From a virus: a stretch of DNA of 64,000 bases. The DNA lies in the IMG/VR virus record IMGVR_UViG_3300042894_006198, positions 1 to 64,000 of that record. The stretch is one strand, 5' to 3'. Of this stretch, positions 1 through 64,000 are shown piece by piece. Both the position numbers and the translations under genes were made by a program. Below the pieces are notes generated by a model. That model did no database searches, was not told where the DNA came from, and was given only the letters and a program-made list of their open reading frames with translations. The stretch's first letter is position 1. Each line of letters starts with the position of its first letter.

Positions 1-610
1 CAGGTATTGATACGTTACTATTGCCATTACTAATACTTGATGAACTAATTGATACCCAACTTAAATTTCCACTTCCATTTGTACTAAGAACTTGACCATC
101 ACTGCCCCCCGTAATAATTACATTACCCACCGCACCAAGATTTGATACACCTGCTACATTCAGTGTAGTAGCAACATTCATCGTATTAGCACTAATTATA
201 TTAGCACCTGTAATATTTCCACCTGATCCTGCACCTGCTACAATATTTGTTGCATTTAACGTACCTGCGACATTAACGCCTGTACCTGTTACAACAACAA
301 CATTGGCATTACCTGCTGAACTAATATTAACGTTCCCATTAGCCGCAGGTATTGATACGTTACTATTACCATTGCTAATACTTGATGAACTAATTGATAC
401 CCAACTTAAGTTTCCACTGCCATTTGTGCTAAGTACCTGTCCATTACTACCACCCGTTATTATAACGTTTGCGTTTGACCCTAAGTTTGCAGTGCTATTT
501 ACAACAAGATTACCAAAATATGTATGTGCTTGAACATTACTATTACTAGCAGTAAGTATAATGTTACCTGTTGTTAATCCGTTCTTTACGTTAAAATTTT
601 TTATTGGCAC
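1..610 (-). CDS. Fibre-type repeat protein, N-terminal 203 codons (3' end beyond window)
   Basis: Seen: an open frame runs from a GTG codon at 610-608 to the left edge without a stop. It begins V(M)PIKNFNVKNG, matching the start MPIRPFNSISG of the next gene upstream, then carries two copies of the module VIITGG(S/D)GQVLSTNG / GNLSW / SNGNSNVSIP found throughout the neighbouring fibre gene. No ATG lies in frame between the upstream in-frame stop (the second TAA of the TAATAA that ends the previous gene) and the GTG; an AGGGA sits about 10 bases ahead of the GTG. Inference: a further fibre or receptor-binding protein, last visible member of a five-gene minus-strand series, probably translated from the same message as its neighbour (gap 33 bases). 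C-terminus and length are unknown. Confidence 0.82.
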   Translation of the reverse strand, partial: MPIKNFNVKNGLTTGNIILTASNSNVQAHTYFGNLVVNSTANLGSNANVIITGGSNGQVLSTNGSGNLSWVSISSSSISNGNSNVSIPAANGNVNISSAGNANVVVVTGTGVNVAGTLNATNIVAGAGSGGNITGANIISANTMNVATTLNVAGVSNLGAVGNVIITGGSDGQVLSTNGSGNLSWVSISSSSISNGNSNVSIP

Positions 611-643
611 AGTTCCATATTCCCTGTTGTTATAATTAGTTTA

Positions 644-3600
644 TTACGGACTTAAATAAGTCGCTACAACTTGTACTTTAGCATTTGCACTAGATGATGT
701 TGCATATAAAGTAACGTTACCTGTTGTACCATTTACATTACTTGTTAAATCAACAATATCCGAAGATGAATTACTGCAAACACTTCCATAAATTGTAACA
801 AACGAATTTGTTCCATCATGAACTAAAAGTGTTTCAACTGATTGATATCCGTCATCACCTGAAGCACTTATAATATATTTAGCGGATCTGTAGGTTACAG
901 GGTTGAACTGATCAATAGTGGTATTTGTAGTAACTGCAACGTTAGAGCGACCTGCACTAAAGCTATTGGCACCTAGTATATTAACACCTGTAATATTACC
1001 ACCTGAACCACCGCCCGTTACAATACTTGTAGCATTTAAAACACCTGTAACATTAACACCTGTGCCTGAAACCACAACTACATTAGCATTACCCGCTGAA
1101 CTAATGTTTACATTACCATTTGCAGCAGGTATAGACACATTACTATTACCATTACTAATACTTGAGGAACTAAATGATACCCAACTTAAATTTCCACTTC
1201 CATTTGTACTAAGAACTTGACCATTACTGCCCCCTGTGATAATGACATTACCTACAGCACCAAGGTTTGATACCCCTGCTACGTTTAATCCTATAGAAGC
1301 ATTTACAGTGTTAGCTGATATAACATTAGCACCTGTAAGGTTACCACCTGTTCCTGCACCTGCAACAAATTGATTTGCAGTTAATGAGCCTGTAACATTT
1401 ACACCGTTGCCTGTAACAACAACTACATTAGCATTACCCGCTGAACTAATATTAACGTTACCGTTTGCTGCAGGTATACTTACATTACTATTGCCATTAC
1501 TAATACTTGATGAACTAATTGATACCCAACTTAAATTTCCACTTCCATTTGTACTAAGAACTTGACCATTACTACCACCTGTAATAATGACATTACCAAC
1601 TGCTCCAAGATTGGAAACACCCGCAATCGTAATATTATTTGCTGTTACTAAATTGCCTAAATTAGCATTTAGCGAAGTTATATTCCCTGAAAAATTACCT
1701 GTTCCCGTTGCAATTAAATTACCAACTTTAACAGATGGGTATGTTGCATTAGCCCAATCTATTGTTGTAGTAGGTTCCGCCACGACACCATCAAAGAATG
1801 TCCAAGTATCATTGGCAGCATTTCTTGCAATACCCGTGTGTACATATCCACCTTGATTATAACTTGCAACTATACCTAAATCATACAAATCACCTGTATT
1901 ATTTGCACCAACGTAGATTAATGGGTCGCCAACAACAAGATCGGTTACATTACTATAGTTTACGTTACCCGTTACATTGAGATTACCCGTTACATTAAGA
2001 TTACCATTCAGTACACTTAAAGCACCTGTTGTGACTTGTAAACCATTTCCTGCAGTAACTTGACTAGTGGTTGATATATTTCCTGTAACATTAACGCCTG
2101 TACCTGTAACTACGACCACATTAGCATTACCTGCTGAACTAATATTAACGTCCCCATTTGCAGCAGGTATACTGACATTACTGTTGCCATTGCTGATGCT
2201 GCTTGTGCTTACTGATACCCAACTTAGGTTTCCACTACCATTGGTGCTAAGAACTTGACCATTACTACCCCCTGTGATAATTACATTACCTACTGCACCA
2301 AGATTTGATACACCTGTTACGTTTAACGCAGTTGCTGCATTTACCGTATTTGCACTAAGAACATTAACTCCTGAAACATTACCGCCTGTTCCACCCCCTG
2401 CTACAATAGTTGAAGCTGTTAAGGTACCTGAAACGTTAACACCTGTTCCTGTAACAACAACTACGTTTGCATTACCTGCGGAACTAATATTAACGTTACC
2501 ATTTGCTGCAGGTATTGATACGTTACTATTGCCATTACTAATACTACTTGTGCTAATTGTTGACCAACTTAAATTACCACTACCATTGGTTGTTAATACT
2601 TGACCGTTACTACCACCTGTTATTAGTACATTGCTATTAGGTCCAAGATTTGTAACACCTGCAATAACTAAACCTGAAAGTGTTCCAATTGATGTAATAT
2701 TTGGCTGAGCAGCAGTGGTTAAAGTGCCTGATACTAGGTTTGCAATAACATTACCATTAATGTTTAAATTACCTACAATGTTCGCACCAACCCCTGTCAC
2801 CACTAATACGTTAGCATTACCTTCTGCACTTACATTGACATTACCATTAGCAGTTGGTATTGAGACATTACTATTGCCATTACTGATACTACTTGTATTA
2901 ATTGAAGACCAACTTAAGTTTCCACTGCCATTAGTAGATAAGAATTGTCCACTACTTCCACCTGTAATGATTACATTACCATTAGAGCCAAGATTGGACA
3001 CACCTGCTACATTTAAAGCTACCGCAGCATTAACTGTATTAGCACTAAGAACATTTACCCCGGTAATGTTACCGCCTGAGCCTCCACCTGTAACAATACT
3101 CGTCGCATTTAGTGTACCTGTAACATTTACACCATTGCCTGTAACAACAACTACATTGGCATTACCCGCTGAGCTAATGTTTACATTTCCATTAGCCGCA
3201 GGTATTGATACGTTACTATTGCCATTACTGATACTTGATGAACTAATTGATACCCAACTTAAGTTTCCACTACCATTTGTTGTTAGTACCTGACCGTTAC
3301 TTCCACCTGTAATAATAACGTTGCCAACAGGTCCCAAATTTGATACACCTGTGACATTAAATGAAGTAGCAACATTTACAGTATTTGAGCTTATTAAATT
3401 AGCCCCTGTAATTTCCCCACCGTTACCGTTCCCTGTAATCAAATTTCCTACAGTTACGTTACCTGTAAAATTACCTGAACCTGCAACATTAATGCCTGTG
3501 CCTGTTATAACGACTACATTAGCGTTACCTATTGCACTAATGTTTACATTACCATTTGCAGAAGGTATACTGACATTGCTATTGCCATTACTTATACTAC

Positions 3601-5497
3601 TCGTACTAATAGTTGTCCAACTTAAATTTCCACTACCATTAGTACTTAATACTTGACCATTGCTTCCACCTGTAATAATGACATTACCATTAGATCCTAA
3701 GTTTGATATTCCTGCAACATTTAATGCTGTAGCAGCATTTACTGTATTAGCTGATATAACATTAGCACCCGTAAGGTTTCCACCTGTACCTGCACCTGCA
3801 ACAAATTGATTTGCAGTTAATGACCCTGAAACATTTGCGTTACCATTGACAACTAATCCTGTACCTGTTACCACAACTACGTTGGCATTACCTTCTGCGC
3901 TAATATTAACGTTCCCATTAGCAGCAGGTATAGATACATTACTATTGCCATTACTGATACTTGATGAACTAATTGATACCCAACTTAAATTTCCACTTCC
4001 ATTTGTGCTTAATACCTGACCATTACTCCCACCTGTAATAATAACGTTACCATTAGCACCAAGGTTTGATACACCTGATACATTTAAATTTACCGATACA
4101 TTTACATTGTTTGCTGTAGCTGTATTACCAAGTTGAGCATTACCTGATCGTATATTTGCTAATTGTGTAAAAGTAACAACTTCGCTAGAAATAGATACGT
4201 TAGAACCAAAAGCAAATTCAGCATTGCTTACGTCCCAACCCATAAATGCAATTTTTGCAGCAGTATCATAATAATTTAATGCTGTACCAACGTCTTTACC
4301 ACTATTTGCATTAGGTGCAGCACCGTTAGGTCCTGTCTGAAGTTGAATGATTGGGTCTTGTACTGATAAATCAGTTACATTAACGTATATTAAATTACCA
4401 TTTACAGTAAGATTACCACTAATTATAGCGTTACCACTTACACCTAAATTACCTGTTGTATTAAGTGAACTACTAAAATTGCCTGTTCCTGTGACATTGA
4501 CTCCTGTACCCGAAACGACTATTACGTTAGAATTTCCTGATACATTAAAAGTTACATCACCATTTGCTGCAGGTATTGATACATTACTATTGCCATTACT
4601 AATACTACTTGTACTTACCGTAGTCCAACTTAAATTACCACTGCCGTTTGTTGTTAAAAATTGACCATCACTACCGCCTGTAATAATTACATTACCGTTT
4701 GAGCCAAGATTTGATATACCTGCTACGTTTAACGTAGTTGCAACATTTACAGTGTTTGCACTGATTACGTTGGCACCTGATAAATTACCACCTGTACCCG
4801 CACCTGCTACAAACTCGTTTGCAGTAAGAGAACCCGTAACATTTGCATTACCATTAACTCTTAAACCTGTACCCGTTACAATTGCTACGTTAGCATTACC
4901 TGCTACACTAAAATTAATATTTCCATTTGCAGACGGTATAGCAATATTACTGTTACCATTACTTAAATACTTGACATCAGCATCAAATCGAATATATTTG
5001 TATAATTGAGAAGGTGGATTAGGTGTGTTGCTTGTGGTAATAACAAGATTATTACCTGCAATAAATTGAACAGTATCTTCAGCTTGTGCTACTAAATTTG
5101 GTTGTCCATCAACAACCCAAGTCTTAAAAGTACTACCTAAAGAAACTAGAACATTACCATTGCCTACGTTAGATACACTAAAACCTGAGTCTTTATCAAA
5201 AAGAATGCCCGAAACATTTGATGTACTATTAGTTATATTACCTGCATTAGCATTACTTTCATATACAGATAAAGTTGCAGCAGGTGCTGTCCATGTTAGA
5301 TTACCATTACCATCAGTTTTTAATATGTAATTAGCAGTGCCGCCTGTTATGATGACATTACCAACATTACCCAAATTAGCTTGGTTACTTACAACTATTT
5401 TACTAGTGTTAATGTCTCCATTAGCTTCTATTACATTTGATATCGGATCTGTACCTACAGAGAACCCGCTTATTGAATTAAATGGTCTTATTGGCAT
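644..5497 (-). CDS. Giant repeat-built tail-fibre-like protein (1617 aa)
   Basis: Seen: 1617 residues dominated by Asn, Gly, Ser, Val and Thr. A short N-terminal piece (PFNSISGFSVG) is shared with the 746-residue protein at 8958-11198. Nine near-identical modules of about 115 residues follow, each with VIITGG, NGQVLSTNGSGNLSW, ISNGNSNVSIP and NANVVVVTGTG, plus one diverged first copy. Two non-repeat inserts interrupt them: one near residues 360-470 (VQDPIIQL, AFMGWD, EFAFGSNV) and one near 1170-1300 (VGDPLIYVG, WTFFDG). The last ~100 residues form a separate beta-rich domain ending VQVVATYLSP. No cysteine-rich, membrane or signal segment is visible. Known: such modules are common in fibres of marine T4-like phages. 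Inference: a trimeric, extended virion adhesin; its target is unknown. Ends in TAATAA. Confidence 0.85.
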   Translation of the reverse strand: MPIRPFNSISGFSVGTDPISNVIEANGDINTSKIVVSNQANLGNVGNVIITGGTANYILKTDGNGNLTWTAPAATLSVYESNANAGNITNSTSNVSGILFDKDSGFSVSNVGNGNVLVSLGSTFKTWVVDGQPNLVAQAEDTVQFIAGNNLVITTSNTPNPPSQLYKYIRFDADVKYLSNGNSNIAIPSANGNINFSVAGNANVAIVTGTGLRVNGNANVTGSLTANEFVAGAGTGGNLSGANVISANTVNVATTLNVAGISNLGSNGNVIITGGSDGQFLTTNGSGNLSWTTVSTSSISNGNSNVSIPAANGDVTFNVSGNSNVIVVSGTGVNVTGTGNFSSSLNTTGNLGVSGNAIISGNLTVNGNLIYVNVTDLSVQDPIIQLQTGPNGAAPNANSGKDVGTALNYYDTAAKIAFMGWDVSNAEFAFGSNVSISSEVVTFTQLANIRSGNAQLGNTATANNVNVSVNLNVSGVSNLGANGNVIITGGSNGQVLSTNGSGNLSWVSISSSSISNGNSNVSIPAANGNVNISAEGNANVVVVTGTGLVVNGNANVSGSLTANQFVAGAGTGGNLTGANVISANTVNAATALNVAGISNLGSNGNVIITGGSNGQVLSTNGSGNLSWTTISTSSISNGNSNVSIPSANGNVNISAIGNANVVVITGTGINVAGSGNFTGNVTVGNLITGNGNGGEITGANLISSNTVNVATSFNVTGVSNLGPVGNVIITGGSNGQVLTTNGSGNLSWVSISSSSISNGNSNVSIPAANGNVNISSAGNANVVVVTGNGVNVTGTLNATSIVTGGGSGGNITGVNVLSANTVNAAVALNVAGVSNLGSNGNVIITGGSSGQFLSTNGSGNLSWSSINTSSISNGNSNVSIPTANGNVNVSAEGNANVLVVTGVGANIVGNLNINGNVIANLVSGTLTTAAQPNITSIGTLSGLVIAGVTNLGPNSNVLITGGSNGQVLTTNGSGNLSWSTISTSSISNGNSNVSIPAANGNVNISSAGNANVVVVTGTGVNVSGTLTASTIVAGGGTGGNVSGVNVLSANTVNAATALNVTGVSNLGAVGNVIITGGSNGQVLSTNGSGNLSWVSVSTSSISNGNSNVSIPAANGDVNISSAGNANVVVVTGTGVNVTGNISTTSQVTAGNGLQVTTGALSVLNGNLNVTGNLNVTGNVNYSNVTDLVVGDPLIYVGANNTGDLYDLGIVASYNQGGYVHTGIARNAANDTWTFFDGVVAEPTTTIDWANATYPSVKVGNLIATGTGNFSGNITSLNANLGNLVTANNITIAGVSNLGAVGNVIITGGSNGQVLSTNGSGNLSWVSISSSSISNGNSNVSIPAANGNVNISSAGNANVVVVTGNGVNVTGSLTANQFVAGAGTGGNLTGANVISANTVNASIGLNVAGVSNLGAVGNVIITGGSNGQVLSTNGSGNLSWVSFSSSSISNGNSNVSIPAANGNVNISSAGNANVVVVSGTGVNVTGVLNATSIVTGGGSGGNITGVNILGANSFSAGRSNVAVTTNTTIDQFNPVTYRSAKYIISASGDDGYQSVETLLVHDGTNSFVTIYGSVCSNSSSDIVDLTSNVNGTTGNVTLYATSSSANAKVQVVATYLSP
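1020..4640 (-). repeat. Array of nine ~345-360 bp coding repeats
   Basis: The codons for NGSGNLSW recur near 1183, 1526, 2218, 2566, 2910, 3257, 3618, 3980 and 4625. Spacing is about 345-360 bp except where two ~300 bp insert modules fall (about 1590-2060 and 4080-4490). Stretches of tens of bases are identical between copies, enough for homologous recombination or for mis-assembly from short reads. Further copies lie in 1-610 and in 5539-8955. Confidence 0.88.
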
Positions 5498-5538
5498 CTA
5501 AATTTACTCTTATTATAATATTTAGTCCTACAAATCTC

Positions 5539-8500
5539 TTATACCAAACGGTACTGTGTTGTCCAAGTAGTAGAATTACTACTTGCAGGAGTTACTTGTA
5601 AGGCTATATTAGATCCCGATATATTCACCGCTAATAATCCTGTTGTACCACCTATTCCAACACTACCAAATGTGGCATAATCAACTGTAGTACCATCTGT
5701 AACCGCTTGTACGGTAGCAACACTGTACTTTGAACCTACAGAATCTACTCCACGTACTAAAAATTGTACGCCAACAAAACCACTTACAGGGAATTGAGCA
5801 ATTGTTTGATTAGCTGAAGTTGCCGTAGTTACCGTATTACCCCAAGTGACCAATGTAGTACCCATTTCTAGATTACTTGAAACTAGTTTTGTGTTAGCTA
5901 CGACATTGTCGCCCGTTATAGTTGTTGATGCTCCTATAGTTCCTGATACAACTAAACCTGATTGAGTAAATGTCGCAACATTTGCAGTACCTGTTACACT
6001 CACTGTAACGTTACTATTAGCAAGAACAACTACATTAGAGTTACCATTTTGTATTTGGTAAGTATCAATGGTTGTCCAACTTAAATTACCACTGCCGTTT
6101 GTTGTTAATACTTGTCCATTACTTCCTGCGTTGGCAGGTAAGTTTAATGTATAATTTGCTGTGGCACCTGACCCTGTCAGTGTGGCTGTATATACACCGT
6201 TTAAGAAATTAAACTTCGTGCCCGTTACTTCATTAGTAAGAATATTTCCACTACTTGCATTGACAACTGTTCCTGTACCTGCTAAAATTATATTGTTAGC
6301 ATTAACATTTTTTGTAACATTGGCATTACCTGTTACAGTAAGCTCACCACCTGTAGATAAATTACCACCACTGATATTACCCGATGCAAGAATCGCTACT
6401 GTTTCAATATTCCCAATATTTGCATTACCAAGTATATTGGCTGAACTTATATTAGCAATTGCTTTGTTTGAAAAATCAGTAATCCCTGTACCTTGTGGTG
6501 CAATGATAATATTAGCGTTTGCCCCTAATACACCAATTGTTAAATCACTTCCTGTTCTAGCACTATATCCGTCTGCTAAAACGGTACTTGCAACGATAAG
6601 ATTACTTAATACACCAAGTGATGTAACATTTGGTTGAGCATTAGTAGTCAATGTACCTGTTACAAAATTTGCTGTAACTAAATTGCCACCTGCTACATTA
6701 CCTGCGCTTAAATTACCCGTAAAGTTAGCTGTGTTACCACTAAGTGCTAAATTTACTGTTACATTATTGCTTGTTACATTAGATGATACTTCAACTAAAT
6801 TAGCCGTTACTTTACTATTTGCGTTAATATTATTAGCTAAAACATTACCTGTAACAGATAAACTTGTACCTGTAGCATTATCTATATTTGGAGATGTAAG
6901 TTGTGCGCTTGACTTTACTACAACATTACCACTTACTATAGCCGTAGTAACGTTATCAACATTTACAGAAAATACTGTACCTGTTAAGGTTAAACCTGCT
7001 CCCGCTTGATATGTTCCTGCTCCACTAAATTGTACCCATGTTATAGGATCTGTACCAACAACAGTAACAGGATCAGTCATTACCCATCCTGTATCATTGT
7101 ATATGTTACCTTGTTGAACAAAAGTAAAATCACCACCTAACATTTCTGTAGGTGTATCAAAATCAAGTGCTCGTACAATGGTAGATGCATTTGCCCATGT
7201 GTAAATACCATTATGTGCTGAGTTAGCCTCATTTTTAACAAGGATACGTGTTCCTACTGTTTGAACATTCACCGTATCAATTAAATTAAACGCACCTGTT
7301 GTTACAAGATTTGCTCCAACACCACTTGCACCGTTATTATAGGTTATTGTTCCACCTGTAATATTTGCCAAAGTATCAGGGGTTGCTGCTTGAGCGGGAG
7401 CATGAACGTGCAAACCTTGTGCAACATCATCAACGTATTGTTTTGTAGCTGCATCTGAAGCTGCGTTAGGTGTAGCTACAGAGGTAATTCTAAAATTAGC
7501 TACATCAACCGTACCATTACCAAATGGTTTTAATTCAATGAAACTATTACCTGTTTGTTCAGATAATAATTGTAAGTTTGCACTTAAAGCTGTTACGGAG
7601 TTACTTTTTACAGCACCAAATATACCATTACCATTGGCATAAACATTACCTACTACGTTGGCACCTATACCTGATACAACAACCACGTTGGCATTGCCTG
7701 ATGCACTTAAATTAATATTTCCATCTGCAGTAGGTATCGATACATTACTATTACCATTGCTAATACTCGATGAACTAATTGATACCCAACTTAAATTACC
7801 GCTACCATTTGTGCTTAATACTTGACCATTACTGCCACCTGTTATGATTACATTACCAACAGGTCCTAAATTAGATACCCCCGTTGCAATTAAACCTGTT
7901 GTGCCAATATTACCTACATTTGCATTACCTGATACATTTAACGTACCTGTGACGTTTACACCTGTACCTGACACCTCAACAATGTTTGCATTGCCCGCTG
8001 CGCTAATAGTAATATTACCATTTGCCGTGGGTATTGAAACATTACTATTACCGTTACTAATATTACTAATATTTGATGAACTAACAGATACCCAACTTAA
8101 ACCACCACTTCCATTGGTGCTTAATACTTGCCCATTGCTACCACCAAGAATGGTAACATTAGCCACATTACCTAAATTAGCAGAATTTGCTATAGTAATA
8201 GCACTGAAGTTAGCTGTATTACCTGCTAATTCTAAATTTACTGTAGCATTGCCAACTGTAATACCACTACCATAAAAATTAGTACCTGTAAAAGATGCGG
8301 TAGTTGTTACTTGTCCTGTACCATTTGGAGCAAATATTAAATTGGCATTTGTTAAAGTAGTTGAAATAGTGGTGTTTGATATATCTAAATTACCAAGCTG
8401 TGTATTAGCAGGTAAATTTTGTACACCAATAATACCAATATAACGGTAACCTACTGCATATAATACTTTACCTGATGTTAGAGCAGCAGGTATCGTTTCA

Positions 8501-8955
8501 CCAATAAAGTTTAATACGCCTGATTGATAGTTATAGTAAAACTCACCTGTACCACCGCTACCTGCAGCAAATATTTGTGTACCTGTTGACGTTGGATTAG
8601 CCGCCCCAGGATTATCCACATAAATCTTTATAGCATAAGTTGCACCAAATTCTTGTGGAATCCAATAAGTTAAGTTTGTTTTCCAAGTTGGATAAATTCC
8701 ACCTACAGGTACTGTAGTATTATCTGCAACCATTTGTACAGCACTAGCACCTGTGTAAGCTTGAACAACATTGGGGACTGCTGCAGCAGTAGCAGGTATC
8801 TGACTTGACTGAACCCATTGAGTATCGCCACGTATTAATAGTGGGCTAGGAATTGATTCGTTACTAGGACTTTTATTATTAGCCGTATCGGTTTTTGTAA
8901 CACCGAAGGCTTGTTTATATAGTAAGTCAACTTGTTGTGCTATAGATACTGACAT
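5539..8955 (-). CDS. Tail-fibre-like protein with internal VDD/HVHAP domain (1138 aa)
   Basis: Seen: starts 2 bases after the stop of the gene at 8958 (TAA TT ATG), so translation is probably coupled. Residues ~1-190 are a non-repeat N-terminal domain (AQQVDLLYKQAFGVTKTD, later YWIPQEFGATY), likely the particle-attachment part. Residues ~190-450 hold two copies of the NGQVLSTNG/SNGNSNVSIP module. Around 500-660 is a domain beginning AATKQYVDDVAQGLHVHAP with NEANSAHNGIYTW, a block widespread in phage tail fibres. A third module copy (LTTNGSGNLSW) lies near 985. The ~100-residue C-terminal domain (QFPVSGFVGVQFLVRG, ending TTQYRLV) matches in pattern the C-termini of the 1617- and 2279-residue proteins. 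Inference: a fibre sharing exchangeable parts with its neighbours. Confidence 0.85.
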   Translation of the reverse strand: MSVSIAQQVDLLYKQAFGVTKTDTANNKSPSNESIPSPLLIRGDTQWVQSSQIPATAAAVPNVVQAYTGASAVQMVADNTTVPVGGIYPTWKTNLTYWIPQEFGATYAIKIYVDNPGAANPTSTGTQIFAAGSGGTGEFYYNYQSGVLNFIGETIPAALTSGKVLYAVGYRYIGIIGVQNLPANTQLGNLDISNTTISTTLTNANLIFAPNGTGQVTTTASFTGTNFYGSGITVGNATVNLELAGNTANFSAITIANSANLGNVANVTILGGSNGQVLSTNGSGGLSWVSVSSSNISNISNGNSNVSIPTANGNITISAAGNANIVEVSGTGVNVTGTLNVSGNANVGNIGTTGLIATGVSNLGPVGNVIITGGSNGQVLSTNGSGNLSWVSISSSSISNGNSNVSIPTADGNINLSASGNANVVVVSGIGANVVGNVYANGNGIFGAVKSNSVTALSANLQLLSEQTGNSFIELKPFGNGTVDVANFRITSVATPNAASDAATKQYVDDVAQGLHVHAPAQAATPDTLANITGGTITYNNGASGVGANLVTTGAFNLIDTVNVQTVGTRILVKNEANSAHNGIYTWANASTIVRALDFDTPTEMLGGDFTFVQQGNIYNDTGWVMTDPVTVVGTDPITWVQFSGAGTYQAGAGLTLTGTVFSVNVDNVTTAIVSGNVVVKSSAQLTSPNIDNATGTSLSVTGNVLANNINANSKVTANLVEVSSNVTSNNVTVNLALSGNTANFTGNLSAGNVAGGNLVTANFVTGTLTTNAQPNVTSLGVLSNLIVASTVLADGYSARTGSDLTIGVLGANANIIIAPQGTGITDFSNKAIANISSANILGNANIGNIETVAILASGNISGGNLSTGGELTVTGNANVTKNVNANNIILAGTGTVVNASSGNILTNEVTGTKFNFLNGVYTATLTGSGATANYTLNLPANAGSNGQVLTTNGSGNLSWTTIDTYQIQNGNSNVVVLANSNVTVSVTGTANVATFTQSGLVVSGTIGASTTITGDNVVANTKLVSSNLEMGTTLVTWGNTVTTATSANQTIAQFPVSGFVGVQFLVRGVDSVGSKYSVATVQAVTDGTTVDYATFGSVGIGGTTGLLAVNISGSNIALQVTPASSNSTTWTTQYRLV

Positions 8956-8957
8956 AA

Positions 8958-11198
8958 TTAGTTACTCGCTGGTTGTAATGATAAAGCTGTGATTGACTGC
9001 CCCGAAGTCAATTTAATTCGAACATAAATCTCGTTGGTAGCAGTGCTTGAACTACTAACCGTTCCAAATGTTGCCGTAATTGATCTAGCCACTTGTGCTG
9101 AGTTTAATGGAGCAACTGTACCTAAAGCACAACCATTACTACCATTACCACCTGCACCTGTGTTTGCACCTGGGACACCTGCGCCACCATACGCTACACT
9201 CATATCAAGCCAACCATTTAATGTTGAGGTACTGTCGATGGTGCTACCTGGTAGGGCTACCCATAATCCTGCAAGCGTACCTGTCCAACGTACATCAAAC
9301 TTTGAAACAGATGTTCTTACAAATTTAAAGGTAAAATATTGTGAACCACTTCTACCTGCACTTAAATCAGGACCAACAGGTAAATAACCTGTTGAATAAT
9401 TTGTTTGATCATGCTTAAGAATCGCAGCTACAATTGTCGCATCATATGTTTGTAATGTAGAACTTTGACTATTAAAAGCAGCAGCACTTGCTGTATAGGC
9501 AGGAGTATCCGTTGAGCCAGGATTTATTATCCTAAACGCCAACCCACTTCCACTACCAATTGTTCCACCAATTACAACGTTAGCTTCTTCCATCGTAGAA
9601 GCTGTACCCGTTTTATATAAAACATTCGCACTAGGACTAAACGAACCTGTGCCTGTTAAATAACTGTTCAAAACAGATATTGATGGTGAACCTGTACTTG
9701 CACCAAAACCTGATATAATATTTGAAGTGGTTGTTGTTGACAATGTGCCACTAGATACATATAAGTTTCTTGCTAATGGCGTAGTGACACCCGCTGTTGC
9801 ATAAGTTAAAGTAACAGGAGCACTAAATGCTCCACCTGCTGTGCCTGTAATAAAACTATCACTAGTTGGGTACATATCACCACTTAAACGGTTTACTTCA
9901 AAAGCAAGCGTAAATTGATTTGAATTATTGTAATGAGCAACTGTACTAGAATATGTGTACGATGGAGACCCAGGCGCTGTAATCGACACATTTGACACCA
10001 CAGGCTGTCCAGGCGAACTTGCATCATAATACCAATATGGTTGATTAGTATTTGAAGTTGCACTTTGTCCAATCTTTACTTCATTCCAACCCTCTGTTAC
10101 AGTACCTGCAGCATATGATGTAAATACTGACCAAAAACCTGCTGCAATATTTGCGTTAACATTTCGATAATCAAAGTTATTTGTAATTACTAGGTTACTA
10201 TATGTTCCGTTACCATTTAAGCTATTAGTTAATGTTCTATTACCTGCATCTGAACCATTCAAATATACGGTTACGGTTCCTTGATTACCTGGTCCCACAT
10301 TTGCAACAGTGTTAGTAGCATAAGAAGATGATCGACGTACTGTAGTAACTGTTGTACCACCTGCTACATTTTTGTTTGCACTTGGGGTGTTGTCTGTTTG
10401 CGTGAAGTTTGCCATACGATATGATGACAATGAGTTTACTGATAGGGTGGTAGCACCTGGAAAATTTGTTGGTGCAGGAGGAACTAACTTGCCTAAAATA
10501 TCATTTAATTGTGCTATTGCATTAGACACTGATGAGGAATTTGTTAATGTTATAGCATTACTAATCAAGTTTCCTGCTGTAGGATCACCCAATGCAATAC
10601 CTGTTGCACCCCCTGCTGTGTTAGCTACAACTAATATACCTGTACCATCAGGTTCAATGGTAATATTTCCATTACTTGAAGAAACAATTGCTCCATTTAA
10701 ATTTAAGTTACCTGTTAATCCTAATACACTAGTGGTTTGATCGAATGTAAAATTAGCACTAGCACCTAGTGTGTTTGAATTATTGTATTGAATTTGTGTA
10801 TTTGAACCTGCAGGTGTTACATTTCCTGAAATATTTCCTGAAATGTTACCAATTATTGTTCCACCTACTGTCAGATTTCCTGTAATGTTTGCCGCATTTG
10901 CAAGTACATTACCTATAACAGTTAAAACATTGTTGCTATTATCAAAAGTAAAATTGGCACTTGCTGCAAAATTTCCATTACTGTTGAATTGAACGTAACC
11001 ATTAGACCCTGAAGCTTCTTGTAAATCCCATGGAGCACCGTTAGCATAAAGTAAGTTGTTTGTTTTAACGTTACCTGCAGCAATATCACCTGTAAGTGTT
11101 ACATTTCCTGTTGTTATATCGCCATTACCTAAAATGACGTTAGCAGGTACTTCTCCTACTGAGAAACCTGCTACAGAATTAAAAGGTTTTAGTGCCAT
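8958..11198 (-). CDS. Fibre-like structural protein with long non-repeat C-terminal domain (746 aa)
   Basis: Seen: begins MALKPFNSVAGFSVG, the same N-terminal tag as the 1617-residue fibre, followed by GNITGNLTVGG-type beta repeats and two NGNFAASANFTFD units to about residue 190. From ~230 to the C-terminus the protein is non-repetitive and aromatic-richer (for example YWYYDASSPGQPV, TFKFVRTSVSKFDVRW, GWLDMSVAYGGAGVPG) and ends ITALSLQPASN. A Gly/Asn-rich loop lies near 690 (GANTGAGGNGSNG). An AGGAAA ribosome site and a GATAAATA box precede the ATG. Inference: the N-terminal tag docks to the same virion site as its paralogue, and the C-terminal half, unlike any neighbour, is a good candidate for a receptor-binding or decoration head. 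The function is not proven by sequence. Confidence 0.82.
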   Translation of the reverse strand: MALKPFNSVAGFSVGEVPANVILGNGDITTGNVTLTGDIAAGNVKTNNLLYANGAPWDLQEASGSNGYVQFNSNGNFAASANFTFDNSNNVLTVIGNVLANAANITGNLTVGGTIIGNISGNISGNVTPAGSNTQIQYNNSNTLGASANFTFDQTTSVLGLTGNLNLNGAIVSSSNGNITIEPDGTGILVVANTAGGATGIALGDPTAGNLISNAITLTNSSSVSNAIAQLNDILGKLVPPAPTNFPGATTLSVNSLSSYRMANFTQTDNTPSANKNVAGGTTVTTVRRSSSYATNTVANVGPGNQGTVTVYLNGSDAGNRTLTNSLNGNGTYSNLVITNNFDYRNVNANIAAGFWSVFTSYAAGTVTEGWNEVKIGQSATSNTNQPYWYYDASSPGQPVVSNVSITAPGSPSYTYSSTVAHYNNSNQFTLAFEVNRLSGDMYPTSDSFITGTAGGAFSAPVTLTYATAGVTTPLARNLYVSSGTLSTTTTSNIISGFGASTGSPSISVLNSYLTGTGSFSPSANVLYKTGTASTMEEANVVIGGTIGSGSGLAFRIINPGSTDTPAYTASAAAFNSQSSTLQTYDATIVAAILKHDQTNYSTGYLPVGPDLSAGRSGSQYFTFKFVRTSVSKFDVRWTGTLAGLWVALPGSTIDSTSTLNGWLDMSVAYGGAGVPGANTGAGGNGSNGCALGTVAPLNSAQVARSITATFGTVSSSSTATNEIYVRIKLTSGQSITALSLQPASN

Positions 11199-11220
11199 GT
11201 TTGAAATTTCCTATCTAATT

Positions 11221-11228
11221 TATTTATC
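11221..11228 (-). promoter_or_regulatory. Candidate T4-type late promoter, GATAAATA
   Basis: GATAAATA on the minus strand, 22 bases before the ATG of the 746-residue fibre gene, with an AGGA ribosome site between. It fits the NATAAATA box used by gp55-type late sigma factors, and a gp55 gene is in the window. It falls between two long fibre genes, so it could give the last four fibres their own transcript. Confidence 0.5.
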
Positions 11229-11259
11229 TAAAGTCTATCCTCTAATCCCGCCATAAAAC

Positions 11260-14200
11260 CTAAGCATAATACGATGTTATAAGCATTTTGTGGTTCATCG
11301 TATTTGAACTTTGTGGCGAAAAATTAAGTACAACTTGAGCATTTTGAGTCATATTTGCGGCTTGGTAATCAACTGAAAAGTCGCCTGTATAACCATTAAT
11401 TGCCAAGGTGCTTGTCTCGTTATAATTAACTGTATTACCTAATACAATCGCAGATATTTTTGCTATATTTCTTATATTACCTGATGAATCATCACTGATA
11501 ATTGTAAAATCTATACCTGCTAAGTTTGGCGTAGGTAGTGCAAACAATGTTTGGTTAGCAGTTGCACTAAATGTTGTAGCAAAATATACATTTGATGTGC
11601 TAAAATGGTACATTCCTGAACCAAGCATAAACATATTTGCTGACAAATTACCTGCTAAAGCAGCAGTATTACTTGTCTTATTAAATGTAAATGCAGCACT
11701 GCCACCAAATGACCCATTATCATTAAACTGTATTTGAGTGTTAGAGCCACCTGGGGTGCCGTTACCACCGCCGCCACCACCTGCTGCAGCCCATTGTAAG
11801 TTTCCTGTACCATCTGTTTGTAAGAAATATCCGTTAATACCACCTGTAATCTTTACATTTGATACATTACCCAATGAAACATTTGCTGTATTTGCAAAAT
11901 TTACATTACCAAATGTTCTTAAAGTACTAGTTAAACCTAAGCTTAAAAGCCCTGTCACTCCTAAATTATTTGCAGTAGTATTACCTGTAGCTGATAAGTT
12001 AGATGTACCAATGTTGGTTGTTACAGAAATATTTCCACTTGATAATAAGTTTGATACAGTTAAGTCTGTCAATGTTCCTAGACTTGTAATATTTGGTTGA
12101 GCGTTTGCTGACACTGTAACTGCAACATTAGCTGTATTTGCTACGTTTGCATTACCTGCGGTGTTAGCATAAGTAGAATTTGCTGCAAAACTTGTATTTC
12201 CTGCATAAGCAGCATAGTTAGCATTGGCAACAACACCTGTTACATTAGCACCTGCCACCGTTGCTGCTGAATTTGCCACATTTGAGAATGCTGCATAGTT
12301 TGCATTGGCTACAATACCTGTTACATTTGCTCCTGATACTGCATAAGCTGTTCCTGCAAAGTTTGAATAATTTGCATTAGCAACAGACCCACTTACGTTA
12401 CCACCGCTTACACTATAAGCTGTTCCTGCGTAAGTAGCATAATTGGCATTGGCAACTTCACCACTTACATTTGATCCACTTACACTATATGCGGTTCCTG
12501 AAAAAGTTGCATAGTTTGCATTTGCTACTTCACTTGTAACATTAGCACCGCTGACAGAGTAAGCAACCCCTGCAAAAGCTGCATAGTTTGCATTAGCTAC
12601 TGTACCAACAACATTTGCCCCTGAAACTGAGTTTGCATTAGCAGCTAATACTGCGAAATTAGCATTAGCTACAGTTCCTGTAACATTTGCACCATCAACT
12701 GAATAAGCTATTCCCGCAAATGATGCATAATTAGCATTGGCTACAATACCTACAATATTAGACGCAGGTACTGAGTTTACATTACCTGCATATGCTGCAA
12801 AATTAGCATTGGCTACAGCACCAACAACATTAGCACCTGCTATAATATAAGCAACATTGGCGAATGACGCATAATTAGCATTAGCCACATTACCTGTTAC
12901 ATTAGCTCCTGCAACACTATTTGCTGTATTAGCAACTGTTGCTACTGTAGCAGTACCACTTAAATTACCGATGAACGTACTTGCACGAACATTGCCTAGT
13001 GAGTTAAAAGTTATAACATCGTTAGCATTTGTTACGTTACTACCGAAAGCAAATTCTCCATTGCTATTATCCCAACCCATAAATGCATCAACAGGCTGTG
13101 TTGTATAATAATGCAATAACGTGCCACGATCTTTACCATCATTTGTGGTTAATGGAGCACCATTAGGTCCACCCCCTAAATTAATAATAGGATCTTGTAC
13201 GTTTAAACTTGTAGTATTTGTATATACTAGATTTCCACCAACAACTAAGTTTCCTGTAATTAATCCATTACCACTGACATTAAGTCCTGTTAAGTTACCT
13301 AACGTTGTAATATTTGGTTGGTTTGATGATACAACAACATTGGCGAATGCTGCATAATTAGCATTTGCAACAATACCTGTAACATTAGCACCCGCAACGC
13401 TTGTTGCATTACCTGCGTAGGATGCATAATTAGCATTTGCTACTTCACCTAATACGTTAGCACCATTAATATGTTGTGTTTGGAACGATAATGCTGCAAA
13501 GTTAGCATTTGCCACAGTACCAATAACATTTGCAGCAGCAACAGAAACTGCATTACCTGCAAATGCAGCAAAGTTTGCATTTGCTACCGTTCCTGTAACA
13601 TTTGCTCCTGTAATATTGAATGCTGTACCTGCAAATGCAGCGTAGTTAGCATTTGCTACTGTGCCTGTAACATTAGCACCTGCTACTGTGTTAGCAGTAT
13701 TTGCTGTGTTTGTAAAACTTGCATAATTGGCATTAGCTACAGTACCTGTTACGTTAGCACCTGCGACTGAGAATGCTGTACCTGCAAATGCGGCATAATT
13801 AGCATTTGCTACTGTCCCCGTGACGTTAGAACCTTGTATATTAGATAATCGGTTACCTGATCCTTGGAAGAAGTTGGCAGTAGCTAAGTTTCCTAACGAA
13901 GCATTACCACTATAAAAGTTAGCATTAACATATAATAAGTTTGAATTGAATACGTTAGAATCAATATTACCATTGACAGTTAATGTATTAGAAATTGCAT
14001 CATAAGTAAATCCACTGTCACCTGCAAAGTTTCCATTATTATTGAATTGTACTTGAGTGTTAGAGCCACCTGGGGTGCCTCCGCCACCATTACTTACTGC
14101 TGCCCATGTTAGGTTACCTAATCCGTCTGTACGTAAGAAAAATCCATTTGAACCACCACCAATTCTTACACTAGAATTAGTACCTAGTGCAACATTAGTT

Positions 14201-17200
14201 GCATTAGTAAAATCAATGGCACCATAAGATATAATATTTGAGTTAGCATTAGCAATAATATTGCTACCAACCCTTAATTGATCTACAACCTGTAAATTAC
14301 CATATGAACCATTACCAACAATAGAAGAAGTGTTAGCAAATAACCCTCCATCAATTGTTAAATTAGTTAAATTACCAACAGACGTAATATTTGGTTGTGC
14401 ACTTGCGCTTACTGTAATTGCTAAATTAGCCTGTGTTGCATTAGCGGCAAAGTTAGCATTTGTAGCACTAGTAGCAAAATTAGCGTTGGTAGCAAAGTTT
14501 GCATTAGCTGATAAAGTTGCAAAATTAGCATTTGCAACAGCACCTACTACATTTGCACCTGTGATGTTTGCTAATCTAAAACCTGAACCTTCAAAGAAAT
14601 TAGCGATTACTACATTACCTAAATTAGCATTACCTGCTGTTAAATTACCTGATAAACCAAGTTGTATAGCACTCATTACTCCATTCAGAGTAAGAATATT
14701 TGCTGTTTTATTAAATGTTAATGCACCGCTACCACCAAAACTACCACCATCATTAAATTGTATTTCGGTGTTTGCACCGCCTGGAACCGTGTTGCTACCA
14801 CCACCATTACTGACTGCTGCCCAACTTAAATTACCTGCGCCATCTGTACGCAAGAAATAACCATTTGAGCCACCTGCAATGTGTAATTCAGTGACTTCAC
14901 CAAGATTAACATCCGTAGCGTTAAAGAAATCAACATTACCATATGCTATTAAATTTGAACCAAAATTAGCAATAATTTCACTACCAACTCTAATTTGATT
15001 GACAACTTGTAAATTACCGTACGAACCATTACCATATACATTAGAAGTATTTGCCCATAACCCACCATCAATTTGTAAGTTAGTCAAGTTACCTAGCGAT
15101 GTAATATTAGGTTGTGCATTAGTTGTTAATGTACCTGTTAATAATGTGGCACTGACATTACCTGCACTGACATTACCTGTAACTGCTAAGGATGTTAATG
15201 TACCAACACTTGTAATATTCGGTTGAGCATTTTCTGTAACATTACCTGCAAAATTAGCTACATTAGAACTTAATGCATAAGTTGCATTTGCTACAGTACC
15301 GCTAACATTCGCACCTGATACTGCATAAGCTACGTTTGCTGCAGGTACATTTCCTGTTACATTAGCACCACTTATGCTGCTTAAGAAATAACCATTTCCA
15401 ACAAATACATTTGCGTCAACACGGTTACTTGTTAGTGTTCCTGTAGCAGGATTAAATTGTAAATGATCATCGCCATCGACTTGTAAATGATTGCCGCCAG
15501 GATTTTGAATCAATACAACATGGTAACTAAAATTATTTGTAGTTGATTCAACATCTACAAAATTTGCGAAAACTGCGTTTGCTACAGGTCCAACTACATT
15601 TGAACCTGATACTGAGTAAGCTACATTAGCAAATGCTGCGTAGTTTGCATTAGCTACAGTGCCTATAACATTTGCACCCTCAATATTAGATAGTCTATTA
15701 CCTGAACCTTGGAAAAAGTTAGCAGTTACTAAGTTACCTAGACCTGCATTTTCTGCTCCAATATTACCTGTAATACTTAAAGATGTACCACTGATTGAAC
15801 CATTAACCGCTAAAGCATTAGTACTAGTATCAAAAGTAAAACCTGCACTTGCGCCAAAATTTCCTGCATCATTAAATTGTACTTGTGTATTTGATCCTGC
15901 AGGACTTGTATTGACAACATTACTTGTTATTGCCGCCCAACTTAAATTACCTGCACCATCTGTACGAAGGAAGTAATTAGCTGAACCCCCTGTTATATGT
16001 AAGATTGATAAATTACCAAGATTTATATCAGTAGCATTATTAAAGGCAACATTACCATATGCTACTAAATTAGATCCAACGTTAGTAATTAATTCATTAC
16101 CAATCCGTGCCTGATTAATAACGCTTAAGTTACCAACAGAAACATTTCCATAAATGTTTGCGGTGTTTGCCCATATACCACCATCCACTGTAAGATTAGT
16201 AAGATTACCAACGCTTGTAATGTTAGGTTGTGCACTTGCGCTCACGGTAACTGCTACGTTAGCTACAGTAGAATTTAGCGCAAAGTTTGATGTATTAGCA
16301 ACGTTTGCTAAATCAGCATTACCTGCATATGTTGCAAAGTTAGCATTTGATACTGTACCAATGACATTAGCAGCAGCAACGGAAAATGCTGTACCTGCAA
16401 ATGATGCATAATTTGCATTGGATACAGCAGGTAAATTAGTTAAGTTTGAACCATCACCATATACATAATTACCGTAAACTACATTAGCAGTGACATCCCA
16501 ATTTACAACAATGTAATTAGCGGTTACATTACCTAGGCTAGCATTACCTGCTGTCAGGTTACCTGTTACATCAGCACTAGCAGCAGTTATGTTATTACTA
16601 ACAGTTTGAGTCGTTGAAGTTATTGTGTTTACAGTTAAAACGTTGGTGACGTAATCATATGTAAACCCAGGATCTCCACCAAAATTACCCGCATCGTTAT
16701 ATTGTATTTGAGTATTTGCTCCTGCAGGTGTTCCATTACCACCTCCACCATTACCTGCGGGTGCCCATGTTAAATTACCTGTGCCATCCGTTTGTAAGAA
16801 GTAACCATTGTTACCACCTAATATTTTTACATTACTAACGCTACCTAAATTAGATAAACCTACAATATTTAAAGTTGTTATGTTTGCCAATGATGCTGAT
16901 AAATTTGCTACAGTGGCTACGTTTATATCTGATGTAGTAAAAAAAGCTGTATTAATACGATTGTTTGATGTACCAAATCTTACTGATGCATTAGTTTGTG
17001 GTATAATGTTTGCATTGAGTAAAATATTCGAATTTGGTTGATCATATAAGAAATTTACATTACCTTCCGTTCTAGTAGGTAAGCTTACATTACTCCAAGC
17101 GTTTGATTCATCAGCCAAGTTAACAACAGTGCTTGTCTGACCTACAGCAACAAATGCGTTAGTACTTCTAACAATACTTGTTAAATTATTAGTAAGTGGA

Positions 17201-18099
17201 TCAGTGATACCTGTCCACGTTACTGCATTGCCATCTACACTTTTATATGTTTGTCCGTTAGCACCAACTGCCACTAATGTTAATACATTAGAAATTGTAG
17301 CATATGCAATACTATTGATGTTTAGATTTATGTTTGCGCTACTTGTTCTATTAGCCCAAGCAGTTAAATTTGGACTGTTTATTACTGTACCACTGTCACC
17401 AACTGCTGTAAAGTTATCACCATCAAATACTATGTCTCGTAATGTAGTAGATACAGTACTATTACCACTTGTCCAAGCAATCGCATTAGAACTATAGATT
17501 AATGTTCCATTAGCACCAACTGCAACATATCCAACATTAGGAGATAGTGCTACACTGTGTAAGTTTTCTGATGTACCCGTTGTACGTGTTGTCCACGTCA
17601 CACCATTACCACTTGTCAATAACTTACCACTGTCACCTACAGTTACAAATAATGTATTTGCACTATCGAAAATTACTGCATTAAGGTTGACGTTGCTTGC
17701 TGTTATGGCATTAGCCCAAATAGCTCCATTATTGCTAGTAACAACAGTGCCATTGGCACCAACACCCCAAAAATTACCATTTGCAACAATAATATCATTG
17801 ATTGTATTATTTGTTGGTAATGTTTGCTCTACCCAATTAGCTGTGGCTAAATTACCAATTGATGTATAGGCACGTGCAGGGAATCCTACTGCTAATGTTA
17901 CATTACCTTTTACAGCAACTGCCTGTAAATCATTTGTTCTTTTATATTGTACACTGTCCTCAGGACCATATACATAGCTAAAAGTATTACCACTTTGTAC
18001 TTCTGCAAAATTAAAATTAATTTTCTCAAAAGCAACACGAATTGGATCACCTGTTCCATCGTTTGGCAATTCGCCAATTTTAATAATTTCTAATGCCAT
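11260..18099 (-). CDS. Giant fibre with beta-propeller-like N-terminus and 24-residue repeats (2279 aa)
   Basis: Seen: residues 1-40 (IIKIGELPNDGTGDPIRVAF, then INFNFAEV) are a start motif recurrent in T4-like marine phage structural proteins. Residues ~55-340 hold about six repeats of the kind FVTVGDSGKLLTSGNGVTWT, resembling BNR/sialidase-type propeller blades. Five modules with FLRTDGAGNLSWA, each followed by a Gly-rich linker and NTQIQFNDAGNFGG, are spread over ~430-2170. Two blocks of ~24-residue repeats (GANVTGTVANANYAAFAGTA) lie in the second half. A module with GPNGAPL, AFMGWD and EFAFGSNV is shared with the 1617-residue fibre. The ~105-residue C-terminal domain ends KMLITSYYA. Inference: a very long fibre; the propeller could bind glycans, but no catalytic residues can be assigned. 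It is first of the five-gene fibre series. Confidence 0.85.
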   Translation of the reverse strand: MALEIIKIGELPNDGTGDPIRVAFEKINFNFAEVQSGNTFSYVYGPEDSVQYKRTNDLQAVAVKGNVTLAVGFPARAYTSIGNLATANWVEQTLPTNNTINDIIVANGNFWGVGANGTVVTSNNGAIWANAITASNVNLNAVIFDSANTLFVTVGDSGKLLTSGNGVTWTTRTTGTSENLHSVALSPNVGYVAVGANGTLIYSSNAIAWTSGNSTVSTTLRDIVFDGDNFTAVGDSGTVINSPNLTAWANRTSSANINLNINSIAYATISNVLTLVAVGANGQTYKSVDGNAVTWTGITDPLTNNLTSIVRSTNAFVAVGQTSTVVNLADESNAWSNVSLPTRTEGNVNFLYDQPNSNILLNANIIPQTNASVRFGTSNNRINTAFFTTSDINVATVANLSASLANITTLNIVGLSNLGSVSNVKILGGNNGYFLQTDGTGNLTWAPAGNGGGGNGTPAGANTQIQYNDAGNFGGDPGFTYDYVTNVLTVNTITSTTQTVSNNITAASADVTGNLTAGNASLGNVTANYIVVNWDVTANVVYGNYVYGDGSNLTNLPAVSNANYASFAGTAFSVAAANVIGTVSNANFATYAGNADLANVANTSNFALNSTVANVAVTVSASAQPNITSVGNLTNLTVDGGIWANTANIYGNVSVGNLSVINQARIGNELITNVGSNLVAYGNVAFNNATDINLGNLSILHITGGSANYFLRTDGAGNLSWAAITSNVVNTSPAGSNTQVQFNDAGNFGASAGFTFDTSTNALAVNGSISGTSLSITGNIGAENAGLGNLVTANFFQGSGNRLSNIEGANVIGTVANANYAAFANVAYSVSGSNVVGPVANAVFANFVDVESTTNNFSYHVVLIQNPGGNHLQVDGDDHLQFNPATGTLTSNRVDANVFVGNGYFLSSISGANVTGNVPAANVAYAVSGANVSGTVANATYALSSNVANFAGNVTENAQPNITSVGTLTSLAVTGNVSAGNVSATLLTGTLTTNAQPNITSLGNLTNLQIDGGLWANTSNVYGNGSYGNLQVVNQIRVGSEIIANFGSNLIAYGNVDFFNATDVNLGEVTELHIAGGSNGYFLRTDGAGNLSWAAVSNGGGSNTVPGGANTEIQFNDGGSFGGSGALTFNKTANILTLNGVMSAIQLGLSGNLTAGNANLGNVVIANFFEGSGFRLANITGANVVGAVANANFATLSANANFATNANFATSATNANFAANATQANLAITVSASAQPNITSVGNLTNLTIDGGLFANTSSIVGNGSYGNLQVVDQLRVGSNIIANANSNIISYGAIDFTNATNVALGTNSSVRIGGGSNGFFLRTDGLGNLTWAAVSNGGGGTPGGSNTQVQFNNNGNFAGDSGFTYDAISNTLTVNGNIDSNVFNSNLLYVNANFYSGNASLGNLATANFFQGSGNRLSNIQGSNVTGTVANANYAAFAGTAFSVAGANVTGTVANANYASFTNTANTANTVAGANVTGTVANANYAAFAGTAFNITGANVTGTVANANFAAFAGNAVSVAAANVIGTVANANFAALSFQTQHINGANVLGEVANANYASYAGNATSVAGANVTGIVANANYAAFANVVVSSNQPNITTLGNLTGLNVSGNGLITGNLVVGGNLVYTNTTSLNVQDPIINLGGGPNGAPLTTNDGKDRGTLLHYYTTQPVDAFMGWDNSNGEFAFGSNVTNANDVITFNSLGNVRASTFIGNLSGTATVATVANTANSVAGANVTGNVANANYASFANVAYIIAGANVVGAVANANFAAYAGNVNSVPASNIVGIVANANYASFAGIAYSVDGANVTGTVANANFAVLAANANSVSGANVVGTVANANYAAFAGVAYSVSGANVTSEVANANYATFSGTAYSVSGSNVSGEVANANYATYAGTAYSVSGGNVSGSVANANYSNFAGTAYAVSGANVTGIVANANYAAFSNVANSAATVAGANVTGVVANANYAAYAGNTSFAANSTYANTAGNANVANTANVAVTVSANAQPNITSLGTLTDLTVSNLLSSGNISVTTNIGTSNLSATGNTTANNLGVTGLLSLGLTSTLRTFGNVNFANTANVSLGNVSNVKITGGINGYFLQTDGTGNLQWAAAGGGGGGNGTPGGSNTQIQFNDNGSFGGSAAFTFNKTSNTAALAGNLSANMFMLGSGMYHFSTSNVYFATTFSATANQTLFALPTPNLAGIDFTIISDDSSGNIRNIAKISAIVLGNTVNYNETSTLAINGYTGDFSVDYQAANMTQNAQVVLNFSPQSSNTMNHKMLITSYYA
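12190..12930 (-). repeat. Ten tandem ~24-residue (~72 bp) coding repeats
   Basis: Inside the 2279-residue fibre, ten copies of a unit like SVSGANVTGTVANANYAAFAGTAY follow one another. The VANAN core is fixed and the flanks vary (TSEVANANYATFSG, SGSVANANYSNFAG). This is the C-terminal block of two in the gene. Confidence 0.85.
13320..13860 (-). repeat. Seven tandem ~24-residue coding repeats, second block
   Basis: Seven further copies of the VANANYA/VANANFA unit in the same gene. They are separated from the other block by the GPNGAPL...AFMGWD...EFAFGSNV insert at about 12960-13300, so the insert divides a once longer array or joins two arrays. Confidence 0.83.
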
Positions 18100-18168
18100 C
18101 TTGTTTATCCAAATTTATAGGGGTTTATCTTATTTATTTTTTCTTTGCGTCTTTTGTGGTACTGAAGA

Positions 18169-18176
18169 CATAAATA
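18169..18176 (+). promoter_or_regulatory. Candidate late promoter CATAAATA in divergent intergenic gap
   Basis: CATAAATA ends 6 bases before the ATG of the zinc-ribbon gene, so a start a few bases downstream would give an almost leaderless message. The gap 18100-18182 separates this plus-strand gene from the divergent fibre series. On the minus strand a near match TATAAATT (18112-18119) lies 12 bases before the 2279-residue fibre start. Confidence 0.5.
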
Positions 18177-18182
18177 TCAAAT

Positions 18183-18527
18183 ATGTTATCTAAAACAATA
18201 AAACGCCCTATGTGCAAGGAGTGTAAGGTAAGACCTGCCCGAAAGTGTAGGATAAGTTCCCAAGGATTTACCACGTGGAGAAAATTTTGCAGTAGTTGTG
18301 ATAGCAAAAAGTACAGGAAAAAAGTTATTAAAAATATTGTATGTGAAACGTGTAACTTTGTTGCAAGTCATTCATGTCAGTTAGACTTAGTCAACTTAGA
18401 TGGTGAATATAAAACTTATTGTGCAAATTGCAATCGTTTACGAATACAAAATTTAAAACAAAAGGCATATGATCAATATGAAATCACAGTTGATGCTACG
18501 GTTGATATCAGTCAAATAACTATATAA
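18183..18527 (+). CDS. Small double zinc-ribbon protein (114 aa)
   Basis: Seen: two similar cysteine units. Unit 1 has C11-x2-C14 (CKEC) and C36-x2-C39 (CSSC). Unit 2 has C54-x2-C57 (CETC) and C80-x2-C83 (CANC). Each has an extra Cys between its pairs (C22, C65), and a basic stretch KKYRKKVIKNI joins the units. Such patterns normally bind zinc and often nucleic acid. The gene is the only plus-strand gene among minus-strand fibre and protease genes and starts 6 bases after a CATAAATA box with no clear ribosome site. Inference: a small DNA- or RNA-binding accessory protein. No HNH or other nuclease motif is visible, so catalytic activity is not claimed. Similar short Cys-rich proteins are common, uncharacterised, in aquatic phages. 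Confidence 0.7.
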   Translation: MLSKTIKRPMCKECKVRPARKCRISSQGFTTWRKFCSSCDSKKYRKKVIKNIVCETCNFVASHSCQLDLVNLDGEYKTYCANCNRLRIQNLKQKAYDQYEITVDATVDISQITI

Positions 18528-18553
18528 ACAAAAAAGGAATCACGAATGATTCC
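18526..18553 (-). terminator. Rho-independent terminator with TTCG loop
   Basis: On the minus strand, GGAATCA-TTCG-TGATTCC forms a perfect 7-bp stem with a UUCG loop, followed by TTTTTTGTTT. It ends the minus-strand cassette (protease, desaturase, 54-residue protein) and its tail abuts the stop codon of the opposing zinc-ribbon gene. In the plus direction no T-run follows the stem. Confidence 0.85.
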
Positions 18554-18587
18554 CTAATTGCTCCCATCCCGATTGAGATAATAGTAT

Positions 18588-18752
18588 TTATTTTGTTTTT
18601 TCATTTTCTTTGACTTGTTTTTTAGTATTTTCTATTTCGGTAGAATAATTTTGACTGATTACTCCAATTGGATCTTCATGATATCTATTTGCGCTTTGGC
18701 GATAAATCCATGGTGGTGTTTTTGAATTTGGTTTTTTATTTGTCCAACTCAT
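18588..18752 (-). CDS. Unrecognised 54-residue basic/polar protein
   Basis: Seen: ATG at 18752-18750 preceded by AGGAG with 6-base spacing, an excellent ribosome site; TAA at 18590-18588. The protein begins MSWTNKKPNSKTPPWIYRQS, is rich in Lys, Asn and Glu, and ends in a likely short helix (TEIENTKKQVKENEKTK). There is no cysteine, membrane segment or known motif. It starts 9 bases after the desaturase stop and is followed by a terminator, so it is the last gene of that cassette. No function can be given; proximity allows, but does not show, a link to the desaturase. Confidence 0.75.
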   Translation of the reverse strand: MSWTNKKPNSKTPPWIYRQSANRYHEDPIGVISQNYSTEIENTKKQVKENEKTK

Positions 18753-18761
18753 ACTATTCTC

Positions 18762-19463
18762 CTATTTGCATTTGGCTAACCTTAAAAACATTAATAAATT
18801 AATCCAAGCATAACCATAGTCAAATTCGTACCATTTTTGACTTAGTTTTATACTTGCAGGGTCATTATGATGATTATTGTGTAATTCTTCTCCCCCAATT
18901 AAAATAGCAATTGGGAATATATTTTTGGATTTGTCATTGGTATTGTTGTTACGATAACCCACGTAGTGCCCAACACCGTTAATAACACCAGCAGCCCAAA
19001 AAGGAATCCATGCCATTTGGATGAGCCAAATAACAATACCCCAACCGTTAAAAATAAGGGTATTAATAATAAGAAGTAATATGATGCCATGTGTTGTATA
19101 TTTACTATAAAGGTTATTCTCAATCCAATCATTAGGTGAACCTACACCATACTGATTTAACATTTTTTTATCTTTTGATGCTTCGTTATATAACCATGCA
19201 CCTAAAAATAAAACTTTTAATATACCAAAAACATGTGGACTATGTGGGTCACCTTCTTTTTCTGTATATCGATGGTGTTTACGATGTATAGCTACCCATT
19301 CTTTTGTAATCATACTTGTGGTCAACCATAACCAAAAACGCATAAAGTGAGTAATAACAGGATGGAAAGTTACACCACGATGTGCTTGACCACGATGAAG
19401 ATAAAGTGTTACACAAAGTATTGTTATATGGGTTGCTATTAGAGTATAGATTAATTCTACCAT
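18762..19463 (-). CDS. Membrane fatty-acid (acyl-lipid/acyl-CoA type) desaturase (233 aa)
   Basis: Role known for the family: di-iron membrane enzymes that insert a double bond into fatty acyl chains using O2 and an electron donor. Seen: all histidine boxes are present: H23-x4-H28 (HRGQAH), H60-x2-HH64 (HRKHH), an extra His in GVGHYVGY (H166), and H195-x2-HH199 (HNNHH). Hydrophobic segments near 5-20, 35-50, 125-150 and 150-165 suit a four-helix membrane enzyme. At 233 residues it is short for the family, with little beyond the core. No ferredoxin or cytochrome b5 domain is fused, so a host donor is needed. Lipid desaturases are known auxiliary genes of cyanophages. Inference: it alters host membrane fluidity during infection. 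Gene context (protease upstream, 54-residue protein downstream) is compact. Confidence 0.9.
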   Translation of the reverse strand: MVELIYTLIATHITILCVTLYLHRGQAHRGVTFHPVITHFMRFWLWLTTSMITKEWVAIHRKHHRYTEKEGDPHSPHVFGILKVLFLGAWLYNEASKDKKMLNQYGVGSPNDWIENNLYSKYTTHGIILLLIINTLIFNGWGIVIWLIQMAWIPFWAAGVINGVGHYVGYRNNNTNDKSKNIFPIAILIGGEELHNNHHNDPASIKLSQKWYEFDYGYAWINLLMFLRLAKCK

Positions 19464-19505
19464 GCTCTAGTATTTACTCTTAATGAAATTTAAATATATA
19501 TGACT

Positions 19506-21122
19506 TTAGGATAAGGTTATTGCGCCATTTGTGACGCTTAAACCATTTGAAATATAGCCATCAGTAGCTACATTGTATGGATTATAGATGATTCTGTTAT
19601 TGCCACCAACTAACGAATAAGGAGTGTTATAACTTGTAGCGTTTCCAACATCATACATATTGTTTGTTGTACAATTTTGTATTAAAAAGTTTTTTGCCTG
19701 TGTTGGTGTTAAGTTAGGGTATGCTTCTAGTATGCAAGCCAATAATCCCGTAACTTGAGGTGCAGCCATTGAAGTACCCGAAATTTTCATTAAATTATTA
19801 TTTGAATTGTAAGGCGAGGGAACTACAGGAACACCTGAATTAGCAATATCATTTGATCCATTATTATCTTTAGATGACACACCCATTATAAAGGTTCCAG
19901 GCGCATAAACATGCACCCCAGGCCCTTGCTCACTGCTTGTATTTCTACGTTCTATATTAGTTTCATATGCTGTTGATAGGTTACCTGCAACGATTGCGTA
20001 ACGGGCACCTGGGCAACCACCACGGTGATATTGCGAATCAGAATAACCACCCCATGTATTGTTATAATCAGGACCGCCAAATACTTCAATTTTAGAATTG
20101 TTATTACCCGCTGCAACTACAACATGGATACCTGCATTAACCATATCTAAAACTTCAGCCTCGTAAGTAGCTGAATAATAAGAATGGTAATACAATCCAC
20201 CAATAACAAAACCCATCCAACCATAATTAGTTTTCATTTCATTTAGCGTTGTATAATCAGTTCCACGATAATATGTTGTGCCACGATAAAAAATTTGTGA
20301 GGGTAAAAGTGAACTACCTTCAGTTACATATGATCCCCAACTCATATTAACAACTGTGGGTCTTTTAAATCCTGTAGCAGGGTCAATTGGTTTATTAATA
20401 TGCCATAATCGAATAACATCAAAAATATCTGTACCTGATATACCACCACCTTCACTACCTGCTAAAGCATCAAACTTAACTGCATAAATTCGTGCGTTTT
20501 TACCCCAACCTTGCGTCAATCCTGAAGCAGTGCTTGCAACATGCGAACCATGTCCATCATAATCTAAGTAAAAATTTGCGCTTTGAGTGCCTGGTAAACC
20601 GCTTGCAGTATACCAATTGATTTGTTGTAATCTAGAATTTCCGTTACTATCTAACCATTCATAATGCGTAGGGGTAATTCCTGAATCTTGTATAACGATA
20701 TCCACTCCACGACCTGTTAACGTGTAGTCATAAGTGCTATTAATTGATGTTAAGTTGTTTGCAGCTAACCATGGGTCTGCTCGTCTAATACATCTTGCAA
20801 AAGCCCAATTCATATCTGACGATGTAATGTTAGATGTTTTAGTAAATGTATGTTGCTCAGATGTAGTTCTTCTAATAATAACGTTTGGATTTAGGTGAGG
20901 TGGAATTTCAACAGATTCTACTCGTGGGTCATTTTTAAGTTTTTCTGCTTCTTCATCAGTAAGTGCATAATGAGTAATTCGTTCACTCATTGGACGATAG
21001 TTAGCAATATCTACCGATCTATCAGGAATTGTTTCGCTGCCATTTTGACTTAAAAGTTCATCATGTAAACTGTCAAAATCTGCAGCATCTTTTATAACGA
21101 CAGCATACTCTTTTTGTTCCAT
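19506..21122 (-). CDS. Subtilisin-like serine protease (S8) with I9-like propeptide (538 aa)
   Basis: Seen: residues ~1-78 look like an inhibitor-I9-type propeptide (YAVVIKDAADF, then ALTDEEAEKLKNDPRVESVE). The catalytic domain has Asp146 (VIQDSGI), His191 (DGHGSHVAS), oxyanion Asn340 (VVAAGNNN) and Ser451 (ISGTSMAAPQ), so the full triad is intact. There is no signal peptide. After the catalytic domain a ~50-residue tail ends GYISNGLSVTNGAITLS, resembling the start-type motif GLTITGGLRV of the nearby 63-residue fibre-like protein. An AAGG ribosome site lies 7 bases upstream, and the 116-residue gene ends 8 bases before. Inference: a virion-associated or assembly protease, possibly cutting fibre or host surface proteins. 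It is unrelated to the prohead protease gp21 at 24174. Confidence 0.92.
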   Translation of the reverse strand: MEQKEYAVVIKDAADFDSLHDELLSQNGSETIPDRSVDIANYRPMSERITHYALTDEEAEKLKNDPRVESVEIPPHLNPNVIIRRTTSEQHTFTKTSNITSSDMNWAFARCIRRADPWLAANNLTSINSTYDYTLTGRGVDIVIQDSGITPTHYEWLDSNGNSRLQQINWYTASGLPGTQSANFYLDYDGHGSHVASTASGLTQGWGKNARIYAVKFDALAGSEGGGISGTDIFDVIRLWHINKPIDPATGFKRPTVVNMSWGSYVTEGSSLLPSQIFYRGTTYYRGTDYTTLNEMKTNYGWMGFVIGGLYYHSYYSATYEAEVLDMVNAGIHVVVAAGNNNSKIEVFGGPDYNNTWGGYSDSQYHRGGCPGARYAIVAGNLSTAYETNIERRNTSSEQGPGVHVYAPGTFIMGVSSKDNNGSNDIANSGVPVVPSPYNSNNNLMKISGTSMAAPQVTGLLACILEAYPNLTPTQAKNFLIQNCTTNNMYDVGNATSYNTPYSLVGGNNRIIYNPYNVATDGYISNGLSVTNGAITLS

Positions 21123-21130
21123 AATTTACC

Positions 21131-21481
21131 TTATACTATGTTGCCATTTAAATTAACCCAATTATTGTTGGCGTAACCTTGAAATTGGTTGGTAGTGCTG
21201 TTATATACTAAGTCGCCATTCATTGGAGTAAGGTTCGCAATTTGTGCAGTTGTAAAACTTCTTAATCTTAGAGGAGAGTTTGTTACAACAACTGCAGCAC
21301 CTGCAGTGAGGTTTATATTTGTATTGGAAGATAAAGTTGGGACACCATTACCTGTACTTGCAAAATTAGCTGCCAATACATTACCTGTAAAATTTATGTG
21401 CGGTGAACTCATATCAATGTTACCTGAGTTATCCGCAGTAAAAAATAATCCGTTACTATTTGCTGTAATTGTGCTTGCCAT
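21131..21481 (-). CDS. Small fibre-like protein with TNQFQGYANNNWVNL C-terminus (116 aa)
   Basis: Seen: beta/Asn-rich N-terminal half (NSNGLFFTADNSGNIDMSS) and a C-terminal block TPMNGDLVYNSTTNQFQGYA followed by NNWVNLNG. This 'A..G.LVYNSTTN.FQGY..G.W..L' pattern is frequent at the ends of phage tail fibres and other phage surface proteins. At 116 residues it is a stand-alone version. It sits 12 bases after the 63-residue gene and 8 bases before the protease gene, so the three are co-transcribed. Inference: a small virion surface or fibre-tip component, or a substrate or anchor for the protease. The ribosome site is weak. Confidence 0.72.
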   Translation of the reverse strand: MASTITANSNGLFFTADNSGNIDMSSPHINFTGNVLAANFASTGNGVPTLSSNTNINLTAGAAVVVTNSPLRLRSFTTAQIANLTPMNGDLVYNSTTNQFQGYANNNWVNLNGNIV

Positions 21482-21493
21482 AATATTTCTACT

Positions 21494-21685
21494 TTAAGGT
21501 GGAGTTATTCCCCATGATGAATTACTTAATATGCTTATTGTAACATTAGCGTTTACAGTTACAGGACTACTTTGAGTTTCTAACCCCGAATTAATAGTAT
21601 AGTTACTAGTATAGGGATTAGGCAAAGTAATTTCATCTTGTACTCTAAGTCCACCTGTTATTGTTAAGCCTGCTTTTACTAACAT
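21494..21685 (-). CDS. Small fibre-like structural protein (63 aa)
   Basis: Seen: MLVKAGLTITGGLRVQDEIT followed by Asn/Ser/Thr-rich beta-type sequence ending SSWGITPP. The opening resembles the repeat start of phage fibre proteins (GLTVTGxLxV). A GATAAATA box ends 5 bases before the ATG and no ribosome site is seen between, so it may be translated from a leaderless late message. It is first in the cassette that continues with the 116-residue protein, protease and desaturase. The function is not recognisable beyond likely virion association. Confidence 0.65.
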   Translation of the reverse strand: MLVKAGLTITGGLRVQDEITLPNPYTSNYTINSGLETQSSPVTVNANVTISILSNSSWGITPP

Positions 21686-21690
21686 GATAA

Positions 21691-21698
21691 TATTTATC
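21691..21698 (-). promoter_or_regulatory. Candidate late promoter GATAAATA
   Basis: Minus-strand GATAAATA with 5 bases (TTATC) to the ATG of the 63-residue gene. It lies just downstream of the capsid-gene terminator, as expected for the promoter of a new transcription unit (protease/desaturase cassette). Confidence 0.6.
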
Positions 21699-21710
21699 TA
21701 AGATATAATT

Positions 21711-21739
21711 AAAAAAAGGGTACTAAAAAGTACCCTTTT
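21711..21739 (-). terminator. Strong terminator after major capsid gene
   Basis: AAAAGGGTACT-loop-AGTACCCTTTT gives an 11-bp perfect stem with a 4-base loop, continuing into TTTTTTT on the minus strand. It lies 25 bases after the gp23 stop codon. Because the stem is flanked by A and T runs it could also work in the plus direction. Confidence 0.9.
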
Positions 21740-21763
21740 AAACTTAAGATTCCAAATGTTTGA

Positions 21764-22975
21764 TTATTGGAAGCTAACGTTTTGAACTGCAATCTCACCA
21801 ACGTAGTCAGCAGCATTACCAAAAGATGATGCTGTATTTGTTAACTCGATATATCCATAGCGAGTCATAAAGCTAACTACAGGCTCGAATGTTGTTGGAT
21901 CTAGAACAACGCCACTGCTCATCAATGGAATGTATGGGCAATAGAACGCTGCTGCATCGGTCTCACTTGAACCTTTGTATCCAACTAATACTGATGTACC
22001 TGTTGGTGCATAGCTATCAACGAACACACGCATTGCGTTATTCAATGTACCAACAAGCTTTGTATTTGTTGGTGCTTCGAATGTACCTTCTGTGGTACGT
22101 GCAAATGCTGATGTTGTAGCACTTTGGAGAATTGTCAAGCTCTCGCTTGAAACAACTGCCCAATTACCTGCGCCACGGCGTGTACGCTGAGCGATCAAGT
22201 TTGCAACACGGTTGATTAATACTGCAAGAGCAGCATGCTCGTCACCGACGAATGTTGCTGTACCTGATACGGTAGCTTGGTTGTATGTAAACTCAGTTGC
22301 TGCAAGACTGCGTAATGATAAGAGAATTTCCTGATCAATTTCAGCAGTAATTTCTTGTGCAAGTGCTGCCATGATTTCAGCTTCAACATCGATACCGTGT
22401 TGTGACTGTGCATCTTGTGCAGCTTCAAATGTCCAACGTGCTTGCAACTTACGTGACTTAGCTTCAACAGCCTGACGTAAGATCTGTACGCTGATTTGAC
22501 GGCCACCACTACCTTCAAGAACGCTTGTATCAGCAGCTACGTAACGTGTTTGGTTTGTGTTAACAACACCTGCTGTTACGCTACTTGCTGATGAGTAAGC
22601 TTGTGCAATCTTGAATGGTGATAATGCTTCTTCACCTGCTACTGTGCTTGTTGCTGCAGCACTTGTATCGTTCATGTTATTAGCATAACGAACACGCAAT
22701 GTATGGATCTGACCAACAGGTCCTGTCATTGGCTGTACACCAACTAACTCGTTAGCAATAACGGTTGGCATAACACGGCGAATAACGGGAAGAATTACAC
22801 GGTTAAGTGTAGCAATGTTACCTGCTGTAGTTGTTCCTGCACTGCTTTCCTGAAGCAACTGCTTGCGGGTGTTTTCTAAGATTACACCCATTGTTGAACG
22901 GCGAGTTCCTTTGAGACCTTCTAGAAGGGCTTCTTTTGTCTCACCCCAACGGCTTTCTAATAGTACTTTAGACAT
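21764..22975 (-). CDS. gp23: Major capsid protein gp23 (403 aa)
   Basis: Role: forms the hexamers of the T4-type head after cleavage by gp21. Seen: start chosen at the ATG giving MSKVLLESRWGETKEALLEG because AGGAG precedes it by 10 bases; an upstream in-frame start exists but would overlap gp22. The family signature TLNRVILPVIRRVMPTVIAN followed by ELVGVQPMTGPVGQIHTLR lies at residues ~57-96. A fitting T4 protease site (L/I-x-E) is LLQE/SSAG at Glu43, just ahead of it, which would leave a ~360-residue mature protein. It is shorter than T4 gp23 (521 aa), in line with marine T4-like relatives. It is last of the head operon and followed by a strong terminator. Confidence 0.95.
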   Translation of the reverse strand: MSKVLLESRWGETKEALLEGLKGTRRSTMGVILENTRKQLLQESSAGTTTAGNIATLNRVILPVIRRVMPTVIANELVGVQPMTGPVGQIHTLRVRYANNMNDTSAAATSTVAGEEALSPFKIAQAYSSASSVTAGVVNTNQTRYVAADTSVLEGSGGRQISVQILRQAVEAKSRKLQARWTFEAAQDAQSQHGIDVEAEIMAALAQEITAEIDQEILLSLRSLAATEFTYNQATVSGTATFVGDEHAALAVLINRVANLIAQRTRRGAGNWAVVSSESLTILQSATTSAFARTTEGTFEAPTNTKLVGTLNNAMRVFVDSYAPTGTSVLVGYKGSSETDAAAFYCPYIPLMSSGVVLDPTTFEPVVSFMTRYGYIELTNTASSFGNAADYVGEIAVQNVSFQ

Positions 22976-23003
22976 TTCTATTTTATCTCCTGTATATGTC
23001 AAA

Positions 23004-24107
23004 TTAAAGCCCTGCCAAACGTTTGATCGCAATCACGTTATCACGCTCTTCCTCGACTTCAACATCTTTCTTAACGGCAGATTTATCACCTGTTACTGCA
23101 ACACTTTCAGCAATCATTTGCTTTTTAGGAGCAGGTTTATCTGCACCTTGGTTTAGTACGGCAGGTAGATACTTATCATATGCAGACTTTAACTTTCCTG
23201 TCTGCACACTTTCGAGCAAGCCCTTCATTACCACGGCTTTTTCTTCATTTAATGTACCTAGCAATTCTGCCATGGTTTTTTCACGAAGATTACTTTCCTT
23301 AATAATTCGAACTTCACGCTCTTTACTTTCAACTAAAGTTTTAGCTTTCTTTACTTCAGTAATGGATTCAGCCAATTTCTTGTCTTTATCAGCTAATTGC
23401 ACTAATAATTTACGTGTTTCAGCTTTCTCATTGAGATGCGTTGCACTAAATTCTGTAGCAAATGCTTCAAATAAACGACGACCAAAGGTGTTTTCACGTG
23501 CAACCTTAATGTCTTCTTTTAATTGACTTAATTCACCCTTAAGATGTTTAGTAACACTTTCGTTTAGACGTTTAGCACTTTCAGCAATAAATTTTGCCTT
23601 AAGTGTTTCTAATTGTGTACGTGCCTCAGCTACAAGTTTTACTTTAGCCTCAACAACTGCTTTCTTGTCCTCTGAGAATTCTTTAATCTCACGTGCAAGT
23701 GCATGTACAACGAACTGTTCTAATTTTTCACGACCTTCCATCTGCGCTTGACGATCACTACGCAATTCTTTAATTTCTTCTGCTAACTTAGTTACCATGA
23801 AATCATTGAATTTGCGAGCATTCTCACGTAGCGCAACTTTAGCTTTAACACGGTCTTCATTCATTGCTTTACGCTCTTCATGAAATTCCGAAATCTCAGC
23901 CTCAAGTCCTGCTGATACCATCTTATCAAGGGCTTCCACCATTACATTTTTGTCATGCTCGTACTTACTTGCGTATTCTTCACGCAATTCAGCACGTACT
24001 TGCTCACGTGCTTCATTCAACTTTGACTCCCAAGCCTCGTTAATTGCTCGACCTGTGTCTTCGTTGATGATGCCGTTATCAAGCAATGGCTTAATAGCAT
24101 CAAACAT
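23004..24107 (-). CDS. gp22: Prohead core scaffold gp22 (367 aa)
   Basis: Role: main internal scaffold of the prohead, degraded by gp21 during maturation. Seen: almost wholly charged helix with high coiled-coil tendency. Four related ~35-residue units lie in residues ~60-210 (AEISEFHEERKA, AEEIKELRSDRQ, AREIKEFSEDKK, KGELSQLKEDIK). A gp22-like block GRRLFEAFATEFSATHLNE follows near 220. Candidate gp21 sites of the form I-x-E occur at FIAE/S (Glu176) and MIAE/S (Glu334). An AGGGGA ribosome site precedes the ATG. It lies between gp21 and gp23 in the canonical T4 order. The C-terminus is basic/acidic and probably flexible. Confidence 0.92.
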   Translation of the reverse strand: MFDAIKPLLDNGIINEDTGRAINEAWESKLNEAREQVRAELREEYASKYEHDKNVMVEALDKMVSAGLEAEISEFHEERKAMNEDRVKAKVALRENARKFNDFMVTKLAEEIKELRSDRQAQMEGREKLEQFVVHALAREIKEFSEDKKAVVEAKVKLVAEARTQLETLKAKFIAESAKRLNESVTKHLKGELSQLKEDIKVARENTFGRRLFEAFATEFSATHLNEKAETRKLLVQLADKDKKLAESITEVKKAKTLVESKEREVRIIKESNLREKTMAELLGTLNEEKAVVMKGLLESVQTGKLKSAYDKYLPAVLNQGADKPAPKKQMIAESVAVTGDKSAVKKDVEVEEERDNVIAIKRLAGL

Positions 24108-24173
24108 TTGTATGTTCCCCTATAGTGGTTAGTCCGTATAACCCCGAACTGACGGGTATTAGTAAAGTTGAAA

Positions 24174-24818
24174 TCATTTTAATTTCAACTCCTTAATTAA
24201 GTTAACAACAGATTCTTTTAGATATTTTTGAACTTGTGAATCCTTATCTAATTTACTATTCTTTAAGTTTTCTAGCACACGATGACCACCTTTCATGTTC
24301 ATCAGACCTTCATAGATAGCTTTAGGATAAGCATTTGGTGCACTTGGTTGTGCTACAATGTCAACCGTTACAATTTCAAAATCGCTTACACGACCATTCA
24401 TATCATTGACATTGCCACTACCACGACTAGAAACACCTAACTTTACGCCACTCTCTAACATGGTTGAAACTAAATTTCCCATTGGTGTAGGTAATATTTT
24501 TAACTTACCATAACCATTAGGACCATCCATCCACATGTTAACAATCATATGGGATACACGATCTAAGTTAATCTTTAAATCATCAGGATGATCGACTTCA
24601 CCTAGTACGCTATATCCCTCTGTGATTTGAGCATTAAGTGTTTCCACCGCACGTTCAATTTCATCAACAGGATAAACACGCTCATTTGCATTTTTTACAC
24701 CACCTTGTATGAAAATACCTTTCATATAAAGTGCTTTGGTTTTTTCATCACCTTCTTTGACAGATTCAAGAATTAATCCTGCTCTGTCAAATGTAAGGTG
24801 TTCACGCAAATATGCCAT
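24174..24818 (-). CDS. gp21: Prohead maturation protease gp21 (214 aa)
   Basis: Role: serine protease that cleaves capsid, core and vertex proteins after prohead assembly. Seen: family core YMKGIFIQGGVKNANERVYP (31-50), His77 in LGEVDHPDD, and Ser130/Ser131 in KLGVSSRGSG, the expected catalytic His and Ser region, with Asp153 in TVDIVAQPSAPNA as a possible third member. Length and order (gp67-like, gp21, gp22, gp23) agree with T4 and marine relatives. The C-terminal ~40 residues are basic and helical and may be trimmed by self-cleavage. An AAGGAT site overlaps the end of the upstream gene, with a 14-base gap between genes. Confidence 0.93.
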   Translation of the reverse strand: MAYLREHLTFDRAGLILESVKEGDEKTKALYMKGIFIQGGVKNANERVYPVDEIERAVETLNAQITEGYSVLGEVDHPDDLKINLDRVSHMIVNMWMDGPNGYGKLKILPTPMGNLVSTMLESGVKLGVSSRGSGNVNDMNGRVSDFEIVTVDIVAQPSAPNAYPKAIYEGLMNMKGGHRVLENLKNSKLDKDSQVQKYLKESVVNLIKELKLK

Positions 24819-24832
24819 TATCTAAATTATCC

Positions 24833-25675
24833 TTATCGTACAATCTTCTTAACAGATTTTTTACTTTCTGCTACAGGACTGTGCTTATCTGATGCTGCAT
24901 CTTTTGTTACAGGTTTTGGTGTTGACTCACCTTTTTCATTGAAGGTGCTGCCTGGGGCATTTTTTGCACCACTCATCAAATCACCACCCTGCTTTAAATA
25001 ACCTGTGTTTGCTTTAGGACTTGTTGGTACACTCTCAGGATTACCTGAAAAATTTACAGGATTTGCACCTGTTTGTACAACTTTAGGCTTTGTCAATGCA
25101 GGACTCTTTCTGTTAGCACCATGGTCACCACCTTTTGCAAATTTGTCATATGTCTGACCACCAACTTGCTTAAGGTCTACAGCTTCAGCAACCATGCTTT
25201 CACCTTCTTCCTCTTCTTCTTCGCCTTCTTCTTCCTCTTCCTCGCCCATGTCACCCATCATTGCTTCAAATTCAGCCATGAGTTCATCAAGCTTATCTTC
25301 TAAATCTTGGATGTCGCCTTTAGTTGCAGGTGCTTCATCATCACCACCCATATCATCATCCATATCCATGTCAGCAGCATCTGCGTCCATATCAGCAACA
25401 TCAGCATCCATATCAGCAGCATCAGTATCGAAATCCATATCCTCGATTTCATCTTCTTCTTCATCTGCTTCCATCATGCCATGCATACCTGCTTCTTCAT
25501 TTTCAATCTCATCTAAGAGATCAGTTGACATGTCTTCGTTAACTTCTTCGTCCATAAGACTTTCGTAAATTTCACGTGACTTCTCAACTACAATCTCGTG
25601 AAACAATTGTTCTGCACGCTCTTGATCCTCATTGATAATAAGATCAATTAGCTTTTCAAATTTTGCTGTAGACAT
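24833..25675 (-). CDS. Acidic prohead core protein, gp67-like (280 aa)
   Basis: Seen: the N-terminal helix KFEKLIDLIINEDQERAEQL then FHEIVVEKSREIYESL resembles the start of T4 gp67 (a short N-terminal helix followed by an acidic tail). Residues ~44-160 are extremely acidic, including a run of Asp-Met-Asp-Ala repeats and Glu-rich blocks. Residues ~165-280 are Lys/Pro/Ser-rich and disordered, ending KSVKKIVR. It lies exactly where T4 has gp67/gp68, between portal and gp21, but is far longer (T4 gp67 is 80 residues), so it may combine both roles. AAGGAG sits 8 bases upstream, immediately after a hairpin. Inference: internal head core component processed to small acidic peptides. Confidence 0.82.
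   Translation of the reverse strand: MSTAKFEKLIDLIINEDQERAEQLFHEIVVEKSREIYESLMDEEVNEDMSTDLLDEIENEEAGMHGMMEADEEEDEIEDMDFDTDAADMDADVADMDADAADMDMDDDMGGDDEAPATKGDIQDLEDKLDELMAEFEAMMGDMGEEEEEEGEEEEEEGESMVAEAVDLKQVGGQTYDKFAKGGDHGANRKSPALTKPKVVQTGANPVNFSGNPESVPTSPKANTGYLKQGGDLMSGAKNAPGSTFNEKGESTPKPVTKDAASDKHSPVAESKKSVKKIVR
25366..25428 (-). repeat. Three tandem 21-bp units encoding acidic heptads
   Basis: Three adjacent 21-base units with only a few differences encode (A/V)ADMDAD-type heptads in the core protein. Such a run can gain or lose units by slippage without a frameshift. Confidence 0.8.
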
Positions 25676-25691
25676 TTAATATATTCTCCTT

Positions 25692-25723
25692 AGGTAAATG
25701 GCTTGTGCTAGATTTATTTACCT
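25692..25723 (-). promoter_or_regulatory. 8-bp hairpin directly upstream of a ribosome site
   Basis: On the minus strand AGGTAAAT and ATTTACCT pair perfectly around a 16-base loop. The 3' arm ends next to AAGGAG of the gp67-like gene. The stem leaves the AAGGAG itself unpaired, so it may protect or position the site rather than hide it. The 5' arm also overlaps a GTAAATAA sequence similar to a late promoter box. Confidence 0.5.
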
Positions 25724-25731
25724 CATATCCT

Positions 25732-25761
25732 AAAAAACATAGCTAAATGTGCTATTTTTTT
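25732..25761 (-). terminator. Possible weak bidirectional terminator
   Basis: ATAGC/GCTAT stem around a 7-base loop, flanked by six A on one side and seven T on the other (plus-strand view), so the hairpin can extend through A-T pairs with one bulged base. It lies in the 151-base gap between the 74-residue gene and the gp67-like gene. A second hairpin, AATTAATAC with GTATTAATT around a 4-base loop (25796-25817), precedes it on the minus strand. Either could lower read-through or stabilise mRNA ends. Confidence 0.45.
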
Positions 25762-25826
25762 ACGTTTTTTATGAAAATATACAAATTGTAATAGAAATTA
25801 ATACGATTGTATTAATTATAATAATT

Positions 25827-26051
25827 TTATAAACCACCCTCAGGAGCAGGAGGTGAGTATTGTTTTCTTATTTTTTTCAAACTTTCAGCACGTTCATACG
25901 TTCTAACTTCTTTAAAACGTCTAATTTTATTGATGGCAGCAAACGTTAAACCTTTAGTTTTACGTGACTCACCCCAACGTGGTTGACTATGATCATCTTC
26001 CACATCTTGCATGCCCTTTGGCGCAGCGTTATAAAATTCCATTAAGTACAT
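25827..26051 (-). CDS. Conserved-type small protein after portal (74 aa)
   Basis: Seen: start chosen at 26051 (MYLMEFYNAAPKGMQDVEDD), because a longer in-frame reading would run inside the portal gene; an alternative ATG lies three codons on. The protein is basic: KTKGLTFAAINKIRRFKEVR followed by YERAESLKKIRKQY, ending APEGGL. GATAAATA lies 5 bases before the ATG, and the portal stop overlaps the region just upstream. A comparable small ORF follows the portal in several T4-like marine phages, to my recollection, without a known function. Inference: a minor head-assembly or core protein, co-expressed with gp20. Confidence 0.72.
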   Translation of the reverse strand: MYLMEFYNAAPKGMQDVEDDHSQPRWGESRKTKGLTFAAINKIRRFKEVRTYERAESLKKIRKQYSPPAPEGGL

Positions 26052-26056
26052 AACTT

Positions 26057-26064
26057 TATTTATC
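26057..26064 (-). promoter_or_regulatory. Candidate late promoter GATAAATA
   Basis: Minus-strand GATAAATA immediately after the gp20 stop codon, 5 bases before the ATG of the 74-residue gene. It gives a near-leaderless transcript if used as in T4. Confidence 0.5.
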
Positions 26065-27816
26065 TCATACTGTTGGAGGAATATTAGCCCCCGCTTCAGG
26101 AGCTGCCACAGGTGCTGTAACTTCAGCAGGTGGTGCACCTTCAGGTGCTTCTTCTTCACCCTCTAAGTTATCTGCAGTTTCCAAATCTTGTTCAATATCA
26201 CTTGTCGATATGCCAACGCTACGTAAATCACTACCTTTTGCAGGCATTTCTTCAGGATCTGAACGTTCTTCATGCCATAACTCTTGGTTTTTCTTGATTT
26301 CTTCTTGCGATAAACCAAGAAAACGTTCTAAACAAAAACGTGTACTCATATATGGCAAAGCTGCCATAGTATTAAATGTATTCACTCGTGCTGTATCTAA
26401 CTCAGCTTGACGATAACTAGCAAAATTTTGTGGCTCATTCATTCTTAAATCAAACAAACCACCATCTATGTTGAAACCACGCCAACGTAAAAATAACTTA
26501 AATTCTTCATTTAACTTACGTGCTACATAGCCTTGCAAACGTTCGCAATACTTATTAAAACGAAACTCTTGAATCATAGCTGTACCAACACGACCATCAT
26601 TTAATGGCGTAGTTTGATCATCAGGACCCGTAGGCAAATATGAACTTGGAATACGTAAACCACGTGCTAAACGATTATTAAAATACTTTAAGTCATCAAT
26701 TTCACCAAGGTTTTGTCCGCCTGGGAGTACTTCGACGCTACTACCACGACCTTCAGCAGTAGTTGGGAAGAAGTAATCCTCATTAATTGACAATGGGTTA
26801 TACGTAGCATCAAGCACATTACTACCACCATGTACGCTAGGTATTCTACGTTGATGTATCTCATCTTTGATACGATTAACAAATTGCATAGCCATATGAG
26901 ATGGCATATTACCTACATCAATTTTAAAAACTCTACGTTCAGGTGCACGTTGAACACGATAAATCAATATCGCATCTTCTAATAACTCTTTTTGCTTATA
27001 TACTTTAAATATATTTTCTAGTATACTTTGTCCAAAAGGCCAATAACGATCTAAACCTTCAGTCAATGACAAATGCACAATGTGCTTAGCATCAATTGCA
27101 CTTTCATTAATACCTAAACTAAAACGTGTTCCCGTTGTCCCATAAGGCTCATTGGGTACAGTATAAGAATATGGAGCACTATATCCTGCTGTGGGAGGTT
27201 GTGCTTGAAAATCAGTGGTTGTTTTTTCAGCAATAGTTAAATTTTGTAAGTTTGGGTTGATATCTTTGATAACATATTGCTCAGGTTTTTTACCCTCAGT
27301 TTCATTAACAATGACTTTAACAACTTTAGTCATGTCAATCCAATATAACTTAAAGTTCTCAGGATCACGCACAAAAACTTGATCTCCATACTTCACTGTA
27401 TTTCGAAATATTTTAAATGCACGTGTATCAAATTCGTTTAATTTACACCATTGTTGTAACTGCTTTTTTAACAAATCTACTTCAACATCAGTGGGATCAT
27501 CGTTAAAAATAATCTCAAAAGGTGTGCCATTTTGCTGATTACTTTGCGTACTAAACTCACTAAGAATATCTAAACAAGCATTAATTTCAGGATCAACGTC
27601 CATCATTTCATATTGATTATAACGTTCTATACGGTTTGGGTGCCCTGTATATACTTCAGGTAATCGACTTTGATAATTGCGAAAAGCAAAATCATTGTTC
27701 CAAGCACCCGTAGGTTCTTGTCCTGCACCTGCATTCCATGCACCTGCGTTACTGTTACCCCCGCTTATTGGTGATAGTGAACCGTGAAAGTTAGAGAATT
27801 TCTTTTTTAATGGCAT
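26065..27816 (-). CDS. gp20: Portal vertex protein gp20 (583 aa)
   Basis: Role: dodecameric ring at the head vertex through which DNA is packaged and to which the neck binds. Seen: characteristic blocks YQSRLPEVYTGHPNRIERYN and MMDVDPEINACLDILSEFST near residues 48-90, RVQRAPERRVFKIDVGNMPS near 290, and AEGRGSSVEVLPGGQNLGEI near 350, all typical of gp20. Length is slightly above T4 (524 aa), the excess lying in a Gly/Ala-rich N-terminus and an acidic Pro/Ala/Glu C-terminus (EGEEEAPEGAPPAEVTAPVA). It starts 14 bases downstream of the tape-measure gene with a TATAAATA box only 4 bases before the ATG and no clear ribosome site. Confidence 0.95.
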   Translation of the reverse strand: MPLKKKFSNFHGSLSPISGGNSNAGAWNAGAGQEPTGAWNNDFAFRNYQSRLPEVYTGHPNRIERYNQYEMMDVDPEINACLDILSEFSTQSNQQNGTPFEIIFNDDPTDVEVDLLKKQLQQWCKLNEFDTRAFKIFRNTVKYGDQVFVRDPENFKLYWIDMTKVVKVIVNETEGKKPEQYVIKDINPNLQNLTIAEKTTTDFQAQPPTAGYSAPYSYTVPNEPYGTTGTRFSLGINESAIDAKHIVHLSLTEGLDRYWPFGQSILENIFKVYKQKELLEDAILIYRVQRAPERRVFKIDVGNMPSHMAMQFVNRIKDEIHQRRIPSVHGGSNVLDATYNPLSINEDYFFPTTAEGRGSSVEVLPGGQNLGEIDDLKYFNNRLARGLRIPSSYLPTGPDDQTTPLNDGRVGTAMIQEFRFNKYCERLQGYVARKLNEEFKLFLRWRGFNIDGGLFDLRMNEPQNFASYRQAELDTARVNTFNTMAALPYMSTRFCLERFLGLSQEEIKKNQELWHEERSDPEEMPAKGSDLRSVGISTSDIEQDLETADNLEGEEEAPEGAPPAEVTAPVAAPEAGANIPPTV

Positions 27817-27820
27817 TTTG

Positions 27821-27828
27821 TATTTATA
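27821..27828 (-). promoter_or_regulatory. Exact T4 late-promoter box TATAAATA before gp20
   Basis: TATAAATA on the minus strand, followed by CAAA and the gp20 ATG. The box is perfect but so close that transcription starting downstream of it in the T4 manner would begin at or inside the start codon. Confidence 0.5.
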
Positions 27829-27830
27829 AT

Positions 27831-30800
27831 TTAGTTCTGCATATACAATAATTGGTCACTTACCATGCTATTATTTTCAGCTAATTTGTCCGTCATGCTC
27901 TCAAAACCTTTGGTTAACATGGCTGTTTGACGTTCTATAGCATCAACTAATGACTTAATAGGTATTAACTCTGCTAATTTATTCAATGGAATGACTGCTT
28001 CATCTTGTCCACCGTCACGTAAACGTGTGGTTAAAGGCTCAGTGACTACGCCACCATCGAACATTTTGCCTGGCTCGGTGCCTAAGCCTTGATTAATAGT
28101 AGCTAATTTTTGCCCATAACGTGGGTCAGTGGCATAACCTGTTAAACTTTGAGCTAAAATAGCATCATCAATAGTCTTAGCTTGTAATACTTCCTTATAT
28201 CGTTGATTTTCTTTTAAGAATTTAATATAATCAGCAGCACTTTCTTCCATACTGCTATACTTTTTAAAGGCAGCTTGCTGTTTAACCATTACACCTTTAG
28301 CAACATCAAATTCTTCAGTTTCTGCCATTACACTAGGCTGACCTTTACCTGCCTTTATACCAAAGAAATTTTGACCACCTGAAGTGGATTTACCATACCC
28401 TGTTTCTAAAGCTGATTGCGCTACGCCTAACCTAGCAATAACCTCAGGATTTGCAACACCTTGTTTCTTAGCTTGCTCAAGCAAGGTGTTATACATTTTA
28501 TCAACAAATTCTTTACGATCTTGTGTTGTTGCAACAGGTGTCGCAGTTTCTGTTTTCTTTTCTAGCTGTTTTTTTCTTTCTTCAGTTTTTTTGATATTTT
28601 CTTCTGCTTCTTTTACTTCTTGTTCTGCTAGTTCTCTTAATCGAGTAAGATGCTTTAATCGATTTTCATTTTCTACTTTAGCAAAACCTGTTGATTTTTT
28701 AAGTTCTAACTGTAATTCAACTTGATCTTTTGAAAAAGAATCAATTTTCATATTGTTCACAATAATTGAATCTTTATAAAATTTGATTTTATCATCAAGT
28801 TGGTTTACTTCACGTGTATCTTTTTTACGTTGCTCTGATGCGTCAAAAGCAGCTTTTGATTGATCACGTGAAGCATTCATTAGTTCTTGTTCAGCTTTTA
28901 TACGATCATCCGTTAACTTTTGTAACTCAACTTTTTTAGCTTCAACTCCTGCAATGTCACCTGCCCGATATAATGCAGCTAATTGTTTTTTAGCTTGGTC
29001 TTCAGCAATTGACGCAGCAGTTGCTTTTTCAGTAGCTATATCAGTAATTTTTTTCTTTTCTTCTACTTTAGCTTCTGCTTTTTTAGTTGCTTCAGTTTTT
29101 TCTACCTTCGTAGGATCTTTTATACCTAATAGTTGTCTAACGTATTTTCCAAAGTCTGAAACATTTGCCCCAAAACCTTTAGCAGCATTATTGAATAAAT
29201 CGGTTGCACTTTTAATACCACCTCCTGCTTCTTCTTTGGCTATAGCTTCTTTTCTCTGTTGATTTATTAAATCAGTCACTGCTTTAGTAGCAGGATCACT
29301 AACTTTACGCATTTCATCGATAATTTGTGGTAAAGTTTTGTCAGGAAATTGTTTTTGTAAATCAGCAATCTTATCTAATTTTGGTATAAAATCAAAGAAT
29401 TTTGCATAGTCAACTGCTGCTATTTCCTTACCAATATCACCTGATACTTTTACTGCGCTTGATAATTGTGTTAATGTTTGTTTAGTTTCTCTACCAAACA
29501 ACTGCAAATTATCCGTAACACTGCCAACACCTTGCATCATATTCTGTAAAAATTGTGGTGCAGTTTGTAATAATTTAGCATCTTCAGCCCTTGTTACACC
29601 ACCCGCAGCAAGTGTTCTAGCTAATGAAGCACCCGCATCCTTCATACCTTCAGCACTCAATAACGTAGCAACTTGTATGCCATCTTGTAATACTTTTAAA
29701 CGATCTTTATCTGCAGCATCACCTTTTGCAGTTTCCTCTATTAACGCAGCACGTAATTCTTCAATAGCCATAATTTGTTCACGGGCTTGTTCTTGTTCTT
29801 GACGTGTTGTACCTGTTAGAGCAGCTAATTGATCTAATTCTGATATATATTTTCCTGCAGCTTGTGATAACTTTTTAATATCTTTTTCTTGTTGCATGCC
29901 TAATCTTGCTTGCAAACTTAAGAACTTTAATGTTCCTTTCATTTGTTCTTCACGATCAAGCCCCATATATTGTAATTCTTTACCCAACTGACTTTCATAT
30001 AAGTCAGCAGAAGTTTCAATAAATTTTTCTAAACCTTTAATAGTTGTAGGACCAATTTGGGCTAATTCTTTACCTGCGCCTTTGATAATTCCTGCAAATT
30101 GTCCTGCTTCAGACATAGCAAATGAAAGTTTTTTCATTTGCTCACGTAAGGTTGTCATGCCACCCGCACTAGTTAACGCAGAATTACTTAAATCTTTGAA
30201 AGTATCAAAAAGCTTATCTTTCAATTGTGCAAGCATAGTTGCAATTTCTAATTGTGCATCACGTGCTTTAGCCTCATATTGAGCAAATAACCCTAACCCA
30301 ACTGCTGCTGCACCTGCAATACGACCAATCATACCAAGCGGACCCATCACCACCATGAGACCGCCAATAGTCATACTCAGATTACCAAAATCTCTTATAA
30401 CTTGGTTGACTGCTTTACCAACTGTTTCTTGTTGCTTTGCCTCTAGTGCTAAGCCACGTTCACCTGAAATTAAAGCTTTAGTATATGCAATTTGTGCATC
30501 AATCATTGCATCAAAGACACGTTTTGCACCCATTGCAGCAGTTGTCAATATGTCTAAACCAACTGATGATGCAGATAAACGGTTATTTTGCTCACGATGC
30601 GCTTTAGCTGCAGCAGCATCAATATCTGCCATAGCTTGTTGATTAGCTTGATACGCCCTATATTGATTGTCTAGTTGTTGATTTAAACGATTAAACGTTG
30701 ATTGTGTACTATTAACAGCATTACTTTGATTTTTTACTGCCTTACTCGATTCTTCAATTGCATCTAAATTTCTTCGCTGAGCACGTTCTTGTGCATTATT

Positions 30801-30926
30801 ACTAGCCCTATTTACTCGATTAGTAGCAACACCAATAGCAGTGTTTACATTATTAATAGAGTTTGCTAACTCAGTGAACTTCTCATTGAGTTTATACATC
30901 AATTCAGGATCAAGTTGGTCTGCCAT
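27831..30926 (-). CDS. Tape-measure protein with glucosaminidase domain (1031 aa)
   Basis: Role: sets tail length and is ejected into the host; the embedded enzyme would open peptidoglycan. Seen: N-terminal helical region with coiled coil (1-125), hydrophobic Gly/Ala segments near 190-220 (GGLMVVMGPLGMIGRIAGAA), long Lys/Glu-rich coiled coil at ~590-800, then a glucosaminidase-like domain at ~810-950 with the probable catalytic Glu841 in AQSALETGYGKS and NFFGIKAGKG. The C-terminus carries RLRDGGQDEAVIPLNKLAEL, a motif common near the ends of tape-measure proteins. It opens the head operon, next to gp20, rather than lying with the baseplate genes. T4 gp29 lacks such an enzyme domain. Confidence 0.88.
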   Translation of the reverse strand: MADQLDPELMYKLNEKFTELANSINNVNTAIGVATNRVNRASNNAQERAQRRNLDAIEESSKAVKNQSNAVNSTQSTFNRLNQQLDNQYRAYQANQQAMADIDAAAAKAHREQNNRLSASSVGLDILTTAAMGAKRVFDAMIDAQIAYTKALISGERGLALEAKQQETVGKAVNQVIRDFGNLSMTIGGLMVVMGPLGMIGRIAGAAAVGLGLFAQYEAKARDAQLEIATMLAQLKDKLFDTFKDLSNSALTSAGGMTTLREQMKKLSFAMSEAGQFAGIIKGAGKELAQIGPTTIKGLEKFIETSADLYESQLGKELQYMGLDREEQMKGTLKFLSLQARLGMQQEKDIKKLSQAAGKYISELDQLAALTGTTRQEQEQAREQIMAIEELRAALIEETAKGDAADKDRLKVLQDGIQVATLLSAEGMKDAGASLARTLAAGGVTRAEDAKLLQTAPQFLQNMMQGVGSVTDNLQLFGRETKQTLTQLSSAVKVSGDIGKEIAAVDYAKFFDFIPKLDKIADLQKQFPDKTLPQIIDEMRKVSDPATKAVTDLINQQRKEAIAKEEAGGGIKSATDLFNNAAKGFGANVSDFGKYVRQLLGIKDPTKVEKTEATKKAEAKVEEKKKITDIATEKATAASIAEDQAKKQLAALYRAGDIAGVEAKKVELQKLTDDRIKAEQELMNASRDQSKAAFDASEQRKKDTREVNQLDDKIKFYKDSIIVNNMKIDSFSKDQVELQLELKKSTGFAKVENENRLKHLTRLRELAEQEVKEAEENIKKTEERKKQLEKKTETATPVATTQDRKEFVDKMYNTLLEQAKKQGVANPEVIARLGVAQSALETGYGKSTSGGQNFFGIKAGKGQPSVMAETEEFDVAKGVMVKQQAAFKKYSSMEESAADYIKFLKENQRYKEVLQAKTIDDAILAQSLTGYATDPRYGQKLATINQGLGTEPGKMFDGGVVTEPLTTRLRDGGQDEAVIPLNKLAELIPIKSLVDAIERQTAMLTKGFESMTDKLAENNSMVSDQLLYMQN

Positions 30927-30957
30927 TTTTTATATGCCAAAATTATAGGATTAAATA

Positions 30958-30965
30958 TATTTATC
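30958..30965 (-). promoter_or_regulatory. Candidate late promoter GATAAATA in divergent gap
   Basis: Minus-strand GATAAATA 31 bases before the tape-measure ATG, in the 69-base gap between divergent genes. It is the best promoter candidate for the whole minus-strand head operon. For the plus direction only a weaker TTAAATAT (30951-30958) and an ACGGAG ribosome site before gp26 are seen. Confidence 0.5.
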
Positions 30966-30995
30966 TAATATTATATACGGAGATTTAACTTCACT

Positions 30996-31817
30996 ATGGA
31001 AAACAACCCACTAAAGCAGTATTTTAGAAGACCTGCTATACATATTCGTTTGCCAAGCAATCATCAATACACATCTGACGTGGTTGATTTTCCACCAACA
31101 GGAGAGTTACCTGTATACCCAATGACAGCAAATGATGAAATTACAGCACGTACACCTGATGCCTTATATAATGGTTCAGCAGTAGTTTCTATTGTCCAAA
31201 GCTGTGTTCCTTCTATTAAAAATCCTTGGGCTTTACTAAATTCTGACTTAGAAACCATACTAATTTCCATAAGAATTGCTACTAACGGTGATGAAATGGA
31301 TGTTGATACTACGTGCCCTAATTGTAAAAACTCTAATCGGTATGGTATCAACCTTAGTAAATTATTATCAACAATTACTATTGGCAATTATAACGAAGAA
31401 CTAGTAGTTGGAGATTTAGCAATAAAGTTTCGTTCTATTACCTATCAAGATAACAACACTGCAAGTGCTGAACAATTTGAAATACAACGTGGACTAGCAC
31501 AATTAGAAAACTTTGAAGATGGTGAGGCTAAGAATAAGGCAGCAAGTGAATTATTAGTACGTATGAACACACTTACACAGAAAATACTTGCTAGAAATAT
31601 TGAATATATTAGAACACCTGAAACATCAGTAGCTAATCAACCATTTATTTTAGACTTTTTACAGAATTGTGATAAAAAAATGTATGATTTAATACGTGAT
31701 CACAATATTGAGTTACGTGAAAGTAGTCAATCTAAGCCACTAAGGTTTAAGTGTGTTAGTTGTCAACATGAATATGATCAAACCATAACATTTAGTGTTA
31801 CCGATTTTTTCGAATGA
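30996..31817 (+). CDS. gp26: Baseplate hub protein gp26 family (273 aa)
   Basis: Role: T4 gp26-type base-plate protein needed for hub assembly. Seen: conserved opening LKQYFRRPAIHIRLPSNHQY and GELPVYPMTANDEITARTPD, then a four-cysteine pair CPNC (about 107-110) and CVSC (about 256-259) that probably binds zinc, and the ending ITFSVTDFFE. Length is close to relatives in marine phages and a little above T4. The stop overlaps the next start (ATGA), showing translational coupling. It is separated from the main baseplate operon by the gp55-gp47-gp46 block on the other strand. Confidence 0.85.
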   Translation: MENNPLKQYFRRPAIHIRLPSNHQYTSDVVDFPPTGELPVYPMTANDEITARTPDALYNGSAVVSIVQSCVPSIKNPWALLNSDLETILISIRIATNGDEMDVDTTCPNCKNSNRYGINLSKLLSTITIGNYNEELVVGDLAIKFRSITYQDNNTASAEQFEIQRGLAQLENFEDGEAKNKAASELLVRMNTLTQKILARNIEYIRTPETSVANQPFILDFLQNCDKKMYDLIRDHNIELRESSQSKPLRFKCVSCQHEYDQTITFSVTDFFE

Positions 31818-32041
31818 GGCTTCTCTATCTGTCTCAAGATGACATAGAGAAGCTAGTAAAAACCTACGAAGACGAAGTTACTACCATCAAACGCAATGCA
31901 TTAAAAGCTGCATGGTACATGCGTGGCTCATTATCATATGTTGATGCCATGAATCTTTCACCATCTGAGACTAGTATTATTAACAAGTTGATTGATGAAA
32001 ATCTAGAAGTTACTAAGAAAAGTGGATTACCATTCTTTTAA
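31814..32041 (+). CDS. Small baseplate-associated protein ending ETSIINKLIDENLEVTKKSG (75 aa)
   Basis: Seen: helical protein with KAAWYMRGSLSYVDAMNLSP, then INKLIDENLEVTKKSGLPFF at the end. The ending with Thr-Lys-Lys-Ser-Gly-Leu-Pro-Phe recurs in short proteins next to gp26 in T4-like phages. It overlaps gp26 by four bases (ATGA). Inference: an assembly partner or chaperone of the hub, in the place of T4 hub-assembly factors; identity with gp28 or gp51 is not supported by length. Two hairpins follow the stop codon. Confidence 0.75.
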   Translation: MRLLYLSQDDIEKLVKTYEDEVTTIKRNALKAAWYMRGSLSYVDAMNLSPSETSIINKLIDENLEVTKKSGLPFF

Positions 32042-32130
32042 GATGACCTAACGGTCATCTATTCGTGTACTAGCTTACGCTATCGCTACAGCTACGTACA
32101 CTCATTTTTTTCTATTATTATTTTTTTGCC
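32041..32130 (+). terminator. Tandem hairpins and T-run ending the gp26 unit
   Basis: Directly after the stop, AGATGACC-TAAC-GGTCATCT forms an 8-bp stem (32041-32060). A second stem then pairs GTGTACTAGC (32065-32074) with GCTA-C-GTACAC (32091-32101), one base bulged, followed by TCATTTTTTT and more T-rich sequence to 32127. The second hairpin plus T-run is a convincing plus-strand terminator. Confidence 0.82.
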
Positions 32131-32142
32131 TATTTCTTTTTT

Positions 32143-32184
32143 GCAAAAAGGTGGATAAATGTAAAGTTAATTGCATATATCCAC
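32143..32184 (-). terminator. Minus-strand terminator facing the gp46/nuclease unit
   Basis: On the minus strand GTGGATA (from 32184) pairs with TATCCAC (to 32151) around a 20-base loop and is followed by CTTTTTGC. It would stop transcripts arriving from the nuclease gene after crossing 32185-32618. Confidence 0.65.
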
Positions 32185-32618
32185 GATTTATAATCTTTCT
32201 TCCCTGCCTACTTGCGTAGAAGGTGCTCACTTCGTGTATTTTACTCAGGTAGGTTTGACTATGTCACCCCGAAACTTGTTAACAAGAAATACACCGCATA
32301 CACTGTAAAGTTAATAACCGCAGTGAGTTAGTTATTAACACAGTCTCGACCCTTTTCCACTATCATCATGATCGAGCACTTGGTAAAAAAATAGTATCTT
32401 TACCCCAACCTACTTTACAGTAGATCCAACTATTACGACAATAGAAACGTGATATACCTTGGGTATCCGTTTAAGCGTCCTTGTAACCATAATGGTTTTT
32501 CGGATAGTCTATTGAAGATGCTGTAGAACTCAGCTAAGGCATTGACCAACTTTCATCAGTTTACCTACGTTGCGTTACTAGGTCATGCAACCGTACCCAT
32601 TGTTCTATAAAACAGCCC
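32185..32618 (-). ncRNA. Gene-free, foldable 434-base stretch; candidate structured RNA
   Basis: No open frame of useful length or ribosome site was seen on either strand. Complementary pairs visible: GTTAATAAC/GTTATTAAC (32310-32318, 32331-32339), TATCCG/CGGATA (32464-32469, 32501-32506) enclosing AACCA/TGGTT (32485-32497), GGTAAA/TTTACC (32382-32404), CTACT/AGTAG (32410-32423), CTATT/AATAG (32430-32444), TGACC/GGTCA (32543-32585), CCTAC/GTAGG (32207-32253). A longer-range pair at 32257-32263 and 32339-32345 is complete with one G-U on the minus strand but has an A-C mismatch on the plus strand, favouring a minus-strand RNA. It could be a long 3' region of the nuclease transcript, a processed RNA, or just DNA-level structure. 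No tRNA, tmRNA or known family was recognised. Confidence 0.38.
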
Positions 32619-33131
32619 TTAGTTTGAGACCTGAGAATGTTTTTTGAATATACCTGAGTTGAGAGTGAAAAATGTGTCTAATTCTGAGATAATCCATACA
32701 CCGTAATCAGGACTTTTATATACCATATAACTTGGTACATCCCACTTTACAGTGTCTTGGACAGCAATGTAACGACCTTTATGATTAAATTTCATAAACA
32801 GCACGTTTAAGTCATGCTCGTCGCTTACATCTAATAGTTGTTGTAACCAACCATTCAATACTTTGCAATTAGTTAGTAGTTGATGAAAAGGAAAGTCTCC
32901 ATAGTTTTTGCATTCAATATTGAGCAATGGAAACGACACCCCAGGTATAATATCCCCCTTAAAGCTGCGTACCTGCCCTTCATGCAATACTTCTTTACGT
33001 CCCTTATTTGATCCACCAACATATGCGCCACTATTTGGAACACGAATAAAAGATTCATTATACCTATCACTTAAGTATTTTGCAATCTCTCGTTCAAAAC
33101 TACTTCCTTTAATTTTACTTGCTGATGGCAT
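32619..33131 (-). CDS. PD-(D/E)XK nuclease, Holliday-junction-resolvase-like (170 aa)
   Basis: Seen: KIKGSSFEREIAKYLSDRYN with Glu13, then a basic loop (NKGRKEVLHEGQVRSFKGD) with Asp60, and Glu73-x-Lys75 in LLNIECKNYG. This spacing E..D..ExK is the metal-binding pattern of PD-(D/E)XK nucleases, and the start resembles archaeal Hjc-like and phage resolvase-type proteins. Inference: resolves or trims branched DNA in recombination-dependent replication, fitting its place 16 bases after gp46. A TAGGGA ribosome site precedes the ATG. It could instead be a restriction-like or packaging-related nuclease; the fold call is more certain than the substrate. Confidence 0.75.
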   Translation of the reverse strand: MPSASKIKGSSFEREIAKYLSDRYNESFIRVPNSGAYVGGSNKGRKEVLHEGQVRSFKGDIIPGVSFPLLNIECKNYGDFPFHQLLTNCKVLNGWLQQLLDVSDEHDLNVLFMKFNHKGRYIAVQDTVKWDVPSYMVYKSPDYGVWIISELDTFFTLNSGIFKKHSQVSN

Positions 33132-33147
33132 AATCCCTACTTATACC

Positions 33148-35313
33148 CTATGCTGCCAAACTATTTTTTTCATTTGACAACTGATAACTTGTAAACCCAC
33201 CTTCTTTGACCACTTGTAGCACGTTAGTTACACGACTTACAAGCTCATCACGATGTGAGATTAACCAAACTGATTTGTCCCTGCGTCTGCCTAATTCTTT
33301 AAATAACATGACCGCATTTTCTACACCAACACTATCTAACCCATTATCAATCATTTCATCAACAAATAATAAGTTGATACCTTGGTATAAATTTTCCCAT
33401 ACATCCCTAAAAGCAAATGATAGGGATAGTATTAATCTTGTACTTTCACCACGACTAAAGTTACCATAACTTAGCTCACGACCTAATTCAGTAATTTCTA
33501 CCGATAAATCGTTTTGAAACTTCACACGATGTGGTAAACCCATCTTATCTAAATAATGACTCAAACGTGAATTCAAATAATTTAGATTTTGGTCAATAAT
33601 TTTCTTACGCAAAAAGCTTTTCTTATTGGTCAGTAAATCTAACAAATATTCTTGGTGCTTTAACATACGTGTTAAATCATTCAATTGATCATATGACACT
33701 ACCGCAATACTATTAGTCATCATGTCATTAATTTGCTCTGCATAAGGATCAACTTCTTCAAAACGCTTTTCTAACGCTTGTTCCAACTTTTCAACAGTGC
33801 TTTGATGCTTTAAAGCTGCTTCTAAAGTACTGTATATGGTAGTAGGCTTATCACCTAACTCACCTACCTCTAACTTTACGTTGTCATATTGTTCGTTTAG
33901 TGCATCAATATCATTGTCATGAAGTGTTGTAGTTTGTTGAAAATCTTGCTGTAATTTCAATGTTTTTTCAGATAAAGAGTCAATAGTTGACTTATGATTT
34001 AACGCTTCTTCTAATGTTTTATAGTGTACAGCAGGAATTGTTGGTATATTACCAATATCTTTAAGTATAGTATTATATTCTTTTGCCTGATTTTCTGCTG
34101 TACTTAATTCAGTTTTCAGTTCAGCTAAACGATCTTCTTTGTTTTTTAGCGTAAGCTTATGTGTTTGATCATGATAATCTTGACCACATGCATAGCATTT
34201 ATGATCATGTAACTTCACTAATTCTTCGTTAATAGTTGCAATTTCTTTATTCAACCGTGTACAAGTAGCATTGCTAGCATCAAATAATTTCTTAGTATTA
34301 TCTCTTGTAAGAGTTTTATCCTTAATTTCAGAAATAATTTTTAAGTTTTTAATTTCGATATTAATATCAATATTTTTTAACGCATTCATCTGCGTAACTA
34401 TTGCTTCTTTATTTTTCTTGTAAGTTATTACCGCATCATTATATCGTTTGTTTAATTTTGCTGTTTCCGCAGTAAAATGAGTTTTGGCATTGGTTAGCTT
34501 AGTATAATTTTCATTATACTTTGATAGTGTGCGATGTGAGGCAAGTTCTTGTTGAATATCAATTTTGTATAATTCAACTAATTGATTCGTATAATTGGCA
34601 ACATCCTCATCTTTTTTGGTAATCCATAGTGCTTGTCTACGCTTAAGATTATCAATTTGTTCTTGTATTTTGGTGTTTGCGTCTTGCAACCCACGTATTT
34701 TAAATTCTTCTTGTTGAATTTGATCTTTTACTGAACGATTTAATTCTTTAATACTTTCTGCTTTTTCTGAAAGTATAGTAATACCAAGTAATTGTTCAAT
34801 AATTTCACGTTGGTCTGCTGCTTTAAGTGCTAAAAATGGTTCATTATAAGTGTTTAAGGCAACAGTATGCTTAAACATCTCAGAAGAAATTCCAACAACG
34901 GATTCAATTGCAAGCTGTGTTTCACGACTATCTCCTTGACTTTCATTTTCATCTTCTGAGAATTCTTGCTCAGCATTATCAACATAAAATTTAAGTATAT
35001 TTGGTTTACGACCACGTTCAATACGATATTCTGTGCCATTTACCTCAAAGTCTAAAGTAACTAACATATGTTTACCGTTAGTCAGGTTAATTAAATTATC
35101 TCTTTTAATATTATTAAGTACGCTACCATATAATACATAGCACAATGCTTGAATAATCGTTGATTTACCTGTGCCATTACGTGCACCATCACCGCCTAAG
35201 TCACGATTTTCACCAAGAATAAGTGTTAAATCGTTGCGAGCAAAGTTAATATACTGTGATACTGCACCAACAGATAAGAAGTTTTTAATCGATAGTTGTT
35301 TTATAATTATCAT
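33148..35313 (-). CDS. gp46: Recombination endonuclease subunit gp46 (Rad50/SbcC-like, 721 aa)
   Basis: Role: ATPase of the gp46-gp47 complex that resects DNA ends for recombination-dependent replication. Seen: Walker A region in LILGENRDLGG then NGTGKST (Lys50), long coiled coil ~185-620 broken at a zinc hook Cys373-x2-Cys376 (CYACGQ), signature NFSRGESTRLILSLSFAF before Walker B LLFVDEMIDNG (Asp652, Glu653), and a His switch in WLISHRDEL. It is longer than T4 gp46 (560 aa), mainly in the coiled coil. The first codons overlap the end of gp47 (ATGA), implying coupled translation. Confidence 0.95.
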   Translation of the reverse strand: MIIIKQLSIKNFLSVGAVSQYINFARNDLTLILGENRDLGGDGARNGTGKSTIIQALCYVLYGSVLNNIKRDNLINLTNGKHMLVTLDFEVNGTEYRIERGRKPNILKFYVDNAEQEFSEDENESQGDSRETQLAIESVVGISSEMFKHTVALNTYNEPFLALKAADQREIIEQLLGITILSEKAESIKELNRSVKDQIQQEEFKIRGLQDANTKIQEQIDNLKRRQALWITKKDEDVANYTNQLVELYKIDIQQELASHRTLSKYNENYTKLTNAKTHFTAETAKLNKRYNDAVITYKKNKEAIVTQMNALKNIDINIEIKNLKIISEIKDKTLTRDNTKKLFDASNATCTRLNKEIATINEELVKLHDHKCYACGQDYHDQTHKLTLKNKEDRLAELKTELSTAENQAKEYNTILKDIGNIPTIPAVHYKTLEEALNHKSTIDSLSEKTLKLQQDFQQTTTLHDNDIDALNEQYDNVKLEVGELGDKPTTIYSTLEAALKHQSTVEKLEQALEKRFEEVDPYAEQINDMMTNSIAVVSYDQLNDLTRMLKHQEYLLDLLTNKKSFLRKKIIDQNLNYLNSRLSHYLDKMGLPHRVKFQNDLSVEITELGRELSYGNFSRGESTRLILSLSFAFRDVWENLYQGINLLFVDEMIDNGLDSVGVENAVMLFKELGRRRDKSVWLISHRDELVSRVTNVLQVVKEGGFTSYQLSNEKNSLAA

Positions 35314-36326
35314 AGATTTTTATAGATATTGAGCAATAATTGCTTGTCAAACTTACCCTCATCAAGTTGTTCAATTTGGGATAGTACTATAGCATCAACG
35401 GATTCAAATTGCAAATTGGCTTCAAAATTATTGTCAGTTTCAATATCCACTCGTTGTGGAATCATAGTCATTTCACGCAATTTATATTCTTTCATAATTG
35501 TTTCCTTTATGCTGCTAGACTCCTCATAACTTATATCTGTATCAATAGTGATGCGTAAACACCCATTTTGAATCAGTAATGAGTCAGGGTTTTCTAAAAT
35601 TTGTGTTAAATTATATGTACGAAATTTAGGTTGATTAGGCCACGAATGATAAGTTGGTTTATCGCCCCATGCTAGTATCATCATGCCACGATCATCATCA
35701 TTTACATCACTATAATTATGCGGAAATGCGTTACCAATATATGTGATGTTTCCTTTTGTTTGGCGTTTATGAAAATGTCCTGTAAAAACATGGTCAAAAT
35801 GTTGTAGTTGATTACGATTGATTTCACCATGATCAGGCATTTCAACCATAGCATTCATATAGAATGATGGTAATTCAAAGTGACCAAACAAGTATTGTGC
35901 GTTTAACTTTTGTAATTTTTTATAATCTTCACCAATAAGCCATGGTGCAATGATGCAATCCCCATCAACAATCCAATCGTTACAAATAATAATTCGATCA
36001 AGGTGTTTTGCCCATTCCATACTCTGTACATCACGACGATCTCTATAATACAAGTCATGATTACCCACGATGAAATATATTTTTTCAAAGTTTTCATTGA
36101 GTTTTTCTAGTGCCCGTAAACTATAATTTTGTGTTAGTACATTAATTGTTGCACGATTATGGTTCCAATCACCTAGAAAAAAACATGTTTCACACCCATG
36201 TTTTTTAGCGGTTGCTATAAACCATTCGACAAATTGTAAGCAGTCTTCGTTATGTTGTATACTATTGTTCTTTAGACCAAAGTGTATATCGGTAAAAACT
36301 GCTGCTTTTTTAAATAAATTAGTCAT
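35310..36326 (-). CDS. gp47: Recombination nuclease subunit gp47 (Mre11/SbcD-like, 338 aa)
   Basis: Role: metal-dependent nuclease partner of gp46. Seen: phosphoesterase motifs in order: FTDIHFGLKN (Asp12, His14), FFLGDWNHNR, YFIVGNHDLYY, LFGHFELP, and VFTGHFHKRQ. Length matches T4 gp47 (339 aa). It lies 39 bases after gp55 and overlaps gp46 by four bases, giving the order 55-47-46 also seen in T4 relatives. Confidence 0.95.
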   Translation of the reverse strand: MTNLFKKAAVFTDIHFGLKNNSIQHNEDCLQFVEWFIATAKKHGCETCFFLGDWNHNRATINVLTQNYSLRALEKLNENFEKIYFIVGNHDLYYRDRRDVQSMEWAKHLDRIIICNDWIVDGDCIIAPWLIGEDYKKLQKLNAQYLFGHFELPSFYMNAMVEMPDHGEINRNQLQHFDHVFTGHFHKRQTKGNITYIGNAFPHNYSDVNDDDRGMMILAWGDKPTYHSWPNQPKFRTYNLTQILENPDSLLIQNGCLRITIDTDISYEESSSIKETIMKEYKLREMTMIPQRVDIETDNNFEANLQFESVDAIVLSQIEQLDEGKFDKQLLLNIYKNL

Positions 36327-36365
36327 TCAAAGAATGTACTGTAGCTTGTATGACAAGTCAAAAAA

Positions 36366-37253
36366 TTAGGATTCCTCAGCAAATTGACGTGACCAACTTG
36401 GATTTAACCCGTTAGCCTCTAGTATGTCATCACGTATACCTTGATTTTTCTTTTCTGTGTTCAATACTCGACAGAAAGAATTAGTAATGGCTGCGGTATA
36501 ATACGCAAAAGGATTGCTAGATTTAGCTTCGTTAAATCGTAAACCAACATAAGTCAACTGTAAAATTGCTGCGCCACGCATTTCATCATTATAGGTATAA
36601 CCACGCCAATTAAACCTCATGGCATATTTTTCACACAGCATAAGATACATTTTTGCTAATTTGTTAGTAATTTGCCCTTTATCTTTGTCAAAGTGCCCTG
36701 TATAGATATCTCCCTGCCAATGTGATTTACCAACACAATACATTTGGTTACCTGCTTCAGCATAGCGAAAATGTTGGAATGGTGGAAAATTAACACGAAC
36801 ATGACTCATATCGTTCATGCCCATTTCTTTGTTTAGTTTAGGATCATCTAAATCCTCGTAAGTTACTTCTTCATCCAAATCAAATTCAAATAATTCACGT
36901 GCTGATTTCTTTTTGTCTACTTTTCTAGCTTGTTTTGGTGCAAGTGGTATGTGATCCCATGTCATCACTCTGAAAACTAAATCAATATGGTCAATAGTGC
37001 TTGGGTCAATTTTAGTACCACTTTCAACTCCTAAACGATACGCACGATTTTCTTTTGCTTTTTGGATAACTTCAGGACGTAATGCAATGGCTAAGCTATT
37101 TTCAAGTGATACACCTTCTTCATAATCAATAATGTAATCATATTGATGGTCTTCAGGTTCTCGGTAACTGCAGTAAGTATTTTTGCTTAGGTGTATTTCT
37201 TTTAGTATGTCCTTATTATTAAGGTAGTTAAGGGGTTTTTTAATGACTGTCAT
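36366..37253 (-). CDS. gp55: Late-transcription sigma factor gp55
   Basis: Role: phage sigma factor that directs host RNA polymerase to TATAAATA-type late promoters together with the sliding clamp. Seen: C-terminal core KLAKMYLMLCEKYAMRFNWR, then GYTYNDEMRGAAILQLTYVG and FNEAKSSNPFAYYTAAITNS, ending IRDDILEANGLNPSWSRQ, which is the pattern of cyanophage-type gp55. An N-terminal extension of about 130 residues precedes it (T4 gp55 has 185 residues in total). The start at 37253 (MTVIKKPLNYL) was chosen as the first ATG; a GTG 36 bases upstream (37289) would add 12 residues. It is first gene of the minus-strand unit, divergent from the baseplate operon it should activate. Confidence 0.9.
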   Translation of the reverse strand: MTVIKKPLNYLNNKDILKEIHLSKNTYCSYREPEDHQYDYIIDYEEGVSLENSLAIALRPEVIQKAKENRAYRLGVESGTKIDPSTIDHIDLVFRVMTWDHIPLAPKQARKVDKKKSARELFEFDLDEEVTYEDLDDPKLNKEMGMNDMSHVRVNFPPFQHFRYAEAGNQMYCVGKSHWQGDIYTGHFDKDKGQITNKLAKMYLMLCEKYAMRFNWRGYTYNDEMRGAAILQLTYVGLRFNEAKSSNPFAYYTAAITNSFCRVLNTEKKNQGIRDDILEANGLNPSWSRQFAEES

Positions 37254-37385
37254 AGGGTTCCAAATGTTATAATACCTGTATTGTTGCACAGTTACAACAA
37301 AAAATCAAGAAATTTGGATTTATACAGGTGGATAGAGAATTATTTACTGCTATGAATTATAGATAAAAATACGACTTTTTAAAAT

Positions 37386-37393
37386 CATAAATA
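37386..37393 (+). promoter_or_regulatory. Candidate late promoter of the baseplate operon, CATAAATA
   Basis: CATAAATA in the 123-159 base divergent gap between gp55 and the 823-residue gene, followed after a few bases by AGAAGGG and the ATG at 37413. The spacing allows a leader of about a dozen bases containing the ribosome site, as in normal late genes. Confidence 0.6.
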
Positions 37394-37412
37394 TAAAAAG
37401 AAGGGTAGAATC

Positions 37413-39884
37413 ATGTCATCAAAAGTACCATCACAAGCAGATTTACAAGCTAATAGAACGGTTCTTGAAAATCGTAATGCTAATTTAGAAAAATTAAAAG
37501 CTAAAGCATTAGCTAATGGTAGTGCGAATACTGCGGCTGAATATCAGCGCATGATTAATGAGAATAATATTAAAATAAATGATTATACTGCCAATATTAA
37601 TAACTATACTAATTATTTTAAAGCAGAGACTGAGCAACTTAATTATGAAAAATGGGTTGAAGGTGGCACGAAAGGAACGGAAGCAAACCCTATACCATCA
37701 AGCATTAAAGCTCAGACTACAACCACTGTTACTGAAGTATCCACTGATTCAGGTGGCGGAACTTATACAGTTAGTAGGGCAAAAGATACACCCAATGCAA
37801 CTAGTCAAGGTTTACAATCAAACGCTGATAAGTTAAAAGCACAGTCAGAATTGTATTTGGTTGATCCCAATACTACAGCAGGGCAAAAATTATTACAACA
37901 AGGGTTAGACAATGGCACTATTACCCAAGCACAGTTAACAGAAATTAAATCATTATCGCCTGATCAACGTTTTGATAAAGCATCTGACATAGCAAATCAA
38001 GGAATCTCACTTGAAAGCCAAGCACAAGCTGCTATGACACGTGGTGAAACATCAGTAAATTATGCGCCTAGTACCACAACAACCCGTGTTAACACTGTTA
38101 CTACTGATACAGGTAATGTAAACCCAAGACCGTTAACAGGTGCTGTTCCTGAAGCAGGTATTACTACTCAAAATGTTGGCAATCTTACGGTACAAGCAGT
38201 TAATAACAATAACGGTACAACCTCTTTAACTGCGCCATCAGGTTTAAGTGTTACTGTTGACAATAATCCTGTTGCTGCGACAAATGCAAATACAATTATA
38301 AATCCTGCAAGTGATCCTAACACAAACCCAAATACTTCGCCTGTTAATACACCTTCGCAAGTAAGTTCATCAGACATTGCTGCAGAATGGCGTGGACAAG
38401 CGTTACAAGCACAACAACAAAAAACTGATGCAGAGGTAAGATTAGCAAGCACTACGCAACAACGAGTACAAAATGATTTAGAAATTGTACGACTACGAGA
38501 ACAAATTTCTAATCCTAATACAGCACCTGATGCAAGAAATATAGCAGAACAACAACTTGCATCATTAACTAATGAAAATAGTACGCTAGCTATACAACAA
38601 AATGCGATTACTTCAGAAATACAAAATTACCAAACTGCTATAAATCTTTCTACTGCTAATGCAGAATCTGCTGAAGCTGCCCCTGAAGGAGTTAATAATC
38701 CTGTAGCTCAAGTTGTTGGCGAAGAACCTTCAATATTATTGACACCTGAAACACAGAATGAAGCTGCATTTTTAGAAGCCAATGGTGCTGTATATAATGA
38801 ACCACCAACCATAGATCCTGCAACTAGCGGAGAAAATTTTGTTGATTTTGATGATGCACCTATACCACGTAGTCAACAAACCATTGACCCAAATAGTGAT
38901 GCAGGTCTTGCAGCATTGGAAGGCATTGATACACCAAGTATCGATCCTGCCTTTGGAGAAGATGAATATGGTGCAGGTGGCGAAACAATTGGCCCAGGCG
39001 CAACCATCGGCGTTCGTGCACAACCAAATACAGATCAATTTGTTGGTGATTCTAATAATAGTAATCAATCACCTGCTGTAAAATTTCAAAAAGCTGCTGA
39101 TTGGCGTGTACGCATTAGTTTAGCTCCAAGCGCAACCTATTTGTATAAAGACCCAAAAATAAGTAATAAAGATATATTATATCCATTACAATCAACGAAT
39201 GGTGTAATATTTCCTTACTTACCTACTGTACAGTTAAATTATACTGCTAATTATGATGCAACTGAACCTACACATAGTAACTACAAAATTTTTAGTTATC
39301 GTAATAGCGCAGTAAGCGATATTCAAATTACAGGTGATTTTACTGCACAAAACGTATCCGAAGCCATATACTTACGTGCTGTAATACATTTTTTTCGTAG
39401 CGCAGCTAAGATGTTTTATGGACAAGATCAAGCACCTAAAGCAGGTACTCCACCACCCTTACTTTACTTAAGTGGTTTTGGTGAATATCAATTTGATAAT
39501 CATCCTATGGTGATTAGTAGTTTTAACTATAGTTTGCCCAATGATGTAGATTATATCATGGCAGGTTCAGTAAGCGGTGGTATTAGACAAAGTAATAATC
39601 AAAACCTTAGCCCACCTGCTACATCAACTAATCCATTTTTAACACAGTTTAATCGTTTAGTAGGTAGTAGGTTAGAAAAAGGTGCATTGAATAGACCACC
39701 TGAATTTAGAACAGTGATAACAGGTGAAACAACCCGTATACCTACAAAGATACAAATACAACTAACTTTCCATCCGATAGTAACACGTCGAACGATAAGT
39801 AATAAATTCAGTTTACGTGATTATGCAACAGGAAAATTATTACAAGGAAGCACCAACGCAGGTTTTGGTGGAGGAGTATGGTAA
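37413..39884 (+). CDS. Tail-tube-cap/baseplate protein (gp48/gp54-like C-terminus) with long N-terminal extension (823 aa)
   Basis: Seen: the C-terminal ~265 residues (from about 559: WRVRISLAPSATYLYKD, GVIFPYLPTVQLNYTANYD, AVIHFFRSAAKMFYGQDQ, AGTPPPLLYLSGFGEYQF) match the pattern of T4-like tail-tube cap or initiator proteins. The first ~555 residues are different: an N-terminal coiled coil, Asn/Thr/Ser/Pro-rich linkers, and a second coiled coil at ~325-410 (AQQQKTDAEVRLASTTQQRV). T4 gp48 and gp54 have 364 and 320 residues. Inference: baseplate-tube junction protein with an added rod and linker. Which of gp48 and gp54 it represents cannot be settled by eye. GGAGGAG near its end serves the next gene, which begins at the base after its stop. 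Confidence 0.72.
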   Translation: MSSKVPSQADLQANRTVLENRNANLEKLKAKALANGSANTAAEYQRMINENNIKINDYTANINNYTNYFKAETEQLNYEKWVEGGTKGTEANPIPSSIKAQTTTTVTEVSTDSGGGTYTVSRAKDTPNATSQGLQSNADKLKAQSELYLVDPNTTAGQKLLQQGLDNGTITQAQLTEIKSLSPDQRFDKASDIANQGISLESQAQAAMTRGETSVNYAPSTTTTRVNTVTTDTGNVNPRPLTGAVPEAGITTQNVGNLTVQAVNNNNGTTSLTAPSGLSVTVDNNPVAATNANTIINPASDPNTNPNTSPVNTPSQVSSSDIAAEWRGQALQAQQQKTDAEVRLASTTQQRVQNDLEIVRLREQISNPNTAPDARNIAEQQLASLTNENSTLAIQQNAITSEIQNYQTAINLSTANAESAEAAPEGVNNPVAQVVGEEPSILLTPETQNEAAFLEANGAVYNEPPTIDPATSGENFVDFDDAPIPRSQQTIDPNSDAGLAALEGIDTPSIDPAFGEDEYGAGGETIGPGATIGVRAQPNTDQFVGDSNNSNQSPAVKFQKAADWRVRISLAPSATYLYKDPKISNKDILYPLQSTNGVIFPYLPTVQLNYTANYDATEPTHSNYKIFSYRNSAVSDIQITGDFTAQNVSEAIYLRAVIHFFRSAAKMFYGQDQAPKAGTPPPLLYLSGFGEYQFDNHPMVISSFNYSLPNDVDYIMAGSVSGGIRQSNNQNLSPPATSTNPFLTQFNRLVGSRLEKGALNRPPEFRTVITGETTRIPTKIQIQLTFHPIVTRRTISNKFSLRDYATGKLLQGSTNAGFGGGVW

Positions 39885-40184
39885 ATGAAATATCCATCAA
39901 CTAGCCCTTATTATCTAACCAACGTAGTCAATAATGCTTACTTAGACGTTATGACTAATCGCCCTATACCTATTAATACAGGTGATGTATATTGGGAAAT
40001 TACATCAACTTACCATTTACGTCCTGATTTATTAGCTTTTGACTTATATGATGAATCAAAATTATGGTGGGTATTTGCACAGCGTAACCCAAATACGTTG
40101 GTAGATCCGTTATACGATTTTGTTCAAGGCAAAAGAATATATCTACCTAAAGCAGAAACATTAAAAGCAGTGTTAGGATTATAA
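39885..40184 (+). CDS. gp53: Baseplate wedge protein gp53 (99 aa)
   Basis: Role: wedge component that helps join wedges around the hub. Seen: the family pattern YYLTNVVNNAYLDVMTNRPI, TSTYHLRPDLLAFDLYDESK, LWWVFAQRNPNTLVDPLYDF and GKRIYLPKAETL, the last part resembling a LysM-like fold. It is about half the length of T4 gp53 (196 aa), as in many marine relatives. It abuts the upstream stop, uses the GGAGGAG inside that gene's end, and shares one base with the next start (TAATG). Confidence 0.88.
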   Translation: MKYPSTSPYYLTNVVNNAYLDVMTNRPIPINTGDVYWEITSTYHLRPDLLAFDLYDESKLWWVFAQRNPNTLVDPLYDFVQGKRIYLPKAETLKAVLGL

Positions 40185-42883
40185 TGGAAATAACAGTAAA
40201 CGGATTTACATTTGTTCTTTCACCTAGCAATAGAGTAATTGTCAAAGGTGGTGGAATTCGTGGTTCAGGTATTGACCTTGGCTCAATTGATTCATTTACA
40301 CCTAGTTCTTTTTTAGGTGGCATTAAAGGTGTTCCTGCAGCATCAAATGTACAAGATCAACTTCAGGCAACTGCCGCTAACATACCTGAAGTTGTTGCAG
40401 CACTACAAACTAAACCTAAAGAAGAAACAGCACCACCTGCAACTGAATCAAAACCTGTTCAAGAAGAACCTTTACCACCCGCAGCAACCAATAGTGCCAA
40501 TGAAACTGAATCACAAAATGAAACATATACAGGCGCACAAGATGATAATACGCCAAGAGAAACAAGTCAATCAGCAGCAGCATCTGAAACAGGGTCAGAA
40601 GTAACTGATGATATGCGTGGTGGTGTGCCTACTGAAGCACCTACAGTAAATCAAGCAAGTGCTGCAAAAACACAAACTGCTAGTAATGATACGTTGCCTG
40701 GTCGCCGTGTGTTTAACCCTTTATCACAATTATCAAGTTATACCTATCAGATTACTTGGTATATGGTTAATCCTGATGCCATAGCAAGTTTAAATAATTC
40801 TAACTATACAAATATTAATACATTTTTGCCACAAGGTAGTGGTGGACAGCCACAAGCTTATGTTATAGCGCAAAGTGGTGGTGTGGGGGATCCAAAGTAT
40901 AGACCTCCTGGGATTTATTATGATTACTATATCGACGATTTACAATTTAAAACGGCGTTGAGAATACCTGGCGGTCCTGCTAGTGGTATGAATTTTGAGT
41001 TTAAAATTGTTGAACCAAATAGTTTTGGCTTAGCTACTCAACTTGTCATGGCAGCAAATACGTTATACAAAAATAGTAAAATACTTAATAACAGAGATCC
41101 CAAGAAAACACCCTTACCATTGGATCAACATTTTGTACTTGCTATACGTTTTTATGGTTATGATGAAAATGGAACTGTTATTGATGCAACTAAGTTTTCA
41201 TCTAAAGATACTATGGGTGGTAACCCTAGCGCAGTATTTGAGCGTTATTACTTAATTAAAATTACTGAATTTAAGTTTAAACTAGATGGTAAAGCTACTA
41301 CTTACAATATTAAAGCAGCACCTGTGCCCATGTCTGAGGCATATGGAACAAAACGTGGGTTAATTTCTACACAAATTTCTTGTAAAGGTGGCAATGTTGA
41401 ATCTGTATTAACAGGTAATGATGGATTAATTACACAATTAAATAAAATACAAGAAGATTTAGTCAAAAGTAACTTATATAAACTAGCGGACAAATATGAA
41501 ATTAAGTTTGAACAATCAAGTATTATACCACAAGCTAAACTTAATAATGCTAAGCAAGATAAATCTAATACAGTAACATCTCCTGTCAATAGCACTGTAG
41601 ATAATAATCCACAACAAGCAGCTAAAGCTGTAGCATTATCAACGGAAACAAATATTCCAATTACACCACAACCTATATTATCAGCTATTGATAAAATAAT
41701 TTCACAAAGCGAATATGTATTATCAGCATTAAATCAAGTTAATACGCCTGATTCGTCTACAGGTGAAACGGATCCTAAACCACCATCAAAAGAATTAAAT
41801 TGGTACCATATTAATCCTATTGTAGAACCTTATGGATGGGATGAATTACGTAAAGATTGGGCGTATAAATTAACTTATCAAGTACATGAGTATAAAATAC
41901 CTTATCTAAGAAGCCCATATACAGGTTCACGAGCAGAGTACAGCGGACCACACAAGCGTTATGAATATTGGTTTACAGGGCAAAATAGTGAAATAATTAA
42001 TTATGAACAAACCTATAATGGGTTATACTATTTGTTATTTGCTCAAATTTCAGGTGATAATAAAACTATATCTGATGGTAACGGTAATGCACCTATAGCA
42101 GCAGTTGGTGGTCCGCCTCAAGCAACAGATAGTAGCGGTGGTGGCATTGCAGGTGGACAATCTGCACAAATTCAAAACTTCTTATATAGCCCAAAAGATC
42201 AAGCACAATTTAAGGCAACTATATTAGGCGATCCTGATTACCTAACACAAAGCGTAGGTATGAACACACTGAATACTAATTTTTATAAAAAGTTTAGTGT
42301 ATATGGTTATGATGGGTTTACTATAAATCCTAATGGTGGCGAAGTTTTTATAGAAATAACCTTTAAAGAACCTGTTGACTATAATGCATCGATTGACCCT
42401 AATACACGTGTTGTTTCTTATAATGATGAAAATGGTTTATTAGGTATTAATCAAAGTGTAAGTTTTTATAGCCCAAAATTGTTTAGTAATCAAGCAGCAG
42501 AGAGTAAATCTTTAGTATATATGTTGGTTACTGTGACAAGTTCGTTTTCACGTGGACGTTTTACGCAGGAATTAAGTGGTGTTCTCATCGACCCAGGTGC
42601 CTTCTTCCAACGTCGAAAACAAAGTGGTGGACAACAAAACGGGCAAAACCCACGAGAAGAATCACAAGTTGCTACGCAGAATAACCAAAATCAACGAGCA
42701 GGTGATTTGGTTGTAGCCCCACAAGTGGGTAGTCAGCCACCCTATGATGAGTCTACCGAGCACACCCCTAGTATCGTCAACCAAACTAACAATGATGACA
42801 ACGATAACAGAAATGAAAATGCTAGATTATTAGCAAGAGTACCTGCACCTGATAGCACACGTGAAGAGCCTCCACCAACATAG
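40184..42883 (+). CDS. Large baseplate hub-region structural protein (899 aa)
   Basis: Seen: short N-terminal strand region, then an acidic Pro/Glu/Thr/Ala-rich stretch ~60-180 that looks disordered. A folded domain at ~180-450 follows (YTYQITWYMVNPDAI, LQFKTALRIPG, FEFKIVEPNSFGLATQLVMA, FVLAIRFYGYDENG, FERYYLIKITEFKFKLDGKA). A Gln/Asn/Thr linker comes next, then a second folded domain at ~540-830 (WYHINPIVEPYGWDELRKDW, YQVHEYKIPYLRSPY, RYEYWFTGQNSEI), and a Gln/Asn/Glu-rich tail ending STREEPPPT. The position just before gp5 suggests the hub (the role of T4 gp27), but that is inferred from order; homology to gp27 is not visible by eye. Similar large proteins occupy this place in other marine T4-like phages. 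Confidence 0.68.
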   Translation: MEITVNGFTFVLSPSNRVIVKGGGIRGSGIDLGSIDSFTPSSFLGGIKGVPAASNVQDQLQATAANIPEVVAALQTKPKEETAPPATESKPVQEEPLPPAATNSANETESQNETYTGAQDDNTPRETSQSAAASETGSEVTDDMRGGVPTEAPTVNQASAAKTQTASNDTLPGRRVFNPLSQLSSYTYQITWYMVNPDAIASLNNSNYTNINTFLPQGSGGQPQAYVIAQSGGVGDPKYRPPGIYYDYYIDDLQFKTALRIPGGPASGMNFEFKIVEPNSFGLATQLVMAANTLYKNSKILNNRDPKKTPLPLDQHFVLAIRFYGYDENGTVIDATKFSSKDTMGGNPSAVFERYYLIKITEFKFKLDGKATTYNIKAAPVPMSEAYGTKRGLISTQISCKGGNVESVLTGNDGLITQLNKIQEDLVKSNLYKLADKYEIKFEQSSIIPQAKLNNAKQDKSNTVTSPVNSTVDNNPQQAAKAVALSTETNIPITPQPILSAIDKIISQSEYVLSALNQVNTPDSSTGETDPKPPSKELNWYHINPIVEPYGWDELRKDWAYKLTYQVHEYKIPYLRSPYTGSRAEYSGPHKRYEYWFTGQNSEIINYEQTYNGLYYLLFAQISGDNKTISDGNGNAPIAAVGGPPQATDSSGGGIAGGQSAQIQNFLYSPKDQAQFKATILGDPDYLTQSVGMNTLNTNFYKKFSVYGYDGFTINPNGGEVFIEITFKEPVDYNASIDPNTRVVSYNDENGLLGINQSVSFYSPKLFSNQAAESKSLVYMLVTVTSSFSRGRFTQELSGVLIDPGAFFQRRKQSGGQQNGQNPREESQVATQNNQNQRAGDLVVAPQVGSQPPYDESTEHTPSIVNQTNNDDNDNRNENARLLARVPAPDSTREEPPPT

Positions 42884-42893
42884 AGTATAACAT

Positions 42894-45800
42894 ATGGCAA
42901 ATAATATACAAAAATCAACGGGAGTACCTGAACAACTTAAGACTGACCGTGGTAATGCGTTCTTAATTTCAGAACCACGTATTGGCATTGTTAAATCTAC
43001 TATTGATGCATGTCATAGCGGTATAATACAAGTATGGATAGCAGGTTTACAACAAAGTAATAATCCTGAAGATAATGCATATTGGATTCCTGTGCGTTAT
43101 ATGAGTCCATTTTATGGTGTATTAGATAGTAGCAGTGCAGGTGATTCTTATGGTGACTTTAAAAATAATCCACAAAGTTATGGATTTTGGGCTACACCAC
43201 CTGATATAGGCACTGAAGTAATTTGTGTATTTGTTAATGGTTCGATTAATCAAGGTTATTATATAGGTTGTATACCTAAGGTTGAAGCACATAATATGGT
43301 TCCTGCGGTGGCGCCTGGGAACAAGCGGTTTATTCCAAATAGCACAGAAGCTAGTGCTTATGGTGCAGCGGATGCATTACCTACAAGTGAAATTAATACT
43401 AATAACGATGGCGTTAATGATAGTTCTACTTTTTATGATCAACCACGTCCTGTGCATAGTTATCAAGCGGCAATTTTAGCACAACAAGGACTAATTCGTG
43501 ATACAACACGTGGTGTAATTAGTAGTAGTTCATATCGTGAAACACCAAGTAGAGTATTTGGCATCAGCACCCCAGGTGGCGAAATCTACGAAGGTGGTTT
43601 TAATAACAAAACCATTAAACAAGCTATTAAAAACGAAAAAAATCCTAAAAAGTTTAAAGTAATTGGGCGAACAGGTGGTCATTCATTAGTCATGGATGAT
43701 GGTGATATTGAAGGTGGTAATCAACAAATAAGATTACGCAGTGCAGGTGGTCATCAAATTACAATGAGTGATGATGGACAAACATTGTTTATCATACATA
43801 GTAATGGTCAAAGTTGGGTTGAGTTAAACAGTGAAGGTGCTATTGATATATTTTCTACTAATAGCTTTAATGTTAGGACATTAGGTGATATTAATTTTCA
43901 TGCTGACCAAAACATTAACATTAATGCTAAAAAAGAATTACGTATTAAAGCAGAGAGTATTGGTATAGAAAGTGACACAACATTGACCCAACGTGTAGGC
44001 ACTGATCATGCAGTTAGTGCGGGTGGCAAACATACAATGTTTGTTGGTGGTGCCATGAGTTTACAAAGTGGTGGAGATGCTAGTTTTGCTAGTAAAGCCA
44101 CAACCTACATTAATGGCGGTCCTGACATTAACCTAAACACAGGAGCAACAGGAACAGTACCTGAAGAAGTTCCAAAAAATGAACCTAAAAATCATAATGA
44201 TACAACTTATTCACAAGAAAAAGGATGGTTTAGTTCACCTTTAAAATTACAAAGTATTGTATCACGTGCACCAACACATTATCCCATGGCAGAAACTGAT
44301 GGTTCAACAGGTGGTGTGGCAGTACAGGCTAATTTAGTAGCACCTGCTTCGCCACCACAGCCACCTGCAGCAACACAAGCTGTTATAGATTCTGCACCAA
44401 GTGCACCACAAACTCCTGTATCTTCATCAGTTACCGCAGCTAATTCTAATATACCTATACCATCAAAGAATGCATTACCTACGCCAACTACATTAGCCAT
44501 GGTGTCACAAAATGCAGTAAACAATGCAGGATTAAGTACAGCAGCAGCAACTGCACAAGGTGTTGTAGGAGCAGGTGTATCGACGGTAACACAGATGATG
44601 AATGCAGGGCTTATGAAGCCAGGCGCAGACCTAGTTATCCAACGCCAATTACAAGCAGGATTACCCGCAGATAAAGCTATTACATCAAATTTATTAACAG
44701 GTGTATTAGGAGCATCTACGCCACAGCAATTGTTAAACAATGTTGGTGCACAAGCTAGCGCATTTGTACAAAATGTAAACCAAGGTGTACAACAGCTACA
44801 AGCAACAGGAGCAATAACTTCTAACTTAGCACCTACACAAGTAGCAGGTATGGCAATGGCAGTTGCTAATCAAGGATTATCAACAGTAACACAAGCCTTA
44901 GGTGGTAACGCACAAGCTGTGGCAAAAATTGGTGGTGACATTGCTAGTGGTAATTTTGCAAGTGGTTTAGCAGATAAATTGGCAAGTGGTGGGGCAGGTG
45001 TTGCAGCTAGTATAGGTGGTGCCATATCAGGTGCATTAACAGCGGCAGGTAGTGCCATAAGCGGAGCAGCAGGTGCATTAGGTGGTGCACTTAGTGGGGC
45101 AGCAGGTGCACTTAGTGGGGCAGCGGGGGCATTAGGTGGCGCAGTAGGTGGTTTATTAGGCTCAGTAACAAGTAAAGCAGGGCAATTAATTTCATTATCT
45201 GAGCAAGCATTCCGTGGCATTGAAGCATCATTTACAAGTTTTAAAGCAAACGTACCAAATGTGGGTGGTGGTGGCAATCCTGTATTACCACAAAGTGACA
45301 CAGTGAAGAAATTTGCAAATGTTGCACAATTAGAAAAAGAAGTTAAAGATGCAAAAAACACTTATTATGGTGATAAGACAGATGAAAATAAAGCAGCATG
45401 GGATGCAGCGTTAGAAAAATTAAAACAAGCGGAGCAAGAAGTAGAAAAAGACGCTAAATCAATTGTTGCAGGTGCAGCGTCAGGTTTACCAAGTGCAGTA
45501 GGTGGGGTTATTAACGCACAGAATATGCAAGGTTTGGCTAATAAAATTACGGGTGGTATTGCAGAAGTTGGTACTAGTGCAACAAGTGGACTAAACGCCC
45601 TCCCAGGCGGCATCACCACTATGATGAATACCGTAAAGAATGCGATCCCTGGTACCGCCACCTCCAACCCACTTGCCCAAATTGGTGCAGCAGTAGGTTT
45701 AGGTGCTGCAGGAAGTTCAATTAATAATATCTTACAAAATGCATCACCTGCAGCAGGGTTAGTTAATTCATTATCAGGTGCAGTAAATAATACCTTAGCC

Positions 45801-46343
45801 AAAGCAGCGGGTGGGTTAAGTTCATTACCTAGTGCAATATCTGCGCCTAATATTAGTTTAGATGCTATGAAAGGTGAATTAACAAAATCAGCAGGAGCTA
45901 TAACAGGTAAATTAAATGCAGGATTAGGTTCACTAGGATCAAGTGCAGGTGCCTTTAAAGTACCAACTATTGCAACAAATACATTTAATAACGATGCTAT
46001 AGTGGCAAAAGCAGGTAGTTTAGTAGGTGATTCTAGCATACCTGCACCTGTGTTTACCCCACAACCTAAAAAGCAACAAGATCCTGATGAACAATTATCA
46101 GCATTAGAACAAGCATATCAAAAAGTACAAGAAGAAACAGCAAAAAGTAAAGAACTTCTTTTATATAGACAAAAGATTAGTCAGAACTATGAAGAAGGAA
46201 AAATTGATAAAGACGCTTATCTAAGATTATTGAAACTGTGGGTAGAAAAGGCAGATGCAAGACTTAAAAGTCAAGAAGCGGCTGAAGCAGCATATGCAGC
46301 ATTACTTAAAGGTGAATCAGCAGGTGATGGAACTGCTACATAA
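42894..46343 (+). CDS. gp5: Baseplate central spike gp5-like protein with Gly/Ala-rich extension (1149 aa)
   Basis: Seen: N-terminal OB-fold-type domain ~15-140 (EPRIGIVKSTIDACHSGIIQ, WIPVRYMSPFYGV, ATPPDIGTEVICVFVNG), then a beta-helix/VgrG-like region ~250-420 (RTGGHSLVMDDGD, IRLRSAGGHQITMSDDGQTL, repeated INI/NINAK strands). No lysozyme domain lies between them, unlike T4 gp5. After a Pro/Ala/Gln linker comes a long low-complexity part. Residues ~699-764 are almost only Gly, Ala, Ser and Leu (GALGGALSGAAGALSGAAGA), a glycine-zipper-like membrane-active composition. The last ~100 residues are charged coiled coil (QLSALEQAYQKVQEETAKSK). Inference: cell-puncturing spike whose extension may enter or line the membrane path. 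Confidence 0.82.
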   Translation: MANNIQKSTGVPEQLKTDRGNAFLISEPRIGIVKSTIDACHSGIIQVWIAGLQQSNNPEDNAYWIPVRYMSPFYGVLDSSSAGDSYGDFKNNPQSYGFWATPPDIGTEVICVFVNGSINQGYYIGCIPKVEAHNMVPAVAPGNKRFIPNSTEASAYGAADALPTSEINTNNDGVNDSSTFYDQPRPVHSYQAAILAQQGLIRDTTRGVISSSSYRETPSRVFGISTPGGEIYEGGFNNKTIKQAIKNEKNPKKFKVIGRTGGHSLVMDDGDIEGGNQQIRLRSAGGHQITMSDDGQTLFIIHSNGQSWVELNSEGAIDIFSTNSFNVRTLGDINFHADQNININAKKELRIKAESIGIESDTTLTQRVGTDHAVSAGGKHTMFVGGAMSLQSGGDASFASKATTYINGGPDINLNTGATGTVPEEVPKNEPKNHNDTTYSQEKGWFSSPLKLQSIVSRAPTHYPMAETDGSTGGVAVQANLVAPASPPQPPAATQAVIDSAPSAPQTPVSSSVTAANSNIPIPSKNALPTPTTLAMVSQNAVNNAGLSTAAATAQGVVGAGVSTVTQMMNAGLMKPGADLVIQRQLQAGLPADKAITSNLLTGVLGASTPQQLLNNVGAQASAFVQNVNQGVQQLQATGAITSNLAPTQVAGMAMAVANQGLSTVTQALGGNAQAVAKIGGDIASGNFASGLADKLASGGAGVAASIGGAISGALTAAGSAISGAAGALGGALSGAAGALSGAAGALGGAVGGLLGSVTSKAGQLISLSEQAFRGIEASFTSFKANVPNVGGGGNPVLPQSDTVKKFANVAQLEKEVKDAKNTYYGDKTDENKAAWDAALEKLKQAEQEVEKDAKSIVAGAASGLPSAVGGVINAQNMQGLANKITGGIAEVGTSATSGLNALPGGITTMMNTVKNAIPGTATSNPLAQIGAAVGLGAAGSSINNILQNASPAAGLVNSLSGAVNNTLAKAAGGLSSLPSAISAPNISLDAMKGELTKSAGAITGKLNAGLGSLGSSAGAFKVPTIATNTFNNDAIVAKAGSLVGDSSIPAPVFTPQPKKQQDPDEQLSALEQAYQKVQEETAKSKELLLYRQKISQNYEEGKIDKDAYLRLLKLWVEKADARLKSQEAAEAAYAALLKGESAGDGTAT
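45020..45150 (+). repeat. Short GC-richer repeats coding Gly-Ala zipper
   Basis: Repeated GGTGCATTAGGTGG / GGTGCACTTAGTGGGGCAGC-type units encode the SGAAGALGG run of the spike protein. The stretch is visibly more G-rich than its surroundings. Confidence 0.7.
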
Positions 46344-46350
46344 CATAGGT

Positions 46351-46358
46351 TATAAATA
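46351..46358 (+). promoter_or_regulatory. Exact late-promoter box TATAAATA before gp25
   Basis: TATAAATA followed by ATATATT and the gp25 ATG (7 bases), with no ribosome site between. Initiation about six bases downstream would give a leader of roughly two bases. Confidence 0.6.
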
Positions 46359-46365
46359 ATATATT

Positions 46366-46812
46366 ATGGCTACATACTACGGATTTTCAACGCAAGAAAT
46401 AGGGCAATTAACACGCCTCACCGAACCAGGCAAAGACGGTGGCGTTGCAGGTATTTCCAAACCTGTTCCTATAACTAAAAAATTCACACTAGTTGATCAA
46501 AATCTTGTTATTCGTGATTTATTAAATGCTTTTAATATTAGACAAGGCGACAAAGTCGGTCAACCAAGTTACGGTTGCGTACTATGGAATTTTGTCTTTG
46601 AACCAAACAACTTAACAGTACTTGGGCAGATTGAAGATGAAGTACGTCGAATTGTTAATTCTGATCCAAGAATTATTCTAAATTCAGTTTATATTAATAA
46701 TCAAGAAAATGGCGTATTGATTGAATTAGAACTTGCCTTTACACCATTTAATACACCACTAGATTTAGGAATTCTTTTAGATAGGAATTTAGGGGTCGCT
46801 ACAACGGTATAA
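46366..46812 (+). CDS. gp25: Baseplate wedge protein gp25 (148 aa)
   Basis: Role: wedge core subunit that starts sheath assembly. Seen: gp25-like pattern with KKFTLVDQNLVIRDLLNAFN, GQPSYGCVLWNFVFEPNNLT (containing the typical E-P element), and IEDEVRRIVNSDPRIILNSV, followed by a C-terminal strand pair (VLIELELAFTPFNTP). Length is near T4 gp25 (132 aa). The next gene's promoter box overlaps its stop codon. It lies between gp5 and gp6 in conserved baseplate order. Confidence 0.92.
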   Translation: MATYYGFSTQEIGQLTRLTEPGKDGGVAGISKPVPITKKFTLVDQNLVIRDLLNAFNIRQGDKVGQPSYGCVLWNFVFEPNNLTVLGQIEDEVRRIVNSDPRIILNSVYINNQENGVLIELELAFTPFNTPLDLGILLDRNLGVATTV

Positions 46813-46815
46813 ATA
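46808..46815 (+). promoter_or_regulatory. Exact late-promoter box TATAAATA before gp6
   Basis: TATAAATA overlaps the gp25 stop codon and lies 18 bases before the gp6 ATG, with AAGGA between (46823-46827). This is a textbook spacing for a late transcript with a short leader and its own ribosome site. Confidence 0.72.
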
Positions 46816-46833
46816 TCAATATAAGGACAACAT

Positions 46834-49800
46834 ATGGCATCTAGTAGCAGACAAAGTGCGCTTTTTGGTGTACAAGATTGGAAAAAAATATATCAAACTT
46901 ATCGTGAGGCTGATTTTGTAAGCTACGATTATGAAACCTTACGTAAAACATTTATTGACTATCTTACTACCTACTACCCCGAAACATTTAATGACTACAT
47001 AGAAAGTAGTGAATTTATCGCATTACTTGATGTAATGGCATATATGGGTCAAGCACTTGCTTTTCGTAGTGACCTTAACGCACGTGAAAATTTTATTGAT
47101 ACAGCAGAAAGACGTGACAGTGTTATTAAACTTGCCAATCTTGTTAGTTATACACCAAAAAGAAATATTACAGCACAAGGTACTTTAAAAATAACTGCTA
47201 TACAAACTACTGAGGATATACGTGACATCAATGGTACACCACTAGCTAATCAACCTATACAGTGGAATGATCCTGCTAATCCATATTGGCAAACTCAATT
47301 TAATTCAATTATTAATAGTTCGCTTATTAGTAGTCAGTACGTTGGTCGCCCAGGCAACTCTGCCACCCTACTTGGTATAAAAACTGATGAGTATACGTTG
47401 AGTATCCCTGGGGGGTATTTGCCTATTGTTCCATTTGTAGCACAAGTGGATGGTGTTGATATGAACTTTGAAGCAGTTAGTGTAACTAGTTTAAATCGTG
47501 ATTATCTTTATGAAATTCCACCTGCTCCTAGTGGTGCATTTAACATATTATATCAAAATGATCGTCTAGGTTTTGGCAGTGCTAATACAGGATGGTTTGT
47601 ATATTTTAAACAAGGTGTACTACAAAACGTTGATTTTAATTTTCCTGATGCAGTAGAAAATAATGTGCAACTTGTTAATATTGAAGGTATTAATAATACT
47701 GATACATGGCTATACAAATTAGACTCGCAAGGTAATACAGAACAATTATGGACTCAAGTTGAAAGTATCTACGCAAATGCACAACTACAACTTGAAAACA
47801 GTTTACGCACTATTTTCAGTGTAACATCAAGAGCAAATGACCAAGTTACCTATGTGTTTGGTGATGGCGTATTTGCTGAAATACCTGTAGGTAGTTTTAG
47901 AGCGTATGTACGCAGTGGCAATGCACTAAAGTATACCATTGATCCTAATGAAATACAAGGCATTACAGTAAATATTGGTTACTTAAGTCGTACCAATCGT
48001 ATCGAAACCTTAACACTTACTCTAAGCTTACAAAACCCAATTAACACAGCACTTACACGTGAAAGTTTAGCAAGCATTAAAGAACGTGCACCTGCAAGAT
48101 ATTATACACAAAATCGTATGGTAAATGGTGAAGATTATACTAATTTCCCATATACTTTATACAATAGTATTGTCAAATCTAAAGCATTAAATCGCAGTAG
48201 TATTGGTGTAACACGTAGCTTAGATTTATTAGACCCAACAGGAAAATATAGTAGTACTAATGTATTTGCTAACGATGGTGCATTATGGATCGTTGATGGT
48301 GATGATCCTACAACAGGAGCACCAACTTCTGCAACTACTTTTAGCTTAAGTAATATTAATTTTGCTACAGAATTTTTAACGCAATCATTTAAACAAATTA
48401 TTAGTAGTTCACAATGTCAACAATATTATCTACAATATTATCCACGTTATAGTGGATATTACACACCCGCAGGTGTAAGTGGTAGTTATCAAGTATATTG
48501 GAACTTATCAACAGTCAATAGTGATAATGTAACAGGCTACTTTTATATAAGCACGACAGCAGATTACCCCCAAACGGTAGGTCCGTTAAATGGAACAGAC
48601 TTGCGTTATATTGCACAAGGTACGCTGATTAAGTTTGTTTGTCCTAACCCTGATACACAATGTTTTGATAAAAATAATCGCATTGTAACACGCCAACCAA
48701 ATTATATTATAGGTGACAAAACTTATATTTGGGTTGGGGTGGAAGAAGTTATAGGTGATGGTGAAAACTTTGGTAATGGTAATCTTGAAAACGGAAGCGG
48801 TCCAATTACCCTAAGTGAGTATGTTCCACAAACTGCTATTATTGATAAAACACTAAGTTCAACTTATACGGTAACGGCTATAACGAAGGCGACTCCTGGC
48901 ATTGTTACTACGAGCGGTACACATTTATTAGTTGATGGTCAAGAAGTAGTACTAACAGGTGTTGTTGGTATGACTGAAGTCAATGCTAAAACATATTATG
49001 CTAAAGTAACGGGTTATTCAACTACTACATTTGCTCTATACAATGATCCTGCGCTAGAAAACCCTGTAAACACATCCATATATACAACCTATGTTAGTGG
49101 TGGTACGGTGACAACCACTGCAACAGGGATTATTCCATCAATTGATACATCATTAAGTAATACTATTATTCGCCAATGTTTAAATTTAATTCAATTACGT
49201 CAAGATTTTGCGCTAAGTTTTGATAATAGTATTACTGCTAATTTAGAGCGTTGGGAAGTTGTTCAACCTATTCCAACATCTTCAGTTACGCCAACATCGT
49301 ATTTTATGAGTTTTACTTTTAATAGTGTTGATAATGTTTATTATGTTCGTTACCGTACGTTACAATATTATTTTGGTAGTGTAAGTGAAGTAAGATTTTT
49401 CTTTGATCAATTTGAAAAAGTTTTTGATAATAAGAGTGGACAAACTATAGCTGATTTTGTAAACATTCAAGGTGTTAATTCTAATTTACAATCTGCTGCG
49501 CCATTGGGAACTGATTATTTCTTAGATATTATAGCACAACCTGTACAAAGTGACGGATATGCTGATGATTATGCTGTAGAAATAACAAGTATAGATTCTG
49601 ACACAGGATATCCCATTGACCCTGATTTCTTTGAATTAATTACTGATACAACAACAAGTCCATATCCATATGTATTCTTCCGCACTGTAACTGACAGTTT
49701 AGGTTTGTATCGTCAAGAAATTGTACCTAATGGTGCTATTGTTATAGCACAGGAAACATATGCAGATGTTTATGCAAATCGTTACTTATATCCTGCAGGA

Positions 49801-50769
49801 ACAACATTTTATACAGACTATGATCCTGTTTCCTATAACATTGTAAGTATTAGTGCAGCTACACCTGCTGTTGTTACTACATTGCCACATAATTTTAGTG
49901 ATGGGCAACGTGTAGTTATTACAGGTGCAGGTACAAATAATGGTGTAAAATTTGTAAAAGTTACAGGATATACATCAACAACCTTTGCGCTTTATAGTGA
50001 TCCTAGCTTAACAACACCTGTTACAGGGGTGTCAGCAGTAAGTGGTATTGTCAAAACCGTCCCAGGTTGGTACACCACCGTACTAAACAATGTTACTAAC
50101 GTTGTTACCCTAAGCGATGTTACTGCAGATTATAGCGTTGAATCAGGACGTGGTGCTATAATTTTCCAATATCGACATAATAGTAATAATACTACCCGCA
50201 TCGACCCTGGAACCACCAACATCATTGATTTATACGTTGTAACACAACAATATTATACTGAATATACCAATTGGATTAATGATACGACAGGCGTATTGCC
50301 TGAACCATTAGTACCAACAATTAATCAACTTACTCAAGCTTATGGTGATGTTGATCAATATAAAATGTTAAGTGACAGTGTTGTATTGAATAGTGTACAG
50401 TTTAAGCCATTATTTGGACAAAAAGCTTCACCTGCATTACGTGGTACGATTAAAATTATTAAAAGTCCATTTACCACTGCTAGTGATAGTCAAATACGTA
50501 GTGCTACATTAACTGCACTGAATAATTATTTTAGTTTAGATAAGTGGAATTTTGGCGATACTTTCTATTTTAGTGAATTAACAGCTTATTTGCACGTTGA
50601 GTTAGGTGATTTGATTAATTCTGTGGTGGTAGTACCACAAGATCCTAATCAAAAATTCGGTGATTTATATGAAGTACGCTGTGCACCATACGAGATTTTT
50701 GTTAATGGTGCCACTGCAAATGATATTGTCATTGTAGCTAGCCTTACACCAACCGTTTTGCAGCAATAA
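46834..50769 (+). CDS. gp6: Baseplate wedge protein gp6 with inserted modules (1311 aa)
   Basis: Role: gp6 forms the inner ring that holds the wedges together. Seen: the family start VQDWKKIYQTYREADFVSYD, LRKTFIDYLTTYYPETFNDY, FIALLDVMAYMGQALAFRSD and AERRDSVIKLANLVSYTPKR, then a gp6/J-like core. The C-terminus has FKPLFGQKASPALRGTIKII and SLDKWNFGDTFYFSELTAYL. The protein is twice T4 gp6 (660 aa). Two similar ~80-residue modules are inserted, at ~675-765 (VTAITKATPGIVTTSGTHLL, then KVTGYSTTTFALYNDPAL) and ~999-1075 (IVSISAATPAVVTTLPHNFS, then KVTGYTSTTFALYSDPSL). They look like the small beta module called E1-FCCH-like in phage annotations and probably decorate the outer face of the baseplate. 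Confidence 0.92.
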   Translation: MASSSRQSALFGVQDWKKIYQTYREADFVSYDYETLRKTFIDYLTTYYPETFNDYIESSEFIALLDVMAYMGQALAFRSDLNARENFIDTAERRDSVIKLANLVSYTPKRNITAQGTLKITAIQTTEDIRDINGTPLANQPIQWNDPANPYWQTQFNSIINSSLISSQYVGRPGNSATLLGIKTDEYTLSIPGGYLPIVPFVAQVDGVDMNFEAVSVTSLNRDYLYEIPPAPSGAFNILYQNDRLGFGSANTGWFVYFKQGVLQNVDFNFPDAVENNVQLVNIEGINNTDTWLYKLDSQGNTEQLWTQVESIYANAQLQLENSLRTIFSVTSRANDQVTYVFGDGVFAEIPVGSFRAYVRSGNALKYTIDPNEIQGITVNIGYLSRTNRIETLTLTLSLQNPINTALTRESLASIKERAPARYYTQNRMVNGEDYTNFPYTLYNSIVKSKALNRSSIGVTRSLDLLDPTGKYSSTNVFANDGALWIVDGDDPTTGAPTSATTFSLSNINFATEFLTQSFKQIISSSQCQQYYLQYYPRYSGYYTPAGVSGSYQVYWNLSTVNSDNVTGYFYISTTADYPQTVGPLNGTDLRYIAQGTLIKFVCPNPDTQCFDKNNRIVTRQPNYIIGDKTYIWVGVEEVIGDGENFGNGNLENGSGPITLSEYVPQTAIIDKTLSSTYTVTAITKATPGIVTTSGTHLLVDGQEVVLTGVVGMTEVNAKTYYAKVTGYSTTTFALYNDPALENPVNTSIYTTYVSGGTVTTTATGIIPSIDTSLSNTIIRQCLNLIQLRQDFALSFDNSITANLERWEVVQPIPTSSVTPTSYFMSFTFNSVDNVYYVRYRTLQYYFGSVSEVRFFFDQFEKVFDNKSGQTIADFVNIQGVNSNLQSAAPLGTDYFLDIIAQPVQSDGYADDYAVEITSIDSDTGYPIDPDFFELITDTTTSPYPYVFFRTVTDSLGLYRQEIVPNGAIVIAQETYADVYANRYLYPAGTTFYTDYDPVSYNIVSISAATPAVVTTLPHNFSDGQRVVITGAGTNNGVKFVKVTGYTSTTFALYSDPSLTTPVTGVSAVSGIVKTVPGWYTTVLNNVTNVVTLSDVTADYSVESGRGAIIFQYRHNSNNTTRIDPGTTNIIDLYVVTQQYYTEYTNWINDTTGVLPEPLVPTINQLTQAYGDVDQYKMLSDSVVLNSVQFKPLFGQKASPALRGTIKIIKSPFTTASDSQIRSATLTALNNYFSLDKWNFGDTFYFSELTAYLHVELGDLINSVVVVPQDPNQKFGDLYEVRCAPYEIFVNGATANDIVIVASLTPTVLQQ

Positions 50770-50795
50770 TCTAAATATGCTGATAATTACGGCGA

Positions 50796-50802
50796 CTAAA
50801 TA
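50796..50802 (+). promoter_or_regulatory. Weak late-promoter candidate CTAAATA
   Basis: CTAAATA 23 bases before the ATG of the gp7-like gene, with no clear ribosome site in the leader. The first base of the box differs from NATAAATA, so usage is uncertain. Confidence 0.35.
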
Positions 50803-50825
50803 CATTTATTAGCATATAAAATAAC

Positions 50826-53800
50826 ATGGTAACTAAGGTACGCACAATCGATTTTTTGCCTGAAATATTCAGGACTGAGACTAACAGACAATTTTTGTCT
50901 GCTACACTTGACCAATTGACGCAGCAAAAGAATGTATCTGCCGTACAGGGATATATTGGCGAGAAATTTGGTTATGGTATTAGTAGAAATGACAAGTATG
51001 TTGTTGAGCCTGATAAAACTAGAACTGATTATCAGTTAGAACCTGCAGTTATCTTTTTAAAAGATGATACGCAAACACCACAAGACTTCATCACTTATCC
51101 TGGCATCGTCGATGCACTGCGACAACCCAATAATGTTACCTTAAACCCACAATCATTGTTTGAACAAGACAGTTACAGTTGGGAATCTTTTATTAACTAT
51201 GACAAATTATTAAACTATCAGCAGTACTATTGGTTACCGCTTGGTCCTGACACCGTGTTAGTATCTACTGATACTGTATATAATCGCAGAACCTATACCG
51301 TTATTGATTCAAATGATGGTTATCGCATTTCAACGTTTGCTCAAAAAAACCCAATCATCACGTTATTACGTGGTGGAACATATAAGTTTGTAGTCGATGG
51401 CAATGCGCCATTTTGGATTCAAGGTGTCCCAGGCACCAACGGAACCGAACCCCTATACCCAAATATAAGCACAAGAGATGTACTAGGTGTTACAAATAAT
51501 GGTACGGCAAGTGGTGAAATAACCTTTACAGTACCTGCAAGAGATGCACAATCGCAGTATATATTGCCTGGTAATCATACGGTGGATATTATTTGCACAA
51601 GTAATTATGATGACATAAATGGTAAAACTTTAGCAGATATTGGTGGTTCAATTGATGGTGTTACTGATTTGAATGGTAAAACTATTATGTTTTACGGTCC
51701 ATCTAGTGTGGCTAATCAAATTAAGTACTATCGTATTGAATATGATACAAACAATAACTTAACTGCAACAACAACACCTGATGCTAATTATACAAGTGTT
51801 TCTACCATTGGCGTAGTTGATGTAAGTGATATTTACGCAGGTATGGTTATTTCAGGTAGTGGTATACCATCAGGTACTATAGTAGAAAACATTATCAATT
51901 CAAATTTATACTTAAGCAATGCTATTACTGTAACTACATCAACTACATTAACATTTAGCAATAATCGTTTTCCTGTGCCACCATCAGTGTCAGTAGGCTA
52001 TAACGCAGCACCATATGCTGCATATGATCAAAATTATATTGATCCACTACAAAGTTCATATACACCCGTAGAAATTGGTTTTGATCAAACAATTGTATTA
52101 CGCTTGGTAGATATTGGCAATATTCCTACTATGGAAACTATTACTGCTAACTTAGGTACTGTATATCAAGCAAGAAAGTTCTTTAGAAATTTAGCAGGTC
52201 AAATTGAGTTAATACCATATCTTAGCGCACAATTAGATAGACTATACTATCAAAACGCTAATGATCCAAATAGTGTTGGTATTATTGAATTGATTGAAAG
52301 TAACGCTGATGCTTATATCTACATTAGTGATATTCTCGGTAAAACAAATTATACAAGTCCTAATAAAGTACAATTTACTAATGGTTTGAAAATTAGTTTT
52401 GAAGGTAATGTAGTACCAAGTTCATACGAGGGTAATGAGTATTATGTAGAAGGTGTAGGAACAGCCATTCAATTGATTCCTGTAGGTGATTATGCAACAC
52501 CTGAGATCTATACTGATCCAATTTTTGTACCTTATGACATGGAACCTTACGATACAACAGGATATGATGTTGTATTGAATCAACCACTTGATGCGGATTA
52601 TTTAACAATTAGTAGATTATCACGTGATCGCAATGCATGGTCACGTAGCAATCGTTGGTTTCATTATGATGTGTTACAAGCTACCTACAATTATACAAAG
52701 AGTGCACGTTCATTAGAAGATTTACAAAGTACAACAAATAGAGCAAAGCGTCCTATTATAGAATTTGTGCCTAATTTAAAATTATTTGATAGTGGTACAA
52801 AATCATTAGGTTCAGTAGACTTTTTTGATACTGCTACTACAGATTTATTATCTACTGTAGAGGGCATTGTACCTACATTACCAACTATAGCTAATTTTTC
52901 ATCAGCAACAGAGGCTATTGTAACCATTAATAATACACAATTGGTTGGTACTATTAATCCATCTTTACCTGTTACATTAATCGAAGGACAATCTGTTGTA
53001 TTACAAATACCTAGCACATGGCCTACAGAATGGCAAGTTTTAGATAATCAAATATATTATATCTATGACATAAACACGTCTAGCCCAACTGTTACTACTT
53101 TTAAATTATCAAGTGTTTCTACTATTGATACACCTGATCCTCTTGATACAAATGGTTTTACAGCACCATCAGTAGGCACAGCCTATGCAAGTTTTGGTGA
53201 GTATATTATTGATGGTGAAAGTGTATTTGATGGTGCTAGAATTATTGTAAGTAATGATACTGATGCTAGTGTACGAAGTAAAGTATATTATGCAACCTTT
53301 GTTCAAATCGATACAGCGGGAACTGTTGTAGCAAGTTTTGTTCCTGATACAGATGTTACAGTGACTAATTTAAGTCAAGCAGTTATTACACGAGGTGACG
53401 TATCTTATAATCATCTTGGACGAACATTTGTTTATGAAGATGTGTTGTTTAATAATGCAGGTGGATGGCAACAATGTCAACTAAAGACAGGACCTAACCA
53501 AGCACCCCTATTTGATATATTAAATGAAAATGGTGTAAGTTTTAGTAATACGTCATCATATCCTGCTACTACTTTTGCAGGAACAAAGTTATTTTCATAT
53601 ACAGAAAATAGTTCTAATCCTGATGATCCTGTATTAGGTTTTCCATTAGAATACACAAGTTTAGAAAATACTAGTGATATTAATTTCACAGTAAACCTTA
53701 ACGTAGATACATTTAGTTATACAAGTGGTTCAACTACTGTTACAGAATTAATCAATACAGGCTATGTTAATCAATATGAAATCATTGATGTACCAACCAA

Positions 53801-56800
53801 GCGTATTGGATGGGTAAATTCTATAGAGCAAAGTGTACAATATCAAGTATTTTCATTTACAACATCAGCTCTTAATACAGCAAACAATATTACAACGGTA
53901 AGATGTGATATTCCTGCTCAACCTGACACAGGATGGAATCCTGTTAAAGTATATCTAAATAATCGTTACTTAAAACCAAATGAATTTACCTACACAGTGA
54001 CTTCATCAGAAACTATTGTGTATATACCTAATGGATTTAATGATTTACCTGTTGTAGTGGAACTGCTTAGTGCAGAGGTTAGTCCTACAGCATACTATAC
54101 AGTACCTACTAACCTAGAAAATAATCCATTCAATGTCAACCCAACAACAATTGATTTAGGTGGTATTAGAAATCATTGGATTAGTATATGCGAAAATAGT
54201 GGATTAGTAACGGGTAGCTTTGTTGGTAATAATAATAGTCGTGATTTACCAAATTTAGATCCATATGGAAATAAGATTATTCAAAACAGTGCGGCAATGT
54301 TGTTGCCTGGGTTGTTTTTGCGTAAAGCAGGGTATAATATATTAGATGCGTTAAATTTTAATTCTAATGAATATACAAATTATAAACAAGTTATTGTTGA
54401 TACTGCTTATCAGTTAGATTTTGGTCCTTACGACAGCCCATCGACCATATTAGATACTATAGTACAGCGTTTAGTACAAGCTAAAGCAGATACTGCTCCT
54501 TTCTTTTGGAGCGATATGTATTTTAGTGGCGATCCTTATATCACTAACACTTATCGTTTCCGTAATCAAGCAAGCACTGCTACCTATACATTAAGTAGAA
54601 TCTATGATTTTACAAGTGCAAATTACTATGGTTTAGGCATTTATGTAACACGTATCATTGATGGTATTGCACGTGAGATACAATTATTGCGTGATGTAAA
54701 TTGGGTAACTAGTACAACATCACCTAGCGTAACCATAACCTATAGTTTTTTAGCAGGTGATGTTGTTACCGTTAAAGAATATAATCAAACTTATGGTACA
54801 TTCTGTCCTAATACACCATCAAAATTAGGCACCTATCCTGCTTTTGTACCACAGGTATTGCTTGATAATACATACCTTACGCCAACGTATTTTATTGTAG
54901 GTCATGATGGTAGTTATAATAAGTTATATGGTACATATATTAATGGTCGTTTAACAGACCCACGTGACATTGCACTGTTTGAGTTTGAAAATCGTGTATG
55001 GAATAATATTAAAGTAACACAAGATATTCCTATTGTTTATGCCGATGTAGCCCCAGGCAAATTCCGCACCACGTCATATTCTGAAGAAGAAATTTTACAG
55101 ATTAAAAATCCATCATTCTTAAATTGGATTGGAAAGAATAGATTAGATTATAGAACTAATTTCTACCGTTCAAATAACGCATTTTCATATAATTATCGTG
55201 GCAGCACAATGAGTATTGATGATAGTATCATTACTCAAGGCTATTGGCGTGGTATATACAATTGGCTATATGATACAGATACGCCAAACATTACACCATG
55301 GAAAATGTTAGGCTTTGCAGTACGTCCTACATGGTGGCTAAGTTATTATGGTGATGCACCATATACTAGTGATAATACTACATTGTGGACAGATTTATCA
55401 AATGGTTTTGTTTGGAATAATGGTGATAGTTATACTATTACAAAATATGTTCGCCCACAATTATTAAGCATTATACCTGTTGATAGTATGGGCAATCTAG
55501 TGCCACCATTAGAATTAGTTGTTAATTTCTATAATACGCTTGATTTTAATAAAAGTTGGTTACCAGGCGATGACTCCCCAACCGAAGCAAGTTATGAAAA
55601 GAGTAGCACTTATCCATTTGATTTAATGCGTTTGTTAGTATTGACAAAACCTGCACAATTTTTTAATTTAAATGTTGATCGTGATTTATATAAGTTTGAT
55701 GTTGAGTTAGGGCAATGGTTATACAATAACCGTTATCATATTAACCCTAATGATATTGTTGTATATGGTGATGGTACGCCAAAGCATAGTTATATTAATT
55801 GGGTAGTAGATTATTTAAATCAGCGTGGTATATCATCAACCTCTGAGGTACAAGTATCTTTACAAAATTTAGATGTGCGTTTGGTATATCGTGTTGGTGG
55901 ATTTACTGCTAAAAAGTTTTTAAGTTTTCTAGTAGAAAAAGCAAGCACTAATAGTGCAAACACAGGATTATTGATTCCTGATGATAGTTATAACATATTA
56001 TTGTATGATAACGTGCCATTTGATAAGATTACTTGGTCTAGTGTGGTTGTACAAAAAACTGAAAAAGGATATTCAGTTTGGGGTAATAGTTTAACACAAA
56101 GTTTCTTTACTTGTGCTCAACCCTTAAACAACAATTACAAAGAAGTTGTTAGTTATGGTGATTATCGTGTCAGCGTAAGTACAGGATTTAGTAAAACACA
56201 AACTTACATTGTGCCTTATGGTACAGAATTTTATAGTTTAGAAGGTGTAGCTGAATTTTTAGTGCGTTATGGCGCACACTTAGCCAATCAAGGTATGTTG
56301 TTTGTTAACATATTTGATGGGGTAGAATATAATTGGACACAAATGGTTGCTGAGTTTTTATATTGGCAATCACAAAAATGGTCAGTGGGTAGTTTAATTA
56401 ATCTTAACCCTAATAGCCAACGTTTAAGTATTAACAAAGATAATTTTATTGTACAACCATTAACTTTACAACAAAGTAATTTTGTACTTGATCAAAACAT
56501 GTCGCCTATCAAACCAACGAATATGATGATTAATCGTGATGGCACTGCTTTTGAGTTACAAGTAAAAAATGTTGGTGATACTTTAGCTTATTCTGTTTTC
56601 AACATGTCAAATATTGAACATGCTATTGTGTTTGATAATATTACATTGTTTAATGACGTTATCTATAACGTATCAATTGGTTTACGTCAAGAACGTATTT
56701 TAATGAAAGGATATGTTACTGCTGAGTGGAATGGCTATGTTGATGCACAAGGATTTTTATTAAATCAAAATAATGTACAAGAATGGCAATCAAATATCAA

Positions 56801-59800
56801 GTATTCAAAGGGACAAATTGTTACTTATAAAGGACAATATTGGGTTGCATCTGAAATTATTGAACCTAACGCAAACTTTAATCAAGAACAATGGATAAAG
56901 AGTGATTATGAATCTGTACAAACAGGATTATTAGCTAACCCTAGCACTGAAGCTGCGGAAGCATTGTCTTTTTACAATACCAACGTTGCTGCATTAAATG
57001 AAGATACTGATTTATTATCATTTAGTTTAATTGGTTTTAGACCACGTGAGTACATGGCAGCAGCAGATTTAAGCAATATTAGCCAAGTTAATATCTATAA
57101 AAACTTTATTAAACAAAAAGGCACTAATATTATTGCTAATACGTTCAAACGTGCTGAATTTGCACAAGGACAAATTGACTACGATATTTACGAAAATTGG
57201 GCAATTAAGAGTGGTGAATTTGGCGCAGTAAACAGTAGTAATTTCGTTGAAACATTATTAATTGAGGCAGACTTAAACAGTAACCCAACGATTATAGGAT
57301 TTACTGATAGTAACATTACCTCGGTTAATGGTGCTCAACAAAATACAAACATCAATGAATTAATTAATTGGGACAGAAAACCTTCTACTGCTAATTTCTT
57401 GCCACCTATGATATCAAATTATACGGTGCAGCAGGGTATACCCACAGCAGGTTATGTTAATTATGATGATGTTGAAATTACTTCATATACTTACGAAGGT
57501 TTAAATGATTTAACAACCACTGTACAAAATATGTACTATGGTGATTATATATGGTTGGCTGATTATTTAAGTACATGGAATGTAAGCACACCATTAAGTG
57601 TTGGCGCAGTAGTTGTATTATTACAAAATAATTTAAACAGTACATGCACGTTAACTTTTGATAAGCCACACGGTTTAGTAAAGAATCAACGTTTCAGCGT
57701 AGTTGGTTTTAATAGCGAAGTAGATGGATATTATATAGTAAACACGGTATTATCACTTAATTCAGTACTCATTAATTTAATACTGCCAAACAATATTCGT
57801 ACCATTGAAGGTGTAGGTATTGCTTTTAAGTTTCAGAATCATCGTGTTACACAGCCAAGTGCAGCTAATAATTTCCCTATTGCAGGTAATGAGTTTACTA
57901 GAAAGAAAATTTGGGCAGATGAAAACGGTCCTGAGCCTGATAAACAGTGGGCAGTATGGGAAAGTGTTCCCGTATTTCAACTTACCACATTAACAAGCAC
58001 TGCTAGTAGTGGACAAACAGGCGCAGTTGCCTATAATTCTACTGTAGGCTCAGTGGTTGCTTATGCAGGTTATGTTCGTGTATTCCCATTAATTGGTTCA
58101 CCTTATAATCTACTATCATCTTCTAGTGTAACAGCTATTGCTGTGGCAGGAAGTTATATTTTTACAGTAAGTGGCACAACCCTAAGAATTTATAATGCAC
58201 CAACAACTACAGCAGTACAAACAATAACGTTAAGTAATACATGTACAAGTATTGACACAAGTGCAACAGGAACTATTGTATATGTTGGTAGCCCAAGCAC
58301 GAATAATGTTTACCAATATGTTAACACAGGTGCATCTTGGGTAGCAGGTGCAACAATTACTACACCTAGCGCAAGTGGCAGTGTAGGTGCTGTATTAGGG
58401 TTTGGTACATCTGTTACATGTAGTAATCAAGGTAATAAGTTATTTGTAGGCGCACCAACGTCAACTATTAGTGGTATTACACAAGCAGGTGCTGTATATG
58501 CGTTTGATTATACAGGCAGTGCAGTAAATTTACAACAAACTATAGTCAACCCTGCACCACATCAAGGTGGGTTATTTGGTAGAAGTGTTTCTACTTTCCA
58601 ATATGGTAGTGATTTTATAATTGGTGCACCATTTAATTTACAAACTGTTGATGGTATTAATAACGTAGAGGGCGCAGTATATCGTTATACAAGTCCTGCA
58701 CAACGTTATGGTACAATAAGCGGTGTAGTATCAGCAACTTATCCATTTAGTGGTACCTTATACATTGATAACGATACAATTACTATTACTTCAGCAGCTA
58801 ATTTAGCAGGTATTGTGTCACAAATTAATGCAGGATTAACGGGTTCAGGTCGCACTGCGCTAGCATCATATAGTGGTTCAACGTTAACGATTGCGGTAGA
58901 TCCTGACTTAGTGGATACACCACTTAATTTAATTGACATTAGTAGTAACAGTGTGGCTACACTAACTGCTTTAGGTTTGACACCCTATGTGTTAACACAA
59001 ACAATTTACGAACCTTACAAAACAAATACATCACAATTTGGTTATTTGGTTGCGATGAATGAGCTTAATAGTATAGCTATTTCTGCACCTACAGCAACCA
59101 AACATGATTTAACTACATTTGATTTTAGTGATGATTATGCTAATAATGACACTATATTTGATTGGGGTGCTACTACATTTATTGATCAGTGGCCTTTATT
59201 TGGTGAAGTTTGTGTATACGATTATCTTCCTGCTGCAAATGAAAACATATTAAACACAGGTAAGTATGTTTTTGCAGAATATGCTAATGATCCAACATAC
59301 AACATTGCTAATTATGGTTTACAACCACAATATGGTAACGGTGGATTATCATTTAATAACAGTGTTATTACTGTAACTAGCCCAAATTGGGGTACACCTG
59401 ATGTTGGTCGTGTAACACAATTTACAAATAGTAATAGACAAACATGGAACGTTATTCGTGCTCCATTGGCTGCCGTTGATATTAATAAGTTACAGTTTAT
59501 TGAAATATACGATACTATTGACAATCAAACATTAGATTATCTTGATTATATCGATCCAATACAAGGGAAAATGTTTGGTGCTGTAGAAAGTAATATAGAT
59601 TTTATTACAACAAAAGATCCTGCAGGATATGGCATTAACAAACCTGCTTGGACAGAAGATATGGTAGGTCGTATTTGGTTTGATCCAAGTGAAATAAGAA
59701 TGGTTGATACACATCAAAGCGCATATGGTACACCAACCATTCCTGATAGTGTATACAATTCTAAATATTGGGCACAACCATTTGTAGGTAGCTTACCACG

Positions 59801-62800
59801 TGTATATCGTTGGACAGAAAGTACGGTAGATCCTCTTAACTACAGCGGCCCAGGCACCCCTCTCGATTTTGAAACATACGTATCAGTTACCGTACAAGAT
59901 AATAATATTAATAGTTTAGTTACGTTGTATTATTTTTGGGTAGAAAATAATCCCATTATTGATACTAAGATAGGCAAAACACTTAATACATCAACAATAG
60001 CATCGTATATTCTTAACCCATTGGGGTCAGGTATATCTTACTTAGCACCATTAGGTACAAATTCTGTAGCATTGTTTAACAGCACTAATTATGTTCGTGC
60101 TAATAATAGTGCGCTACATATTGGATATTCAAGCACTGTCAATTCAGATCAAAAACATATTGAGTTTAATTTAATCCGTGAGGGCGATCCATTTGATTTC
60201 TTAAATGGTGTGCCAAACACACGTCGAGTAGGTCAAGAAGAACCAAAAGGGTTATATCTTAAGTTTATTAATAGCTTTGCAGGGCGTAATATTTTAGGAC
60301 AAACTGTACCTGATACTAATTTGCCATTGTTGGTACGTTATGGAACAAGTAATATCTATCGTCAAAGTATGTTCCGCAATCGTGAATTAGCCCTACAAAA
60401 TTATATTGATTATGTCAACAGCGTATTGATGTTGTACCCAATTACTGAAAGTCGTGTTATACCATTTTTAAATGAGGTTGGCTTAACATGGGATACAAGA
60501 GATTTTTGGTCTTATGAAAATTATTGGGTAAATGGTTACAGCAATGCTACTAAAGCACAAATTCAAGTACAAAGTGTGCCTGAATTAGCCTCAGTCAATG
60601 CACGTGAAGGTTTGATTGCTTATGTACAAACATCTGTAACTAGTGGGAATGGCACATATTATAGTTATACGGATGGTGAATGGGTACTAATTGGTATAGA
60701 AAATGGAACTATACAGTTTTCATCAACTTTATATACTAACACAGATTTAGATGAAACTTCCATGCCAATTCGTTACATTGTTCGTGCTATTAATGAACAA
60801 ATCTTTATTGGTGATTTACAAATTGAGCGTAATCGTTCATTAACATTAATGTTTAATTACATCATGAGCGAAGCACAACAACGTAAGAACTATTTGCCAT
60901 GGTTGAATAAAACATCGTTAATCGACGTTTCACACACTATTCGACAGCTTATACCTTATGAAAAGTTCCAACGTGATAATCAAGATTTCTTAAGTGGTTG
61001 GTTAAATGAAGTAAAACCATATCACGTAGTTATTAAAGATTTTGCTTTCCGTTATGCGGGGCAAGATACTTTTGAGGGTGATATTACAGATTTTGATGTT
61101 CCATCACGTTATGTCAACTCAATGAATCAATACGAAAGTCCAATATTGGTTTATGAATTAACGCAAACACAAGAAAATGAATACTTACCTACTAACCCAA
61201 TATGGACAACAAGCCCTTATGTAAATTGGTATAACAATTATGGTCTTAGTATTGACTCAAGTGAATTAGAAAATTTAGCTATTGCACAGTTACGATTCTT
61301 TGTTGGACGTGATGCAACAAGTATATACATTAGTAATGCTTATGGAATGCCTGCAATTGGGTATATACAAATAAATGATGAAATTATTGGTTATAACTTT
61401 ATTGATTATTATCGTGGGCGTTTGGCAGGGTTGAGTCGTGCAAGATTTGGTACGGAGATTGCGACACATAATCCTGGGGCGGACGTGGTATGTACGTTTG
61501 ACCCTGTTACAGTGATTGAAACAGGACGAGCATATGCTAACCCACCAACTATTGATGTCGTTATTGATACTGCAGTATTTCCTGAGCCACGTGAGCAAGC
61601 CATATTAACACCGATTATGGCTAATGATCGTTTAATTGGCATACAAGTAAACGATGGTGGATCAGGTTATGGTCAACAACCTGAAATTATTATACAACCT
61701 GCTTTTGAAGAAACATTTGCCGCCACAGCATTTAATACAGGTACAAATCGTGTAACCTTAACATCATCAACAAGCTTTATCAGTGGCGATTGTGTTCGTT
61801 ATCGTGTTGAAGCAGGTAGTACACCTCCTATTGGGTTAACAGATGGTGCTTATTACTATGTTCGTGTAGACACAGCATCTAATAGTTTATACTTGTTTTA
61901 TAACAAAGCAGCAGCAATTGCTAGACGAGGAGATGTTAATTACGATGATGATCGTGTTATCATGTATGGTGGTGCGGTAGGTAATGGTCATGTGTTTGGA
62001 CAAACAGCACGTGCAGTGGCATTTACAACAAGTCGCCCAACACGTGAAATTAAAACAACAATTAAATTAGATCGTACAAGCTATCGTAGTACCATATCTT
62101 CATGGGATGGTTCCAACACTGCTTATGCAGGACCTTTCACTGATCCATTGAATATAAGTTCTTCATTATTTTTAGCAAGTGGTGAGAATTATGGTTTAAT
62201 CAGTAATAGCAATATTACCATACCAACGACATTGCCTTCTACAATTTCCGTTACTACAACCACAGATCCCACTGTGTTTAAGTCTAATCAAGTAGTTGCG
62301 CTAACTGCAACGTCAGTATGGGAACCTGCTACATATGGTAATGGGCAAACCATTGTTACTTATAATACAGCAACTTCACCATTTTCATCATTTGCCATTG
62401 TAGATAATCAAGGATTAAACTTTGGTGGTGGTGCAGCAGCATTACGTGGTGCAGCTATAAGTTTTGAAAGTGATGGTAATCCTGATTATGATTTACTTGG
62501 TACACCACAATGGAATGGTAATAATTTAGCTAATACGAGTAACGTATATTGGAAGAGTATTTCTAGTATTACATCAGCAGCTTTAGCTACTGTTACAACA
62601 ACCACTGATCATAATTTAGTTAATTGGCAAAAAGTATACCTTGCAAATATCACAACAACACCAACAAGTGGTAATGTTATTAATAATAAAACATTTTATG
62701 CTAATCGTTTATCTAACAATGCTTTTTACTTGTATTCAGCTAATACTAATAGTACAGGATTAACAGCTAATGGTAATTACACAACAGGTAATATTATTAA

Positions 62801-64000
62801 TGTAACAGGTGGAAACGTAGCTAACGTATTCAGTGTCAATGATCGTATTCAATTTGGTTCTGATGCAAACGCAGTATCGTTCATTATTTCTAATCGTTGG
62901 GCAAGTAATAACAATATTCAACTCATACCACCTATTAGTGGAAATACAGGAAATGTAGGGTCAGGATCATTAATTTGGCAAACCAAACCTGAACCTACAT
63001 TAGGTTATAGTGGTGCAAATCTTATTACGGTGGGCAATGTTATACCATATATCTCTATTGTATCGTTGACAAATACCTATTCGTTTACTAATGTTGTTGC
63101 AACAAATTCTACAGTATATACGAGTGCTGCACAAAACAATCCACGTTATATTATTGGTACGATTAGTAACATTGTTGGACCACCATCAAATACATTTAAT
63201 GTCACGGTAAGTAATTTTAGCGCAAACAATGGTACATATGCTAATTGGAATATAAATTATTATATCACTGCAGCAAGTGAAGGTGTTAAGATTGACTTTG
63301 CCAATGCAAATATTGGAACCAATACAACAAGCAATGGTGTACGTGTACAGCTAGATTTTGCTAATAGTTTTGTAAGTCCTGGACAGGCGCAGGGACAAGC
63401 CATTAACTTCTATAGTGTAGTAAGTAATGCTACTACAGCAAATTTTACAGCAAATACATTTTTAACTGCTAATGTTGCATTTGATAATATATCAAACTTG
63501 TTTATTGGGCAACCTGCTTATGGTGGAAATATTGCTGCAAATACTTATATTGTAAGTATTACACCTGATCCTAATGTTGCTAATGCACCTGCAGGTACGA
63601 TACAATTTAATAATTTACAAAACCTTACACTAAGTGCTAACAATTTAGTTACATTTGCTAGAGGTTGGTATAACGAGCATATTTACTATGGTAATGTTGT
63701 TCAGGTAAGCAATAATTTTAGCAATGTTGATTTGTATTTTGACCCATTGTTTAACAATCCTGTTTCTTATGGCAATTTTACTGCAACTTATGGTTCTAAT
63801 GTTTCTAATTTAATAGCTTTTATACCTGAACCGTTAAGTGTAACGCCAAGCACAATAACCTATGCAGGTAATGTTTATATTGCAGTAAACAGTGCCACAG
63901 GCTCAAATGTATTACCTTCACTAGATTCTGCTAATTGGCAATTAGTGGGTACATCTAATCAAGCATTAAACGCTATTGATCGTATTGTGGCAGCATATCA
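50826..64000 (+). CDS. Giant gp7-like baseplate wedge/structural protein, 4,391 codons visible, 3' end beyond window
   Basis: Seen: from ATG at 50826 (MVTKVRTIDFLPEIFRTETN) the frame stays open to the right edge; frame was checked near 57423, 61383 and 63963. Early blocks include NYQQYYWLPLGPD (~132) and an ISGSGIPSGTIVENI module (~335). FG-GAP-like repeats lie at ~2390-2790 (GFGTSVTCSNQGNKLFVGAP). Conserved structural blocks include FNYIMSEAQQRKNYLPWLNK (~3345) and GRLAGLSRARFGTEI (~3530). E1-FCCH-like modules recur (near ~2270 and ~3910). The last codons read NQALNAIDRIVAAY. It follows gp6 directly, the place of T4 gp7 (1032 aa), and very large proteins stand here in marine relatives. Inference: outer wedge scaffold reaching the fibres. 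gp7 identity rests mainly on position. Confidence 0.8.
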   Translation, partial: MVTKVRTIDFLPEIFRTETNRQFLSATLDQLTQQKNVSAVQGYIGEKFGYGISRNDKYVVEPDKTRTDYQLEPAVIFLKDDTQTPQDFITYPGIVDALRQPNNVTLNPQSLFEQDSYSWESFINYDKLLNYQQYYWLPLGPDTVLVSTDTVYNRRTYTVIDSNDGYRISTFAQKNPIITLLRGGTYKFVVDGNAPFWIQGVPGTNGTEPLYPNISTRDVLGVTNNGTASGEITFTVPARDAQSQYILPGNHTVDIICTSNYDDINGKTLADIGGSIDGVTDLNGKTIMFYGPSSVANQIKYYRIEYDTNNNLTATTTPDANYTSVSTIGVVDVSDIYAGMVISGSGIPSGTIVENIINSNLYLSNAITVTTSTTLTFSNNRFPVPPSVSVGYNAAPYAAYDQNYIDPLQSSYTPVEIGFDQTIVLRLVDIGNIPTMETITANLGTVYQARKFFRNLAGQIELIPYLSAQLDRLYYQNANDPNSVGIIELIESNADAYIYISDILGKTNYTSPNKVQFTNGLKISFEGNVVPSSYEGNEYYVEGVGTAIQLIPVGDYATPEIYTDPIFVPYDMEPYDTTGYDVVLNQPLDADYLTISRLSRDRNAWSRSNRWFHYDVLQATYNYTKSARSLEDLQSTTNRAKRPIIEFVPNLKLFDSGTKSLGSVDFFDTATTDLLSTVEGIVPTLPTIANFSSATEAIVTINNTQLVGTINPSLPVTLIEGQSVVLQIPSTWPTEWQVLDNQIYYIYDINTSSPTVTTFKLSSVSTIDTPDPLDTNGFTAPSVGTAYASFGEYIIDGESVFDGARIIVSNDTDASVRSKVYYATFVQIDTAGTVVASFVPDTDVTVTNLSQAVITRGDVSYNHLGRTFVYEDVLFNNAGGWQQCQLKTGPNQAPLFDILNENGVSFSNTSSYPATTFAGTKLFSYTENSSNPDDPVLGFPLEYTSLENTSDINFTVNLNVDTFSYTSGSTTVTELINTGYVNQYEIIDVPTKRIGWVNSIEQSVQYQVFSFTTSALNTANNITTVRCDIPAQPDTGWNPVKVYLNNRYLKPNEFTYTVTSSETIVYIPNGFNDLPVVVELLSAEVSPTAYYTVPTNLENNPFNVNPTTIDLGGIRNHWISICENSGLVTGSFVGNNNSRDLPNLDPYGNKIIQNSAAMLLPGLFLRKAGYNILDALNFNSNEYTNYKQVIVDTAYQLDFGPYDSPSTILDTIVQRLVQAKADTAPFFWSDMYFSGDPYITNTYRFRNQASTATYTLSRIYDFTSANYYGLGIYVTRIIDGIAREIQLLRDVNWVTSTTSPSVTITYSFLAGDVVTVKEYNQTYGTFCPNTPSKLGTYPAFVPQVLLDNTYLTPTYFIVGHDGSYNKLYGTYINGRLTDPRDIALFEFENRVWNNIKVTQDIPIVYADVAPGKFRTTSYSEEEILQIKNPSFLNWIGKNRLDYRTNFYRSNNAFSYNYRGSTMSIDDSIITQGYWRGIYNWLYDTDTPNITPWKMLGFAVRPTWWLSYYGDAPYTSDNTTLWTDLSNGFVWNNGDSYTITKYVRPQLLSIIPVDSMGNLVPPLELVVNFYNTLDFNKSWLPGDDSPTEASYEKSSTYPFDLMRLLVLTKPAQFFNLNVDRDLYKFDVELGQWLYNNRYHINPNDIVVYGDGTPKHSYINWVVDYLNQRGISSTSEVQVSLQNLDVRLVYRVGGFTAKKFLSFLVEKASTNSANTGLLIPDDSYNILLYDNVPFDKITWSSVVVQKTEKGYSVWGNSLTQSFFTCAQPLNNNYKEVVSYGDYRVSVSTGFSKTQTYIVPYGTEFYSLEGVAEFLVRYGAHLANQGMLFVNIFDGVEYNWTQMVAEFLYWQSQKWSVGSLINLNPNSQRLSINKDNFIVQPLTLQQSNFVLDQNMSPIKPTNMMINRDGTAFELQVKNVGDTLAYSVFNMSNIEHAIVFDNITLFNDVIYNVSIGLRQERILMKGYVTAEWNGYVDAQGFLLNQNNVQEWQSNIKYSKGQIVTYKGQYWVASEIIEPNANFNQEQWIKSDYESVQTGLLANPSTEAAEALSFYNTNVAALNEDTDLLSFSLIGFRPREYMAAADLSNISQVNIYKNFIKQKGTNIIANTFKRAEFAQGQIDYDIYENWAIKSGEFGAVNSSNFVETLLIEADLNSNPTIIGFTDSNITSVNGAQQNTNINELINWDRKPSTANFLPPMISNYTVQQGIPTAGYVNYDDVEITSYTYEGLNDLTTTVQNMYYGDYIWLADYLSTWNVSTPLSVGAVVVLLQNNLNSTCTLTFDKPHGLVKNQRFSVVGFNSEVDGYYIVNTVLSLNSVLINLILPNNIRTIEGVGIAFKFQNHRVTQPSAANNFPIAGNEFTRKKIWADENGPEPDKQWAVWESVPVFQLTTLTSTASSGQTGAVAYNSTVGSVVAYAGYVRVFPLIGSPYNLLSSSSVTAIAVAGSYIFTVSGTTLRIYNAPTTTAVQTITLSNTCTSIDTSATGTIVYVGSPSTNNVYQYVNTGASWVAGATITTPSASGSVGAVLGFGTSVTCSNQGNKLFVGAPTSTISGITQAGAVYAFDYTGSAVNLQQTIVNPAPHQGGLFGRSVSTFQYGSDFIIGAPFNLQTVDGINNVEGAVYRYTSPAQRYGTISGVVSATYPFSGTLYIDNDTITITSAANLAGIVSQINAGLTGSGRTALASYSGSTLTIAVDPDLVDTPLNLIDISSNSVATLTALGLTPYVLTQTIYEPYKTNTSQFGYLVAMNELNSIAISAPTATKHDLTTFDFSDDYANNDTIFDWGATTFIDQWPLFGEVCVYDYLPAANENILNTGKYVFAEYANDPTYNIANYGLQPQYGNGGLSFNNSVITVTSPNWGTPDVGRVTQFTNSNRQTWNVIRAPLAAVDINKLQFIEIYDTIDNQTLDYLDYIDPIQGKMFGAVESNIDFITTKDPAGYGINKPAWTEDMVGRIWFDPSEIRMVDTHQSAYGTPTIPDSVYNSKYWAQPFVGSLPRVYRWTESTVDPLNYSGPGTPLDFETYVSVTVQDNNINSLVTLYYFWVENNPIIDTKIGKTLNTSTIASYILNPLGSGISYLAPLGTNSVALFNSTNYVRANNSALHIGYSSTVNSDQKHIEFNLIREGDPFDFLNGVPNTRRVGQEEPKGLYLKFINSFAGRNILGQTVPDTNLPLLVRYGTSNIYRQSMFRNRELALQNYIDYVNSVLMLYPITESRVIPFLNEVGLTWDTRDFWSYENYWVNGYSNATKAQIQVQSVPELASVNAREGLIAYVQTSVTSGNGTYYSYTDGEWVLIGIENGTIQFSSTLYTNTDLDETSMPIRYIVRAINEQIFIGDLQIERNRSLTLMFNYIMSEAQQRKNYLPWLNKTSLIDVSHTIRQLIPYEKFQRDNQDFLSGWLNEVKPYHVVIKDFAFRYAGQDTFEGDITDFDVPSRYVNSMNQYESPILVYELTQTQENEYLPTNPIWTTSPYVNWYNNYGLSIDSSELENLAIAQLRFFVGRDATSIYISNAYGMPAIGYIQINDEIIGYNFIDYYRGRLAGLSRARFGTEIATHNPGADVVCTFDPVTVIETGRAYANPPTIDVVIDTAVFPEPREQAILTPIMANDRLIGIQVNDGGSGYGQQPEIIIQPAFEETFAATAFNTGTNRVTLTSSTSFISGDCVRYRVEAGSTPPIGLTDGAYYYVRVDTASNSLYLFYNKAAAIARRGDVNYDDDRVIMYGGAVGNGHVFGQTARAVAFTTSRPTREIKTTIKLDRTSYRSTISSWDGSNTAYAGPFTDPLNISSSLFLASGENYGLISNSNITIPTTLPSTISVTTTTDPTVFKSNQVVALTATSVWEPATYGNGQTIVTYNTATSPFSSFAIVDNQGLNFGGGAAALRGAAISFESDGNPDYDLLGTPQWNGNNLANTSNVYWKSISSITSAALATVTTTTDHNLVNWQKVYLANITTTPTSGNVINNKTFYANRLSNNAFYLYSANTNSTGLTANGNYTTGNIINVTGGNVANVFSVNDRIQFGSDANAVSFIISNRWASNNNIQLIPPISGNTGNVGSGSLIWQTKPEPTLGYSGANLITVGNVIPYISIVSLTNTYSFTNVVATNSTVYTSAAQNNPRYIIGTISNIVGPPSNTFNVTVSNFSANNGTYANWNINYYITAASEGVKIDFANANIGTNTTSNGVRVQLDFANSFVSPGQAQGQAINFYSVVSNATTANFTANTFLTANVAFDNISNLFIGQPAYGGNIAANTYIVSITPDPNVANAPAGTIQFNNLQNLTLSANNLVTFARGWYNEHIYYGNVVQVSNNFSNVDLYFDPLFNNPVSYGNFTATYGSNVSNLIAFIPEPLSVTPSTITYAGNVYIAVNSATGSNVLPSLDSANWQLVGTSNQALNAIDRIVAAY

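Follow-up and report, generated by a model that had tools for sequence, protein, structure and literature searches.

Comparative sequence analysis of the window (the whole 64,000-nt stretch of viral DNA that was analysed) confirmed a conserved structured RNA, as judged from base-pair covariation, encoded on the minus strand of its one long gene-free gap and carrying an intrinsic terminator at its end. The analysis showed, from sequence comparison, the conserved fold, the strand and the terminator, the lack of a match to a known RNA family, the lack of a conserved open reading frame (ORF), and RNAs in the same slot of other T4-like jumbo phages. The last of these had not been foreseen in the preliminary description of this DNA; structured RNAs fill the slot across jumbo phages, including cultured ones. 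The findings add families of structured RNA that Rfam lacks and that occupy one fixed position in the genomes of jumbo phages.

The gap and the RNA of the window

The gap had been described as the only long gene-free stretch, and this was borne out. When ORFs of at least 75 aa were counted, positions 32042-32618 (577 nt) were the window's sole ORF-free stretch of more than 302 nt. Seemingly ORF-free regions at 50.8-61.3 kb were discarded as an artefact, as they lie inside one giant ORF that is still open at the window end; this single plus-strand ORF (50826-63998) encodes at least 4391 aa and runs past the window. The gap sequence is present in one copy in the 158-kb virus record. The order of the slot is gp55-gp47-gp46-nuclease, then the RNA, then the small ORF and the baseplate hub gene (Table 1), and the order of the hub gene and the 75-aa gene is syntenic in relatives. 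The plus-strand hairpin at 32065-32101 was also predicted in alignment A2.

A search of IMG/VR with the nuclease yielded 80 loci. The close relatives with distinct sequence were L003, L004 and L005, while L002 equalled the window over the gap region, and a further relative, L212, was obtained from pattern scans. The resulting window-type alignment (A4) comprised five distinct sequences and covered the whole RNA. RNAalifold predicted 118 pairs in A4, with 95.4% of the cells paired compared to 90.9% in shuffled alignments. Covariation in homologues had been proposed as a check on the RNA, and the check was passed, with double-sided changes in 24 pairs compared to 9.7 in the shuffles, a level reached by none of 500 shuffles. 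When the partners were slid by 1-3 columns, 38-41% were paired; this control flatters the structure, as the structure was derived from the same five sequences. More weight attaches to the double changes, and the set of five sequences is small. Column-shuffled A4 alignments folded far worse (z of -7.7 for the minus strand and -5.1 for the plus strand). Furthermore, in each of the ten pairwise comparisons the RNA (identity 0.72-0.87) was more conserved than four-fold degenerate sites in the neighbouring genes (0.51-0.71), by a narrow margin for L003-L005.

A folding energy better than that of shuffled sequence had also been proposed as a check, and this result was weak. For 32185-32618, z was -0.67 on the plus strand and -1.05 on the minus strand, with 14 of 100 shuffles folding equally well, in a test that is less powerful than covariation. 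For the longer interval 32120-32640, which takes in the terminator, z was -2.28 on the minus strand. The single-sequence energy is unremarkable and alone would leave a gap RNA undecided.

Among the pairs predicted from both strands of A4, 21 were G-U and two were A-C in the minus-strand orientation, and this asymmetry assigns the RNA to the minus strand. The earlier suggestion of a minus-strand RNA that enters on the nuclease side and stops at 32143-32184 is supported by the covariation, the G-U/A-C test and the conserved terminator. The left-side terminator was found on the minus strand in all five window-type sequences, with a stem at 32153-32186 (paired 76.9% in A4) followed by a T tract at 32146-32150. 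The boundaries of the RNA shift from the interval first given for it, 32185-32618, to approximately 32610-32145; a start at 32185 cuts off the terminator hairpin. The 5′ end is uncertain, and the 3′ end is the terminator.

The nested stems and hairpins of the preliminary description are present, and most are part of the conserved A4 fold, a multi-helix structure of ~465 nt without a secured pseudoknot. The long-range pairing GTAGGTT/AACCTAC was perfect in the window and L003 and was retained with a G-U in L004 and L005; it is not secured, because L212 carries a mismatch. Double-sided changes were present in three pairs of helix 14, in four of the five pairs of helix 11 and in two of the ten pairs of helix 12. 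Helices 2-5 of the 5′ domain showed little covariation because they are highly conserved and mostly invariant.

No conserved ORF was found across the relatives, as neither the strand nor the frame of the longest ORF is constant among them. No conserved promoter of the window-family RNA was found either, and the ATAAATA late motif is absent ahead of it. This motif, similar to the late promoter of T4, is enriched ahead of genes, preceding eight of 28 window genes although the 64 kb contain only 11 copies (e.g., 27827-, 30964-, 37387+, 46352+ and 46809+); the window also codes for a gp55-like sigma factor. The nuclease gene carries repeats of a CTnAGGTCT motif at its 3′ end (~32614-32635, minus strand), directly before the RNA, and the repeats are also present in the window-type phages L003-L005 and L212.

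Table 1. Features of the gap and its flanking genes (window coordinates; helices numbered as in alignment A4).
Feature	Position	Strand	Basis or remark
Baseplate hub gene (30996-31817) and 75-aa gene (31814-32041), convergent neighbours	30996-32041	+	PF12322, phrog_150
Hairpins and T run, would end the plus-strand operon	32041-32111	+	Read from sequence
Structured noncoding RNA (predicted), ~465 nt (465-470)	~32610 to ~32145	-	A4 covariation, G-U/A-C asymmetry, conservation above four-fold sites
Intrinsic terminator, TCGTGGATATATG/TTTACATTTATCC then ACCTTTTTG	32144-32186	-	All five window-type sequences
3′ domain, GTATGC/GTGAGC and GTGTATTT/AAATACAC, closing two hairpins	32225-32301	-	Helices 13-16, A4
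Two hairpins of the 3′ domain, CTTGT/ACAAG and GGGGTGAC/GTCAAACC	Within 32225-32301	-	
Stem, ACTGT/ACAGT and GTTAATAACT/GGTTATTAAC	32302-32344	-	Helices 11 and 12
Hairpin, CTCGATC/GGTCGAG	32345-32376	-	Helix 10; 100% paired, double-sided changes in three pairs
Hairpin, GATCTACT/AGTAGGTT	32407-32426	-	Helix 9; three doubly changed pairs
Central domain, TCTTCAATAGA/TCTATTGTCGT around AACGGA/TCACGTT	32435-32518	-	Helices 6-8
5′ domain hairpins, GTTGC/GCAAC, AGGTA/TGCCT with ACTGAT/GTTGGT, AGCTG/CAGCA	32519-32591	-	Helices 2-5
PDDEXK nuclease/RusA-like resolvase family gene, upstream neighbour of the RNA	32619-33131	-	PF24608, phrog_244
gp46-like SbcC, gp47-like SbcD and gp55-like late sigma factor genes, on the strand of the RNA	33148-37289	-	phrog_77, phrog_100, phrog_12791

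RNAs in the same slot of other phages

A different RNA occupied the slot, on the strand of the nuclease, in every one of the remaining 76 nuclease relatives (L006-L081), loci that are not all independent. The RNA of this sister family contains near-invariant sequence blocks, and one 19-letter pattern from it was present in more than 120 IMG/VR contigs among the matches listed. The sister alignment (A1) comprised 48 diverse members, excluding L222 and L223, and supported 66 pairs, with pairing kept at 96.4% and double changes in 43 pairs, compared to 31 in shuffles; the covariation score was 0.448, compared to 0.171 in shuffles. The structure includes a covarying 6-bp pseudoknot, in which the loop of a hairpin pairs with a strand further downstream; its pair types are numerous (TTATCT/AGATAA, TTGTCT/AGACAA, TCACTT/AAGTGA and others). 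It had first been flagged by a purpose-written, tree-based substitution-reshuffling test, which gave 18 significant pairs on an alignment that still contained the chance GTDB sequences L222 and L223. The strand test gave 172 G-U and 40 A-C pairs. In columns 35-38/78-81 of A1, helix 1 pairs CCUCCUU, which is like the anti-Shine-Dalgarno end of 16S rRNA, with CUGGAG, and is almost invariant.

Several candidates were rejected. The conserved GACACCAAGTCA upstream of the sister RNAs was considered as a promoter and reads as C-terminal codons of the nuclease. Two GTDB contigs matching a 19-letter pattern were dropped as bacterial carriers because their similarity barely extended beyond the pattern and several chance matches are expected in 257 Gb. 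Other chance matches to patterns were dropped as well (most of L201-L221, and L272).

Isolated phages were reached only through a baseplate hub protein search of phage records and through gene order; no DNA similarity of these isolates to the window or sister RNA was found. The order of hub, small ORF, 660-836-nt gap, EndoVII and gp46 was present in Serratia phage BF, Cronobacter phage GAP32, E. coli phage 121Q, Pectobacterium phage CBB, Xanthomonas phage XbC2, Salmonella phage SE_PL and the Erwinia phages Kaldavass and Hallingskeid. The gaps are mutually homologous (64-95% identity), and part of the locus in Klebsiella phage fENko-Kae01 shares this homology; the family comprises nine isolated jumbo phages. 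The predicted RNA of ~480-540 nt lies between a conserved TATAAT and an intrinsic terminator with a covarying stem; the TATAAT is present in all eight isolates whose aligned stretch extends that far (that of Hallingskeid stops short). The structure contained 99 pairs, with pairing kept at 98.4% and double changes in 40 pairs, compared to 22 in shuffles, and included an H-type pseudoknot (GUUGC/GCAAC, GUUAC/GUAAC and GUUGU/ACAAC). The strands were not separated by fold energy (z of -10.0 and -12.6), and the G-U to A-C ratio was 18:6. The RNA and the adjacent EndoVII gene lie on different strands and are divergent. Tiny hypothetical proteins are annotated in or beside the conserved RNA region in Kaldavass (L281:4571-5214) and Hallingskeid (L282:4688-5192), and are probably not genes.

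In the corresponding slot of PA5oct, a perfect sigma-70 promoter (TTGACA-N17-TATAAT, L273 ~1799-1827) precedes an ORF-poor candidate stretch of ~1 kb. A metagenomic pair (L259 and L260), 72% identical over 588 nt and with 19 doubly changed pairs, may represent a third family, a candidate gap RNA for which two sequences make the weaker case. The gap is not kept everywhere; in RaK2 it is short, and Vibrio phage 2.275.O and Agrobacterium phage Atu_ph07 carry other genes in the slot.

The flanking genes and the RNA direction that define the slot were found in the window, L003-L005, L212, the sister loci and the isolates. The slot RNAs have covariation-supported structures and intrinsic terminators, the latter checked in the window and isolate families. 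The families have in common their position, their orientation where tested (from the nuclease side toward the hub), a comparable size and heavy structure. No links between the families were found by sequence profiles or covariance models; the window RNA did not match the sister profile, and the best score of the sister covariance model R1 was 5.6 bits (E of 0.44 in 5 kb). As the family models do not detect one another, deep homology is argued from position and orientation only.

Proposed role and alternative explanations

We favour, as rather probable, a stand-alone minus-strand noncoding RNA that runs from ~32610 to the terminator at ~32145, is stable and acts in trans; the trans function is suggested by its size, its elaborate structure and analogy. 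Such an RNA would accumulate during infection and act as RNA or as an RNA-protein particle, in the manner of a scaffold or a sequestering decoy, and its role would not be that of a message, a leader or a simple terminator. As no conserved promoter of its own was identified in window-type phages, it would probably arise there by read-through from the gp46-nuclease operon. In the enterobacterial isolates, the putative start would have the conserved TATAAT directly ahead of it.

The same arrangement could reflect a cis-acting 3′ UTR of the gp46-nuclease operon, which would protect or terminate the messenger and shield it from convergent transcription without any separate RNA function. Consistent with this, the RNA lies 3′ of the nuclease gene on its strand in the window and sister families, and in the window family it ends in a terminator and has no separate promoter that was found. 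However, the opposite strand of EndoVII and the RNA's own TATAAT in the isolates do not fit a 3′ UTR, and stability or termination would call for much less than ~470 nt of conserved multi-helix structure that includes invariant loops and a pseudoknot; we regard the 3′ UTR as unlikely. A DNA-level element (such as an origin of replication, or a signal for recombination or packaging) with hairpins formed as single-stranded DNA would suit the adjoining recombination and replication genes. This is very improbable, given that the excess of G-U over A-C (21:2, 172:40 and 18:6) is expected of RNA and not of DNA, and that the terminators and the promoter are on one strand only. We give hardly any credence to the view that the gap is ordinary intergenic DNA, with stems formed by chance or small genes that escaped notice. 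While the single-sequence energy is near that of shuffles, short ORFs of 38-45 aa are present and tiny ORFs are annotated here in some isolates, chance is rejected by the comparative tests, and the coding explanation was rejected because the longest open frame changes strand and frame among relatives.

For the wider claim, it is reasonable to infer that the slot families are orthologous and do the same job, a weaker conclusion than the RNA itself. Our proposal is that an ancestral RNA gene, sited between the recombination block and the baseplate hub, is common to jumbo T4-like phages; it would have diverged into families past linking by sequence and covariance searches, while one function of enough importance to persist in most lineages was kept. 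We offer this proposal tentatively, as having a little less than an even chance. If true, the shared slot RNA would be a previously unrecognised core RNA component of jumbo T4-like phages. The main rival to this claim is that unrelated structured RNAs settled separately in a permissive gap between convergent operons, their position reflecting tolerance of insertion and not ancestry or function. The absence of cross-detection by profiles or covariance models is as this rival would have it, as is the filling of the slot by other genes in some relatives. However, all 76 nuclease relatives retain an RNA, the RNAs tested agree in size and in pointing toward the hub, and structured RNAs diverge fast enough to evade detection, so that separate settlement seems to us somewhat doubtful.

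Comparison with known phage RNAs

The preliminary description had recognised no known RNA family, and the searches agreed: Rfam 15, at the gathering score and at E up to 10, returned only noise for the window, ten loci of the sister family and three from isolates. No tRNA or tmRNA was found by ARAGORN or Rfam in the 64-kb window or in 14 relative loci. Resemblances to a group I intron, RNase P and tmRNA, noted by eye, were dropped because Rfam gave them no support. In the open-licence literature, no paper on an RNA at this locus was found.

The slot RNAs are closest in kind to ROOL (Rumen-Originating, Ornate, Large) and GOLLD and are members of neither. Both are large phage RNAs of elaborate structure, conserved and with pseudoknots in ROOL, without an assigned function (PMC12286853), and they are among the most puzzling RNAs known. 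Like ROOL, the slot RNAs are phage-encoded, hundreds of nucleotides long and of elaborate conserved structure. The pseudoknots of ROOL and GOLLD have a counterpart in the sister and isolate families, whereas the window family has no secured one. Unlike ROOL, the window RNA matches no Rfam model, is not near tRNA genes and is shorter than the studied 659-nt ROOL, and the slot RNAs are fixed beside recombination and baseplate genes. GOLLD is often longer than 800 nt and near tRNAs, whereas the window RNA is ~465 nt with no tRNA in 64 kb, and the slot RNAs have no Rfam match.

Long noncoding RNAs are also described in lytic phages. The gp139-gp140 region of ICP1 is a ~1-kb ORF-less gap with a transcript of ~800 nt, the most abundant of this phage (PMC7567579). 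Unlike the slot RNAs, it adjoins the lysis cluster, and the region gave no match to the slot-RNA profiles or to models R1 and R3. Phage K (Kayvirus) encodes the long noncoding RNAs lnc001 and lnc002, one of which has its own early promoter and the highest read count (PMC9241854); compared by description, these adjoin tRNA genes, unlike the window RNA. The ICP1 and phage K examples indicate that such phage RNAs can be highly expressed.

Because one slot family is present in laboratory-grown phages (E. coli 121Q, and also GAP32, CBB and BF), its expression, structure and deletion phenotype are directly testable. The findings suggest that intergenic gaps of jumbo phages, sometimes annotated with tiny ORFs as in Kaldavass and Hallingskeid, hide conserved RNAs. 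A separate observation was made in Sinorhizobium phage Phosso, in which a 1014-nt gap without annotated genes (L286:6733-7746) adjoins resolvase and RNase HI genes.
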